Source: Mesostigma viride (lineage: Eukaryota; Streptophyta; Mesostigmatophyceae; Mesostigmatales; Mesostigmataceae). From it: 64,000 nt of DNA. Positions 1 to 64,000 of this stretch are shown in pieces. Positions within the stretch are counted from its first letter, which is position 1; each line of letters starts with the position of its first letter. The stretch spans positions 1 to 64,000 of the forward strand of contig RPFO01000203.1 of the NCBI GenBank assembly GCA_009746045.1, read 5' to 3'. The position numbers and the translations under genes are program-made. The notes below the pieces were generated by a model, which saw only the letters and a list, made by a program, of their open reading frames with translations, was not told the DNA's origin and ran no database searches.

Positions 1-2
1 CA

Positions 3-3000
3 CGAAGACAGCGATCGTACCAAGACAAGGGCAGCGGTGACCGCAGTCAAGCTGCGGGAGGTAAACTGCGCAGCGGTGCACACTGGACAAAACCAATCCC
101 CCTCCGGAATGCTGGTGACCACGGGCTGCAAGCACTGCATGTGCCAACCACAGTTACACTGATCACACAATAACATGGACTCCGCCTGATCGACCCGGTG
201 ACAAACCTGACACTGGGCGTCCTTGACTCGGCGAGATGTGTGCGGTTGGAGGTCGTGGACCAAATTGGGCAGTGAGCAGGGACTGAGATTGCTGAGGTTG
301 TCTGTCGTACGGCTCCCGTCGGCGCCCTCCAAAATTGCCACTCCCGATGGTTTGATAGCCACAATGCGCAAAATGGTGGGCCCCGCCTCCACATCCAAAG
401 TGTGCTTCAGCTGAGTGCGCAGGAAAACATACTGCCCTGGCCTAAACCGCAGCTGGCGAGCCATGTATGCGCCCCCCCGGCGCTGAGCGTAACGCAGGGA
501 GTCCCTGTGCTGAGCAATGAACAAGTTGTTCATCGCGATGGGCATGACCTTCTTAAAAGTCTCTGCCCTGGCCAGCACCTCAACCAAAAATTGCTGAGCG
601 TTGTCGAAGGCCATGGGTTCGGGGTGCGCAACCTGTGCCTCCGTAGGCAAAAGAGGATTACGCCCGAACAGAAGGAAATACGGGGAGAAGGTAGCGAGAG
701 ACTCCTGGGGAGACATGCGATAACCCATGGCAATCCATGCCAACTCGCGATCCCACCTGGCCGACTCCGGCACCTGCAGGCTCCACTTGCGCAGCGCCTG
801 CTTGACGGTCTGCACCAATCTCTCAGCCAAACCATTGGCCTGAGGATGCTCCCGAGAAGTGCGACGGTGATCAATAAGACATCCATCCAGCAACTCCTGG
901 AACTCACCCCTGAACTCACCACCCTGGTCCGTGACTACCTCCGCGGGAGCCCCAAACCTGGTGATGATGTCTGCAAAATGCTTCGCTGTGGTAGCGGCAT
1001 GCTTGTCAGCAATGGGGATCAACTCAACCCATTTGCTAAAGCTCTCCACGCATACCATGACATAGAGGTTGCCGTCAGGGCTCTCCTGAAACGGCCCGCA
1101 CAGATCGACGTGCCAGCGATAAAACAAGCCCTTGATGGGAAGCGACATCAGCTCCTTGGCACCATGATCTGCGCTAAAGTTAGCCTTGGTTCGAGCACAC
1201 GGGACACAGCTGGCCACTACCTGGGCCACTGTGTGTCGCATGTTATTCCACCAATAGCTGGTCCGTACGAGGCTGAGCGTGCGATTGCCACCCAAGTGAC
1301 CATACCGCTCGTGGTACGCCTGCACTATAGCAACGCGCTTGTCAGGCGGTGGGACGACCACCCTACGCTTGCCCAACAGCTTGTACAAAACCCCATCTTC
1401 CCAACCATAGGTTGCAGCCCTGTGCTGCACCCTGTTCAACTCCGTCGCCTTCTGAGCAGGAGTCCAATCGACTGGAGTAGGAGTCAAGACAGCACCCTGC
1501 ACTTGCTCCAAAACTCGACCATCTAGCCAGATATCAGCGGTGTAGCAATCAGCAAGAGAGCTACGCGCTAAGAGAGCCTGCACAGCGATCAGCTGCTGCA
1601 GAGAAGGATCAATGTCAAAGGACAGAGACCTACCCTCTTCCATAGCGCACACAGCTTTGGATGGCGTGAATGGCGACGGCCGCACCGGGTCGTCGCTGAT
1701 GCCGAAGTCCGCCACAGAGTACTCGACACTGCGCCACCACGCCTCCTCCTCATCGTCGGCCGCATACCCAGCAGCGTTCACAAAGACCACAGAACCCGAC
1801 GAGCCCTCGGCACCCATGGCCCGGGCTCCAGTGTGGTCAACAGTGGTAGGCATGGCGTATCGGGATAGCACATCGGCGTTGACATGGTCCTTGCCGGCCC
1901 GATGCACAATGGTCATGTGGTACTCCTGGATAATCATGGCCCATCGGGCGAGCTTACCCGTCAGGTTGGTGTTGGTCATTAGCCACTGAAGCGGCTGGTG
2001 GTCTGTCACCAGAGTAAACACGCGCCCAACTAAATACGGGCGAAAGTGCTTGATGGCCCACACCACAGCCAGTGCCTCCCCCTCATAGGAAGAATACCGG
2101 CTCTCCGCTGGGTTGTTGCTGCGACTAGCATAAGCAATAACGTGCTCGCGCCCATCACCATCCTTTTGCGCCAAGACCGCACCCAGTCCTACCTTGGACC
2201 AGTCGGTATATAACACAAACGGCAAAGCATAGTCAGGGGCGCGCAGAATCGGGGCCGACGTGAGCTCCTGCTTGATTGTCTCGATGGCGCGTTGCTGTGC
2301 GGGACCCCACGCCCACACGCACCCCTTCTTGAGTAACTCGGTCAAGGGCTTCACCTTGCTGCTGAAGTTCTCAATGTAACCTCGGTAATAGCCAGCCAAA
2401 CCCAAATACGCCCGCACCCCTGAGACATCCGTGGGTACGGCGGCCTGCACAATGGATTCGACCTTGGCGGCATCAGGCGTCCGGCCACCCGGCACAATCT
2501 GATGACCAAGGAATGAGAGGGTCCGCTGGGCGAACTTGCACTTCTCAGGGTGCAGCCGCATATTATGCTCCTCGAGAGCCAAGCGAACCTGCTCCAAGTG
2601 CGCCAGGTGCTCCTCAAATGTCGCGCTAAAGACGATTACATCATCAATGTAACAAGCGGCGAAAGGAAGACCTGCAAGCACTTTGTCCATAGCTCGTTGG
2701 AAAACAGCACTAGCGTTGCGGTGCCCAAAGGGCATGCGCACCCACTCATACAAATTGCCGCCCCCCCAGAATGCAAGCTTCCGCTGATCCTCCGGCGCAA
2801 CTGCGATCTGATGAAAGCCGCTACGCAGGTCCAGCGAGGACACAAACTTCACATGAGGAGATATCTTATCCAGGACATCATCCACACGTGGCATGGGGTA
2901 ACGGTCCACGGGTGTGTGTGCATTCAGCAACCGCAGATCGGTGGCCATGCGCATACCCGTCCATGCCCCGGTGATAGCGTCCTTCTTGGGCGCAACGACA

Positions 3001-3119
3001 ACGGCAGCGGCATAGCTGGAGGAAGATTGCCTGATGATACCGGCATCCTCTAACTCCTTGCATTGCTCGGCTACAAAATCCAACTCGGCCTGACTCAGGC
3101 GATGCTGGCGTCGGAACAA
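3..3119 (-). CDS. Reverse transcriptase - RNase H - integrase - PHD finger (element A, open at window edge)
   Basis: Reading the minus strand in the frame whose codons end at coordinates divisible by three gives an uninterrupted frame of 1039 codons from about 3119 to the window edge. RT carries Y-I-D-D (2651-2640). RNase H carries L-Y-T-D-W-S (~2190). The integrase zinc module is near 1305-1195 (R-Y-G-H ... C-V-P-C). The DDE triad lies in W-H-V-D-L (~1105), V-T-D-Q-G-G (~930) and L-A-E-R-L (~820). A GPY/F-like module follows, then a PHD finger (~213-84) spaced C-x2-C ... C-x2-C-x4-H-x2-C ... C-x2-C. The frame overlaps the end of the upstream polyprotein and needs a one-base shift to be joined to it. 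Confidence 0.88.
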   Translation of the reverse strand, partial: MFRRQHRLSQAELDFVAEQCKELEDAGIIRQSSSSYAAAVVVAPKKDAITGAWTGMRMATDLRLLNAHTPVDRYPMPRVDDVLDKISPHVKFVSSLDLRSGFHQIAVAPEDQRKLAFWGGGNLYEWVRMPFGHRNASAVFQRAMDKVLAGLPFAACYIDDVIVFSATFEEHLAHLEQVRLALEEHNMRLHPEKCKFAQRTLSFLGHQIVPGGRTPDAAKVESIVQAAVPTDVSGVRAYLGLAGYYRGYIENFSSKVKPLTELLKKGCVWAWGPAQQRAIETIKQELTSAPILRAPDYALPFVLYTDWSKVGLGAVLAQKDGDGREHVIAYASRSNNPAESRYSSYEGEALAVVWAIKHFRPYLVGRVFTLVTDHQPLQWLMTNTNLTGKLARWAMIIQEYHMTIVHRAGKDHVNADVLSRYAMPTTVDHTGARAMGAEGSSGSVVFVNAAGYAADDEEEAWWRSVEYSVADFGISDDPVRPSPFTPSKAVCAMEEGRSLSFDIDPSLQQLIAVQALLARSSLADCYTADIWLDGRVLEQVQGAVLTPTPVDWTPAQKATELNRVQHRAATYGWEDGVLYKLLGKRRVVVPPPDKRVAIVQAYHERYGHLGGNRTLSLVRTSYWWNNMRHTVAQVVASCVPCARTKANFSADHGAKELMSLPIKGLFYRWHVDLCGPFQESPDGNLYVMVCVESFSKWVELIPIADKHAATTAKHFADIITRFGAPAEVVTDQGGEFRGEFQELLDGCLIDHRRTSREHPQANGLAERLVQTVKQALRKWSLQVPESARWDRELAWIAMGYRMSPQESLATFSPYFLLFGRNPLLPTEAQVAHPEPMAFDNAQQFLVEVLARAETFKKVMPIAMNNLFIAQHRDSLRYAQRRGGAYMARQLRFRPGQYVFLRTQLKHTLDVEAGPTILRIVAIKPSGVAILEGADGSRTTDNLSNLSPCSLPNLVHDLQPHTSRRVKDAQCQVCHRVDQAESMLLCDQCNCGWHMQCLQPVVTSIPEGDWFCPVCTAAQFTSRSLTAVTAALVLVRSLSS

Positions 3120-6100
3120 AGGGTGTCAGTGTCCAATGGAACACGCATGGTCCCACCATTGAAACACCCCAGTTCATCACTTGTGAAAGCGAAGGCCCCC
3201 CTTGCAGTGCCTAGCCACTTTAGCATGGCTGAGCGCTGCGCATCAGAAAGGTGTTCGCCAATAGCCCAGGGGTGCGTATCCGCGGGATCACCCACAGCTA
3301 CCGCATGTGCCTCAAGATGCGGCGCCCTAGCCGCATCGTCGTGGAACAAGGAAAAGGCTGCCACGCCTGGTGTGACACCCACCGCCGGAGCCTCGCGTGC
3401 CGCACGGTGTATTACCCGATGCAGCGTGGGCTCGCCGGCCAGCACGGTGCTGGTCAGCAGGGCGGTCATGAGAATGATAGTCCACACCTGTCGCAGACGC
3501 CACCCCCATGCTGATGAAGTCCCCGTCGCTGCAGGGCGCTTCAGTTTGGCTGCGCGCGCCTCAACCTGCTGAGGCGGATTGGCTGGGGACGCCCCCCCAG
3601 ACTGGCGCACGGCAACCGATGCAAGCAGCACATACCCGACCTGCAACACCGACATAGCCTGGCCTATCAAAGACCAGCGCTCACTCTCGAGCACGCCCGG
3701 CAGCGCCGAGGCCCCGACATGAAAACCCATGCTGGCCTCACGAAATTCTGCGGGTGGCTGCACCAACAGACCGGTGGTAGTGTCCCAAACGAGACCCTTA
3801 CCCCGATCACGGTATGCTGTCGACCCTTGGTAACTGACCAGGGTCGGCAGTGCACACATGGGGCTCCCGACCCGGTTGACGCGTGCATACGGTGGGCGAT
3901 CCTCGCTATCCACCTTCTGCGTGACTAGGTGGGAAGGCAATGCTACCTCCGCAGACACACTCGGATGCTGCCTTGCTACGGCCCCCAAGACCGCCTGCAC
4001 ATCGGTCGCACACGCCACGTTGGTCCAATAGGCACGCAAACGATGCGTGAGCCCACCCAGCCCTGCGTTGTCACACACGATGGGCTCCCCCAGGAGTGCC
4101 ACGATTGTAGCCCAGTCCTCCCGCACCGCCTGATGTGGGCTGTCACCCGCCACAACGTTCTCAAACAGATACGCAGGCGGATGGGGCTGACGCGACTGCA
4201 ACAGTCCCACCACACGCAACAGTTCCCAGAACAGCGCGCTACGCGGATCGGCTAGCCCCCGCCCTTGCCCTGCCTGGCTCAGGCCCTGGCACTCCCAACC
4301 CGCAATTACCAAGTCGATGGCATGATGCCTGCGCAACAACTGCTGCACCTGCACCTCACCGATGGCTCGGATATCTTGAGGACATTCCCCAAACGGGTCA
4401 CGCCATGCTGATGGCGGAAACTGCGCGGGATACTCTCGCGACAACACGCCACAGTGACTGAAGTACACCTGACGCGCCTTGTGCGATGGCTCTACCGCGA
4501 TGAGTTTACGGCACACGCCGCCTGCGGCCAAAAAGCCTGCAATGCCCCCTCCGATCCCCGCAAACAGTTCCAACACTACCGCACCCTTGGCAAAATCAGG
4601 GGCCTGCGGTAAGATTGCAGCAGAAAAATTACCTTGGGCCTCCGAGACACCCGGTTGCAGCAAAGTGAGGCCATGGCTGGCCATCTGAGGAATGGTGATG
4701 ACGGCTTCAGTTACCCGCTTGCGCATAGCCAGCTGCCGCGTGGACGTCACAGCATCCAGCGACCACTGCGTGCGCATCTTGGCAATGCTCGCCGTTGGCT
4801 GGGGCAGCACCGTCCGATGCTTGTCCCACGCCGATGAGCCCGCCGCCCGTACCTCCACCATGCTGACCTCCACCACGCCCGCAGCCGCGGAAGGGTTGAG
4901 GCGTGCAGCCCCGGCTGAAGAACTGAAGCATGAGACCGGCACGCTGGCCCGCTTCAGGCCAGCCCCATCCCAATCAGGGATGTAAGATGCCTCCTCCGCC
5001 CTATAGTCCACCTGAACCATGGCGCGAGCAAGGACATCCACCCCGAGTAGTGCGGAATATCCACACTTGTTGACCACCAGCGCATACGCGGACACGGTGG
5101 TCATGCTAGAGGCGCGCAACGGATTGAAAATCACGTTGACTTTAACCGCCGTCATAGCGTACGGCTTACTAGCCGGACCCTGCCAACCTGACACAGACAC
5201 GGGGCTTTCCACTAAGCCACCGTTCTCGTAGGTCAGGTTCAGCATGGTGGCCAAGTCCGTGCTGATGACTAGCGGCTGAGCACCGCTATCAAGCTTGACT
5301 GCGCCAACCAACGGACATGTCACCATGTCGCTCCATACATCTCCACAGGCTCCAACTGCTTGGAACGCCATGGACGGCTCACCATTGGGGTATGGAACCA
5401 CCGTGGGAACCTGGGGGACTGCACTAGTGCGCTGCTGGCTACTTGTGCTGACCACTCCCGCTTGCACCACGGGCACTGCGGCTTCTACCGGCTGGCGCCC
5501 GTAGGTGACGGACTCAGAATTGCGCAAGGTGCGCACATCATGCCCATCTGCGAACAACTGGATCTCGGACACAACCGACCCCAGCCACTCAACCCCCTTC
5601 TGCCCGAAGGTGTCGACCACCTGCCGTGCTGAAAACATGGGTACGTCCACAATGAACGGCATTGGGTACACAGGCGCCAATCGCCTACGCTGCTCCAGCC
5701 CAGCAGGGTTCGCATGCTCAAAAGCAGATTGCACCCCAGCCAGCGGCATGGAAAAGGACGCGGGCAACTGCCCGGCAGGCAACATGGGTGCCTGCTGAAA
5801 AGAAAGCGGGCTGCGTGCCTGCTTGCCTTTGGTAGCCTCCGCAGCGTTGATCTCGACGTCACCCGGCATGGGCGCCCAGAATGGGTCCTCCCGGTACACC
5901 GTCTCGAATTGGTTGGGGGGCGCCGTCGCCTCCTCACCATGCTTGATGGCAGCCACCTGGGCTTCCATCGAGTCGGTCTTGCCCGCCATCTCGGCGAAGT
6001 GGACCGTCTTGATGCCCGCGGCTGGACACTTGTTCATCAGGTGCCACTTCGTGTCTGCCCCATGCGGCTTCGTGCAGCGGCTTGGACACTCGCGACTAAG

Positions 6101-7873
6101 GTGCCCATCCTTGTCGCAAAGGAAGCAGCCCGATTTGCGCGCATCCGTCCTAGTACCCGTCTGTGAGGACGTGCCCCCCCCAGCTCGCGTCGGGGCGGCA
6201 GCGTCTTTGTTGCCGCCAGCGGCGTTACCCTGGGTTGCATCATGCGATGAGGCGTTGCGAGACCCCCCTTGGTTCCTGCTAGCACCGTGGCCGCCTTGCG
6301 GGCGCGCTTGTCTTGTGGCAGACGACTCACCCGACTTGGCCTTGGTCAGCGCGTCGACCTTGGCCTGCAGCTCGGCCACCACCGTGCTTACCGAGATCCG
6401 GCCTTGCGCGTGTCGTCGCATCATGGCCCTGACCTCAATGCACAGTGACCGCAATCGCCACGGCTGGCCGTTGGGCGGCGTGGGCAGCTCCATCTCCTTG
6501 GAGCCTAGCGCTTGCAGCCATTTCTGACACGCCAGCTTTTCGGACCAGTCCTCCACTTCGCCGGCGAACTCCATGAGGCGCTCGTAAGATTGCTCCGGGG
6601 TTTCACCCTCGGCTATCTTGAAACTGCGCCACTCACGCTCTGCCTTGATGGTCTCCACCGGGTATTCCTGGCGAAGGAGGCCCCACAGTTCCTCGGCAGG
6701 GTCGACACCATACATGATGTTGTCATAGTCGGGCTGGCCACGCCCGTCGAAGCCGAACCACACGTCCGTGTGACGCGTGTACAGCGAGACCTCTCTCCAC
6801 TGCTCCACCAGCCTAGCCACTCGCCTCAGCGTAAGGCCGTGAAAGAAAAAATGCATGTTGTTCATCACAAACTCATGCATTACAGCGCCTTGCGTAGTCA
6901 TGTATTGCAGATCAATCCATGACTTGTACGCGTTGTAGGCCTGCGCCAGCGTGGCCAGATTGCCGGTTGTGGAGAACTTCTCGCGCATGTCCACCCGTGG
7001 TAGGGTGGGCATCTTCGCGCCTTCCGGTATGAGGCGCACCCTTTGCGGGTACTGCACCCCATCGGCATCCTCCGGCGGTCGCTGAGCTGCGCGTCCCTGC
7101 GCCAGCGTGCTTGGTCGTGCTGCCTCCCGTACTCGGAAAGCCAGCGGCGTGGTTATGTCCTCCATGGGCGGAATGCGCCCGATTGGCACACTTGACCACC
7201 GTGCAGTCGACCCGCCGGTCAGCGCCCCACCGCCTCGCCCAAACGGAATTGAGGCCCCGCCTGGCAGCATGCGTCCTGGTGCACCCCTGTGTGGGTCCAT
7301 CGCGCGCGCCAGCCCTGCCCCGTTCTCCTCGTGCAATCCGTCTCGCGCTTGATCGAAAGGCAGGCGCCTGGGCGCCAGCGTATACTCGCCCCGTGGCTGA
7401 CCATCCGCCTCACCAAGCAAGTCGTGTTGGGTTAGCGACCCAGCCAAAACCCCCGGTTCCATCGAAGCCCTTCCCGCCGCATTACCTGAGGTTGGCGGCT
7501 GGTCCCGCTCCCTCGGCTCCGCGGCAACACCACTGGGGCCCGGCATCGATGCCTGCCCGTCCCATGGTGTGGACTGCAGATGACGACCCTCTACGGCCAC
7601 CAATCTGTCGGTCACTTCCCGCATCTGCAGCGCCAATTGCTGCTGCAACTGTTGCGACTGTTGCTGCATCTGCGCTTGCATCTGCGCGAACAGCGCCACC
7701 ATACTCAGCGGCGCTTCTTGGTCGCGACTCTCACCCACTGCGGGTACGGCGGGAGGAATCCCGCCATTCGACCCCGGAGCGGACGTGTCGGCATCTGCTC
7801 TATTTGCATCTGCCATGGCTCGAGTCTGCGCTCGCGTCAGTGGCATGCACCAGCTGACCGATGGGCAAAACAA
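3095..7873 (-). CDS. Gag - CCHC - aspartic protease - C5-methyltransferase polyprotein (element A)
   Basis: Open frame of 1592 residues. Residues 1-60 are low complexity and about 65-90 form a Gln-rich coiled coil; the real start may be Met20 rather than Met1. Residues ~300-480 hold a retrotransposon Gag-like helical region. A CCHC knuckle runs from C583 to C596 (C-x2-C-x4-H-x4-C). The protease signature is L-D-S-G-A with Asp862, followed about 80 residues later by A-L-L-G-V-D. A C5-methyltransferase domain occupies ~1090-1420. After it come a hydrophobic stretch (~1450) and the linker normally found just before a gypsy RT. Translation stops soon after V-P-L-D-T-D, where the RT frame begins one base out of register. 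Element B shows the same domains in broken form. Gag would form the particle, protease would mature it, and the methyltransferase would modify DNA. Confidence 0.9.
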   Translation of the reverse strand: MFCPSVSWCMPLTRAQTRAMADANRADADTSAPGSNGGIPPAVPAVGESRDQEAPLSMVALFAQMQAQMQQQSQQLQQQLALQMREVTDRLVAVEGRHLQSTPWDGQASMPGPSGVAAEPRERDQPPTSGNAAGRASMEPGVLAGSLTQHDLLGEADGQPRGEYTLAPRRLPFDQARDGLHEENGAGLARAMDPHRGAPGRMLPGGASIPFGRGGGALTGGSTARWSSVPIGRIPPMEDITTPLAFRVREAARPSTLAQGRAAQRPPEDADGVQYPQRVRLIPEGAKMPTLPRVDMREKFSTTGNLATLAQAYNAYKSWIDLQYMTTQGAVMHEFVMNNMHFFFHGLTLRRVARLVEQWREVSLYTRHTDVWFGFDGRGQPDYDNIMYGVDPAEELWGLLRQEYPVETIKAEREWRSFKIAEGETPEQSYERLMEFAGEVEDWSEKLACQKWLQALGSKEMELPTPPNGQPWRLRSLCIEVRAMMRRHAQGRISVSTVVAELQAKVDALTKAKSGESSATRQARPQGGHGASRNQGGSRNASSHDATQGNAAGGNKDAAAPTRAGGGTSSQTGTRTDARKSGCFLCDKDGHLSRECPSRCTKPHGADTKWHLMNKCPAAGIKTVHFAEMAGKTDSMEAQVAAIKHGEEATAPPNQFETVYREDPFWAPMPGDVEINAAEATKGKQARSPLSFQQAPMLPAGQLPASFSMPLAGVQSAFEHANPAGLEQRRRLAPVYPMPFIVDVPMFSARQVVDTFGQKGVEWLGSVVSEIQLFADGHDVRTLRNSESVTYGRQPVEAAVPVVQAGVVSTSSQQRTSAVPQVPTVVPYPNGEPSMAFQAVGACGDVWSDMVTCPLVGAVKLDSGAQPLVISTDLATMLNLTYENGGLVESPVSVSGWQGPASKPYAMTAVKVNVIFNPLRASSMTTVSAYALVVNKCGYSALLGVDVLARAMVQVDYRAEEASYIPDWDGAGLKRASVPVSCFSSSAGAARLNPSAAAGVVEVSMVEVRAAGSSAWDKHRTVLPQPTASIAKMRTQWSLDAVTSTRQLAMRKRVTEAVITIPQMASHGLTLLQPGVSEAQGNFSAAILPQAPDFAKGAVVLELFAGIGGGIAGFLAAGGVCRKLIAVEPSHKARQVYFSHCGVLSREYPAQFPPSAWRDPFGECPQDIRAIGEVQVQQLLRRHHAIDLVIAGWECQGLSQAGQGRGLADPRSALFWELLRVVGLLQSRQPHPPAYLFENVVAGDSPHQAVREDWATIVALLGEPIVCDNAGLGGLTHRLRAYWTNVACATDVQAVLGAVARQHPSVSAEVALPSHLVTQKVDSEDRPPYARVNRVGSPMCALPTLVSYQGSTAYRDRGKGLVWDTTTGLLVQPPAEFREASMGFHVGASALPGVLESERWSLIGQAMSVLQVGYVLLASVAVRQSGGASPANPPQQVEARAAKLKRPAATGTSSAWGWRLRQVWTIILMTALLTSTVLAGEPTLHRVIHRAAREAPAVGVTPGVAAFSLFHDDAARAPHLEAHAVAVGDPADTHPWAIGEHLSDAQRSAMLKWLGTARGAFAFTSDELGCFNGGTMRVPLDTDTLCSDASIA
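3610..4600 (-). other. C5-cytosine DNA methyltransferase domain inside the polyprotein of element A
   Basis: Motifs in canonical order, not permuted as in plant DRM enzymes. Motif I is V-L-E-L-F-A-G-I-G-G-G (SAM binding, F1104). Motif IV is A-G-W-E-C-Q-G-L-S with the presumed catalytic Cys1195. Motif VI is L-F-E-N-V with Glu1238, 43 residues later. Motif VIII is H-R-L-R-A-Y-W-T-N (~1270-1280). A motif IX-like segment is A-L-P-T-L-V-S (~1334), and motif X is W-S-L-I-G-Q-A-M-S-V (~1400). The R-x-R-x-x-W-x-N form of motif VIII resembles DNMT3. The residue before the catalytic Cys is Glu instead of the usual Pro. No separate targeting domain is visible. All catalytic landmarks are present, so activity is plausible but untested. 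Confidence 0.9.
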
Positions 7874-9279
7874 GAACCAACAAGCCTAGGTTTCGCTGAG
7901 AAGAAGCAACAACCAAAGGCTTTATAACAGGTGTCAAGGATAACGACTCGACTAGCCTGCCAGAAAAAGACAAGAGCCAGCAAATTCTGGCTAGTTCTAT
8001 TTTCTTAAAATCTGTCTCAAGACACTTCCTTTACAAACTGTCAGCCAGGCCGTTCCCTGTACTGCTGATGGTTGCTAAACACTAAAGCCAACGTCTTGGC
8101 TTCGAACAGAAGGAAGCAGACTACCGGGTAGTCTCTTCGAGTAAAGAAAGGAGGGCTCTCAGCCGAGGACAAGGAACTGTCCCTCGTGCCTGATAACCAC
8201 CTTATTGCCTCCCCTGCTATAGAATAATGCTTTCAAAACACACACTTTGCACAGTCTGATGATGAAGCCGCACATGCGGAGTTTATTGAGAAAGTTAATA
8301 CAATTACAACACGTTGATAGTCTCAATATCGATGCACTCCATGCTCACGAGCCCGCAGTTAGGCAGCGCTCCATGACATGCTACCGGCCTTGCTCCCAAG
8401 GAAAGGGAGAAACACGAAGGCCACTAACGAGAGACTCGAAGAGACTACACGCTGCGTGAGAGTCCTCTTCGACTATGAACCAAACCATTCGTCATGCCAC
8501 ACGCATGACACACGCCACACTTGTCAGTCCAGCCAGGAATGCCAAAACTATCTTGCTGCCTGAACCATGCGAATAGAAACCGCATTCCAGTTGCCGTCCT
8601 GGCTTTCTACCACACATGCCAACAAAAGCAGGAAGGCATCCCGACAAATCTAAATTGCTACCCTGTTGCCGATCTCATCTCCTAGAGGCTCCGGCATTTC
8701 TGTCCCTGGGAATGTCCGACATTGAGTCACGTCCAGCAAGGTCGAAGCATAATATCCTTCAGACAATCTGCACGCTCACACCTTGCGTGTGAGTGGCCCA
8801 GCAAACATTGCGTCTAATCGTTCCTTTCTAGAAGAAATCCCTTTTTAGGGCTGCCAGCGATTTCGCATTCATTCCAGCGATCTGGCTCCGCACCGCAAAT
8901 TGTCCTTTTCCATTTTCTGTCCAGTCCTCATAACGTTGACCCGCTATTCTACACCACAAAGACACCTGGCCTGTCAATAGCCTCGGCGCTGTTGAAGTCC
9001 AGCAGTCCAGCTTCAGCTCCAGCTGTCCACTAACACGCGTATGATCCTCTCGACGCTGCACACTTGTGCTGCCGTCCGCTCAAGTCAGTGCTGCGCGCCC
9101 AGCTGTGCCTGGCCCGGCGCGCGTGCACGTACACTTTCGTCCGCTCTTATGCTGCAAGTGCTAGTGTCCCCCCCCGGTCACTAGCCTTTGTCGAAAATGC
9201 GTAGAAAACAAATTCCTTGCGCACGTCACCGGTCTTGTGCATAGTGGGCGCCCGGATGACATAGCTCGCGTCCGTGACA
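7874..9279 (-). repeat. 5' LTR and leader of element A
   Basis: About 1.4 kb between the Gag start and the element end. The part 8144-9279 matches 26578-27766 and 17083-18257 of element B almost base for base. In the sense direction it begins TGTCACGG at 9279. The inner LTR boundary and the primer-binding site could not be fixed. A TATAAAG motif in the sense direction lies about 50 bp before the Gag ATG. Only about two CAGCTC-type units occur near 9010, where the element B copies have 9 to 11. Confidence 0.7.
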
Positions 9280-9515
9280 AGTCAGTCCTCAGCTTCCTTG
9301 CTAACCCCTATGCTGTGCACACTGATCTTGACTGGGTGGTCCTCAAACAGGAATCCACGTACTGGGAGTCCACCCGTCACGTGGAGGACAAGCACAACGC
9401 TGCTGACGCACTTACTAAAGTGCCTCAGCAGGCAGCTGATCAGTATCAGCTGTTATACCACCTGATGAACCCGTATGGCAAGCAGGCAACCCTGCCCCAT
9501 CGGGGGGACGCCTAG
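9280..9515 (+). pseudogene. RNase H C-terminal fragment (element G)
   Basis: In the frame ending at 9515 the residues from S-V-L-S-F-L-A-N-P-Y to the stop match the RNase H ends of elements E and F, including the A-D-A-L-T-K segment that is typical of copia RNase H tails. The N-terminal part, RT and everything upstream were separated by the insertion of element A. The apparent upstream start codon at 9237 lies in the LTR of A and is not meaningful. Confidence 0.85.
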
Positions 9516-10496
9516 CAGGTCCCAGGGGCACCTAGGTAACCCAGTACCCCTTGGGCAGGTCCAAGGGGCAGGTTGTGCTTCCAGTAAGGGGGGTTGGTTG
9601 GAGTCTGTCTTTTTCTGCATCTGCATGCCCTATGCCAATAAAGTCTTTTGATTTTTCACACACCATGGAATTTCGTGCTGCTCACCTTCATAGGTGGGCA
9701 GGGGCTGTATCATACTCTCATTGTCCATTAAGGTTGTATGCCTTGGTGGATAGGCCTTGAGCTCAGTGGCTCAGGTGCCTCCCATTCAAGTGGAGGGTCA
9801 AACCTCCCTTGACACTGAGGTGGTTTCCCGGGAACCCAGTTCACTGTGGGCTTCCTGGGCCACCTGGCCTCACTGTTCACTGTTCAGTGGCAGTTAAGGC
9901 ATGGGTGCTGTCATGTTGTCTTGTACAAAGTGCTCAGCCCAGGTATACAGGATGCAATATTCCTGTCACCTGTCACCAGGACTTCATCAGCCACCACTGT
10001 GCAGGGCAGGGGTGGCTGGTCCTCACACGTTGTGCAGGTGCAACGTGGACAGTTCAGGGTGCAATAAACCTGGCTACTGTCACTCCTCAGGTTGCAGGTG
10101 ACCTGAGCTCAGTTGCATGCCCCAGCCTGGCTGGGTGCTATGTTTTCTGAGTGGGCGATGATGATGGAACAACATGGGACCTCTTAAACGGTTTACCTTG
10201 GCATTTTTTGACAGTGGCTCTCTTTGCTGGTGAAGCACTCCCTGGATAGGCAGGCAGGCATGACTATCTCCCTTATGGGCTCGCGAGGAGGAGGAACTCC
10301 CCGGGTCTGTTGAGCTAAAGTGCTAAACTTGATGCAACCAGAAGTATTGCACGAGTTCTGGGGCCCATTTTTTTTTTCAGTCCAGATGTTGCAGTATGGG
10401 TGTCAGTTGCTCAGCACCTCTTGGAGTCAGTCTCCTAGCTGGGCAGGTTCAGGCTTGAAGTCGCTAGCCTTCAACCTGAAAGGAAAACATAATGGG
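9516..10496 (+). other. 3' untranslated region of element G with AATAAAG signal and PPT
   Basis: Non-coding. It carries AATAAAG at 9637-9643, a 20-base palindrome-like segment around 10025-10050 (ACGTTG-x-CAACGT type) and a purine-rich stretch ending AATGGG immediately before the LTR at 10497, which would serve as polypurine tract. The same region occurs in E (34903-35971) and F (57073-58141). Confidence 0.7.
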
Positions 10497-10964
10497 AGTT
10501 AGATGAGATGCTTAGGCTGACACACGGATTTCCGGCCTGCGCGCCGAGTATTGCCACCGCGGCTGAGCGGGACACCTCAGTACTGTACGGCAGGTCATAC
10601 GGTCCTGAGGTGTCATGTGGACTGATGTGCCGTTAGTGCCAGACTGTGCCTAGGCTCTAGCTCGACCCGCCAGATCCGGGTTATCCGGGTCTGACGGGCC
10701 GAGTGTAGTTGATGCTAGTGACGTGGTCGCATGGCATTGCAGTGTACAGTTGTCCACTGGTATGTAGACGCTGCAGTCAGCGCTGCCATAGGCATATAGG
10801 CGTAGCACTGCCCAGGGAGTGCCACAGCCCCGAGTTGCACACGCAGACACAGCGTTCCATTCTGAGCTCGTTGAGCGTTCATTGTATTATTTGCATAATA
10901 CACATTTCTCTCCTCTCTCATTTTCAGTGAGTTGTATGTATGCCGCTAGCTCGGCTTTCCAACT
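10497..10964 (+). repeat. 3' LTR of element G
   Basis: Begins AGTTAGATGAG right after the polypurine tract and ends CCAACT at 10964. It is homologous to the 460 bp LTRs of E and the 457 bp LTR of F but more diverged, especially in its last 120 bp. It contains the GGTGTC...GACACC-type hairpin seen in the other copies (near 10575-10615). Confidence 0.75.
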
Positions 10965-11329
10965 GCTTGGCGTGGGCAGTGTTCTTCCTGCATCCACCAT
11001 AACGGTTTTTATAATAAAGCGTAACCATGGGGCATGCGCGCGTGGTGGGCATACAAGGGGGCAAACGATCGTGGCTGGTGGAAGGGGATTTAGCAAATGT
11101 GGGCACCGCCACATACTAACCCGAGCCCCAGTGCCGAGCTGCGGCCTGCCCAGCCCGGCCATTGCTTAATTTATATACACATGTCATTAATGAATTAACT
11201 ATACAAAAATTGATGACACGTGTATACTGCTTCAAACCAACTGGTATATAATCATTGCATCCGGTCATATTAAGAAGACAACCATTGAACACAAGTTACA
11301 ACAAAATTTAAATTACTTCCATATACGGT
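10965..11329. other. Unassigned AT-rich spacer
   Basis: About 365 bp between the LTR of G and the purine tract. I see no coding signal, no repeat shared with the rest of the window and no RNA gene. Confidence 0.5.
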
Positions 11330-12998
11330 GAGGAGGGAGGAGGGAGGAGGGAGGAGGGAGGAGGGAGGAGGGAGGAGGGAGGAGGGAGGGAGGAGGGAGG
11401 AGGAGGAGGGAGGAGGGAGGAGGGAGGAGGGAGGAGGGAGGAGGGAGGAGGGAGGAGGGAGGAGGGAGGAGGGAGGAGGGAGGAGGGAGGAGGAGGAGGG
11501 AGGAGGGAGGAGGGAGGAGGGAGGAGGGAGGAGGGAGGAGGGAGGAGGAGAGGAGGAGGAGGAGGGAGGAGGAGGAGGGAGGAGGGAGGAGGGAGGAGGG
11601 AGGAGGGAGGAGGGAGGAGGGAGGAGGGAGGAGGGAGGAGGAGGAGGGAGGAGGGAGGAGGGAGGAGGGAGGAGGGAGGAGGGAGGAGGGAGGAGGGAGG
11701 AGGGAGGAGGGAGGAGGGAGGAGGGAGGAGGAGGAGGGAGGAGGGAGGAGGGAGGAGGGAGGAGGGAGGAGGGAGGAGGGAGGAGGGAGGAGGGAGGAGG
11801 GAGGAGGGAGGAGGGAGGAGGAGGAGGGAGGAGGGAGGAGGGAGGAGGGAGGAGGGAGGAGGGAGGAGGGAGGAGGAGGAGGGAGGAGGGAGGAGGAGGA
11901 GGGAGGAGGAGGAGGGAGGAGGGAGGAGGGAGGAGGAGGAGGGAGGAGGGAGGAGGGAGGAGGGAGGAGGAGGAGGGAGGAGGGAGGAGGAGGAGGGAGG
12001 AGGGAGGAGGAGGAGGGAGGAGGGAGGAGGAGGGAGGAGGGAGGAGGGAGGAGGGAGGAGGGAGGAGGAGGGAGGAGGGAGGAGGGAGGAGGGAGGAGGG
12101 AGGAGGGAGGAGGGAGGAGGAGGAGGGAGGAGGAGGAGGGAGGAGGGAGGAGGGAGGAGGGAGGAGGGAGGAGGGAGGAGGGAGGAGGGAGGAGGGAGGA
12201 GGGAGGAGGGAGGAGGGAGGAGGGAGGAGGGAGGAGGGAGGAGGGAGGAGGGAGGAGGGAGGAGGAGGAGGAGGAGGGAGGAGGGAGGAGGAGGAGGGAG
12301 GAGGGAGGAGGGAGGAGGGAGGAGGGAGGAGGGAGGAGGGAGGAGGAGGAGGGAGGAGGGAGGAGGAGGAGGAGGAGGGAGGAGGAGGAGGGAGAGGAGG
12401 AGGGAGGAGGAGGAGGGAGGAGGGAGGAGGGAGGAGGGAGGAGGGAGGAGGGAGGAGGGAGGAGGGAGGAGGGAGGAGGGAGGAGGGAGGAGGAGGAGGG
12501 AGGAGGGAGGAGGGAGGAGGGAGGAGGGAGGAGGGAGGAGGGAGGAGGGAGGAGGGAGGAGGGAGGAGGAGGAGGAGGAGGAGGGAGGAGGGAGGAGGGA
12601 GGAGGGAGGAGGGAGGAGGGAGGAGGAGGAGGAGGAGGAGGGAGGAGGGAGGAGGGAGGAGGGAGGAGGGAGGAGGGAGGAGGAGGAGGGAGGAGGGAGG
12701 AGGGAGGAGGGAGGAGGGAGGAGGGAGGAGGGAGGAGGGAGGAGGGAGGAGGGAGGAGGGAGGAGGAGGAGGGAGGAGGGAGGAGGGAGGAGGGAGGAGG
12801 GAGGAGGAGGAGGAGGAGGGAGGAGGGAGGAGGGAGGAGGAGGAGGAGGAGGAGGAGGGAGGAGGAGGAGGGAGGAGGGAGGAGGGAGGAGGGAGGAGGG
12901 GAGGAGGGAGGAGGAGGAGGGAGGAGGGAGGAGGGAGGAGGGAGGAGGGAGGAGGGAGGAGGGAGGAGGGAGGAGGGAGGAGGGAGGAGGGAGGAGGA
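11330..12998 (+). repeat. 1.67 kb pure A/G tract of GGAGGGA/GGAGGA units
   Basis: Every base from 11330 to 12998 on the + strand is A or G. The array mixes a 7-base unit (GGAGGGA) with a 3/6-base unit (GGA/GGAGGA), with rare variants such as GAGAGG (near 12392) and a single GGGG (near 12900). It is mirror-symmetric and G-rich, so triplex (H-DNA) and G-quadruplex formation are likely. The long Ser/Pro/Leu or Gly/Arg/Glu frames it contains are by-products of the repeat. Confidence 0.95.
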
Positions 12999-13318
12999 TG
13001 GCACAGCACAACAGTAGAGGGCCATGCATGGTGATGGCATTGAGTAGTTGGTTGTGATGCATGCTCACGTCACGTTGAATTAATACATGCATGATGCATC
13101 TAGGCATCTAGCCTTGTAATCTTAATGTGGCTATACCCATGCATGCCAGCTCAGATTTTTATACACTAAGCCGGACGCTAGCCGTACCTGTATAATGCAG
13201 CACTTGCATGCTTTACAGGTGGGCACATGGGTAATCCCAGTTTTAAGAAGAGAAATGGAACACAGTATGGTACTAAGCATGAGCTACTACTAAGCATGAG
13301 CTACTACTAAGCATGAGC
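12999..13318. repeat. Non-coding spacer ending in a short tandem repeat
   Basis: No gene is visible in 12999-13270. At 13271-13319 a 17-base unit (TACTAAGCATGAGCTAC) is repeated almost three times in tandem. Confidence 0.6.
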
Positions 13319-13660
13319 TTACTTGGTGCTGCTGCTTGGTCCGCCATTCTCCACCGCGCCGCTCTTGTCAGCCTTCCTCTTCGACCTGGCGGCCTTCTTC
13401 TCCTCCCTCGCTGCCCTCGCTGCCATTTGCTCCTTGTAACTGCCATGAAACACAAGGCAAGAAAAGCACCGCATGCAGACAAGAAAAGATATGAGTAAGT
13501 CAGATTCATCATGTGTTTCACAAGCAGCTGTCCCCCACCCCCCACCCACCCTGACTGAGAAAGCAATTTCCTTACCTGCGGAAGGTGGACGTGTCCTCCG
13601 TGCATGTCCCACTGCACGCGCCCACCTTCGCTGATGGATCGCACGTGAGCGCTTCGGAAG
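13319..13660 (-). CDS. Possible last two exons of a spliced host gene
   Basis: Candidate exon 13660-13576 is preceded by an acceptor-like TGCAG and ends at a perfect donor CAG|GTAAGG. After an intron of about 140 bp a second exon starts at 13439 (acceptor GGCAG) or 13432 (acceptor CAAG) and ends with TAA at 13321-13319. With the 13432 acceptor the frame joins W-D-M-H-G-G-H-V-H-L-P-Q to a very basic tail rich in Lys, Arg, Ala and Glu that ends P-S-S-S-T-K. I do not recognise the protein and cannot see further exons. It could equally be chance or a captured gene fragment. Confidence 0.3.
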   Translation of the reverse strand, partial: LPKRSRAIHQRRWARAVGHARRTRPPSAGKEIAFSVRVGGGWGTAACETHDESDLLISFLVCMRCFSCLVFHGSYKEQMAARAAREEKKAARSKRKADKSGAVENGGPSSSTK

Positions 13661-13813
13661 CTGCACCAAGTTCGAGACAGCATTGGGTGGTTTAAGCATT
13701 AGGCATAACATCGGGTATACAACAGGGTATACAACATTGGGTCAGGCGAGTGAAGTCACATGCCATGCACACGGGCAGACAAGCAACGAGGACAGCTTGA
13801 CAAACAAGCAAAA

Positions 13814-13905
13814 TGTCAGAGGTGAATTTCACCCTGTGTGCCCAACTGCCTGTTTACATTTGTAGTGTCTGGCCATCATGTTGTAAACGGAGGTATTAGG
13901 GTTGC
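13814..13905 (-). repeat. LTR fragment of the J family, split by element C
   Basis: Starts TGTCAGAGG and is the reverse complement of the last ~92 bp of the J LTRs (30194-30285 and 31763-31854). It stops at GTTGC where the C LTR begins, so C was inserted into an older J-type LTR. The other half, expected to continue GTCCCTAAC, was not found in the window. Confidence 0.75.
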
Positions 13906-14487
13906 AGTTAACGTAAAGGATTTTACATTAGATGGATAGAGATTGTTACGCTCTTTCCAACGGCACCTTGAACGCCTCATTTGGTTAAGGAACGTAAAAG
14001 TTATGACGTTTCCTGGGCTGTGCCGACAGTACCCGGCGCGCCACTGTGGGCGCGTACGGACACAGGATGTACAAGTGTCACTTATGATAGAACGCAGGAC
14101 GTTGACAGGACTTGTACAGGACTTGATGGTCATTGATAGGTAGGCGTGCTGTAGCGCGCCAGGACCTATGAGACAATTGATGCTGAGCAGTGTACGGATA
14201 GGTCCACAGGACTAGCCGTATGGACAATTGATAGATCTGCGCGCCAAAGGCGTGCCAGAGTCTGTGTAATCAATTGATTGACAGTTCAGCTGTGACAGTG
14301 CAGCTGAATACTTGGACGCGTCCCTAGCAACCTATATGTGTGACTTGGTAGCACCGGGACGCTAGTTCTTGCGTGCACGTTCTCTTGGCACTGCGACGCT
14401 GTCGCCTGTGCTGCGTGCAGTCTTGGAAGTGACGTGACTTACGTCTGTGTTCCTTATTCATAATAAAGGCAACTTCCTGCAAGAACC
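13906..14487 (+). repeat. 5' LTR and leader of element C
   Basis: The first 97 bp (AGTTAACGTAAAGG...) recur at 34219-34314 at the start of the 3' LTR. From 14003 the sequence is repeated nearly exactly at 49221-49729. It contains TATATG near 14335 and AATAAAGG at ~14462 and runs up to the ATG of the accessory frame. The shared block with 49221-49729 extends 23 bases past that ATG, so the LTR or LTR plus primer site may overlap the frame start. Confidence 0.65.
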
Positions 14488-15294
14488 ATGGCGGAATTCA
14501 GCACAACTCTTGCCGCAACTCGTATTACTCGCCTTTTCACGAACACGCCGAATTCCCAGGACTTCCGCATTCCTACCGATGAGGAAGTAGCTGCTCCGCC
14601 AGCAGATCCATTACCGGCTCCACAACCGCGTGAGCCGCAGCCGGTTGCTGCGTCGTGGCAAGCTCTCATTGACGAGGTCACGACATCACTAGACGAATTG
14701 CATCGTCGACAGCGGGCAGCGCTCCCGTTGCTGGGAGATTTTCCAGAAAATCCACGCTTGCCGCAGCTGGTGCCGGCGATTCGTGGTCCATTGGACTCAA
14801 TCCGGTCGATTCTATCGGCTTTTACGGTCCAGGTCCGCGGAGGCCTTCGTTCGGTGAACGAGGTCACCACCGCCATTGAGGAGGTGGACAATGCCATTTC
14901 GTCGCTCACCGGCTATCAGCGAAATTTACAAAACTGGGCTGCGACGCGCACAGGAGGCGCGCCTGTGGTCTCAACAAATTTGTTTCAAGACATCGCGTTG
15001 CTGTCGCTGCTCACACGCGGCGTCCGCACTCGCGAGCGCCAGGTCCTCATTAACCTGGTGGCATTTCTCTCTGCTCTGCGTGAGTGGATCCCAGCGGGCT
15101 GGGAGCTTCTTTCCATCTTCACGCATCCTCTCCGCATCGTCGCGCGTCGGCGCATTGCGATTTTCATTCCGACACAAAACGAGGCGAATACGCCTGTTTT
15201 GATCCACGCCGGCGCAGGTCCGGCTATCACGCCAGACATGGAGGACGCCAGGTTTGCGTATGAGTACTGCGACTTTCGTGGTCTTGACTATTAA
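14488..15294 (+). CDS. Accessory frame upstream of Gag in element C, unknown function
   Basis: 268 residues starting at the first ATG after the AATAAAGG motif and ending TAA. The N-terminal ~55 residues are Pro/Ala-rich; the rest looks mostly helical, with an amphipathic segment around residues 70-150 and an Arg-rich hydrophobic stretch near 205-225. No zinc knuckle, protease or other motif is visible and I do not recognise a family. Its position between the LTR and the knuckle-bearing Gag suggests a structural or Gag N-terminal role. It lies in a different frame from Gag with a ~165 bp gap. Confidence 0.6.
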   Translation: MAEFSTTLAATRITRLFTNTPNSQDFRIPTDEEVAAPPADPLPAPQPREPQPVAASWQALIDEVTTSLDELHRRQRAALPLLGDFPENPRLPQLVPAIRGPLDSIRSILSAFTVQVRGGLRSVNEVTTAIEEVDNAISSLTGYQRNLQNWAATRTGGAPVVSTNLFQDIALLSLLTRGVRTRERQVLINLVAFLSALREWIPAGWELLSIFTHPLRIVARRRIAIFIPTQNEANTPVLIHAGAGPAITPDMEDARFAYEYCDFRGLDY

Positions 15295-15460
15295 AACGTC
15301 AGCCATTTTTTCCAGTGCTCGTCGGCATTTCATCGACACTTCGACGGCATTTCGCGGAGGCGGCGGCGACACCGGTGCAGGCGGCAATACTCGACAGTTT
15401 TGTACATACTTTGTTTAGCTGCTTTGCTCCAGTTTTTTCTAGGACAGCTTGTAGTGCATC

Positions 15461-16507
15461 ATGGCAGACGGGCGCCGTAGCAAGGGTGCCCCAGCCAGTG
15501 GGAATAATGGTGGTGCTGGTAGTGGGACAGCTCACGTAGATGACGTGGGTGTCACCGGTGAAATAACCACTATACATCACAACAATAATAATACACAAGC
15601 TGTGCATGGATTTGACCTTACCACTCAGGGCTTATTAATTGTAAATCAGCTACAACCTGTGACATCTGACTCCAAGCCTAAGCAGGCTGAAGAGTTTGTA
15701 GAAGGGTTGGAAGGGTTTCCTAGTTTGTACGGGGGTACCAACTACTATCAAATCTGGATAGGCAGCAGCACGTTTGGCAAGTGCACTGACCAGATCAAGG
15801 ACCTAACCAGGGAATGCAAAAGGGCCAACAAGGCCTGGGCAGTATATGTAGCTGAGCTGAAGGAGCTGCTTGAAGACCAGCGCAAGAAGGTCGGCATCCA
15901 TTGGCAAGACAAGTATCAAGGGTGGGAGGTCAAGGGGGATCTCATCCAGAATTTCCTTAACTATTGCAAAATGGTTGAGGAAGGCAGGGGCCACGGTTTC
16001 AACGTGGCAGACAATATAGCCCTGACCAACTGGTTGAAGGTCTCTGGGCTGGATAAGGCCACACGTGGATCTCTCAAGGTCATGTGTGCTCCTCACTCCA
16101 CCATGAAGGCCTACAAGGTCATCATCAAGCAGGCCCTCGAAGCTGAGGAGCTGTTTGAGGGTGGGGTGCCAGCGGTGAAGGCAACCCATGCAGGTGGGCG
16201 TACCCAGGGGGGCTCCAAATCGTCTGAGGCTGACAGAAGCCAAGGAGGGCGTAGGGGCAACCACAACAAGCGGAAGGCCAATCATTCACCCGACCCTGAC
16301 GGGAGGTCACACTCCAAGTCGGTGTTCAGGCGGGTGGGTGGTCAGCCCAAGCAGGGCAACGCATCTGACAACGGGGGTGGTGGCCAGGGCAAGTCCAAGG
16401 TCCAGTGCTACCTGTGCAAGGGGTGGGGGCACATCAAGAAGGAGTGTCCCAGCTTCAAGAAGACCCAGGGCCAAGGCAGCAACAAGAATAACAACAACAA
16501 CAATTAA
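15461..16507 (+). CDS. Gag of element C
   Basis: 348 residues. A helical capsid-like region at about 70-225 (Y-Y-Q-I-W ... W-L-K-V-S-G-L) is followed by a basic Gly/Ser/Lys-rich segment and one CCHC knuckle near residue 315 (C-Y-L-C-K-G-W-G-H-I-K-K-E-C). It ends in an Asn run and a TAA. The same frame continues downstream into the integrase after one more stop, so the TAA sits exactly where a Gag-Pol expression switch would be. Packaging of RNA and particle formation is the inferred role. Confidence 0.8.
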   Translation: MADGRRSKGAPASGNNGGAGSGTAHVDDVGVTGEITTIHHNNNNTQAVHGFDLTTQGLLIVNQLQPVTSDSKPKQAEEFVEGLEGFPSLYGGTNYYQIWIGSSTFGKCTDQIKDLTRECKRANKAWAVYVAELKELLEDQRKKVGIHWQDKYQGWEVKGDLIQNFLNYCKMVEEGRGHGFNVADNIALTNWLKVSGLDKATRGSLKVMCAPHSTMKAYKVIIKQALEAEELFEGGVPAVKATHAGGRTQGGSKSSEADRSQGGRRGNHNKRKANHSPDPDGRSHSKSVFRRVGGQPKQGNASDNGGGGQGKSKVQCYLCKGWGHIKKECPSFKKTQGQGSNKNNNNNN

Positions 16508-16941
16508 AACAACAAGAAGTCCCAGGCAGGCCAGCCTTCAAAGGGCAGTCAACAAGAAGAAAGCAAGGAGCAGTGACTGTCTGAGGCAACCCCTACACAA
16601 CTTAATTCATCCAAAGGGGAGGCCAGGTGCTCCAATGCAGATTTTATATCTGGGCAACAAGAGGGTGATCTCCAGGTTCAGGATGGCCCCAGGTCACCTG
16701 GAGAGGTACAGGTTCCTATGAAGACGTCCTTGACAGCTGGTGCAGCTGTAAGAATGTCTGACCCCATGCATCCTCGTGCTGGGCACGAGGGTGGACCTCT
16801 CATTTTGAGAGAAACCAATGTACAACCTCAGAGGGGTGTGAAGGCCTCTGGTGGTATGCATGTGGTCCCTGCTGGCGGTCCAGGTGTTGGGCATGAGCAG
16901 GGTGACTCAGGCTCTGAGTCAAATAAGGATGGAAGTCAGCA
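16508..16941 (+). pseudogene. Gag-Pol linker of element C with in-frame stops
   Basis: Stays in the Gag frame. After TAA at 16505-16507 there is TGA at 16573-16575, then an open stretch rich in Gly, Ser, Gln and Asp up to the insertion point of element B. Across B the frame continues as S-Q-H-G-D-A-G at 27771. AGCA at 16938-16941 is the left copy of the B target duplication. Confidence 0.7.
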
Positions 16942-18257
16942 TGTCGCGTCTGCGTACCACAATCTCCGGCGCCACCATGGCGGCTGGCCATGCTCAGCTT
17001 TGGTAAAACCCAAATGAGCTGAGCTGACGTGCCTGCCTTAACTGCATGCCCGGTGGGGTGGGCGAGGACCTGTCCCATGATTAAAGAAAGGAGGGCTCTC
17101 AGCTGAGGACAAGGAACTGTCCCTCGTGCCTGATGACCACCTTATTGCCTCCCCTGCTGTAGAATACTGCTTTCACAACACACACTTTGCACAGTCTGAT
17201 GATGAAGCCGCACATGCGGAATTTATTGAGAAAGTTAATACAATTACAACACGTTGATAGTCTCAATATCGATGCACTCCATGCTCACGAGCCCGCAGTT
17301 AGGCAGCGCTCCATGACATGCTACTGGCCTTGCTCCCAAGGAAAGGGAGAAACACGAAGGCCACTAACGAGAGACTCGAAGAGACTACACGCTACGTGAG
17401 AGTCCTCTTCGACTATGAACCAAACCATTCGTCATGCCACACGCATGACACACGCCACACTTGTCAGTCCAGCCAGGAATGCCAAACTATCTTGCTGCCT
17501 GAACCATGCAAATAGAAACTGCATTCCAGTTGCCGTCCTGGCTTTCTACCACACATGCCAACAAAAGCAGGAAGGCATCCCGACAAATCTAAATTGCTAC
17601 CCTGTTGCCGATCTCATCTCCTAGAGGCTCCGGCATTTCTGTCCCTGGGAATGTCCGGCATTGAGTCACGACCACCAAGGTCGAAGCATAATATCCTTCA
17701 AACAATCTGCACGCTCACACCTTGCGTGTGAGTGGCCCAGCAAACATTGCTTCTAATCTTTCCTTTCTAGAAGAAATCCCTTTGTAGGGCTGCCAGCGAT
17801 TTCGCATTCATTCCAGCGATCTGGCTCCGCACCGCAAATTGTCCTTTTCCATTTTCTGTCCAGTCCTCATAACGTTGACCCGCTATTCTACACCACAAAG
17901 ACACCTGGCCTGTCAATAGCCTCGGCGCTGTTGAAGTCCAGCAGTCCAGCTCCAGCTCCAGCTCCAGCTCCAGCTCCAGCTCCAGCTCCAGCTCCAGCTG
18001 TCCATAACTCGCGTATGATCCTCTCGACGCTGCGCACTTGTGCTGCCGTCCGCTCAAGTACGTCAGTGCTGCGCGCCCAGCCGTGCCTGGCCCGGCGCGC
18101 GCGCACGTGCACTTTCGTCCGCTCTTATGCTGCAAGTGCTAGTGTCCCCCCCCGGTCACTAGCCTTTGTCGAAAATGCGCAGAAAACAAATTCCTTGCGC
18201 ACGTCACCGGTCTTGTGCATAGTGGGCGCCCGGATGACATAGCTCGCGTCCGTGACA
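16942..18257 (-). repeat. 3' LTR of element B
   Basis: 1316 bp with TG...CA ends. The 1175 bp part 17083-18257 matches the high end of B and of A. The first 141 bp (16942-17082) are absent from those 5' copies but occur again at 18260-18400. A CAGCTC hexamer array sits at 17947-18000. Confidence 0.7.
17947..18000 (+). repeat. CAGCTC hexamer array, 9 units
   Basis: Eight CAGCTC units plus a final CAGCTG within the 3' LTR of B. The corresponding 5' array has 11 units. Confidence 0.9.
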
Positions 18258-18259
18258 GC

Positions 18260-18400
18260 TGTCGCGTCTGCGTACCACAATCTCCGGCGCCACCATGGCG
18301 GCTGGCCATGCTCAGCTTTGGTAAAACCCAAATGAGCTGAGCTGACGTGCCTGCCTTAACTGCATGCCCGGTGGGGTGGGCGAGGACCTGTCCCATGATT
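18260..18400 (-). repeat. Second copy of the 141 bp LTR-end block
   Basis: Near-identical to 16942-17082. It is separated from the LTR by GC and directly abuts a run of seven C (18401-18407) that would be the polypurine tract in the sense direction. In a normal element the tract should abut the TGTCACGG end of the LTR instead. Confidence 0.8.
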
Positions 18401-18427
18401 CCCCCCCTCGCTGGCTCTCATGGCTCC

Positions 18428-19865
18428 TCACATGGCCAGCGACCGTGCCAACACCACAGCAGCTAAGGAAATGGTGACGCTACTGGTTGCGAAACGGGCA
18501 GCGACACAAACTGGGCAAAACCACTGGCCCGCTGGCACGGTGGTGAGCGCTGGCTGCAAGCAGTGCATGTGCCACCCACAATTACAGTGATCACACAGCA
18601 ACATGGTATCCCCCTGGTCTACGCGATGGCAAACCTGACACTGTGCGTCCTTGACCCGCCTGGCCGTGTGCGGGGCGAGGTCAGGCAATAAGTTGGGCAA
18701 CGAACACGGACTGAGGTTGCTTACGTTATCGGTGGTGCGACTGCCGTCGACGCCCTCCAAAATGGCGACCCCAGATGGCTTGATGGCGACGATCCGCAAG
18801 ATGGTCGGCCCCGCAGTCACGTCAAGAGTGTCGGTCAGCTGCGTGCGGAGAAATACGAACTGCCCCGGACGAAAATGCAGCTGACGGGCCATGTAAGCGC
18901 CCCCCCGGCGCTGAGCGTAGCGCAGGGTATCTCGGTGCTGGGCGATGAACAAGTTGTTCATGGCGATGGGCATAACCTTGCGGAAAGTAGCCGCCCGTGC
19001 GGTCACCTCAGCCAGAAACTGACTGGCGTTGTCAAACGCCATAGGGGTGGGGTGTGCACTCTGCGCCTCCGTGGGGAGCAAGGGTGCGCGCCCAAACAAC
19101 AGGAAATACGGGGAGAAACAGGCGAGCGACTCCTGGGGTGACATTCGGTAACCCATGGCTATCCACGCCAGTTCACGATCCCACATAGTGAATGATGCTG
19201 ACTGCAGGCTCCACTTGCGCAAAGCCTGCTTGACAGTCTGCACCAATCTCTCAGCCAAACCATTGGCCTGAGGATGCTCCGAGAAGTGCGACGGTGATCA
19301 ATGAGACATGCATCCAACAATTCCTGAAATTCCCCCGAAACTCCCCGCCCTGGTCGGTGACCACCTCCGCGGGGGCGCCAAACCTGGCGATGATGTCGGC
19401 GAAGTGCTTGGCGGTGGTGGCGGCCTGCTTGTCAGCAATGGGGATGAGCTCGACCCACTTGCTAAAACTTTCGACACACACCATGACATACTTGTGGCCA
19501 TCTGCACTTTCATCAAAGGGCCCACACAGGTCTACGTGCCAGCGGTAGAAGAGCCCTCTGATGGGTAGGCTCATCAATTCTTTCGCATCGTGGTCCACAT
19601 TGAACCGGGCCTTCACCCGGGCACACTGCGCGCAGCGAGCGACGACCTGCGCGACTGTGGCACGCATGCCGTTCCACCAATAAGAGGCGCGCACTAGCGC
19701 CAAAGTGCGGTTACCACCCAGGTGGCCATACCGCTCATGGGCTTGCTGGACGATGGCGACCCGCTTGTGAGGCGGCGGCACCACCACTTTGCGCTTGCCG
19801 ATCATTTTGTGGAGGACCCCGGCATCCCACGAGTAGGTGACCGCCCTATGTTGCACCCTATTCAA
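18428..19865 (-). pseudogene. Integrase and PHD finger of element B (frameshifted)
   Basis: 19865-19251 holds the zinc module (R-Y-G-H ... C-A-Q-C), W-H-V-D-L and V-T-D-Q-G-G-E-F. The frame breaks near 19320-19270 just before the catalytic Glu. The frame 19258-18428 resumes at A-E-R-L-V and continues through a GPY/F-like module to a PHD finger (C-Q-V-C ... C-D-H-C-N-C-G-W-H-M-H-C ... C-P-V-C, about 18635-18500) and a hydrophobic tail. The PHD cysteines and histidine are all retained, as in A, despite the decay around them. Confidence 0.85.
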
Positions 19866-19893
19866 CTCAGCGTCACGCTGGGCTGAGGACCAA

Positions 19894-21570
19894 TCAACGG
19901 GGTGGGGTGAGAGCTATCCCTTGGACCTGCTCCAACACACGCCCATCGAGCCACACATCACCCATGTTGCATTCCACTGTGAGATGGCCAACCAACACCA
20001 CCTGGAGTGCTAGGTATCGTGCCAAGGTATTGTCAATGTCAAAGGACGGAGAATTACCTTCCTCCAACGCGAGGAGGCCAGCGGCAGGGGTGAAGGGAGA
20101 AGGGTGAACTGCATTGCAGCTTGCCGCAAAGTCTGCGACTGTATACTCGACTGCGCGCCAGTCTGCCTCGGCGTCGGCGTCAGCGAAGCCTGCAGCATTA
20201 ACAAAAACCACAGACCCAGGCGAGCTCTCGGCCCCTAGGGCCCGCGCACCAGTGTTGTCAACAGTGGTTGGTAGAGCATACCTGGACAGGACGTCCGCGT
20301 TGGAGTGATCCACACCTGGCCGATGGACGATTGTCAGGTGGTACTCCTGAATGATCATTGCCCACCGGGCCAGCTTACCCGTGAGTTTGTCGCTGGTCAT
20401 CAACCACAATAAGGGCTGGTGATCAGTGACAAGTGTGAACACCCGCCCAAAGAGATATGGCCTGAAGTGCTTGATGGCCCACACAACGGCTAACGCTTCC
20501 CCCTCGTAGGAAGAGTACCGACTCTCGGCAGAGTTGTTACTCCGACTAGCGTACGCGATAACATGCTCGCGCCCCGCATCGTCCTTTTGTGCTAGCACAG
20601 CCCCTAGGCCTACCTTGGACCAATCGGTGTAAAGAATGAAGGGCAGAGCATAGTCGGGGGCGCGTAGGATAGGAGCGGCAGTCAGTTCCTGTTTGATGGT
20701 ATCGATGGCTCGCTGCTGAGCCGGACCCCACGCCCAGACATTGCCCTTCTTCAACAACTCAGTCAGGGGTTTGACTTTGGTGCTGAAATTCTGAATATAT
20801 CCTCGATAATAGCCAGCTAGCCCGAGATACGCGCGCACCCCCGAGATGTCGATGGGCACTGCGGCGTTGCTGATGGCTTCCACTTTGGCTGCCTCAGGGG
20901 TCCGGCCACCTGGTACAATCTGATGACCAAGAAACCCTATGGTCTGTTGGGCGAACTTGCACTTTTCAGGGTGCAGCCGCAGGTTGGCCTTATCTAGGGC
21001 GATCCGAACCTGATCGAGGTGAGCTAAGTGCTGGTCAAATGTCTCGCTAAAGACAATGACATCGTCTATGTAGCAGGCTGCAAATGGCAACCCTGCCAGC
21101 ACCTGGTCCATGGCACGTTGGAACACCGCACTAGCGTTGCGATGTCCGAATGGCATGCGAACCCACTCGTACAGACGGGTCCCACCCCAAAAGGCCAGCT
21201 TGCGCTGATCTGCCTCTACGACCTTGATCTGATGGAAGCCGCTACGCAAATCTAGCGACGACACATACTTGACCTGGGGAGATATTTTATCCAAAACATC
21301 ATCGACCCGAGGCATGGGGTACCTATCAACAGGAGTGTGCGCGTTCAGCTGACGCAGGTCAGTGGCCATGCGCATACCTGTCCACTCGCCTGTGATGGTA
21401 TCCTTCTTGGGTGCGACCACCGTGGCAGCTGCATAACTGGAGGATGAAGCGCGGATGATCCCAGCTGCCTCTAGCTCTCGACAGTTAGCATCTACGAATT
21501 CCAGCTCAGCCAAGCTCAGCCTATGCTGCCGCCTGAATAAGGGCTGATCCGTATCTAGTGGGACCCCCAT
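19894..21570 (-). CDS. Reverse transcriptase - RNase H of element B
   Basis: 558-residue open frame. RT finger and palm motifs include L-D-L-R-S-G-F-H-Q-I and Y-I-D-D-V-I-V-F-S (~21045-21070); the connection carries F-L-G-H-Q-I; RNase H has L-Y-T-D-W-S and the TDHQPL segment typical of gypsy. It ends just after the RNase H spacer (L-T-P-P-R), where a frameshift separates it from the integrase. The apparent Met start is internal: the frame extends upstream to the pre-RT linker. It is about 80 percent similar to the RT of A by eye. Confidence 0.85.
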   Translation of the reverse strand: MGVPLDTDQPLFRRQHRLSLAELEFVDANCRELEAAGIIRASSSSYAAATVVAPKKDTITGEWTGMRMATDLRQLNAHTPVDRYPMPRVDDVLDKISPQVKYVSSLDLRSGFHQIKVVEADQRKLAFWGGTRLYEWVRMPFGHRNASAVFQRAMDQVLAGLPFAACYIDDVIVFSETFDQHLAHLDQVRIALDKANLRLHPEKCKFAQQTIGFLGHQIVPGGRTPEAAKVEAISNAAVPIDISGVRAYLGLAGYYRGYIQNFSTKVKPLTELLKKGNVWAWGPAQQRAIDTIKQELTAAPILRAPDYALPFILYTDWSKVGLGAVLAQKDDAGREHVIAYASRSNNSAESRYSSYEGEALAVVWAIKHFRPYLFGRVFTLVTDHQPLLWLMTSDKLTGKLARWAMIIQEYHLTIVHRPGVDHSNADVLSRYALPTTVDNTGARALGAESSPGSVVFVNAAGFADADAEADWRAVEYTVADFAASCNAVHPSPFTPAAGLLALEEGNSPSFDIDNTLARYLALQVVLVGHLTVECNMGDVWLDGRVLEQVQGIALTPPR

Positions 21571-21590
21571 GCAGCCCCCGTTGTAGCACC

Positions 21591-23226
21591 CTAGTTCTTC
21601 ACTGCTGAAAGCGAAACTGAGCGTGCAGAATGCAACCAGTGCTCCATAGCCTTGCGTTGCGTGGCGGTGAGGTGCTCACCTATGGCCCATATGTGAGAGG
21701 CAGCAGGATCTGCGACTGCGGCACTCCTACTGTCGAGACAAGGCCCCCGGACAGCGGCATCGTGGAAAAGGGAAAATGCGGCTACACCGGGTGTGACGCT
21801 CACCTGCTGAATGGCACGGACTGCGCGACCGACCGATTGCTGCAGGGTGGGCGCTCCAGCGAACACCGTGCTGGACAACAAGGACGTCATGAGGATAACG
21901 CTCCATAGTTGAAGCAGCCGCGATCTCCATGGCGACCCAGTGCCGCCGGACGCTGTTGGCCGGACACCAGCCGCGTGGGCACTGACAGGCGGTGGCGGTG
22001 TGGGGATATCTCCCCCACCCTGGCGCACTTGCATTGCGGCCCGCAGAACATACCCAACCTGGAAGGCTGACATGGCTTGCCCAACGAGAGACCACCTAGT
22101 GGCCTCTAAAACCCCCTCAGCGGCGGACGCCCCCACATGGAACCCCATGCTCACCTCCCGAAACTCAGCGGGCGGCTGCACCAACAAACCCGTACCGGTG
22201 TCCCATACCAAACCCTTGCCCCGGTCCCTGTAGGCCGATGACCCCTGGTAACTAACCAAGGTGGGAAGAGCGCACATAGGCTTACCTACGTGATTGACGG
22301 GCGCGTAAGGGTGCCGATCGGCGACGTCTACCGCTGCGTGACCAAATGTGGTGGCAGCGCCACCTCCGCGGGCATGCCGTCGTGCTGTCGTGTGATCGCA
22401 TCTACCACTGCCTGGATGGTGGTGGTGAGTGCAAGGTTGGTCCAGAATGCGCGGTACCTGTGGGTGAGCCCGCCCAATCCTGCATTGTCGCACGTGACTG
22501 GTGCCCCTAAGATGTCCACGATCTGGGCCCAGTCCTTCCTCACTACCTCGTGAGGGCTGTCGTCGGCCACCACGTTCTCAAAAAGATACGCTAGTGGCTG
22601 GTCCTGCAGCTGCTGCAAGAGTCCAACGACTCGAAGCAGATCCCAAAACAACCCGCTCCTAGGATCCGCAAGCCCGCGTCCTACGCCGGCCTGACTCAAC
22701 CCTTGACATTCCCAGCCCGCGAGGACGAGGTCTATCCTCTTGTGCCGCCTCAAAAGGCCTCGCACATGAACCTCCCCAATAGCACGGATATCCTGAGGGC
22801 ACTCCCCAAACGGATCTGTCCACGCAGACGGAGGAACTGAGATGGATACAGGGCAGACAGCTGGGCACAGTGATGCCTATACACTGCCCGAGCGGTAGGA
22901 GACGGCTCTACGGCGATCAACGTGTGGCACGTACCGCCTGCAGCGAGAAAGCCAGCCAGCCCCCCTCCCATCCCAGCAAACAATTCTAGCAATACAACCC
23001 CTTCGGACAAGACCCGCGACTCTGCCACAACATCGGCACAGAAGTTACCTTCGGTTGTCGCGACAGCCACTTGGACTGCGATTGCCGCGGGAGATGAGAG
23101 AGTTGTTGCTGCCGCACCGCGTTGGTGACGTGCTGACGCAAAAGGGCCTGCCGCGCTTGCGGCTGCTGTCGCGCCGCCCACGTGCTCTGCAATGAGGCCC
23201 GTCCCACCAGCGCTGTTGGGATGCAC
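21591..23226 (-). pseudogene. C5-methyltransferase of element B (three frameshifts)
   Basis: Frame 23226-22750 carries motif I (L-L-E-L-F-A-G-M-G-G-G). Frame 22765-22328 carries motif IV (A-G-W-E-C-Q-G-L-S), motif VI (L-F-E-N-V) and motif VIII (H-R-Y-R-A-F-W-T-N). Frame 22493-21591 carries motif IX/X (A-L-P-T-L-V-S; W-S-L-V-G-Q-A-M-S) and the pre-RT linker. Breaks lie near 23035, 22830 and 22350. Every catalytic landmark seen in A is retained, including Glu before the catalytic Cys. One further base is missing near 21615-21620, so this frame leaves the RT frame about 20 codons before the V-P-L-D-T-D point where A does. Confidence 0.88.
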
Positions 23227-24560
23227 GGCCGATGCTTATCACGCACAGCCCCCCCAGCTGCCGTGACCTCCCCCATCCGTACCTCCACCACCGCGTCGTG
23301 CGAGCCAGCCTCGACCCGGTTGACCGTCGAGACACGCACTGCCCCAGTGTCCGAGCTGTAGCAGCTCACCGGGATGCTTGCTTGGCGCATGGCGTCACCG
23401 TCTCTGTCAACGATGTACACCGCGCGGCCTTCCCACATGCGTACCTCGAGCCGCATGGGAAACATGACCTCCATGCCGACCAGCACGTCATACGATGACT
23501 GCTCGGTCACAAGGGCATTCACAGGGATGCAGGCCATGTCGGATGGCCTGAGCGGGTTGAGGATGACCATTACCTGGACCGCAGTCATGGCAAAGGGTTT
23601 AGCGGCAGGGCCCTGCCAGCCCGCCACGGACACATGACTGTCCCGCAGCCCGCCATTCTCCCTGGTTAGGTTGAGCAACTGGGCCAGCCGAGCACTGATA
23701 ACGAGTGGCTGGGCCCCGCTGTCCAGTTTCACGACCAATTCATGGTCAGTACTGTAGACCACGTTGCTCAGGGGCTCCCCGTGCCCCTGCGCCTGAAACG
23801 CCATTGCTGGCTCGCCATCCGGATATGAGGTGACAGTGGGTGCCCTAGGCACTACGCACGCCCGCTGCGCGTTGTCCAAGACACCATGAGCGACATGACC
23901 CACGATTACCGAAGCCGATGCAGGGCGATGCCCGACAAATGTGGCTGTCTCAGCGTTGTGCAACCTACGGGCGTCCATTGTGTCAGCGTACCGCTGTACC
24001 TCTGACGCATGCGACCCGAGCACCTCCACGGCCCGCTGACCGAACCACTCGACCACTTGCCGGGGAGTGTATGCAGGCGTGTCCACGACCGACGGCATAG
24101 GGTATAATGGCAACAACCTGCGCCGCTGCTCTGCCCCAGCAGGATTGTCGTGTTCCAGGGTGGAGCCGGTCCGAGCGGGAGCCATGCGAAAGGACTGAGG
24201 CAGCTGCCCCACAGTCTCACTTGGCTGCCCCACCTGAAACGACGGCGGTGCACGTGCTTGCTTCCCTCGCGCGCCAACTGCGTGGATGTCCAACGCCATC
24301 ACGTCGGCTGGCCGCCAGAAGTCCTCGTCCCTGTATTGAACCTGCGATCCCCCATCCTCCCTTTCACGTCCCCCCGCCTCGCCCGTCGGCTGAATGATGA
24401 CCACCCCCGCGTCCACCTTCTTGTCCTCCACGTCCGCAAAGTGCACCCCCGGCGCTGGGCACTGCCCCGCCAGATGGGTGCGGACCGTTGCCGGGTGTGA
24501 CTTCTTACACGCCTTGGGACAATCACGTTTGATGTGCCCATCCTGACCGCACAGGAAGCA
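22986..24560 (-). pseudogene. CCHC knuckle and aspartic protease region of element B
   Basis: The knuckle C-F-L-C-G-Q-D-G-H-I-K-R-D-C (about 24560-24517) is in frame with the protease, but out of frame with the upstream Gag because a G run of 8 in A is 7 here (near 24602-24608). Protease signature V-K-L-D-S-G-A lies at ~23732-23718, with a later Y-D-V-L-V-G-M-E segment. The frame ends at 22986 after sliding out of the methyltransferase frame near 23035. Confidence 0.8.
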
Positions 24561-26305
24561 GCCCGATTTGCGCGCATCCGTCCTACCCGTCTGTGAGGAC
24601 GTGCCCCCCCAGCTCGCGTCGGCGGAGCGGCAGCGTCCTTGTTGCCGCCAGCGGCGTTACCCTGGGTTGCATCATGCGATGAGGCGTTGCGAGACCCCCC
24701 TTGGTTCCTGCTAGCACCGTGGCCGCCTTGCGGGCGCGCTTGTCTTGTGGCAGACGACTCACCCGACTTGGCCTTGGTCAGCGCGTCGACCTTGGCCTGC
24801 AGCTCGGCCACCACCGTGCTTACCGAGATCCGGCCTTGCGCGTGTCGTCGCATCATGGCCCTGACCTCAATGCACAGTGACCGCAATCGCCACGGCTGGC
24901 CGTTGGGCGGCGTGGGCAGCTCCATCTCCTTGGAGCCTAGCGCTTGCAGCCATTTCTGACACGCCAGCTTTTCGGACCAGTCCTCCACTTCGCCGGCGAA
25001 CTCCATGAGGCGCTCGTAAGATTGCTCCGGGGTTTCACCCTCGGCTATCTTGAAACTGCGCCACTCACGCTCTGCCTTGATGGTCTCCACCGGGTATTCC
25101 TGGCGAAGGAGGCCCCACAGTTCCTCGGCAGGGTCGACACCATACATGATGTTGTCATAGTCGGGCTGGCCACGCCCGTCGAAGCCGAACCACACGTCCG
25201 TGTGACGCGTGTACAGCGAGACCTCTCTCCACTGCTCCACCAGCCTAGCCACTCGCCTCAGCGTAAGGCCGTGAAAGAAGAAATGCATGTTGTTCATCAC
25301 AAACTCATGCATTACAGCGCCTTGCGTAGTCATGTATTGCAGATCAATCCATGACTTGTACGCGTTGTAGGCCTGCGCCAGCGTGGCCAGATTGCCGGTT
25401 GTGGAGAACTTCTCGCGCATGTCCACCCGTGGTAGGGTGGGCATCTTCGCGCCTTCAGGTATGAGGCGCACCCTTTGCGGGTACTGCACCCCATCGGCAT
25501 CCTCCGGCGGTCGCTGAGCTGCGCGTCCCTGCGCCAGCGTGCTTGGGCGTGCTGCCTCCCGTACTCGGAAAGCCAGCGGCGTGGTTATGTCCTCCATGGG
25601 CGGAATGCGCCCGATTGGCACACTTGACCACCGTGCAGTCGACCCGCCGGTCAGCGCCCCACCGCCTCGCCCAAACGGAATTGAGACCCCGCCTGGCAGC
25701 ATGCGTCCTGGTGCACCCCTGCGTGGGTCCATCGCGCGCGCCAGCCCTGCCCCGTTCTCCTCGTGCAATCCGTCTCGCGCTTGATCGAAAGGCAGGCGCC
25801 TGGGCGCCAGCGTATACTCGCCCCGTGGCTGACCATCCGCCTCACCAAGCAAGTCGTGTTGGGTTAGCGACCCAGCCAAAACCCCCGGTTCCATCGGAGC
25901 CCTTCCCGCCGCATTACCTGAGGTTGGCGGCTGGTCCCGCTCCCTCGGCTCCGCGGCAACACCACTTGGGCCCGGCATCGATGCCTGCCCGTCCCATGGT
26001 GTGGACTGCAGATGACGACCCTCTACGGCCACCAATCTGTCGGTCACTTCCCGCATCTGCAGCGCCAGTTGCTGCTGCAACTGTTGCGACTGTTGCTGCA
26101 TCTGCGCTTGCATCTGCGCGAACAGCGCCACCATACTCAGCGGCGCTTCTTGGTCGCGACTCTCACCCACTGCGGGTACGGCGGGAGGAATCCCGCCATT
26201 CGACCCCGGAGCGGACGTGTCGGCATCTGCTCTATTTGCATCCGCCATGGCTCGAGTCTGCGCTCGCGTCAGTGGCATGCACCAGCTGACCGATGGGCAA
26301 AACAA
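24299..26305 (-). CDS. Gag of element B (C terminus out of frame)
   Basis: The first ~565 residues are nearly identical to Gag of A, including the Gln-rich coiled coil and the helical Gag region. Downstream of ~24605 the frame is shifted by the one-base loss in the G run, so the last ~100 residues are spurious and the knuckle is lost from this frame. Confidence 0.85.
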   Translation of the reverse strand: MFCPSVSWCMPLTRAQTRAMADANRADADTSAPGSNGGIPPAVPAVGESRDQEAPLSMVALFAQMQAQMQQQSQQLQQQLALQMREVTDRLVAVEGRHLQSTPWDGQASMPGPSGVAAEPRERDQPPTSGNAAGRAPMEPGVLAGSLTQHDLLGEADGQPRGEYTLAPRRLPFDQARDGLHEENGAGLARAMDPRRGAPGRMLPGGVSIPFGRGGGALTGGSTARWSSVPIGRIPPMEDITTPLAFRVREAARPSTLAQGRAAQRPPEDADGVQYPQRVRLIPEGAKMPTLPRVDMREKFSTTGNLATLAQAYNAYKSWIDLQYMTTQGAVMHEFVMNNMHFFFHGLTLRRVARLVEQWREVSLYTRHTDVWFGFDGRGQPDYDNIMYGVDPAEELWGLLRQEYPVETIKAEREWRSFKIAEGETPEQSYERLMEFAGEVEDWSEKLACQKWLQALGSKEMELPTPPNGQPWRLRSLCIEVRAMMRRHAQGRISVSTVVAELQAKVDALTKAKSGESSATRQARPQGGHGASRNQGGSRNASSHDATQGNAAGGNKDAAAPPTRAGGARPHRRVGRMRANRAASCAVRMGTSNVIVPRRVRSHTRQRSAPIWRGSAQRRGCTLRTWRTRRWTRGWSSFSRRARRGDVKGRMGDRRFNTGTRTSGGQPT

Positions 26306-27766
26306 GAACCAACAAGCCTAGGTTTCGCTGAGAAGAAGCAACAACCAAAGGCTTTATAACAGGCGTCAAGGATAACGACTCGACTAGCCTGCCAGAAAAA
26401 GACAAGAGCCAGCAAATTCTGGCTAGTTCTATTTTCTTAAAATCTGTCTCAAGACACTTCCTTTACAAACTGTCAGCCAGGCCGTTCCCTGTACTGCTGA
26501 TGGTTGATAAACACTAAAGCCAACGTCTTGGCTTCGAACAGAAGGAAGCAGACTACCGGGTAGTCTCTTCGAGTAAAGAAAGGAGGGCTCTCAGCCGAGG
26601 ACAAGGAACTGTCCCTCGTGCCTGATGACCACCTTATTGCCTCCCCTGCTGTAGAATAATGCTTTCACAACACACACTTTGCACAGTCTGATGATGAAGC
26701 CGCACATGCGGAATTTATTGAGAAAGTTAATACAATTACAACACGTTGATAGTCTCAATATCGATGCACTCCATGCTCACGAGCCCGCAGTTAGGCAGCG
26801 CTCCATGACATGCTACCGGCCTTGCTCCCAAGGAAAGGGAGAAACACGAAGGCCACTAACGAGAGACTCGAAGAGACTACACGCTACGTGAGAGTCCTCT
26901 TCGACTATGAACCAAACCATTCGTCATGCCACACGCATGACACACGCCACACTTGTCAGTCCAGCCAGGAATGCCAAAACTATCTTGCTGCCTGAACCAT
27001 GCAAACAGAAACCGCATTCCAGTTGCCGTCCTGGCTTACTACCACACATGCCAACAAAAGCAGGAAGGCATCCCGACAAATCTAAATTGCTACCCTGTTG
27101 CCGATCTCATCTCCTAGAGGCTCCGGCATTTCTGTCCCTGGGAATGTCCGGCATTGAGTCACGACCACCAAGGTCGAAGCATAATATCCTTCAAACAATC
27201 TGCACGCTCACACCTTGCGTGTGAGTGGCCCAGCAAACATGCTTCTAATCTTTCCTTTCTAGAAGAAATCCCTTTGTAGGGCTGCCAGCGATTTCGCATT
27301 CATTCCAGCGATCTGGCTCCGCACCGCAAATTGTCCTTTTCCATTTTCTGTCCAGTCCTCATAACGTTGACCCGCTATTCTACACCACAAAGACACCTGG
27401 CCTGTCAATAGCCTCGGCGCTGTTGAAGTCCAGCAGTCCAGCTCCAGCTCCAGCTCCAGCTCCAGCTCCAGCTCCAGCTCCAGCTCCAGCTCCAGCTCCA
27501 GCTGTCCAATAACTCGCGTATGATCCTCTCGACGCTGCGCACTTGTGCTGCCGTCCGCTCAAGTACGTCTGTGCTGCGCGCCCAGCCGTGCCTGGCCCGG
27601 CGCGCGCGCACGTGCACTTTCGTCTGCTCTTATGCTGTAAGTGCTAGTGTCCCCCCCCCGGTCACTAGCCTTTGTCGAAAATGCGCAGAAAACAAATTCC
27701 TTGCGCACGTCACCGGTCTTGTGCATAATAGTGGGCGCCCGGATGACACAGCTCGCGTCCGTGACA
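26306..27766 (-). repeat. 5' LTR and leader of element B
   Basis: Nearly identical to 7874-9279 of A. The high end reads TGTCACGG in the sense direction. A CAGCTC array of 11 units lies at 27439-27504. The 141 bp block of the 3' side is missing here. No convincing primer-binding site (sense TGG...) was found. Confidence 0.7.
27439..27504 (+). repeat. CAGCTC hexamer array, 11 units
   Basis: Ten CAGCTC units and a terminal CAGCTG. It is the counterpart of the 9-unit array at 17947-18000. Confidence 0.9.
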
Positions 27767-27770
27767 AGCA

Positions 27771-29622
27771 TGGTGATGCTGGACAACCTGACAGCACAGT
27801 CCTGACTGTGCCAGGGACTGCTTCCTCCGTGTACCAGGAGTTGGGTGCCCAGATCCACAACATGTTTGGGCATGCCACTTCTCTGTCAAACAACTTTGCC
27901 TTCCGTATGGGCAAGGCACCCCTTCTCAAGGCGTGCCAGCAAGCTGCCTCACGGTGTAAGTGCCAGTTGTCCTCCAACAAGCCCAGGAAATCACATGCCA
28001 AAGCTCTACCTCAGGGCATTGGTGATCTGCAATGTGATATCCAACACATCAGGGGCATGCAACTGTTGGTGTGCGTTGACAGGTACACAAAGTACAAGGT
28101 GCTAGAGCATTTACCTTCTATGAAGAACAGGTACTTGCTGGCTGCCCTGCAGAATGTACGAGCCAAGTTTCCTACCACAAGGATCCAGGTGAACATGCAG
28201 TTTCAGCATCTCCAGGGTAATCCCACCCTTCCTGAGTTGCTGGTTACACCTAGGGAGGCTCATGGGCAGCAGGGTGCTATAAAGAGGGCAATCCAGGAGG
28301 TCAAGAAATTGATCATCTCTGAAGACTGGGTACCCTTGTCTGCACCTGCACTTGTCAGGAGTGCATGGTTGAGGAACGTGGAGCAGCAGCTGAACAGCAG
28401 GGTCAATTTCTACTATGATGGAGTTGCTGTCAGCCCAATGGGTCTATATCATGGCCTGTGCCCCCCACATGTGCTGGAGGGCTGGAAACATGCTGCACAT
28501 GTCACCTTTGCCAAGCTGAGGGAGAAGGACCGGGGTTGGAAGATGCTGGAGCCAACAGTGGGTCAGAAGGTATTAGCTTGGAAGGAACCGAGCCTGTATG
28601 GCAAACGTGGTAGCTGGAGTCCTGGGGTGGTTACCCAGGTTGATGAGGCTAGCCACGCATGCTTGGTCAGCATGGAGGACGAACCAAAGCATGTACACCG
28701 GCTGAGTTGGTCATATGTCAAGCCTAACCTGATGAATGAGGGCAGTCAGGCACAAGGCTCACAGGATCTGCATGATTTTCAGGTCCCAGGTGGCATCACT
28801 GACGCAACGACCACATCTGTTGCAGGGGAATCTGTCAGCCCTGGCCAGGTTGCAGAGGTACTTGTTGAACAGGCTGCAAGGTCAACAGCTGGGGAGTCAA
28901 CTGTCAAGCCCAAAGCTCTAACCAAGCCCAGGGGGACTAGTTTGGCTGGATTGATTGGGGCTCTGCAAAGGGCCAAGAAGCAGCCCAAGGTAGCCAAGCT
29001 CAGGTGGCATGGCAATCTGGGGCTGGACACTGCCTTAGAGGTAGACACTAATTCTCAGGTTTCCATCATTGGGACCAGAGCTGCAGCAGGGTACAGCATG
29101 TCTGAGCCCAGCTATCAGTTTGTGTCTGACTTCAGTGGCGGGGTACACGTGAAGGTACTGGGTGAGGTATCTATTCCTATCCTTGGACAGGACACTGCCT
29201 TTTGTGTCTTGGAGGGCTATCAGGGACCTGCTCTTCTGGGGCAGAATTTCCTATGCCAGGATGGGGTAGTGATCACGTCCTCTCTCCTGACTAAGGAAGG
29301 GGCTGGTCAGGTCCCACTGATTAATTTCAGGACCACTCACCTATCACGTGCAGTAACCAGGTCGGGTGTGCAAGTGTGCCAGGGGCAGGAGCCCTTGGTT
29401 GATGACCTCATATTGCCAGCTGCTAGTCATCCAAGCAGTTTGGGCATTGGTCCTCACTCACTTGCTGGACACAGCCCTATCAACTACCAAGGCCTGGTGA
29501 AGCTCATGTCCTCTCTCATTATGTGTCCCCAGGTCACACTGGGTCTGATTAAATCTGGGGAGGACTGGATCTCCAAGAAATGCGTGGAACCTGTCAATGA
29601 CCTGCCTCCTGCACGGCGTCTA
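27771..29622 (+). CDS. Integrase followed by aspartic-protease-like domain (element C)
   Basis: One open frame that starts in the flank of B; the apparent Met at 27520 is inside the LTR of B. The integrase core begins at about 28020 (C-D-I-Q-H-I-R-G). It aligns with the integrases of D and E/F, but the second catalytic Asp is Asn (V-N-M-Q-F, ~28190) and the Glu is Lys (A-I-K-R-A-I, ~28285). A C-terminal module with G-Q-K-V-L-A-W-K ... W-S-P-G-V-V follows (~28560-28710). About 110 residues later comes the protease-like domain, L-E-V-D-T-N-S-Q-V-S-I-I (29035-29072), then A-L-L-G-Q-N-F-L (~29235). The frame then runs toward RT and is split by J at 29622. Integrase precedes protease, the reverse of canonical copia. 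Confidence 0.8.
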
Positions 29623-30285
29623 TGTCAGAAATTTTCATATAATTCCTTGGTCGTCAAGACTGATTGAGACAATTGATAATCAGTTTATTCATTGCATATT
29701 CAGGTTACGGACTGCCACCGTTTCACCGCCAAAGCCATGGTGCGGTTCCCGGGTGGGGACCATAGCATCCATAGCCACACTGGGCTCGGACTGCAAGGTA
29801 AGTGCAACGTAGGTGCGTCACTTCCTTATCAAGGCACATTGGGGCAGCGGTGCACGTTCTAGAATATTCTGCACAAGTTGCCAGCTGTCGATTATACAAT
29901 TGACGATTAGGAGAACGCCAGATGTCAAGCAACTAACACGGCATACAATGCATCTAGAACTGGATTCAGTCATACGAAATATCCAACACGGAATATTCGG
30001 CCGAGGATAGTACCGTCGGCACCTAAGGTACGCAAAGTATTGTGCCGGAATTACAACTTCGGCACTACATAACTTTTGCTATACTGCACTGTATTCAGTG
30101 CTTTAAGTTGTGCCGGAAAGCTCACGGCGGGCCCTACCAAGCCTATTTAATTATCGGCCAGAAAGACGGCAGGCGGGTGCGATTGTTAGGGACGCAACCC
30201 TAATACCTCCGTTTACAACATGATGGCCAGACACTACAAATGTAAACAGGCAGTTGGGCACACAGGGTGAAATTCACCTCTGACA
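29623..30285 (-). repeat. LTR of element J (3' LTR by orientation)
   Basis: Direct repeat of 31190-31854; begins TGTCAGAAATTTTC and ends CCTCTGACA. Its last 92 bp also occur at 13814-13905. Confidence 0.92.
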
Positions 30286-31189
30286 CCCCCCTTGCACAAT
30301 GCCTAAAGTGAAGACACTATGCACGTAGGGCAAACAGTCTCTCCCCCCTAAATTCAGGCAAGGGCCTAAAAGCTAGGTATAGGGCAGCCAGGTATAAACA
30401 TACTCTGACACCCCCCTTACATGGCTAGCCCGTCAAAACAGTGCTACCATTGCTATCAGCACGGGGAAGAAAACACATTGCTCGTGGCAAGGGCCACGGC
30501 CAAACCATTCCTGGAAAAACGCAGCATAAAAGTTGATGTCGTCTTGGATGCATTGACGCCATTGCCGAACTTGGCTCGATGAAGCAGCAAAGAATTCTTG
30601 GTCTTGGTGGAGTAGCACTTTGATCGTGCAGGTGGTAATGGCGGCGATACTCGGTGCAAAAAGTTGCTCCCGGCCTGAACGCCTGCTCTCGGTCTGATCC
30701 CCTCGTTTTCGCATTGGGCATCTGCGTGGACTATGCACGTCTTATTAATCCCGCGATGAACGTCCGGTCAGCCGACCACAGTATTACTCCCCATACTGGC
30801 ATAGGCCAGTGACAGGTTCCGGCACAAAATTCGCAGCTCCACGCTGCGTTGCCCGAAAAAGTACCAAAAAATTAGCTTGCGACATCGCCGGCCGCAGGAT
30901 TTGAACCTGAGCTCATTAGATGGCTCCGGCTTCAACCAACGACGCCTGAAGACATGTGAAATATTCCGGAGATTGTTTTATATTAACTTCCGCGACTCCA
31001 GCCGCGACTGGTTCCAGGAAACGCGCTGGCCAGCAGGACTTCAACAAGACGCCTGACCAGCAAATATTACGCGACTCACGGCCGCGAACTTCCGAACCAT
31101 AATAATGCATGAAATACATTACGTCTCTCGCCATTTTCAGGCGGGTCTCGCTAATTGACGTCCATAGGGTGAATTCTGTAATGGCTTTG
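30286..31189 (-). other. Internal region of element J
   Basis: About 900 bp without recognisable coding capacity. It begins with the polypurine-type C run, and CTCTGACACCCCCCTT is repeated at about 30404-30419. A tRNA-like segment lies near 30885-30925. No primer-binding site starting TGG was found next to the right LTR. Confidence 0.6.
30885..30925 (-). other. tRNA T-arm-like segment with B-box sequence
   Basis: On the minus strand GGTTCAAATCC fits the RNA polymerase III B box at all but one position and is flanked by CAGG/CCTG arms. A short stem GAGC/GCTC precedes it where an anticodon stem would be. A matching 5' acceptor strand is not visible, so this is a tRNA-derived relic at best. Confidence 0.3.
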
Positions 31190-31854
31190 TGTCAGAAATT
31201 TTCATATAATTCCTTGGTCGTCAAGACTGATTGAGACAATTGATAATCAGTTTATTCATATTGCATATTCAGGTTACGGACTGCCACCGTTTCACCGCCA
31301 AAGCCATGGTGCGGTTCCCGGGTGGGGACCATAGCATCCATAGCCACACTGGGCTCGGACTGCAAGGTAAGTGCAACGTAGGTGCGTCACTTCCTTATCA
31401 AGGCACATTGGGGCAGCGGTGCACGTTCTAGAATATTCTGCACAAGTTGCCAGCTGTCGATTATACAATTGACGATTAGGAGAACGCCAGATGTCAAGCA
31501 ACTAACACGGCATACAATGCATCTAGAACTGGATTCAGTCATACGAAATATCCAACACGGAATATTCGGCCGAGGATAGTACCGTCGGCACCTAAGGTAC
31601 GCAAAGTATTGTGCCGGAATTACAACTTCGGCACTACATAACTTTTGCTATACTGCACTGTATTCAGTGCTTTAAGTTGTGCCGCAAAGCTCACGGCGGG
31701 CCCTACCAAGCCTATTTAATTATCGGCCAGAAAGACGGCAGGCGGGTGCGATTGTTAGGGACGCAACCCTAATACCTCCGTTGACAACATGATGGCCAGA
31801 CACTACAAATGTAAACAGGCAGTTGGGCACACAGGGTGAAATTCACCTCTGACA
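31190..31854 (-). repeat. LTR of element J (5' LTR by orientation)
   Basis: Direct repeat of 29623-30285 with about three differences. Followed by GTCTA, the right target duplication. Confidence 0.92.
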
Positions 31855-33266
31855 GTCTACTCAAGCTCAAGTTTGTCATCAAGATGAAGGAGGTGGACGG
31901 GGTCAAGGTACCACATGTCAGGCCAGTGCTGAATGAGTTCAAGGGTACTGGTGAGTGCACTGCTGAGGAGTTGTATACCCCTGGCATGTTGCATGACACT
32001 TGGAGGCTGCTGCTGTGTGTATTTCTAGGCCTTCTCAACAAGGGCTTGGACTATGGCTCAGTGGTGGTAGACTTCAAGAGAGCATTTCTGGAGGGGGATG
32101 CAGATGTGGCACAGGAAAAGTGGGAGGGCAAGACGCCTTTCTATGTTAGGGTGCCTGCTGTATGGAAAAGGGACATCCACACGGAGTTCCTTAAAATCCT
32201 CAAGGGCCTGGAGGGCCTGAGGTCAAGTCCAATAATCTGGAGGGAGACACTCAACCGTTTCCTGAAGGAGCATTGCAACTTGAAGGTCTCCCCTGTAGAC
32301 CCCTGTCTGTTTCTGGGGCAATGGGAAGGCCTACCAGTGTATGCTTCGCTGCACGGGGATGACCTGCACCTGCTGGCTCCCACGTCGTGGCTTAAAGAGT
32401 TGATCTCCATCATTAAGTCCAAGTTTCCTCTGGGTAGGGAGCAATGGCAGGTGGAGAATGAGCCTCTGCTGTTTGTGGGCATGGAGGCCACACTGGTGAA
32501 AAAGGGGGGGGAAGGGCGTATGCTGCTGGTGGGGGGTAGTAATGATTATCAAGAAACCCTCATTAGCAAGCTTCCTCCAGTCATCACACAGGCATTGTGT
32601 CCTATGGTCAGGGGCATGGTTGCTTGGGTGGCAGGCATTTCCAGGCCAGACCTTATGGTCATAGCCAGGTTGCCTGATGACATGCTGATGGAGCTAGGGT
32701 CTGCCAAGGTGGCTGATCAGGTCAGGGCTTCGTCTGGCATTCTGTTGTCTGCAGTGGATTTATCACAACCCATTTGCATGGAGCTGTATGTGGATAGCTC
32801 AATGGACAGCAGGCAGGTCTCCAAGGTCAGGGGCAGGGCTGCAGGGCTCTTTGTGCTCAGACAGGAAGGCCTGGGGAGTTTGGTGAGCTGGTTTAGTCGC
32901 CTGCACAAACGGGTGACTGTCAGCAGTGATGTGGCAGAATGCAGGGCTATTTGTGAAGGTATTCACATAAGCCTTTATCTGAAGGAGTTGCTTCATCAGA
33001 TGACTTCTTACACTCCTTGGCCACTTCAGGTTACCACTCTTCTCAAAACAGACTCCATGGGGATGGTGCAGTTTGTGCACAGACAGATGGCCAGAAGTAG
33101 GGACTTGGATTATCTCCTTCTAAAGGAATTGTCCTCCTTGGCCAATATTGAGCATATCCCTGGGGTTGACAATCCTGCTGATGCTTTGACCAAGCTAGTG
33201 CAGAAGGCAGCAGTGCAGTACAAGGTTCTTCAGTCTCTGATGGACCCATCTCAGCAAGCTGTCTAA
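31855..33266 (+). CDS. Reverse transcriptase - RNase H of element C (copia type)
   Basis: Continues the integrase/protease frame after J. RT motifs: L-K-L-K-F-V, V-D-F-K-R-A-F-L (copia D-V-K-x-A-F-L), G-L-E-G-L-R-S-S-P, and an active site L-H-G-D-D-L at about 32350-32367 in place of Y-V-D-D. RNase H: Y-V-D-S-S-M-D-S, S-S-D-V-A-E-C-R-A, a late K-T-D-S-M-G and the copia tail N-P-A-D-A-L-T-K. It ends with TAA at 33264-33266. RT and RNase H are of the Ty1/copia type, with no integrase downstream. Intact apart from the upstream interruptions. Confidence 0.88.
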
Positions 33267-34218
33267 GCTGGTGCCTGGTTATAGGGCATTGGAGAAGCAG
33301 ATTGTGTGGTAGTGTCAGCATTGTGACTGGCATAATACCTGTAGTTTAGTCTGTACTAAGGCTCATGGACCATGGTACACTCACTCTGATCATAATCAGG
33401 ATACAGCCAGGTTTTGGCTGGGGTTCATGCTGTTGACTACACAAGGTTGACAGGTCCATTACAGACCATGTATTCTATTTTAAAAGAAATGTATATTTGT
33501 ACATACTTCTCACAATGGTCTGGGAACCTTCATACTGGGGTTTATAGGGCGGGGTTCGATTCCCTGGTATTATGTTTCTACAAGCTGGCCTGTTCAGGTG
33601 TTTGCCTGTTCAGACTTCCCTAGTTCCCCAGGGCAGGATTTAATTGTTGCCTATGTGTTTCATTTTGTCATTTGTTTGCTGTGGCAGTTTACCATCTGGC
33701 AAGTAGACGGGCGCCGTAAGACGGGCGCCAATAGACCCCTGTTGAGAGAATGACAGGCAAACTATTGTAATACGCCTTACTTTGTCAAGTGGTATTTTAA
33801 TTGTCATGGATTTGTTGTACTTATATTGAATATGTACTGGGTTTTATGGGATTAGTATCTGGGATTAATGTAACTCACCGCCAGAAGGTCATTGTACTGG
33901 AGGCTCTACCGAGGTGATGGGATTAATTCCTGGAGAAGACCTCATAGAATTAACCTGTATGTATTTAATTTTGTGTTTTCCCAATATCTGGTGGTACGCT
34001 GTAATGCCACTTCCATAGGTTTTTATCCATTTCTCATGGAATGGTTTTTTCCTGTGGCAGATCTGTTTGTTTTCCAGTTCCTTAAAAGAAAGGGCTGGGG
34101 GAATGGCAATGGCCATTAAAGACATCTGTTCAAGCTTCAAGCTGGAGTGAAGGACATTTCAAGCTACTTCAAGGGTCCCTGGCAGGGGATGTGATCCCTA
34201 GAGAAAAGAAGGGACTGG
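33267..34218 (+). other. 3' untranslated region and polypurine tract of element C
   Basis: No frame of interest over ~950 bp. A purine-rich stretch (GAGAAAAGAAGGGACTGG, 34201-34218) directly precedes the LTR start AGTTAACG and is a good polypurine tract. Confidence 0.7.
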
Positions 34219-34442
34219 AGTTAACGTAAAGGATTTACGTTAGATGGATAGAGATTGTTACGCTCTTTCCAACGGCACCTTGAACGCCTCATTTGGTTAA
34301 GGAACGTAAAAGTTTCGGGGTTCTTTGAACGGAGTTTCTTCTATACGTGAATGCGGGAACAAGAGGCCGCTGGATGAGCGGCTTATAGGTCGTAGTGTTT
34401 TCTCGTAGCTGTTTGGCTAGAGCTTTTGTGATTAGTAGATGC
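34219..34442 (+). repeat. Start of the 3' LTR of element C, interrupted by E
   Basis: 34219-34314 repeats the first 97 bp of the 5' LTR (13906-14002). 34315-34442 is a different block that recurs at 48643-48770. GATGC at 34438-34442 is the left target duplication of element E; the sequence resumes at 47387. Confidence 0.75.
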
Positions 34443-34902
34443 AGTTGGAACGAGTCTAACGACGATGGACAACTGCCGAAAGCTGAAATGGAAGGATGGT
34501 GGTATTAGCAATAATACAACTGATGAGAGTAGTGTAAGCTTGAGGGCTCAGAATGGAACGTCTGGGCAAACTCGGGTGCTGCGGCACTCCCCAGTGCTAC
34601 GCCTATATGCCTATGGCAGTGCTACCTGCAGCACCTACCGGTGGACAACTGGACACTGCAATGCCATGCGACCACGTCACTAGCATCACCTACACTCGGC
34701 CCGTCAGACCCGGATAACCCGGATCTGGCGGGTCGAGCTAGAGCCTAGGAACAGTCTGGCACTAACTGCACGTCAGTCCACATGACACCTCAGTACCGTA
34801 CACCCTGCCGTACAGTACTGAGGTGTCCCGCTCAGCCGCGGTAGGCAATACGCGGCGCGCAGGCCGGAAATCCGTGTGTCAGCCTAAGCATCTCATCTAA
34901 CT
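34443..34902 (-). repeat. 3' LTR of element E
   Basis: 460 bp; in the sense direction it starts AGTTAGATGAG and ends TTCCAACT. It follows a polypurine tract ending AATGGG. It contains a hairpin of 13 paired bases (GACACCTCAGTAC) near 34787-34830 and a second near 34698-34735. Confidence 0.93.
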
Positions 34903-35971
34903 CCCATTATGTTTTCCTTTCAGGTTGAAGGCTAGCGACTTCAAGCCTGATCCTGCCCAGCTAGGAGACTGACTCCAAGCTGACTGAGGTGCTGAGCAAC
35001 TGACACCCATACTGCAACATCTGGACTGAAAAAGATGGGCCCCAGAACTCGTGCAATACTTGTGATGGCATCACGTTTAGCTCAACATGCCCGGGGAGTT
35101 CCTCCTCCTCGCGAGCTCACAAGGGAGATAGCTATGCCTGTCTGCCTATCCAGGGAGTGCATCACCAGCCAAGAGAGCCATTGTAAAAAATGCCAAGGTA
35201 ACCGTTTAAGAGGTTCCATGTTGTTCCATCATCATCGCCCACTCAGAGAAAAAAATACCCAGCCAGGCTGGGTCAACTGAGCTCAGGTTACCTGCAACCT
35301 GAGGAGTGACAGGAGACAGGTTTATTGCACCCTGCACTGTCCATGTTGCACCTGCACAACATGTGAGGACCAGCCACCCCTGCCCTGCACAGAGGGGGCT
35401 GAAGTCCTAGTGACAGGTGACAGGACTATGACAGCCTGGACCTGTTCACGTTGCACCTGCACAACGTGTGAGGACCAGCCACCCCTGCCCTGCACAGTGG
35501 TGGCTGAATTCCTGGTGACAGGTGACAGGAATATTTCATCCTGCACCTGTGCTGAGCACGTTGTACTAGACAACATGACAGCGCCCATGCCTTTACTGCC
35601 ACTGAACAGTGAGGCCAGGTGGCCCAGGAGATCCACAGTGAACTGGGGTCCTGGGTAACCACCTGTCAAGGGAGCTTTGACCCTCCACTTGAATGGGAGG
35701 CACCTGAGCCACTGAGCTCAAGGCCAATCCACCAAGGCATACAACCCTAGTGGAGAAAGAATGTGAGATACATCCCCTGCCCACCTATGAAGGTGGGCAT
35801 AACGAAATTCCATGGTGTTGAAAAAATCGAAACAGATTTTATTGGCATAGGGCACGCAGATGCATGAAAACAGACTCCAACCAACCCCCCTTGCTGGAAG
35901 CCACAACCTACCCCTTGGACCTGCCCAAGGGTTACTGGGTTACCTAGGCGGCCCTGGTGAACAGGACCCTG
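34903..35971 (-). other. 3' untranslated region of element E
   Basis: Non-coding. It holds two tandem ~106 bp units around 35341-35550, each with a palindrome of the form ACGTTG...CAACGT, and AATAAAA in the sense direction at about 35838-35844 shortly after the RNase H stop. The same region is present in F and G; G has a single unit. Confidence 0.7.
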
Positions 35972-36523
35972 CTAGGCGTCCCCCCGATGGGGCAGGGTTG
36001 CCTGCTTGCCATACGGGTTCATCAAGTGGTACAACAGCTGATATTGTTCAGCTGCCTGCTGAGGCACTTTAGTGAGTGCATCAGCAGCGTTGTGTTTGTC
36101 CTCCACGTGACGGGTGGACTCCCAGTAGGTGGACTCCTGTTTAAGGACCACCCAGTCAAGATCAGTGTGCACAGCATAGGGGTTAGCAAGGAAACTGAGG
36201 ACTGACTGACTGTCAGTGAGCAAGTGTGCAACCACCCCAGCATTGCTGCCTGCCTGCATCTGCAACCAAACCAGCACATGATTCAAGTACCTGGCATGAA
36301 GCACTGCTGACACCACTGCCCTGCACTCAGCAGCATTGCTGCTGACAGCCTTGCGTCTATGCAACCGGCTGTACCATGAAATGAGAGACAGGGGTGCATC
36401 ATCATTCTGCACAAAATACAAGCCTGACTCCCTTGCCTGCAACTTGGTAATCTGCCTGGACTCCATGGAACTATCCATCATAGCTTGGATGTGAATGCTT
36501 TTATGGAGATCCAAGGAGTGCAA
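35972..36523 (-). CDS. RNase H of element E
   Basis: Copia-type RNase H: M-M-D-S-S-M-E-S, V-S-S-N-A-A-E-C-R-A, L-L-T-D-S-Q-S-V, and the tail N-A-A-D-A-L-T-K. It is one frame away from the RT because of an indel near 36530, which is absent from F at the equivalent place. Confidence 0.85.
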   Translation of the reverse strand: MHSLDLHKSIHIQAMMDSSMESRQITKLQARESGLYFVQNDDAPLSLISWYSRLHRRKAVSSNAAECRAVVSAVLHARYLNHVLVWLQMQAGSNAGVVAHLLTDSQSVLSFLANPYAVHTDLDWVVLKQESTYWESTRHVEDKHNAADALTKVPQQAAEQYQLLYHLMNPYGKQATLPHRGDA

Positions 36524-38447
36524 GATAAGGGGAGGGCCTTGAATCCTGTAGAGTTTTGGTGATGGCTTTGTGACCTACTTGCATCAAGACATCATCATCA
36601 ACTCTGCTAACCACAGCCAGGTGAGGTGCACACGTTGAGCACAACCACCCCAGCTTGCCTCTAATGGTAGGACAGTCTCCAGGTTTGATTTTGGTTTGCA
36701 AAACCTCCAAGCAACTGTGCATGTAATCATTGGGAGAGTATAGTGCACACACCCACTGGTTTTGATGCTGCTGGAGTTGTAACATTGTGCCACAAAATTT
36801 TATGGCAGTGGTGCCCAGCTCTACTTGCTTGCCAATTTCAAAATGCTGTGACACTTGTTGTATAAAATCATCTACAGCACGCCTTGGCCCAGCAATCAGC
36901 TGATCATCCCCATGCCACACAAAGGTGAGGATGCCATGAGGGTGTGGGACCACAAAGAAGCAAGGGTCTATGTCATCATATCTAGCCCCTAGCTTTTCAA
37001 ACACCGCCTGAGCTGACATCCTGAAAATGCGAGGAGCTGATTGCAGCCCTTCAACACCTATGTTAACTTTCAGGTACTGCTGAGGGATGTGTTTTGCCCA
37101 AACTCTTGGAGTGGAGACTACATACACCTGACCATGCCACACTTGTTGTGCTATCTCAGGTGAGCCTTTCAGGAAAGCCCTTTTAATGTCTGTAGCCTTA
37201 CATACATAGTCATCCCCGTCATTGAGATGACCCACAAAGACAGACAGCAAGATTTTATGAGAAGTCTGCTGAATGCCTGGTGTGTACAACTCTGCCTCTG
37301 TCAGATCAGTGGTGCCCTTGAACTCTGTCACACAGGGTCTAGCATGGAAAATGACTGACCCATCAGCTGCTGGCTTATGTTTACACACAAACTTTAGGCG
37401 CAAGTGCTTGCACCCTGCAGGCTTTTTGTCAATAGGTGTGACAGGTGGAGTGTGAGAGGGGCTAAGAGGATCTGGCACTACCCATTCTTCCCTTGCCTTG
37501 TTGAAGGCCTCCACCCATTTTAGGAAACCTATGTGTGTGCGACAATCTTGCTCTATCTGTTCATAAGAAAGAGGAGACATTTTAGCCACATCATGCTTGC
37601 CCAATCCAAAGGAGGTGGGATGAAGTTTTTGGTTATGAACCAAGTCTGCCACACAAGGTTCTTGCCCTGGGGCATACTTGGGGGTAGCAAATTTTACAGA
37701 AGCAATGTTGGTGTTAATAAGTTTTTGAAGGGAAATTTTGAAATGATTCAGATCAACACCACCCAGGTCCTGGATGGATAGTCTACTACTGGAAAAAATG
37801 ACCCCAGGGTAAGAGAGAAAAGGATCCCCCAACAAAGCATTACCTTTATAACCTTCCAATACCTGAAAAGGTGTGGGGATACCAAGTATAGTCAACATGA
37901 CCTGACCTTGTACCTTGAGGGATGACTGCCCTGAGAAATCAGCCACATGGTGCCAGGGTGAAGGTTCCAAAGGCATGTGGGGCACAGCCAGGGCACTGAT
38001 AATGCTGACCTGAGCTTGTGCGTCCACTGCAACCGTAAATGGGCTATTGTCATTCTGCCCAACCTTCCCCACCTTAGCTGATCCTGCAGCAGTTTGAGCT
38101 TTAGCTCTATGAGCTGATTGTAAAATGCGAACAGCTTCTGCTAGGCTGCGTTTGGAAGATACAGCTAGTGGCTGAGCTGTGTTCACAATTGAAGAGGTGA
38201 GAGGTTGCTGCTCACCTATTTTGCCATTGTAACCCTCTGCTGCAGGGGGGCAAGCCTGCAGTGACTGCCTGCAATCATCAAGGGTGACCTGGGTGTCACA
38301 GTGGGTGTGGCTCTCACACTCACCAGTGGGTGTTCCAAACAACCACTCACTGGGCAACGCTGGGATGCCAGGCAACTGTACAGGGCTGTCGGCCAACAGC
38401 TCTTCCTCCTCTGCCACGTCTGACACAGTTGGAAAATACAATTTCAT
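36501..38447 (-). CDS. Protease-like domain and reverse transcriptase of element E
   Basis: About 648 residues. The frame begins after the integrase C-terminal module. The protease signature is V-A-V-D-A-Q-A-Q-V-S-I-I (38035-38000), then A-D-F-S-G, and N-A-L-L-G-D-P-F ~75 residues on. RT follows: L-R-L-K-F-V, A-T-D-I-K-R-A-F-L, G-V-E-G-L-Q-S-A-P, and active site W-H-G-D-D-Q (about 36920-36903). The catalytic D-T/S-G triplet of retropepsins is replaced by D-A-Q here and D-T-Q in F. The upstream in-frame TGA (near 38460) comes from a 3-base insertion compared with F. Confidence 0.85.
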   Translation of the reverse strand: MKLYFPTVSDVAEEEELLADSPVQLPGIPALPSEWLFGTPTGECESHTHCDTQVTLDDCRQSLQACPPAAEGYNGKIGEQQPLTSSIVNTAQPLAVSSKRSLAEAVRILQSAHRAKAQTAAGSAKVGKVGQNDNSPFTVAVDAQAQVSIISALAVPHMPLEPSPWHHVADFSGQSSLKVQGQVMLTILGIPTPFQVLEGYKGNALLGDPFLSYPGVIFSSSRLSIQDLGGVDLNHFKISLQKLINTNIASVKFATPKYAPGQEPCVADLVHNQKLHPTSFGLGKHDVAKMSPLSYEQIEQDCRTHIGFLKWVEAFNKAREEWVVPDPLSPSHTPPVTPIDKKPAGCKHLRLKFVCKHKPAADGSVIFHARPCVTEFKGTTDLTEAELYTPGIQQTSHKILLSVFVGHLNDGDDYVCKATDIKRAFLKGSPEIAQQVWHGQVYVVSTPRVWAKHIPQQYLKVNIGVEGLQSAPRIFRMSAQAVFEKLGARYDDIDPCFFVVPHPHGILTFVWHGDDQLIAGPRRAVDDFIQQVSQHFEIGKQVELGTTAIKFCGTMLQLQQHQNQWVCALYSPNDYMHSCLEVLQTKIKPGDCPTIRGKLGWLCSTCAPHLAVVSRVDDDVLMQVGHKAITKTLQDSRPSPYLALLGSP

Positions 38448-38462
38448 CCTGTGAGGTGAACA

Positions 38463-38777
38463 TCACCTGTGAATCTTTCCCGTGTCATTTTGTTTAACCA
38501 GCACTGTCCTGCCAGTGGTATTAAACTTTAGGATGGTGGCTGGCCCATGCCAGGTACCCACCTTGCCTAGTCCCGACTCCTTGTAGAATAGGACCTGGTC
38601 CCCTTCTCTGAAGGTGGGACGTGGATGCTTTGCATCCTTGACAGCCCTCTGCAAGACCTCCTCCGCGGAAATGCGGAAGATGATGGGAGAGCTCTGCAGC
38701 CCCTCCACCCCTGTCAACAGCTCGATATACTCGCTGCCAATGGTGCCATCCTGCCAGACCACCGGGACCTTCACCAC
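38463..38777 (-). pseudogene. Fusion of truncated D reverse transcriptase to E integrase C terminus
   Basis: The first ~45 residues belong to the RT of D (G-V-E-G-L-Q-S-S-P-I-I-F). From A-V-K-D-A-K-H-P (38645 downward) the frame is the GPY/F-like C-terminal module of the E integrase (G-D-Q-V-L-F-Y-K-E, W-H-G-P-A-T-I-L). It is a by-product of the deletion that removed the 3' end of D. Confidence 0.75.
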
Positions 38778-39966
38778 GTAGCGGGTGCCTTAATTGCCAT
38801 GTTTGCTGCGCGACCCCAGCGTCGCTGTGGAGGAATGCCCGCTGAAAGTCACCGCACCACATCCCGTAGTCCTTGCCCGCGTTCCGCTTGCCCAAGTAGA
38901 TGACCGTCAGTAGCCGATGCGAAACATGGTTGAGCCCAGGGGTATAAAGATCCTTGGCGTCCAGCGGGGAGGACCCCTTCGTCTCCGTGACCGCGGGCCT
39001 TACCCGGAACACCACCGAAGAGTTGGTCTCGTCCGGCTTGTAGGTGAGCACGAACTTCAACCGCAACCGCGTGGCCCCGGCTGGCACACTCTCCAATCCT
39101 CGGTAGACCTCGCGCTCTCGCCACTGCTCCTTGGCTCGAATGAACGCGTCGCGCCACAAAGCAAACTTGAGAGGATCTTGACAGTCCAGGACAAGTTGCT
39201 CCCACGTCACAGGGCTATCCGCCGCCAGTGAGTGTGAGTGGAGGCCGAAGCTGCGCGGGTGCCAATCCTGAGGCTGAATGATGGACTGGACGAGCGGCGG
39301 TGTGGAAAACGCCGCCATCGGTAAGCGCCGCACGACGCCGGGCTGCCCGACCACCACCCCCAATGGAGCGTGGTACTCGCGAAGCGGGATGCTGCCCACC
39401 CCCGCGACTGACAGCAAGTCAGCGGACACTGAGAACCCCGGGTATGATACGAAAGGTTCGCCCAGCAAGGCCACATCCTCGTAGCCATCCACGACGTGAA
39501 ACGGCGTGTCAATGCCCAACACCGGCAGCACCACCATCCCGGTAACTTGATATGCCGAAGTGCCTGCAAAGTCGGTCACCGATTTGTACGGCGACTCTAG
39601 CACTGGATACAGGGTGGCTGCCCGACGAGAGATAATAGACACGGATGCTTGCGTGTCCACAGCCACCAGCTGCCACGGTCTACACGTAGGAAACAAGGCT
39701 GACTTAACCGGCCTGACCCCCTGTGAGAGAGTTTTGACCTGAGCCACCCCTGATGCAGCTTTCGCTTTAAGCGCCTGAGCACGCCACAAGGCCGTGACCG
39801 TTGAAGCCAGGTCCCTAGGTGGGCGAGGCGCATGGGCAGGACCCTGACCCTCCGGCGAGGCCACGCTAGGCGGGCCTCCCACATTATCCGTGGCTAGCAC
39901 AGGAGGTGAGTCACTACGTGCACTAGGTCCCGTCAAACCCACCCCATCCTCATCCCACCCATCCAC
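38646..39966 (-). pseudogene. Protease-like domain and partial reverse transcriptase of element D
   Basis: Protease signature L-V-A-V-D-T-Q-A-S-V-S-I-I (about 39667-39630), with V-A-L-L-G-E-P-F downstream. RT starts L-R-L-K-F-V and contains C-G-D-F-Q-R-A-F-L, after which the frame shifts near 38790 and continues to G-L-Q-S-S-P-I-I-F before the truncation. The active-site loop and RNase H are absent. The frame upstream is separated from the integrase by an indel in a G/A-rich run (39983-40002). Confidence 0.8.
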
Positions 39967-40928
39967 GGGGTCATATTGGGGCCCAGGGGAGGGGGGGGTG
40001 TAGCTGTGTCTGCCCCTGGGAGCGACCCGTGGGGTACCACCTCAGATGCTACGACAGGCGCATTATCCTTCACTACCCACCCCAGTGCCCTGTTGGCTGC
40101 CAGCTCACTCTCCATGCTATCCCCTTGCTTATAGCCTGCCACCGATGCCCATGGTACCCTATACACCCGATCATTCCACTCTATGTCTATGACCCGCAGC
40201 GGCCAGTCTAACTTTGTGATGGCCCCAGGCCCCTGCATGGTGCCCCGTTTGCCGCTGGGCGAGCTCTCCTTGTGGAACATGACCAACTGCCCGACCTCAA
40301 AAGCGCTAGACAAATCAGGCAGCGTGGCATCCTTGAGCCGCAGCTTGGCGGCGGTATCCTGTAGATGCTGTTGGTATGCCTCTACTACCTCGGGTGAGTA
40401 GGTGCCCGCTGACAGCCCCCGAGGCGTGACTAGCCCAAAGCCCTTGACATCAAGCACGTGCCTATGGTTGCACACATGCATGAGCTCCTTGCACCACGCC
40501 GTCTTGACCGCGTAGGATTTGCCATGTGGGTTATCCTGTCGCTTGGCTGCCACAGTCTTGACATAGCTTACAGTGCGATCTATCATGCCCATATTGCCGT
40601 GATCCTCACGCCCCACGATGACCACGGCCTCCATCCCCGGCAAACCTTGCACACAGCGGAACTGCTGGTCTAGCATGAGCTCCACTACGGGATGAAAGAA
40701 AGCCAGGCTGATCTTGATAGCCCTGTGCAGGTCAGCCTCAAACATGTGAGGCAGCGGCTCAATGTAGGTGGCCTTGCTGAACCTATCCTTGACTATGAAA
40801 TAGGTGTCCCCCCCTTCCATGTGCATGACATCCCCCACAAGGTACCCTCGCTCCAAGGGTGGAGTCTTGGCATGCCGCCTACGCGACTTCTTCCTGATCT
40901 TGATGCAGGCAGGACACTGAGCACGCAC
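39933..40928 (-). CDS. Integrase of element D
   Basis: Begins at the C-P-A-C half of the zinc module; the H-R-A-Y-G-H half is at the end of the Gag frame, one frameshift away. Core: V-G-D-V-M-H (first Asp, ~40825), L-M-L-D-Q-Q-F (second Asp, ~40665), and M-I-D-R-T-V where E-family elements have Glu. The C-terminal module is G-Q-L-V-M-F-H-K-E ... M-Q-G-P-G-A-I. The Glu-to-Asp change at the third catalytic position may impair activity. Confidence 0.8.
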   Translation of the reverse strand: MRAQCPACIKIRKKSRRRHAKTPPLERGYLVGDVMHMEGGDTYFIVKDRFSKATYIEPLPHMFEADLHRAIKISLAFFHPVVELMLDQQFRCVQGLPGMEAVVIVGREDHGNMGMIDRTVSYVKTVAAKRQDNPHGKSYAVKTAWCKELMHVCNHRHVLDVKGFGLVTPRGLSAGTYSPEVVEAYQQHLQDTAAKLRLKDATLPDLSSAFEVGQLVMFHKESSPSGKRGTMQGPGAITKLDWPLRVIDIEWNDRVYRVPWASVAGYKQGDSMESELAANRALGWVVKDNAPVVASEVVPHGSLPGADTATPPPPLGPNMTPWMGGMRMGWV

Positions 40929-40933
40929 ATTCT

Positions 40934-42715
40934 TCAGCTCGTTGTATAAAGGTGCCCCAACATGTGTGCCCCCTCTACCTCGGCTTGGGCCTCATGCCCG
41001 TATGCACGGTGCATCTGGTATGCTAACAGTTTCAGGGTGACAGCCTGAGGTGCAGTGGCATTGTCAGGATTCTCAACAGGTGGGGTGACTACTGGGGTAG
41101 TGACATTGGCTAACTGGGCAGCTTCAGAGGCTGCACGAAAGGCCGCCCGTGTGAGCACCTTGCCAATGTGAAGATCCACACTAGGGTGGTGTGTACCGAG
41201 AACATCTGCCCGCCCAGCATTCTCTTGCACTGTCACAACATTCCTCATAGGCCCAACCGCCCCAGTATCTAGCTGGGGTGCTGCAGTAGTGCTTGGTCGC
41301 TCGGCGTTGTACACACCCGACCTAGAAGACACCACATTGCTTAGGTCACGCATTGTAGACCCGTGCTCAGGAAGCACGTGATCCTGGCGCGACAGAGCCA
41401 GAGCAGCATCAACGGATTGCGTGAGCACATCACGGAATGAGACAGAGGATGCAGTCACGTTGCTTTTAGGAACGACGTCAGGCTCTACGACGGCCCGGTT
41501 CAGCGTGACGCATTGAGCAAAAGAAGGGGTATCGAGCGTGCTCTCACCTGACTTTCGTGCTGCCCGTCGCTCTGCCCACTCCTCGCGTGTGCCGTGGACG
41601 ACGATGCGCTTGGCCTTGCACGCCTCCACGCTGTGACCACGCAGAACGTCGTGGCACTTGCGGCAAAGGTTGTCCTCGAGCTCCAGGTCCGGGCGAACTC
41701 GGCAGTCATCCCGGACATGGCGACGTCCGAAGCAGCGCTCACAGCGTTGCTTGCGGTCAGTAGACGCCCCCTGCTGCCGCTTGGCCGGGGGATGATCACC
41801 CTGCTTGGCGTCGCCACCATGCCCGCGCTTGCGCCCTCGCTGGCCCCCGTTGTTGCCGTGGCCGACGACCTTTTTCAGGATGGCCGTAAGCTCCGACCGC
41901 GTAATTGGAGCCTCTGCGCCTGAAGAAGAAGACGCGCCGGCATCCACCTTGCGCAGGGATGGCAGAGCAGCCGAGGCAGCCGGCTTGGACTGCGCACTCT
42001 TGAAGCATGAGATTAAATACAGCATGCCCTCGTCGAAACTGACAGCACTCTTCTTTTTGAGTTCCGTCGCTATGGTCAGATGCACATCCGACGACAGGTC
42101 GCATTTCTTGAGAAATCGATTGCACAGGAAAATGGGCTTGAGAGTATCTAGCAGCTTGTGCTTGTGCACGAAGACCTGGAAATCACGTGCAGCCCCGGGC
42201 AAATTTGCCTTATTAACTGCATAGCCCTCGAAGTCATTGAAGGCTTGCTCGTCGGCCTCTTCCTTAGACCGCGACAAGTGGGCATCTAGACCGTTGTAAA
42301 AAACTTCCCAGGTTTGTTTGTTGTCGTCCGCAATGCGAACTAGATTGGCAATGTTTGGGTGCTTTGTTGTACTGCAGAATACTGCACGGAACTTGCCAAT
42401 CAGCTCCGAATCTTTGTCTGCGCGTCCATCGCGCAGACGCTTGAGAGCAGCTAGAAAATCTGCTGCGTCGTCCGCCGTATAGTCGGCAGGTAGATCCGCG
42501 GGCACCTCCGTTTGCTTGAGAGGGCCGCGATTCAGTGCATCGTCAGCAGCAAGCATCAGATGCTTGAACTGCTTGGCCAGTTCAGGTTGCGCCACGAGGG
42601 TTTGCATCAACCTCGTGGCCTCGTCCGCACTAAAGCGTGGCAGGACGGTCCCTGCGGCCTCGCCACTTGGCGTATCTGTGTGTTCGCCCGTGCGGCTCCG
42701 TGTACCGGAAGCCAT
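40934..42715 (-). CDS. Gag of element D with start of integrase zinc module
   Basis: 593 residues from the first ATG downstream of the LTR. A helical capsid-like region (~60-260) is followed by a Gly/Lys/Arg-rich segment and two zinc knuckles: C-E-R-C-F-G-R-R-H-V-R-D-D-C, and a looser C-x2-C-x6-H-x4-C. The last ~40 residues (L-A-Y-Q-M-H-R-A-Y-G-H-E) are the N-terminal half of the integrase zinc module, so Gag and integrase were one frame. No protease-sized domain separates knuckle and integrase. Confidence 0.85.
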   Translation of the reverse strand: MASGTRSRTGEHTDTPSGEAAGTVLPRFSADEATRLMQTLVAQPELAKQFKHLMLAADDALNRGPLKQTEVPADLPADYTADDAADFLAALKRLRDGRADKDSELIGKFRAVFCSTTKHPNIANLVRIADDNKQTWEVFYNGLDAHLSRSKEEADEQAFNDFEGYAVNKANLPGAARDFQVFVHKHKLLDTLKPIFLCNRFLKKCDLSSDVHLTIATELKKKSAVSFDEGMLYLISCFKSAQSKPAASAALPSLRKVDAGASSSSGAEAPITRSELTAILKKVVGHGNNGGQRGRKRGHGGDAKQGDHPPAKRQQGASTDRKQRCERCFGRRHVRDDCRVRPDLELEDNLCRKCHDVLRGHSVEACKAKRIVVHGTREEWAERRAARKSGESTLDTPSFAQCVTLNRAVVEPDVVPKSNVTASSVSFRDVLTQSVDAALALSRQDHVLPEHGSTMRDLSNVVSSRSGVYNAERPSTTAAPQLDTGAVGPMRNVVTVQENAGRADVLGTHHPSVDLHIGKVLTRAAFRAASEAAQLANVTTPVVTPPVENPDNATAPQAVTLKLLAYQMHRAYGHEAQAEVEGAHMLGHLYTTS

Positions 42716-42735
42716 CGGGATTTTTATGAATACAA

Positions 42736-43080
42736 GTTAAAGCCCGACCGGCTCAGCTATGGCGGTCGGTCACGTTGAGCTTGGGATAAGGTGAACACAG
42801 AGAACTGCTGTCGGAGCTGGCCAACCACTGGTTTATGTCTTAGCCAGCAAAGCCTATCCGGTTGGTCCGTAACCGTGGGACAAGCTAGCTGTCCGTACCG
42901 ACCCGGATAAGGCCCCGGACTGGGGCCTAGGTGGCGCCGGCCCTAGGCGCCGCCCTTAGACCGCTCGACCGCATCGGACCGCCGGATTATAGCCGGCGGC
43001 TTAGCGGACGCTAGCGGAAGGCGTGCGGACGGACATGGGGAACTTAGAGCCAGATCCTAGGGCTCTAGAGTTACTCAACT
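42736..43080 (-). repeat. 5' LTR of element D
   Basis: Inferred from position and ends: sense start AGTTGAGTAACTC at 43080, sense end TTTAACT at 42736, close to the Gag ATG. It contains a strong GC-rich inverted repeat (GGCCCCGGACTGGGGCC and GGCGCCGGCCCTAGGCGCC type, 42910-42955). The partner 3' LTR is deleted. Confidence 0.55.
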
Positions 43081-44178
43081 TAACCTGCTAGCTGTATGTG
43101 CTCGCTGTGCATTGTATAGGGCTAGTACCTCAGGTGGATAAATGCCTGCATGCAATCCATCTGGTGTAATGATCACCCCTTGTGGGGTTTTCATGAGTGG
43201 CCTCCTGTTGAGGACTTGGCACAGCCTGGTGGACCACAGAGCTCTGTCAGCATATGACCCACTGTCAGCCAGCAGATTACCATCTTCCTTGGCTACAAGG
43301 GTTTTAATGGACCTGATGGCCCTTTCAATAATGCCTTGCCTCTCATGATCTTCTAGCCCAGCCAGATCAATAGCCTCACACCCTGGTTCATTGGCAAGAC
43401 ACGTGAACTGTTGATCCAGTAATAATGCCTCCACAGGGTAGTACCTGGCCTGAGCAATCAAGAGAGCCCTGAGCAACTGTGTCTTGTCCATTCCAGGTAA
43501 TGGTTCAATGGTTGTGTACCGTGACCATGCATCTTTAAGTGCCAAGTAAGATTGTCCTTTTATATGAAAGACATCTCCTACCACCCTGCCCTTGCACTTA
43601 GGTGGGGTAGCTACATGCCACTTAGGGGGTTTGGGTGCATTGAACTGGCAATGCTGGCAGTGGGATCTGACCACCTGGCACGCACGTCTGAGTGCTGCCC
43701 CCCCTATTGCTGCTGCCACCACCTCTGCACTCACTTCATGCCCATAAAGGAAGTGCAACTGCAAAGCAAGCTCCTGAATACTGATATGAGCATCCGCTGA
43801 GGGGGACACTCTGCACACCTTGGGAACCATAGATGTGAAGGTTGGTTTAGAAACATAATCTTCTGAAACCAGCTGTAGCACCTTTCCAGAACTGCTCACT
43901 GCTCTGACAGTGGGGCATGCAGATGAAAGAGGTGAAGCAGGCACACTCAAGCCAGCATGAGAGGGAGACTCACACTTCTTGCCGTAAGGAGGCCGCTTGC
44001 AGTCCTTGGGGTCACCGTGGGGCGGCCCGTGGCACTTGTGGCACAGGACGTCCAAGTGCTGCAGCTCGTCCACGTTCTTGCGGCATTTGGGCCGCGAGTG
44101 GTACCTCATGCCACAGCGGGTGCACCGCTGAAAAGCCTTGTCCTCCTTGTCCTGCTTGTTGTTGTTGTTGTTGTTGTT

Positions 44179-44226
<48 letters not shown>

Positions 44227-45120
44227 GCTGTTGTTGTTGTTGTTGTTGCTGTTGTTGTTGCTGGAGCTGCCCCCCTTGGAGGGAGACTGCCCCTTACCCT
44301 TGCCCTTGCCCCAGCCCCTGCCCTTGCCCTTGCCCTTGCCCTTGCCCTTGCCCCTGCCCTTAAACAGCTGTCCCAGCAGGGACTTCTCCTCTGCCATGGT
44401 GACAGGTCTCTTGCTCCTGTCTTCCCTCTCCCTGTCCTCCTCCTCCCTATCCTCCCCCCTGACCCTCTTTACAGAGGTGCCCATGGCCCCCTGGCTGAGT
44501 GGGGCCAGGGCCAGCTTGATATAATCCAATGCCTCCTTCATGTCCTCCCAGTACTTTGCCATTCCTGTTGCAAGCATAGCGTAGGTGTTTTTGTCAAGTT
44601 TGAGTTTCTCCAGGAAGGAACGCAGCAAGAACTTGTGATCTAGCTGCTGGACATCAGGACGTGCTTTGATGGCTAGCTCATATTTCTTGGTCTCAGCCAC
44701 ATAGTCTACGGAGGTGACCCTGTATTCCTCTACCCACCTGAATGCCCCATACATGTCCACAGATGAGGGTGTGGAGAGGAGGTCAGTTAGCTCCTTCATG
44801 AAGGCCTCCCAGACTGCCCTAGCCAGCGTGTCCTGCCACTTGGGATACCTACGCTGGAAGACAAGGATGAGATTCTGAATCTGAGAGGAGGACTGGTGGT
44901 AAAAATCCCCCTGCATGAGAGATCCAAACCAATTCTTGACATTCAGTTCCTCCCTAGCCAGCTGTAGCCGAGAGAAGTGCATGATTCCCCTGCTCCCTAG
45001 TATACCCCTCAGGCAGCCCCCTGACATTAATCCTATCCACAGGACGGTTTTCATTGTATGTGGGCCACCTGGAGGGGGATGCAGGGGGTGAGGGAGAAGA
45101 TGGTGTTGCTGCTGCAGCAT
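43081..45120 (-). CDS. Gag C-terminal part and integrase of element E
   Basis: Genuine sequence starts at L-Q-L-A-R-E-E-L (~44960); the first ~53 residues are an out-of-frame lead. There follow a helical Gag region, a Lys-Gly repeat, a long Asn run, a knuckle C-T-R-C-G-M-R-Y-H-S-R-P-K-C, a second C-x2-C-x4-H-x5-C, and then without a break the integrase. The integrase has F-L-Y-G-H-E ... C-Q-H-C, G-D-V-F-H (~43575), L-L-L-D-Q-Q-F (~43420) and I-I-E-R-A-I (~43325), a complete D-D-E. Gag and integrase are thus one polyprotein with no protease between them. Element D interrupts the frame at its end (A-S-R-L). Confidence 0.88.
44155..44385 (-). repeat. Asn and Lys-Gly codon repeats in Gag of element E
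   Basis: An AAC trinucleotide array (44155-44270) encodes ~35 Asn. A GGCAAG hexanucleotide array (about 44295-44375) encodes Lys-Gly repeats, probably an RNA-binding tail. Antisense frames rich in Val, Leu or Cys are artefacts. Confidence 0.85.
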
Positions 45121-46210
45121 TCACAGGAGAGACATGCTGAGAGGGAGGTGCTACCTGAGTGAGCTGAGCAGGAGAGGCAAGCATGGGCTGTGTAGGAGGG
45201 GTAGGCAACATAGGGGTGGGCTGGGTGGGGGTGTGAGGATGTGTGACTTCCCGCCTCCTGCTGCGGGCCTCCTCCCAGTCATGGAAGGTGGGAGAGAGAG
45301 ACACGTCATCGTCAGTAGGGTTAGTAAAATCATGATGCAGCCAGGTAGGCAACCACCTACCCGCCCCTGACAAGATGGCATTGTGCAGGAGCTCCAGGAG
45401 TCGCACCAGGCGAACCCTGTTGCCCTGCACCCTCCTCCCTGAGAGGAGGGCCTGCAGGGCAGGCAGCAAGTCGTCACACACCCTGCGTGTGTCCGCGTGG
45501 ACTTTGGGCAAGCCCAGTATGTGCGTGATAATCGCACACACCAGGCTGCCCGCCTCCGCGACGTGCAGCTGCTGGCTCCTGTCGGCCAGCCCACGGAAGG
45601 AGGCGGTGGCGGCCTGAATGGCCCTCCACACAGGCTCATCACCCAGGGTGACGAAGTCCTGACCTTCCAGATCGCCGTCCAGCCGTGCCGGCTGCTGCCC
45701 TGCCAGGGTGGGACCCTGAGGCCCCTCCGGCCCAGCCAGGGCCTTGTCCCTGTTGCGACTAGAGGGGGCCTGCCCCCCAGAGCCGCTGGAGGTGCCCGTG
45801 ACACCCTCCATGGGAGTGACCTCCCCCGCCTGCGCCGGAGGCGCCGGCGTCGCTGCCGGGGTCCCTGCAACCCCGGTGGCCTCCTCAGCCACCTGGCCCC
45901 CCACGCTGGGCGGGGGAGCCCGCTGCTGAGGCTGGACCCTCTGACCTGCCAGAGGGTCCTGGGTGGTTTCACCACCCATGGGCGTGGTAGGGGCGACTGC
46001 CGCCCCGCGCTCCGTCGCAGGCGGCATCGCAGCCGCCTCGCGCCTGTCCGGGCCCCAGCCAACTGGCGTGACTTGGGGCCACGGCGGCAACGGAGTCAGC
46101 GTGATCTCCTGCTTGGCGACCACGCGCAGCGCCTCTCTCTGACGCTGCCTGGACGCCCACTGATCCACAGTGCCTGGATTGCGCCTCGGCCTATTGGCGA
46201 AGCACCACAT
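44954..46210 (-). CDS. Gag middle part of element E
   Basis: 418 residues; Pro/Ala/Gly-rich N-terminal half, then a helical domain (W-R-A-I-Q-A-A-T ... L-L-E-L-L-H-N-A-I, residues ~190-290) and a Pro/Thr-rich linker ending Y-N-E-N-R-P-V-D-R-I-N-V. The corresponding region of F shows that it should continue directly into L-Q-L-A-R-E-E-L; here it is cut by a one-base indel near 44980. Confidence 0.75.
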   Translation of the reverse strand: MWCFANRPRRNPGTVDQWASRQRQREALRVVAKQEITLTPLPPWPQVTPVGWGPDRREAAAMPPATERGAAVAPTTPMGGETTQDPLAGQRVQPQQRAPPPSVGGQVAEEATGVAGTPAATPAPPAQAGEVTPMEGVTGTSSGSGGQAPSSRNRDKALAGPEGPQGPTLAGQQPARLDGDLEGQDFVTLGDEPVWRAIQAATASFRGLADRSQQLHVAEAGSLVCAIITHILGLPKVHADTRRVCDDLLPALQALLSGRRVQGNRVRLVRLLELLHNAILSGAGRWLPTWLHHDFTNPTDDDVSLSPTFHDWEEARSRRREVTHPHTPTQPTPMLPTPPTQPMLASPAQLTQVAPPSQHVSPVNAAAATPSSPSPPASPSRWPTYNENRPVDRINVRGLPEGYTREQGNHALLSATAG

Positions 46211-46883
46211 CCAAACTGCATGCCACCTGGATCATGTTGAACTGCATCCGCAGACGATTCTCGAGCAGCGTGTGCGTCCGATGAACATCCATCGCGTGCG
46301 TCGGCTCATCGGCGGTCAGCTGAAAACGCTGACGAATGATCCAGCCGTTCACCGAGATGAACGCTGGGATGTCATCTTCCCCGATGGGGAGAAGATACGG
46401 TAAGCGCCCGAACTCGACAGGCGGCGGAACATGCGCACCATACCGGTCGATGTCCAGGATGGCCATCTGTCGGCCCACCGAGAGATTACCAGACGTCGCC
46501 GGCGTCTGGGAAGAAATCTCTAGCGAAGGCCGTGGCCTCACAGGCGGCACCTCCCCGTCCTCTTCCGAGGAGTCACTCCGTTCACGACCCCCATCACCTG
46601 CGATGGGGGAATTACGTGCCCGGGGGACCTGCCCCCCGGGTGCCATGGCGGACGAGCCGCCAGTGGCAAACGGGCGTCCGCTCGCCATCCCCCGGGCGCC
46701 GGTCCCCACCTGCGGGGTCCGACGCCTGGGGTGGTCGGCGACCACCGTGCGGAAGGTGACGCTAGGCGTCACCCTCGCTGCATCGTTGGCGGAGGGCGTG
46801 CCCTCCGGCGTGAGTCGGGGGGATGTGCGCCTGGCAGGCGCCTTCCCCTTGTTGTTGTTGTCGTTGACGTTGTTGAAAGCCAT
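46191..46883 (-). CDS. Gag N-terminal part of element E
   Basis: 230 residues from the first ATG after the PBS. The N-terminal ~110 residues are basic and disordered; a more structured part follows (M-A-I-L-D-I-D-R-Y-G ... I-I-R-Q-R-F-Q-L). It overlaps the next Gag frame by 20 bases, the two being one base out of register near 46200. I cannot name a domain. Confidence 0.7.
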   Translation of the reverse strand: MAFNNVNDNNNKGKAPARRTSPRLTPEGTPSANDAARVTPSVTFRTVVADHPRRRTPQVGTGARGMASGRPFATGGSSAMAPGGQVPRARNSPIAGDGGRERSDSSEEDGEVPPVRPRPSLEISSQTPATSGNLSVGRQMAILDIDRYGAHVPPPVEFGRLPYLLPIGEDDIPAFISVNGWIIRQRFQLTADEPTHAMDVHRTHTLLENRLRMQFNMIQVACSLDVVLRQ

Positions 46884-46913
46884 GTTTTTTTGTTTTTCGG
46901 AAAAAATAAAAAA

Positions 46914-46926
46914 GCTTTTCAGTCCA
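46914..46926 (-). promoter_or_regulatory. Primer-binding site of element E
   Basis: Directly next to the LTR end the sense strand reads TGGACTGAAAAGC. It starts with TGG as expected for pairing with a tRNA 3' CCA. The tRNA species was not identified. Confidence 0.65.
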
Positions 46927-47386
46927 AGTTGGAACGAGTCTAACGACGATGGACAACTGCCGAAAGCTGAAATGGAAGGATGGTTGTATTAGCAATAATA
47001 CAACTGATGAGAGTAGTGTAAGCTTGAGGGCTCAGAATGGAACGTCTGGGCAAACTCGGGTGCTGCGGCACTCCCCAGTGCTACGCCTATATGCCTATGG
47101 CAGTGCTACCTGCAGCACCTACCGGTGGACAACTGGACACTGCAATGCCATGCGACCACGTCACTAGCATCACCTACACTCGGCCCGTCAGACCCGGATA
47201 ACCCGGATCTGGCGGGTCGAGCTAGAGCCTAGGAACAGTCTGGCACTAACTGCACGTCAGTCCACATGACACCTCAGTACCGTACACCCTGCCGTACAGT
47301 ACTGAGGTGTCCCGCTCAGCCGCGGTAGGCAATACGCGGCGCGCAGGCCGGAAATCCGTGTGTCAGCCTAAGCATCTCATCTAACT
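46927..47386 (-). repeat. 5' LTR of element E
   Basis: 460 bp, one substitution from the 3' LTR (T in place of G at the position equivalent to 34503). GATGC follows at 47387-47391. Confidence 0.93.
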
Positions 47387-49220
47387 GATGCAGTATAGTG
47401 CATGGTTGAAAAATGAATTAAATAAAATGTGCGTTCCGCGCTTGGGTTGATTATACCCGGGCGGAACGGGGCGTGAGGTGCAGTGCCCCTGAAAAGAACA
47501 ACCTACGCATTATTTAATACTAGCCGTGCAGATTCGGGATATTCTACCCCCGGTCTGTACAGTTAGCGTCGTACTAGCATCACTGAACATAAGGGTTTAA
47601 TGACGTCAGTTAGCTAGGGATAAGGGAGGTTTTGCGACTAAAAGCCGCTCTGGCTGGTTTTGTCGGCCTCTTTCTTTGCTGTCAGCCGCAGCTATGGGTG
47701 CTGCGGAGCAAAATCCCAAAAGCACTGGTTGCACCGGCCACTTGGCCAGTGGTGAGACTTTCAGTTGTTAACCGGCCAGGCGTAGTTCCTCGCTCGGTTA
47801 ACTAAAAGAAAAGGAAATGATTACCTCCGGTCCGCACCTTTTCCCCAGCTTGGGGTCTTTGGTGGGCCGGGTGCCGTGACAGGTGCTCAACTGTCGCTTG
47901 GTCGGCCCAGTGCGCGAGCTGGTGCTCCGTACCTGGGGATGCTTGCACCCCGGGTTGGAGCCGGATGGCTGGCACTGGCGACCCGTGTCTCGGTCCGCGG
48001 CCTGAGGCTTTTTCTTCGGAAATTGCTGCTGGCCAGCAAACTTTGCAATTGCCTTCCGCCGAAGGGGGGGGTGGTTGGGGCTGGGGACGGCGATGGGAAA
48101 AGCGCCTAAGCTAGAAATTTTTTCCCCACGCATAGAAACCTCGGGGGGGAATGCGGTCTTGGCTGAACGGACTCTCGTTCAGCCAGGTGCCTGGGGCTGT
48201 GGCCTCGGGCATCCGGGCTGGCGGGGCCTGGGCTAGGTCCACGTTTTTTCTCGAAGCACCCCGGATCTATGGGGAGACGGCCAAAGCGGTACCGACTCGG
48301 GGCCCCGAGAGGGGTCATCATGATAGGCTGGCCGTGCGCAATCGCAGTGCAAATTATGCGCTGGGCCTTTTTGGGCCTGGCCATGCATCCACAGCCGCCG
48401 GGCACACGCCTCCCGATGTGGGGGGGCTCCCGTTTTGCGGCAGGGCGGCCACTTGTGACAACGAGCAAGGTGGAGTGCGGCTTCAAGGGAAAGCCAGGGC
48501 GGGGGTGATTGGGCAACGTACTTCATGAAGGGCCTTGAACGGCGTGCCTCCGGGCATGTCAATAGTGTCACATGTATGCTTCCACTTATTGTTTTATGGG
48601 AATGAAGATGCTGGTTTTTGTGGGAGCTACCTGGGACATGAATCGGGGTTCTTTGAACGGAGTTTCTTCTATACGTGAATGCGGGAACAAGAGGCCGCTG
48701 GATGAGCGGCTTATAGGTCGTAGTGTTTTCTCGTAGCTGTTTGGCTAGAGCTTTTGTGATTAGTAGATGCAGTATAGTGCATGGTTGAAAAATGAATTAA
48801 ATAAAATGTGCGTTCCGCGCTTGGGTTGATTATACCCGGGCGGAACGGGGCGTGAGGTGCAGTGCCCCTGAAAAGAACAACCTACGCATCATTTAATACT
48901 AGCCGTGCAGATTCGGGATATTCTACCCCCGGTCTGTACGGTTAGCGTCTTACTAGCATCACTGAACATAAGGGTTTAATGACGTCAGTTAGCTAGGGAT
49001 AAGGGAGGTTTTGCGACTAAAAGCCGCTCTGGCTGGTTTTGTCGGCCTCTTTCTTTGCTCCCCACGCACCCCCCCTTGTCTTGGTTGCCTCTAGGGCAAC
49101 GTACTTCATGAAGGGCCTTGAACGGCGTGCCTCCGGGCATGTCAATAGTGTCACATGTATGCTTCCACTTATTGTTTTAATGAAGATGCTGGTTTTTGTG
49201 GGAGCTACGTGGGACATGAA
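47387..49220 (+). repeat. Modular LTR-like region: block pairs T-Q and S, continuation of the C 3' LTR
   Basis: Block T (47392-47680) recurs at 48771-49059. Block Q (48511-48642) recurs at 49094-49220. Block S (48643-48770) recurs at 34315-34442. Between T and Q lie 830 bp of otherwise unseen DNA (47681-48510) in the first unit and only 34 bp in the second. T contains an inverted repeat CGTTCCGC...GCGGAACG. With E removed, the order after the C 3' LTR start is S-T-Q-S-T-Q followed by the block at 49221. No coding signal was recognised. Confidence 0.7.
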
Positions 49221-49729
49221 ATGACGTTTCCTAGGCTGTGCCGACAGTACCCGGCGCGCCACTGTGGGCGCGTACGGACACAGGATGTACAAGTGTCACT
49301 ATGATAGTCCGCAGGACGTTGACAGGACCTGTACAGGACTCGATGGTCAATTGATAGGTAGGCGTGCTGTAGCGCGCCAGGACCTATGAGACAATTGATG
49401 CTGAGTAGTGTACGGATAGGTCCACAGGACTAGCCGTATGGACAATTGATAGATCTGCGCGCCAAAGGCGTGCCAGAGTCTGTGTAATCAATTGATTGAT
49501 AGTTCAGCTGTGACAGTGCAGCTGAATACTTGGACGCGTCCCTAGCAACCTATATGTGTGACTTGGTAGCACCGGGACGCTAGTTCTTGCGTGCACGTTC
49601 TCTTGGCACTGCGACCCTGTCGCCTGTGTTGCGTGCAGTCTTGGAAGTGACGTGACTTACGTCTGTGTTCCTTATTCTTAATAAAGGCAACATTCCTGCA
49701 AGAACCATGGCGGAATTCAGCACAACTCT
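49221..49729 (+). repeat. Copy of the C LTR/leader block (R)
   Basis: Near-identical to 14003-14510, including the AATAAAGG motif and the ATGGCGGAATTC start of the accessory frame of C. After CACAACTCT it changes abruptly into the leader of gypsy element I. It may be the end of the C 3' LTR or a promoter block now serving element I. Confidence 0.75.
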
Positions 49730-49750
49730 CTCACAACTGGTACGAGCACC

Positions 49751-50049
49751 ATGTCAACACGGCTTCAAGCAAGGAATGCCAGAGAGACAGAAGACGAGAC
49801 CAGAGACAGTGACTCAGAGAATAGAGAGATAGAACCGGTAGACAACCACCAGCAAGGTGCAGAGGTGCTAGAGGTACCACAGCACGTCCAAGCAGGGACA
49901 AATAGAGGTGAGGACATGGAGAGACCTGCGGAAGGCTCCCCACGATCCAGCTACCAGAACCCTAGGAGTCCACCAGATGAGGACAATCTATACTCCATAA
50001 TAGAACAAGATGATGACAGGCGTGACCGGGAGATGCTCCAAGGGGGTTC

Positions 50050-50091
<42 letters not shown>

Positions 50092-53000
50092 ACCGCAGCA
50101 GCAACGGCAGCAGCAGCAGCTCCTGCTGCAGCAGCAACAAACTCAGACGAGGTCACAATGGCTGCCACATTACCCTAAGCATGCAGCACGGTGACGAGAA
50201 TGAAGACACCCTGCACTATCGTTATCGGCAGCCCGCCACGGGGCGACCATCGCATCCCTGGGCGGGGCGGGGTCGTCTCCAGGGACCTCCGCCGGTCCCC
50301 ACCCACCGGGGCAGACGTACAGTGTCCTTCGGCAGTACTTCCCTGCTACCCACGGCGTTATGGAATTCGGATGATGACGGGGAGATTCCCGGGGCAGATG
50401 GCGAGTTCGGCGATCTGGAGGGGACCGGGGAGGATGTCGAGGCGCCAGGTGTCCAAAAACCAAATGTCCTCATTTGAGGACATAGTCCTCGTTTGAGACG
50501 GGGGGGGTCAGGGGCGCGGTTTTGGCGCCAAATTTGGTCCTAGGGTCACTTGGTGGGTTTTGGCGCGAAACTGGGATAGGTACCGAGCGCGCCAAGCCCC
50601 TGGGGTCGACAGGGGTCGACCGTACCTGGAAAATATGAGGCGACGAAAAGTACCTACAACAGCAAGAACATCGCAATGCAATCGAGTGTTTTGTCGAGTG
50701 GCGGCTATGGGGTCGTGCCAGTTCCGAGGCTTGCCTGAATGTTATAGGGCATTATTTTGCCCCTGACGAAGACAGCATTTTAGATCATCATCTAGTGATT
50801 TCGAATATGTTATTCTTCACGTGCAGGTGCTTTGTATATGTCGAAAATTTTGTTCATGAACGGATTTTGGCATTGTTGAAGAAAATCTGAGAGCTACGTA
50901 GATCGCATGATAGGTCAGTTCGCAGTTCGGTTTTACAATTTCTTTTTCCGCCCAGGCGCTGCGGATATCGCGAGTATGGGTTATGGTACGCTTCTGGGCT
51001 TATGGGCGACATGGGGAGAAGAGGGACCTGGGCAGTTGCATGCGTCAAAGAGTCTCTATTTTTTCGTCGTGATGTCGCAGTCGCGCCTGGCGAAAACCAG
51101 GGCGAGCGCAAGCCATATTTTTCTTTTGCCGCAAGGCTGGGTGCTTCCCACGCGTCACCGTCCCTTAATATATATTTCTTGAGCTGGCCCGCGCAGCTGG
51201 CGGCCTGGGCGCACGTCAAGAACAAGGTTCCGCCTGTCATTCTCAACCGCATCGTTCTAAGTAAGCGTGTTAAGCGCATTGTAACCTGTAACTCCCGCAG
51301 ACGTGATCATTCCGGTTGCTTTCAATGCCCAACTTCGTGGTTTTGATTACGTTTATGTCTGGGGAATAACGGAAGTTTGCTGGGCAGTACTTTCTTTTTC
51401 CCATTGCGTCACTGAAAAGGTAAACGGCCTTGCGTTATCAAAACAGCAGCAAGTAGAAGTCGCTGTGCTTGATTGCGATGTGGTAGTTTGATTCAATACA
51501 TATACTGCCTTGTTGCTGAGAAGTTTTTCAAGGCTTGCTGGTATGTTGCCCATATGTTTCTAATGCTTCAACTCATGTCCAAGTCATCAAGACTGGCTTG
51601 GAAACTTGAGCTTGTCATGTTTACATTGTGCTTGTGTTACAACTTGTGCCTCTTTGTAGTATATGTTTCATATATAACGTAAGGGCTCAGCATCATGGTT
51701 TAGCACCGTGGTGGCAGCTGAGCCTCTACTAACGATCATGGACCTAACCTTGGCAAGTATTTGCTTCATATTTCACTCTTTGGACTGAGCTAGCTTTACA
51801 CCTGCTGTTTGGCCTGCACCATGGTCCCTGGCTGCCAGTTACATTTTGTGCCCCCCCCTGGCAGGCTGCAGGGTCTAGGACTGCGAGGGTGTAACATAGA
51901 CATGTTGTGGGCACCCTGGGTGCATTTTCAGGACCAGCCATGACCTGGCCATGCCTTCTTTCTTGGCATATTGTTGACTTGAGTGCTATTTGGTCACTCG
52001 CGTAGCGACCCCCCTGCATTCATAAATCGTAAACAATTATACAATGAGCATATTTCATGGATGTTAAGCATTGCAACTCTTGAACATATCATAAATGAAC
52101 ATGGTTCCATACCGTACCCATGGATTTGTTGACATGTGTTAGTTATTACAAATGGTATCCATGCTTAAAAATGTCCTCATTTGAGGACATTTTCTGGTGA
52201 TTTTAGACACAGGAGCACAGGGCCCGCCCGTTGGTACCCATAGGCCACGGGCCCGGCTAGGGGATGACAGAAGCAGCGTCACTGCCCGCGACGAGGAGAC
52301 TCATACACCCGTCCAGCGTCCTGTCCCCCAACCGCAGCGTCCACGGGCGCCTGACAGCAGCGTGGTCCACTCGCCCGCGGCCGTCAGCAATCTGAATTTC
52401 AGCAGGGTGGCCTTGGATGACCCGGGGTATGAACACCCCTCGTCGGTACAGGTGCGGCGGACGCACGGTACGCCGACCAGATCCGGATCTCTCCCCCGAT
52501 CGCAGCCCCCAGCATTCGGCTCCATCGCCTACCAGGAGGTCGGTGGGCCCAAGCTCAATACGCTGAAGGCCCCACCGATGCCTACCTTCAAGAATGTACC
52601 CAAGCTGCACGCGGACATGAAACCGCGAGAGGTCGACGAATGGGGGCGCATGTGGCAACAGCAGTATGCCGTCTGGTGCAATCACAACAGTTGGGAACTT
52701 GCCACATGCGATCTGATCCCGCATGTTGTCAACACCTGCATGGATCCCTCGGTGGTGAGCATCCTGAACTGTGAGAGCATCGCATCCCAGTCGTACCCGC
52801 AAACCGTGGAGGAGTTGATGGACCGGGTGCGCCGCAAGCTGGTGCCCCCAGACGCGGTAATCCACGAGCGACTCGCCTTCGGCAAGCTGCGCCAGGGGAC
52901 CACTCCGTATCGCGAGTTCCTGTCCAAGTTTGAGTCCAGCGCCGCCTACCTGACAGACATGACCTGGTACGAGTACAAGATCCTGAAGGTTCATCGAGGC

Positions 53001-53740
53001 ACTCAGTCCCGAGCTGCAGGACGAGGTACTGAAGCACTACGCTGAGGTTCCTTGGGAGGAGTGGGACATCTTGAATATCCAGAGATATCTTCTGCAGGTG
53101 GCCGATGTGGTGACTCGCGGGCGCGGACCCTCAGTGCGTCGTTTCTTCAGGCCAGCTCCCCCGCGGCGGGTGAATCAGACGTACTCCACTGAGTCCGCCG
53201 GCGAGGAGGAGGAAGACTACCTCGACGACCCTGATGATGGGTACATATGCTGACCAGGGTATCAACGCTATTGACGCCAGCAAAGCGCGTTGCTTCATGT
53301 GCAGTGAGGTGGGACACCTCAAGCGTGATTGCCCCAAGCTCCGGGGCAAGCACACCGGTCGCGGTGCAGGGGAGACTGAGCCCAGCGTTCGTTTCTCCGG
53401 CCCGGCATTCGGCAGCCGTCCCGACTCCCCCGGTCCCCGGGACAAGACCCGCAACGCGGGCGAGCGGGCGGCCCGCCTGCAGCATGCCAGACAAGCCCCG
53501 ACTCAGTACCAGCAGCCGCGACCGCCCGCGACCAGCTCTACCAAGGGCGTGTTGCGTGCGGCTAACGAGATCGAGGCGCGGCGGCAATCCTCCTCTTCCG
53601 CGGTCAGACGCATGCAGTGGCTGGATACGAGTATGAGGACGAGGAGGAGGCTGACGAAGAGGTGGAGGGGGGGGAAGAGGGCGGGCGGTCGGGCGAGGCG
53701 GCCTCCCGTCCCACCGCTCCTCGGGAGTAGTAGCCTTACC
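49751..53740 (+). pseudogene. Gag of element I (frameshifted, interrupted by K)
   Basis: Starts M-S-T-R-L-Q-A-R-N. Acidic and Gln-rich N terminus with a CAG run (50051-50130), shifting frame before Q-H-G-D-E-N-E-D (50186). It is broken by K (50449-52210), then resumes with the helical Gag core (about 52560-52990: P-T-F-K-N-V-P-K-L ... T-W-Y-E-Y-K). It shifts near 53000 and 53235, and carries a knuckle C-F-M-C-S-E-V-G-H-L-K-R-D-C (53290-53331). A final shift lies before the protease. Confidence 0.8.
50449..52210. mobile_element. Insertion K: 1.76 kb element with imperfect terminal inverted repeats
   Basis: Left end GTGTCCAAAAACC followed by ATGTCCTCATTTGAGGACAT; right end is the inverse of GTGTCTAAAATCACC preceded by the same 20-base palindrome. 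Flanks AGGCGCCAG and AGGAGCACAG are only loosely alike, so a 9-bp target duplication is possible but unproven. It splits Gag of element I. No transposase was seen. A weak coding-like stretch around 51165-51490 (L-A-A-W-A-H-V-K-N-K-V, then D-V-I-I-P-V-A-F-N-A) is separated by a 40 bp GTAAGC...CCGCAG segment and could be a captured gene fragment. Confidence 0.55.
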
Positions 53741-53741
53741 C

Positions 53742-55220
53742 GTGGGGTTGGGCCCCAGGGTAGATGGTAGGGTAGAGAAATCAGATAGTAGCCCTGACGC
53801 GGAGTCTATTAGATTAGAGGTAGACGTCAATCACGTGGCTTCCGGCTCAGACGCGGCCACCCAACCGGCGCGTGTATCTCAAGGAGGCTCGCGACATTTG
53901 TTTCTTTTCAGTGGGGGTTTGCTTGTTCCTCCCACCGTCCTTGACCCGTATTTGAAAGAGAAAACGGTCATGGACGTGAAGTTTCTGGTCGACACCGGCG
54001 CCTCCACGTCCTTCATCAACGAGGCCCTGGTGCGCCGGCTGGGTCTGACCCCACGCCCGCACAACACGACCGTGCATGTGACCTATTCGGATGGTCGGCG
54101 ACACCGGTCGCCAGGCCTGGCAGATATCAAGGGCGTGCTGCAAGGCACGCCGGTGGACTTGGCGGCGACTATTGCGCCGCTGGGAGCCGCAGACATCATC
54201 ATTGGGGTGGACTGGTTGGACAAGCAGGATGTGGACATCAGTGTACGCCGACGAGTAGTTTGGTTTCTGGATGGATCCTTTTGGTGTCCCGACAGTGAGT
54301 ACAGGGCACAGGCCGCTGAGGTACATAACATTACACACGAGCGCTCGGCGGACGGGCCTCGACCAGCGTCCCAGATCCTGATGAGTAGCAAGACGCTGGC
54401 ACGCCAACTTCGGAAGGGCAAGGAGTATGCGATGTACCGTATAGACCTGGATAGCACTCAGGCCATGCTCAACGAGATCGGCGTCGGCTTTACCCCGGAC
54501 GAGCTGGCGCGGTTCAACGCCGTCCTGGAGAAGCGCGCTACTCTCTTCGCGGATCGCACGCCCCAGTTCCCTCCCCATCGCTCGGTGCTACACCGTATCC
54601 AGGTACAAGAGGGTTCCGGGCCTACAGCGTCCCCCATGTACCGCATGGGTCCTGCAGTCGAGCTGGTGGAGCTCAAGAAGATCCTCATTTTGCTGCTTGA
54701 CGCCGGGCTCATTGAGCCCAGCAAGAGTCCTTTCTCCGCAGGCGTGCTGCTCGTCCCCAAGCCCGGGGGCAAGTGGCGGTTGGTGACTGACTACCGGAAG
54801 CTGAACGCCATCACTGTTAAGTCCAGGTATCCCCTGCCGAGGATCGACGACATCTTCAACCGCGTCCAAGGGGCTACGTGCTTCACCGTCATTGACTGTG
54901 CGGACGGGTTTTGGCAGCTGCGCATTGCGCCGGAGGACTGCCACAAGACTGCGTTCGCCACGCCCTTCGGCCACTACCAGTTTCGGGTGGCGGCGATGGG
55001 CCTGTGTAATTCGCCCGCGTCTTTCCAGATGCTGATGAACGACATCCTCCGTCCGGTGATGGGCACGGCCCACCTGCCGCAGGTCTCCCAGGATCTGACG
55101 GACCCGCAGAAGGGGGCGCGCCCACCATGCACCTACAAGCGCACGTGCGCGCTGGCGTACCTGGACGACATTCTGGTGTATTCCAGGACGTTCGAGGAGC
55201 ACCTAGCTAGAGGATGTTGA
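53742..55220 (+). pseudogene. Protease and reverse transcriptase of element I
   Basis: Canonical retropepsin signature F-L-V-D-T-G-A-S-T-S-F-I (53979-54014) and I-I-I-G-V-D-W-L. RT motifs: K-W-R-L-V-T-D-Y-R-K-L-N, F-T-V-I-D-C-A-D-G-F-W-Q-L, F-R-V-A-A-M-G-L-C-N-S-P-A-S-F and A-Y-L-D-D-I-L-V-Y-S (55156-55185). The frame is lost at about 55205 just after E-E-H-L-A. It provides a useful local control: this gypsy element has normal D-T-G and Y-L-D-D, unlike the copia-like families. Confidence 0.88.
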
Positions 55221-56615
55221 CGCGGTGCTGCAGATCATGGAAGACGAGCACCTGTCGGCGCGGAAGGCCAAGGTGCGCGCCGGTCGCTGTGTGCCCTTCC
55301 TGGGCCACACCCTGTCCGCGGACGGCATCGCGGCCGACCCGGAGAAGATCGAGTCCGTCCAGCAGTGGCCGGTTCCCACGGACGTGAAGGGGGTGCGCAG
55401 TTTTCTGGGGTTGGCATCCTACTACCGACGGTTCATCCCGAGGTTTGCCACCATCGCCGCCCCAATCAACGCTCTTCTCAAGAAGGGTACTCCGTTCCTG
55501 TGGGCTGAGCAGTGCCAGCAGGCCTTCGAGGCTCTCAAGCGCCACCTCACCACAGCGCCTGTCCTCGTCCTGCCAGACCCGTCCCTTCCTTTTGTCGTGG
55601 CTACCGACGCCAGCAAGGTGGCCATCGGGGGCGTTCTCCTGCAGGATCAAGGCAAGGGCCTTCAACCCATTGTGTACATCTCACGCACGATGATTCCGGC
55701 GGAACGGAACTATCCAGTGCACCAACAGGAACTTCTGGCAGTAGTCTACTGCTGCCACACGTGGCGTCATCATCTTTTGGGGGCACAGTTTTCGGTGGCC
55801 ATTAGTGAGCAGGGGGATCTTGACCCCCACCGCCTGGTGATCCACACCGACCACCGGCCCCTCACCCACCTCCTGGTGCAGCCCAATCTGACGCCCCGTC
55901 AAGCGCGGTGGATGGAGTACTTGTCGCAAGTTGCCCCGTTCAAGATCCAGTACGTCAAGGGCGCGGACAACGTGGTGCCCGACGCCCTGTTTGCGACGGG
56001 CGGACTATTGGTTCTACGAGGACATGGACGTGCTTCATACCACCTGTGTACCAGTGGCCGCCCCGGGGACCGCTTATGGCGCCGAGCCCCGGTCCCCTCG
56101 GGCCCGCCATCTTTTTCATCTCGGACACACCACCATGGATGACTTGTCACCCCTCCTGGATGAGCCTGTCCGGCAGAGCGCCCACGAGGACGTGGACACC
56201 CCCGGGGAGGGGGAGGGGTCGCACACGCGCGTGCCCCTCAGTCATGTGGTGCCGCCCCAGGGAATTTTTCAGCTTCAGCCGCTCGGCCCACCCACAGTCT
56301 TCTCAGAGTTCGTCAACCAGGCGATGACGGATGCGGAGGACTCAGCCGAGGACGTGTTCACAGTCACGTTGGACCTAGAGACGATGATCAGTCGTTTCAC
56401 AGTCACGGAAGAAGCGGCTCTCGAGGCCATCAGGGCACATCCCCAGCAGATGGGCGCTTTCCCTTGCAAGTTCCAGGAAGGGCGCCTGTTTGTGGGTGTC
56501 CAGCCGGAGGAAAGGCGGCTGTACGTCCCTGAGCTGTGTAGAGCCGCCTTGCTCCACGAGCTCCATGACTCCCTCCTAGGCGGTCACCAAGGAAGTCACC
56601 GTCTCCTCCCCCGGG
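55206..56615 (+). pseudogene. RT thumb, RNase H and start of integrase of element I
   Basis: Frame 55225-56142 carries F-L-G-H-T-L, F-L-G-L-A-S-Y-Y-R-R-F and RNase H (A-T-D-A-S-K-V-A-I-G-G, near 55602; H-T-D-H-R-P-L). It shifts near 55990 into the frame 55931-56632, which holds the spacer and the first half of the integrase zinc module (L-H-E-L-H-D-S-L-L-G-G-H-Q-G). F begins at 56616. The last few codons before the stop at 56632 are LTR sequence. Confidence 0.85.
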
Positions 56616-57072
56616 AGTTGGATCGAGTCTAACGACGATGGACAACTGCTGAGAGCTGAGAGGAAACGATTGTTGTATTAGCAATAATACAATGAGAGTG
56701 GTGGAAGCTTGAGGGCTCAGAATGGAACGTCTGGGCAAACTCGGGTCCTGCGGCACTCCCCAGTGCTACGCCTATATGCCTATGGCGGTGCTACCTGCAG
56801 CACCTACCAGTGGACAACTGTACACTGCAATGCCATGCGACCACGTCACTAGCATCAACTACACTCGGCCCGTCCAGAACCGGATAACCCGGGTCTGGCG
56901 GGTCGAGCTAGAGTCTAGGCACAGTCTGGCACTAACCGCACATCGGTCCACATGACACCTCAGTACCGTACACCCTGCCGTACAGTACTGAGGTGTCCCG
57001 CTCAGCCGCGGTAGGCAATACGCGGCGCGCAGGCCGGAAATCCGTGTGTCAGCCTAAGCATCTCATCTAACT
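56616..57072 (-). repeat. 3' LTR of element F
   Basis: 457 bp, AGTT...AACT ends, homologous to the E LTRs with scattered differences. The low side abuts integrase sequence of element I. Confidence 0.9.
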
Positions 57073-58141
57073 CCCATTATGTTTTCCTTTCAGGTTGAAG
57101 GCTAGCGACTTCAAGCCTGATCCTGCCCAGCTAGGAGACTGACTCCAAGCTGACTGAGGTGCTGAGCAACTGACACCCATACTGCAACATCTGGACTGAA
57201 AAAGATGGGCCCCAGAACTCGTGCAATACTTGTGATGGCATCACGTTTAGCTCAACATGCCCGGGGAGTTCCTCCTCCTCGCGAGCTCACAAGGGAGATA
57301 GCTATGCCTGTCTGCCTATCCAGGGAGTGCATCACCAGCCAAGAGAGCCATTGTAAAAAAATGCCAAGGTAACCGTTTAAGAGGTTCCATGTTGTTCCAT
57401 CATCATCGCCCACTCAGAGAAAAATACCCAGCCAGGCTGGGTCAACTGAGCTCAGGTTACCTGCAACCTGAGGAGTGACAGTAGACAGGTTTATTGCACC
57501 CTGCACTGTCCATGTTGTACCTGCACAACATGTGAGGACCAGCCACCCCTGCCCTGCACAGAGGGGGCTGAAGTCCTAGTGACAGGTGACAGGACTATGA
57601 CATCCTGGACCTGGCCACGTTGCACCTGCACAACGTGTGAGGACCAGCCACCCCTGCCCTGCACAGTGGTGACTGAATTCCTGGTGACAGGTGACAGGAA
57701 TATTGCATCCTGCACCTGGCTGAGCACGTTGTACTAGACAACATGACAGCACCCATGCCTTTACTGCCACTGAACAGTGAGGCCAGGTGGCCCAGGATAT
57801 CCACAGTGAACTGGGGTCCTGGGTAACCACCTGTCAAGGGAGCTTTGACCCTCCACTTGAATGGGAGGCACCTGAGCCACTGAGCTCAAGGCCAATCCAC
57901 CAAGGCATACAGCCCTAGTGGAACAGAAAAGTGTGAGATACATCCCATGCCCACCTATGAAGGTGTGCATAACGAAATTCCATGGTGTTGAAAAAATCAA
58001 AACAGATTTTATTGGCATAGGGCACGCAGATGTATGAAAACAGACTCCAACCAACCCCCCTTGCTGGAAGCCACAACCTACCCCTTGGACCTGCCCAAGG
58101 GGTACTGGGTTACCTAGGCGGCCCTGGTGAACAGGACCCTG
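57073..58141 (-). other. 3' untranslated region of element F
   Basis: Same layout as 34903-35971: polypurine tract AATGGG next to the LTR, two tandem palindrome-bearing units (about 57490-57720) and AATAAAA in the sense direction near 58010. No frame of interest. Confidence 0.75.
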
Positions 58142-58810
58142 CTAGGCGTCCCCCCTATGGGGCAGGGTTGCCTGCTTGCCATAGGGGTTCATCAAGTGGT
58201 ACAACAGCTGATATTGTTCAGCTGCCTGCTGAGGCACTTTAGTGAGTGCATCAGCAGCGTTGTGTTTGTCCTCCACGTGACGGGTGGACTCCCAGTAGGT
58301 GGACTCCTGTTTAAGGACCACCCAGTCAAGATCAGTGTGCACAGCATAGGGGTTAGCAAGGAAACTGAGGACTGACTGACTGTCAGTGAGCAAGTGTGCC
58401 ACCACCCCAGCATTGCTGCCTGCTTGCATCTGCAACCAAACCAGCACATGATTCAAGTACCTGGCATGAAGCACTGCTGACACCACTGCCCTGCACTCAG
58501 CAGCATTGCTGCTGACAGCCTTGCGTCTATGCAACCGGCTGTACCATGAAATGAGAGACAAGGGTGCATCATCATTCTGCACAAAATACAAGCCTGACTC
58601 CCTTGCCTGCAACTTGGTAATCTGCCTGGACTCCATGGAACTATCCATCATAGCTTGGATGTGAATGGTTTTGTGGAGATCCAAGGAGTGCAAGATAAGG
58701 GGAGGGCCTTCCTGGAGAGTTTTGGTGATGGCTTTGTGACCTACTTGCATCAAGACATCATCATCAACTCTGCTAACCACAGCCAGGTGAGGTGCACACG
58801 TTGAGCACAA
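58142..58810 (-). pseudogene. RNase H and RT C terminus of element F
   Basis: Copia RNase H identical in motif content to that of E, here in one frame with the last part of the RT connection (V-V-S-R-V-D-D-D-V-L-M). It is separated from RT by an indel near 58815. Confidence 0.85.
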
Positions 58811-58826
58811 CCACCCCAGCTTGCCT

Positions 58827-59768
58827 CTAATGGTGGACAGGCTCCAGGTTTGATTTTTGTTTGCAAAACCTCCAAGCAGCTGTGCATGTAATCATTGGGA
58901 GAGTAAGTGCACACACCCACTGGTTTTGATGCTGCTGGAGTTGTAACATTGTGCCACAAAATTTTATGGCAGTGGTGCCCAGCTCTACTTGCTTGCCAAT
59001 CTCAAAATGCTGTGACACTTGTTGAATAAAATCATCTACAGCACGCCTTGGCCCAGCAATCAGCTGATCATCCCCATGCCACACAAAGGTGAGTATGCCA
59101 TGAGGGTGTGGGACCACAAAGAAGCAAGGGTCTATGTCATCATATCTAGCCCCTAGCTTTTCAAACACAGCCTGAGCTGACATCCTGAAAATGCGAGGAG
59201 CTGATTGCAGCCCTTCAACACCTATGTTAGCTTTCAGGTACTGCTGAGGGATGTGTTTTGCCCAAACTCTGGGAGTGGAGACTACATACACCTGACCATG
59301 CCACACTTGTTGTGCTATCTCAGGTGAGCCTTTCAGGAAAGCCCTTTTAATGTCTGTAGCCTTACATACATAGTCATCCCCATCATTGAGATGACCCACA
59401 AAGACAGACAGCAAGATTTTTAAGGATGTTTGCTGAATGCCTGGCGTGTACAACTCTGCCTCTGTCAGATCAGTGGTGCCCTTGAACTCTGTCACACAAG
59501 GTCTAGCATGGAAAATGACTGACCCATCTGCTGCTGGCTTATGTTTACACACAAACTTCAGGCGCAAGTGCTTGCACCCTGCAGGCTTTTTGTCAATAGG
59601 TGTGACAGGTGGAGTGTGAGAAGGGCTAAGAGGATCTGGCACTACCCATTCTTCCCTGGCCTTGTTAAAGGCCTCCACCCATTTTAGGAATCCTATGTGT
59701 GTGCGACAGTCTTGCTCTATCTGTTCATAAGAAAGAGGAGACATTTTAGCCACATCATGCTTGCCCAA
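58827..59768 (-). pseudogene. Reverse transcriptase of element F
   Basis: Contains L-R-L-K-F-V, A-T-D-I-K-R-A-F-L, G-V-E-G-L-Q-S-A-P and the active site W-H-G-D-D-Q (about 59085-59068). Joined in E to the protease-like domain in one frame; here an indel near 59780 separates them. Confidence 0.85.
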
Positions 59769-59910
59769 TCCAAATGAGTGGGATGAAGTTTTTGGTTGTG
59801 AACCAAGTCTGCCACACAGGGTTCTTGCCCTGGGGCATACTTGGGTGTAGCAAATTTTACAGAAGCAATGTTGGTGTTAAGAAGTTTTTCAAGAGAAATT
59901 TTGAAATGAT

Positions 59911-61539
59911 TCAGATCAACACCACCCAGTCCTGGATGGATAGTCTATCACTGGAGATAATGACACCAGGGTAACAGAGAAAAGGATCCCCCAACAAAGC
60001 ATTCCCTTTATAACCTTCCAATACCTGAAAAGGAGTGGGGATACCGAGTATAGTCAACATGACCTGACCTAATACCTTGAGGGATGACTGCCCTGAGAAA
60101 TCAGCCACATGGTGCCAGGGTGAAGGTTCCAAAGGCATATGGGGCACAGCCAGGGCACTGATAATGCTGACCTGGGCTTGTGTGTCCACTGCAACCATAA
60201 ATGGGCTATTGTCATTCTGCCCAACCTTCCCCACCTTAGCTGATCCTGCAGCAGTTTGAGCTTTAGCTCTATGAGCTGCTTGTAAAATGCGAACAGCGTC
60301 TGCTAGGCTGCGTTTGGAAGGTGCAGCTAGTGGCTGAGCTATGTTCACACTTGAAGAGGTGATAGGTTGCTGATCACCTGTTTTGCCAATGTGACCCTCT
60401 GCTGCAGGGGGCCAAGCCTGCAGTGACTGCCTACAATCATCAAGGGTGACCTGGGTGTCACAGTGGGTGTGGCTCTCACACTCACCAGTGGGTGTTCCAA
60501 ACAACCACTCACTGGGCAACGCTGGGATGCCAGGCAACTGTACAGGGCTGTCGGCCAACAGCTCTTCCTCCTCTGCCACGTCTGACACAGTTGGAAAATA
60601 CAATTTCATCCTGTGAGGTGAACACCTGTGAATCTTTCCCGTGTCATTGTGTTTAACTAACACTGTCCTGCCAGTGGTGTTAAACTTTAGGATGGTGGCT
60701 GGCCCATGCCAGGTACCCACCTTGCCTAGTCCCGACTCCTTGTAGAATAGGACCTGATCCCCTTCTCTGAAGGTGGGACGTGGATGCTTTGCATCCTTGA
60801 CAGCTAACCTGCTAGCTGTCTGTGCTCGCTGTGCATTGTATAGGGCTAGTACCTCAGGTGGATAAATGCCTGCATGCAATCCATCTGGTGTAATGATCAC
60901 CCCTTGTGGGGTTTTCATGAGTGGCCTCCTGTTGAGGACTTGGCACAACCTGGTGGACCACAGAGCTCTGTCAGCATATGACCCACTGTCAGCCAGCAGA
61001 TTGCCATCTTCCTTGGCTACAAGGGTTTTAATGGACCTGATGGCCCTTTCAATAATGCCTTGCCTCTCATGATCTTCTAGCCCAGCCAGATCAATAGCCT
61101 CACACCCTGGTTCATTGGCAAGACACGTGAACTGCTGATCCAGTAACAATGCCTCCACAGGGTAGTACCTGGCCTGAGCAATCAAGAGAGCCCTGAGCAA
61201 CTGTGTCTTGTCCATTCCAGGTAATGGTTCAATGGTTGTGTACCTTGACCATGCATCTTTAAGTGCCAAGTAAGATTGTCCTTTGATATGAAAGACATCT
61301 CCTACCACCCTGCCCTTGCACTTAGGTGGGGTAGCTACATGCCACTTAGGGGGTTTGGGTGCATTGAACTGACAATGCTGGCAGTGGGATCTGACCACCT
61401 GGCATGCACGTCTGAGTGCTGCCCCCCCTATTGCTGCTGCCACCACCTCTGCACTCACTTCATGCCCATAAAGGAAATGCAACTGCAAAGCAAGCTCCTG
61501 AAAACTGATATGAGCATCCTCTGAGGGGACACTCTGCAC
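59911..61539 (-). CDS. Integrase followed by protease-like domain (element F)
   Basis: 542 residues in one frame: the clearest single frame showing integrase before protease. Zinc module F-L-Y-G-H-E ... C-Q-H-C (residues ~22-55); core with G-D-V-F-H, L-L-L-D-Q-Q-F and I-I-E-R-A-I (complete D-D-E); a GPY/F-like C-terminal module (G-D-Q-V-L-F-Y-K-E ... W-H-G-P-A-T-I, ~260-300); a ~130-residue linker; then V-A-V-D-T-Q-A-Q-V-S-I-I (~445-456) and N-A-L-L-G-D-P-F (~520). The start is in Gag, out of frame with it by one base near 61530; the end is a frameshift before RT. Confidence 0.88.
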   Translation of the reverse strand: MQSVPSEDAHISFQELALQLHFLYGHEVSAEVVAAAIGGAALRRACQVVRSHCQHCQFNAPKPPKWHVATPPKCKGRVVGDVFHIKGQSYLALKDAWSRYTTIEPLPGMDKTQLLRALLIAQARYYPVEALLLDQQFTCLANEPGCEAIDLAGLEDHERQGIIERAIRSIKTLVAKEDGNLLADSGSYADRALWSTRLCQVLNRRPLMKTPQGVIITPDGLHAGIYPPEVLALYNAQRAQTASRLAVKDAKHPRPTFREGDQVLFYKESGLGKVGTWHGPATILKFNTTGRTVLVKHNDTGKIHRCSPHRMKLYFPTVSDVAEEEELLADSPVQLPGIPALPSEWLFGTPTGECESHTHCDTQVTLDDCRQSLQAWPPAAEGHIGKTGDQQPITSSSVNIAQPLAAPSKRSLADAVRILQAAHRAKAQTAAGSAKVGKVGQNDNSPFMVAVDTQAQVSIISALAVPHMPLEPSPWHHVADFSGQSSLKVLGQVMLTILGIPTPFQVLEGYKGNALLGDPFLCYPGVIISSDRLSIQDWVVLI

Positions 61540-61896
61540 ACCTTGGGAACCATAGATGTGAAGGTTGGTTTAGAGACATAATCTTCTGAAACCAGCTGTA
61601 GCACCTTTCCAGAACTGCTCACTGCTCTGACAGTGGGGCATGCAGATGAAAGAGGTGAAGCAGGCACACTCAAGCCAGCATGAGAGGGAGACTCACACTT
61701 CTTGCCGTAAGGAGGCCGCTTGCAGTCCTTGGGGTCACCGTGGGGCGGCCCGTGGCACTTGTGGCACAGGACGTCCAAATGCCCAGCTCGTCCACGTTCT
61801 TGCGGCAGGTGGGCCGCAGTGGTACCGCATGCCACAGCGGGTGCACCGCTGAGAAGACTTGTCCTCCTTGTCCTGCTTGTTGTTGTTGTTGTTGTT

Positions 61897-61951
<55 letters not shown>

Positions 61952-61966
61952 GTTGTTGTTGTTGTT

Positions 61967-61997
<31 letters not shown>

Positions 61998-63982
61998 TTG
62001 TTGCTGGAGCTGCCCCCCTTGGAGGGAGACTGCCCCTTACCCTTGCCCTTGCCCCAGCCCCTGCCCTTGCCCTTGCCCTTGCCCTTGCCCTTGCCCTTGC
62101 CCTTAAACATTTGTCCCAGCAGGGACTTCACTTCTGCCATGGTGACAGGTCTCTTGCTCCTGTCTTCCCTCTCCCTATCCTCCTCCTCCCTCTCTCCCCC
62201 TGACCCTCTTTACAGAGGTGCCCATGGCCCCCTGGCTAAGGGGGCCAAGGCCAGCTTGATATAATCCAATGCCTCCTTCATGTCCTCCCAGTACTTTGCC
62301 ATTCCTGTTGCAAGCATAGCGTAGGTGTTTTTGTCAAGTTTGAGTTTCTCAAGGAAGGAACGCAGCAAGAACTTGTGATCTAGCTGCTGGACATCAGGAC
62401 GTGCTTTGATGGCTAGCTCATATTTCTTTGTCTCAGCCACATAGTCCACTGATGTGACCCTGTATTCCTCTACCCACCTGAATGCCCCATATATGTCCAC
62501 AGATGAGGGGGTGGAGAGGAGGTCAGTTAGCTCCTTCATGAAAGCCTCCCAAACTGCCCTAGCCTGCGTGTCCTGCCACTTGGGATACCTACGCTGGAAG
62601 ACAAGGATGAGATTCTGAATCTGAGAGGAGGACTGATGGTAAAAATCCCCCTGCATGAGAGATCCAAACCAATTCTTGACATTCAGTTCCTCCCTAGCCA
62701 GCTGAAGAGAGAGAAGTGCATGATTCCCCTGCTCCCTAGTATACCCCTCAGGCAGCCCCCTGACATTAATCCTATCCACAGGACGGTTTTCATTGTAAGT
62801 GGGCACCTAGAGGGGGATGCAGGGGGGAGGGAGAAGATGGTGTTGCTGCTGCAGCATTCACAGGAGAGACATGCTGAGAGGGAAGTGCTACTTGAGTGAG
62901 CTGAGCAGGAGGGCAAGCATGGGCTGTGTAGGAGGGTTAGGCAACATAGGGGTGGGCTGGGTGGGGGTGTGAGTGTGTGTCACTTCCCGCCTCCTGCTGC
63001 GGGCCTCCTCCCAATCATGGAAGGTGGGAGAGAGGACACTTCATCGTCAGTAGGGTTAGTAAAATCATGATGCAGCCAGGTAGGCAACCACCTACCCGCC
63101 CCTGCAGGATGGCATTGTGCAGGAGCTCCAGGAGTCGCACCAGGCGAACCCTGTTACCCTGCACCCTCCTTCCTGAGAGGAGGGCCTGCAGGGCAGGCAG
63201 CAAGTCGTCGCACACCCTGCGTGTGCCCGCTTGGAGGTTGGGCAAGCCCAGGATGTGCGTGATAATCGCACACACCAGGCTGCCCGCCTCCGCGACGTGC
63301 ATCTGCTGGCTCCTGTCGGCCAGCCCACGGAAGGAGGCTGTGGCTGCCTGTATGGCACGCCACACCTCATCACCCAGGGTGATGAAGTCCCGACCTTCCA
63401 GGTCGCCGTCCAGCCGTGCCGGCTGCTGCCCTGCCCAGGTGGGACCCTGAGGCCCCTCCGGCCCTGCCAGGGCCTTGTCCTTGTTGCGGCTAGAGGGGGC
63501 CTGCCCCCCAGAGCCGCTGGAGGTGCCCGTGACACCCTCCATGGGGTGCATCCCCCGCCAGCGCCGGAGGCGCCGGCGTCGCTGCCGGGGTCCCTGCGAC
63601 CCCGGGAGCTGTGTCGCCGCCGGGGTCCCTGCGACCCCGGTGGCCTCCTCAGCCACCTGGCCCCCCACGCTGGGCGGGGGAGCCCGCTGCTGAGGTTGGA
63701 CCCTCTGACCTGCCAGAGGGTCCTGGGTGGTTCACCACCCATGGGCGTGTAGGGGCGACTGCCGCCCCGCGCTCCGTCGCAGGCGGCATCGCAGCCGCCT
63801 CACGCCTCTCCGGGCCCCAGCCAACTGGCGTGACTTGGGGCCACGGCCCCAACGGAGTCAGTGATCTCCTGTCTGGCGACCACGCGCAGCGCCTCTCTCT
63901 GACGCTGCCTGGACGCCCACTGATCAACAGTGCCGGGGTTGCGCCTCGGCCGATTGGCGAAACACCACAGCCAAACTGCCAC
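61540..63982 (-). pseudogene. Gag of element F (fragmented)
   Basis: Pieces in several frames match E Gag: knuckles and D-P-K-D-C near 61700-61840; Lys-Gly and Asn repeats (61870-62105); helical part 62210-62806 starting Y-N-E-N-R-P-V-D; and the Pro/Ala-rich part with W-R-A-I-Q-A-A-T at 63015-63668. A 45 bp G/C-rich segment (GCCGGGGTCCCTGCGACC) is tandemly duplicated at about 63580-63640 relative to E. Confidence 0.75.
61877..62105 (-). repeat. Asn/Thr and Lys-Gly codon repeats in Gag of element F
   Basis: Trinucleotide array of the AAC type with two single-base slips that turn part of it into a Thr run, followed by a GGCAAG array. Equivalent to 44155-44385 of E with a different unit number. 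Confidence 0.85.
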
Positions 63983-64000
63983 CTGGATCAGGGGAACTGC

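What the first reader, a model, noticed from the sequence alone, without database searches (positions are those of the whole stretch)
59911..61539. Copia-like elements with integrase before protease (Gag-INT-PR-RT-RNaseH)
Seen: element F has zinc module, D-D-E core, GPY/F-like module and then a retropepsin-like domain in one frame. E, D and C show the same order, and in C the frame runs on into copia-type RT-RNase H once J is removed. Gag joins integrase directly (E, D) with no room for a protease. Known: Ty1/copia order is PR-INT-RT-RH and Ty3/gypsy is PR-RT-RH-INT; this third order is in three diverged families here. I am not aware of a description.
Basis: partly seen in the sequence, partly recalled or inferred. 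Interest (0 to 1): 0.9.

Follow-up and report, generated by a model that had tools for sequence, protein, structure and literature searches.

The report
Retrotransposons with integrase before protease
A group of jumping elements, probably from the green alga Mesostigma, carries its protein-cutting domain after the integrase instead of before it and with an unusual active site, an order I found no description of for this kind of element.

The parts
59911..61539 (-). F: integrase plus retropepsin-like domain in one frame (542 aa)
60601..61539 (-). F: integrase (H21, H26, C53, C56; D81, D134, E164; GPY/F-like stretch near residue 278; end approximate)
   Evidence: (rve E=0.018, below cut-off)
59929..60237 (-). 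F: retropepsin-like domain, VDTQAQVSIIS ... ALLGDPF
58827..59876 (-). F: reverse transcriptase, RVT_2 (E=2.5e-10), motif HGDD
58142..58891 (-). F: RNase H (C-terminal piece)
   Evidence: aligned to P0003 and E
62210..62806 (-). F: Gag piece
   Evidence: 86% to C Gag
56616..57072 (-). F: 3' LTR, ends ...CCAACT (the 5' LTR lies outside the window)
46927..47386 (-). C: 5' LTR, AGTT...AACT
34443..34902 (-). C: 3' LTR, 99.8% identical to the 5' LTR
46914..46926 (-). C: likely primer-binding site directly after the 5' LTR (TGGACTGAAAAGC)
34438..34442 (.). C: target duplication, left copy (GATGC on +)
   Evidence: undisrupted paralogous site near 48766-48770
47387..47391 (.). C: target duplication, right copy (GATGC on +)
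43075..45120 (-). C: end of Gag with zinc knuckles, running into integrase (681 aa)
36501..38462 (-). C: integrase tail, retropepsin-like domain and RT in one frame (653 aa)
   Evidence: (RVT_2 E=1.2e-9)
37749..38075 (-). C: retropepsin-like domain (D-A-Q in this copy)
35972..36574 (-). C: RNase H
38646..43080 (-). D: partial copy of a second family inside C's integrase; 5' end AGTT, RT cut off, no duplication seen
40934..42736 (-). D: Gag running into the integrase zinc module
39933..40991 (-). D: integrase
   Evidence: 40% to F
39379..39720 (-). D: retropepsin-like domain (VDTQASVSIIS ... ALLGEPF), in one frame with the start of RT
27767..29622 (+). E: integrase, then retropepsin-like domain in one frame (integrase core mutated)
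28987..29322 (+). E: retropepsin-like domain (VDTNSQVSIIG ... ALLGQNF)
29623..31854 (+). K: short LTR element (665-bp LTRs, TG...CA, duplication GTCTA) inside E between protease and RT
31855..33266 (+). E: reverse transcriptase (RVT_2 E=2.7e-5, below cut-off) and RNase H
14488..17017 (+). Probable Gag of E (zinc knuckle), separated from its integrase by gypsy element B; link inferred from position only (no tblastn match to the Gag of C or D)

Best explanation
These are LTR retrotransposons of the copy-out, paste-in kind, with polyprotein order Gag - integrase - retropepsin - reverse transcriptase - RNase H. Shown: the order, the retropepsin fold by prediction, signs of selection on the domain, and in one copy LTRs with 5-bp duplication, a PBS-like site and a purine-rich tract. 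Inferred: the retropepsin dimerises inside assembled Gag-Pol particles, cuts itself and integrase free and releases Gag, so that the Gag/integrase junction takes the place of the usual Gag/protease junction; RT copies the RNA from a tRNA primer and integrase inserts the copy by 5-bp staggered cuts. Also inferred: the protease is not the old copia protease moved, but a retropepsin of the ILG type that replaced it, or Pol was assembled separately, because the motif is ALLG and nothing resembling a protease was found before integrase. The active site D-T-Q/N suggests altered or weak catalysis.
Against: The triad glycine is absent in 5 of 5 sequences that show the site (4 window copies, P0002). 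Pfam hits to the protease are far below cut-off (PF13975 13.4 against 28.2 bits; 2 of 4 members) and absent when whole ORFs were scanned; those to integrase are also below cut-off (15.7 against 32.6 bits). Copy D holds a stray LDTGA before integrase. No window copy has an unbroken Gag-Pol frame. The stretch between integrase and protease shows no constraint (1 synonymous, 12 nonsynonymous). dN of the protease for F against E (0.63) is as high as for integrase F against D. Outside Mesostigma only remote conventional copia RTs were found (22% identity, two records; otherwise none).
Confidence: 0.72

Rival explanations
1. The original Ty1/copia protease was moved from before to after integrase by recombination (a template switch), with no new source.
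For: Needs only one rearrangement; RT-RNase H is copia-type in F, C and E; proteases diverge fast (PMC6317226, section read: GAG and PROT more variable than RT, RH and INT).
Against: The second motif is ALLG in 4 of 4 window copies. Ty1/copia proteases usually carry ILS there and almost all other clan AA families carry ILG (PMC2642776, passage). In the conventional copia record L001, a stretch that I read by eye as ILS-like lies in frame just before integrase.
Confidence: 0.2
2. The domain is a retropepsin fold without catalysis (structural, or a dimerisation unit), and the polyprotein is cut by another protease or not cut.
For: D-T-Q, D-T-N or D-A-Q in place of D-T/S-G in 5 of 5 sequences. 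A glycine there is nearly universal (recalled).
Against: The Asp is kept in 5 of 5, the ALLG region is kept, and changes are biased to synonymous. No other protease was found in the elements.
Confidence: 0.3
3. Artefact: nested insertions, recombination or assembly error placed an unrelated protease-like piece next to integrase.
For: The region is full of nested elements, and every window copy has frame breaks.
Against: Three diverged families agree; pieces join inside continuous frames; the protease is conserved between families; two gene models from the alga agree.
Confidence: 0.03
4. A canonical protease sits in Gag (for example the LDTGA stretch of D) and the later domain is a second, spare copy.
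For: LDTGA in the 202-residue linker of D.
Against: No ILG-like motif at the right distance; no Pfam match and no retropepsin structure match; the C/F family has only 81 residues and no D-T/S-G there.
Confidence: 0.04

Closest known systems
Ty1/copia (Pseudoviridae)
   Same: RVT_2-type RT followed by RNase H; integrase before RT; LTRs; 5-bp duplication
   Different: Protease after integrase, not before; ALLG instead of the usual ILS; D-T-Q/N active site; LTR ends AGTT...AACT
Ty3/gypsy (Metaviridae)
   Same: Protease directly before RT-RNase H; ALLG-type motif; GPY/F-like integrase tail (read by eye)
   Different: Integrase precedes protease; RT matches RVT_2, not RVT_1
Gmr1-like gypsy elements
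   Same: Precedent for a changed Pol order: Ty3/gypsy elements with Ty1/copia-like pol order (title of Goodwin and Poulter 2002 in the reference list, and one passage, of PMC2774666)
   Different: As I recall, protease still precedes integrase, and RT is gypsy-type
Ddi1 retroviral-protease-like domain
   Different: Host protein with the canonical glycine
Troyka
   Same: Precedent for LTR ends other than TG...CA
   Different: Animal lineage, 3-bp duplications, CG...CG ends (abstract of PMC12440569)

Membership tests
Ty1/copia (Pseudoviridae) | Pol order protease-integrase-RT-RNase H | tested here: not met
   Integrase-protease-RT-RNase H in three families; definition from PMC6317226
Ty1/copia (Pseudoviridae) | RT of RVT_2 type | tested here: met
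   F 2.5e-10 and C 1.2e-9 above cut-off; E 2.7e-5 below; P0003 and the D piece no hit; no RVT_1 hit. BLASTP of C to conventional copia L001: 7.7e-12, 22% identity; E 0.002, P0003 0.013
Ty1/copia (Pseudoviridae) | Protease with ILS in place of ILG | tested here: not met
   ALLG in 4 of 4; definition from PMC2642776 (passage), which says 'usually'
Ty1/copia (Pseudoviridae) | Primer-binding site, usually for initiator tRNA-Met | tested here: inconclusive
   TGGACTGAAAAGC after the 5' LTR of C; no tRNA gene in the window to compare
LTR retrotransposon | LTRs, 4-6 bp duplication, PBS, PPT | tested here: met
   Copy C only: 460-bp LTRs 99.8%, 5-bp duplication, PBS-like site, purine-rich tract GAAAGGAAAACATAATGGG
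LTR retrotransposon | TG...CA ends (most members, per abstract of PMC12440569) | tested here: not met
   AGTT...AACT in C; D starts AGTT; F ends AACT
Ty3/gypsy (Metaviridae) | Order protease-RT-RNase H-integrase and RVT_1 | tested here: not met
Retropepsin fold (clan AA) | Fold | tested here: met
   (predicted model)
Retropepsin, active (clan AA) | D-T/S-G triad | tested here: not met
   D-T-Q, D-T-N or D-A-Q
Retropepsin, active (clan AA) | Proteolytic activity | not testable with these tools
   needs expression and assay

The most novel reading that the evidence does not exclude
A separate, superfamily-level lineage of LTR retroelements with a third Pol order. A copia-like RT-RNase H is combined with an integrase with a 29-residue spacing before its third catalytic position and a retropepsin of non-copia type, placed between integrase and RT, that works with a D-T-Q/N active site. 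LTR ends are AG...CT. The order would then reflect independent assembly of Pol modules and not one rearrangement inside Ty1/copia.
Probability: 0.4. Interest if true: 0.82.

Novelty: new variant of a known kind. Interest (0 to 1): 0.68.

Why it matters
Pol domain order is used to sort LTR elements into superfamilies, and the main plant survey removed elements with unexpected order 'in every case' as likely mispredicted (PMC6317226, section read). A real third order means such filters can hide lineages. It also separates two questions usually tied together: where the protease must sit to mature Gag, and whether the D-T/S-G glycine is indispensable in a protease under selection. Both become testable with one small alga.

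Tried and rejected
Structure prediction of integrase plus protease together from two sequences gave a poor model (pLDDT 36). Foldseek still listed retroviral integrases in 50 of 50 rows shown (E down to 5.7e-7, but TM about 0.1 and rmsd about 20 A); used only as support. Profile comparison of the protease with the two gypsy proteases of the window was weak (score 18.1; 1 of 200 column shuffles reached it). Pfam found no protease in the whole ORFs or in the typed F domain. phmmer against PDB: F integrase-protease 7 matches, none relevant; D none; E 24 matches, 14 of them HIV proteases (E=0.003 for tethered dimers but only 0.63 for a single chain) and 10 of NFAT. Three protein searches gave one Mesostigma protein, none, and one Mesostigma protein. 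Three viral-contig scans and one genome-contig scan found no relative (58); genome contigs holds only bacteria and archaea, so that says little. A plasmid search found two records with conventional copia RT at 22% identity, which I take for contaminants. The ends of E were not resolved. Paper searches bearing on the order: (one search was for the active site, 79 for methyltransferases); no listed title or abstract start described it, and only the papers named in this report were opened further. One ICTV profile (Belpaoviridae, PMC8742986, passage) says integrase is upstream of the protease in Pseudoviridae; I take this as a slip, since the Pseudoviridae profile (PMC8515867, passages) lists protease, integrase, RT-RNase H and PMC6317226 states the usual order.

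Full report
Source. The best protein match to the 59911-61539 product is P0002 (99% identity over 44% of the query), named jgi/Mesvir1 in EukProt; a later search gave P0003 from the same source. I read this code as Mesostigma viride, a unicellular streptophyte alga (taxonomy); that reading is recalled, and that the window is from this alga is inferred. Two genome papers were searched for passages on repeats: one gives LTR elements as 27.9%, the other repeats as 38.7%; neither holds the word copia, and the passages shown do not discuss domain order.

Anatomy. The region is a nest of LTR elements. My labels: C, 34443-47386, minus strand, with 460-bp LTRs 99.8% identical; D, 38646-43080, a partial copy of a second family lying inside C's integrase; F, 56616 to beyond 64000, same family as C; E, a third family on the plus strand around 27767-33266, split by element K (29623-31854). 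C has a 5-bp duplication (GATGC on the plus strand) with a related undisrupted site near 48766, LTR ends AGTT...AACT, a PBS-like site directly after the 5' LTR and a purine-rich tract before the 3' LTR. D starts AGTT and F ends AACT.

The order. In F, integrase and the next domain share one frame. In C, one 653-aa frame runs from the integrase tail through that domain into RT. D has Gag running into integrase, then integrase, then the domain in one frame with the start of RT. E has integrase and the domain in one frame; its RT-RNase H follows after K. P0003, a D-family gene model, runs from the middle of the domain through RT to RNase H in 629 residues. P0002 is a further C/F-family copy covering integrase tail, domain and pre-RT linker. 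tblastn of Pol pieces between the window families gives E-values of about 5e-16 to 2e-68 in the same order; Gag is alike only at a zinc knuckle (1e-4). In the conventional copia record L001, the last integrase match and RT are about 105 residues apart with no Pfam match between, and a stretch that I read as an ILS-like protease tail precedes integrase in frame.

The active site. The alignment to yeast Ddi1 pairs VDTGAQ with VDTQAQ. The third triad residue is Gln in F, D and P0002, Asn in E, and Gln in C, where the Thr is also Ala. The Asp and the ALLG motif are kept in all five. Between C and F the domain has 8 synonymous and 7 nonsynonymous changes (dN/dS 0.25), against 0.17 in the integrase core and 0.08 in RT; the stretch before it has 1 and 12. 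Between families dN of the protease is 0.48 (F against D) and 0.63 (F against E, dN/dS 0.34), of integrase 0.63 (F against D), of RT 0.54 (C against D, 99 codons); synonymous sites are saturated in the D comparisons. The protease is thus about as conserved as the enzymes beside it. This argues for a function, not for catalysis as such.

No other protease. A scan for D-T/S-G in three frames of the Gag regions of C, D, E and F and of the Pol of F found 7 matches, 0 of 7 with an ILG-like motif 40-80 residues on in the same frame; the Pol of C, D and E was not in that scan. C/F has 81 residues between the second zinc knuckle and integrase; D has 202 with a stray LDTGA that matches no Pfam family and no retropepsin.

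Integrase. The spacing between the second acidic residue and the third position is 29 residues in C/F, D and E, against 35 in L001 (counted). The full D-D-E is present in C and F only. Pfam rve matches are below cut-off in F, C and E and absent in D.

Kinship. RT matches RVT_2 in F, C and E and no RVT_1; P0003 and the D piece match neither. C aligns to conventional copia RT at 22% identity, E=7.7e-12. RT-RNase H is therefore nearest Ty1/copia; no tree was built. A protease survey says Ty1/copia usually has ILS where almost all other clan AA families have ILG (PMC2642776, passage). ALLG here therefore points away from a copia protease that simply moved. I do not file the group under Ty1/copia, because order, protease motif and LTR ends were tested and not met; it works like a Ty1/copia-type retrotransposon.

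Novelty. The eight paper searches bearing on the order listed no description of it; most subscription papers and the Repbase reports were not searchable. The large plant survey removed elements of unexpected order.

Limits. Apparently one species; only remote conventional relatives elsewhere; broken frames in all window copies; the genome search tool did not answer in ten tries.

On rereading the calls I corrected the E-value range, the protease dN comparison (F against E was missing), the scope of the D-T/S-G scan, the plasmid hits and the wording on intact copies.

Noticed in passing
3-9281 and 17079-27766, minus strand: Two related gypsy elements (72% and 96% alike in the two long matched stretches). 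A encodes a C-5 cytosine DNA methylase domain after its protease (PF00145, E=5.6e-11) and a PHD finger after its integrase (E=4.7e-9); B's ORFs look the same by eye but were not scanned. DNMT3 in Gypsy elements is published for Klebsormidium (passages of PMC5890265, with no mention of Mesostigma).
   Followed up: partly
29623-31854: Short LTR element with 665-bp LTRs 99.4% identical, TG...CA ends and 5-bp duplication GTCTA, inside E; a 92-bp piece of its LTR lies reversed at 13814-13905.
   Followed up: partly
38646-43080: Copy D has an LTR start at one end and RT cut off at the other, no duplication, and no loss of target sequence compared with F: an insertion apparently not made in the usual way, or trimmed exactly at the target border.
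   Followed up: partly
window 58827-59876, 36501-38462, 31815-33266: The RT active site reads HGDD in F, C, E and P0003, not the usual Y-x-D-D (recalled).
   Followed up: no
11330-12998: 1.7-kb tandem array of GAGGAGG giving long open frames in several frames; not likely genes.
   Followed up: no
9280-10917: Reversed piece of the C/F family (end of RNase H and 3' LTR), about 88-90% identical, joined to the end of gypsy element A.
   Followed up: no
13903-14002 and 34216-34314; 48511-48642 and 49094-49220: Direct repeats around E and a related locus whose arrangement I could not resolve into LTRs.
   Followed up: partly
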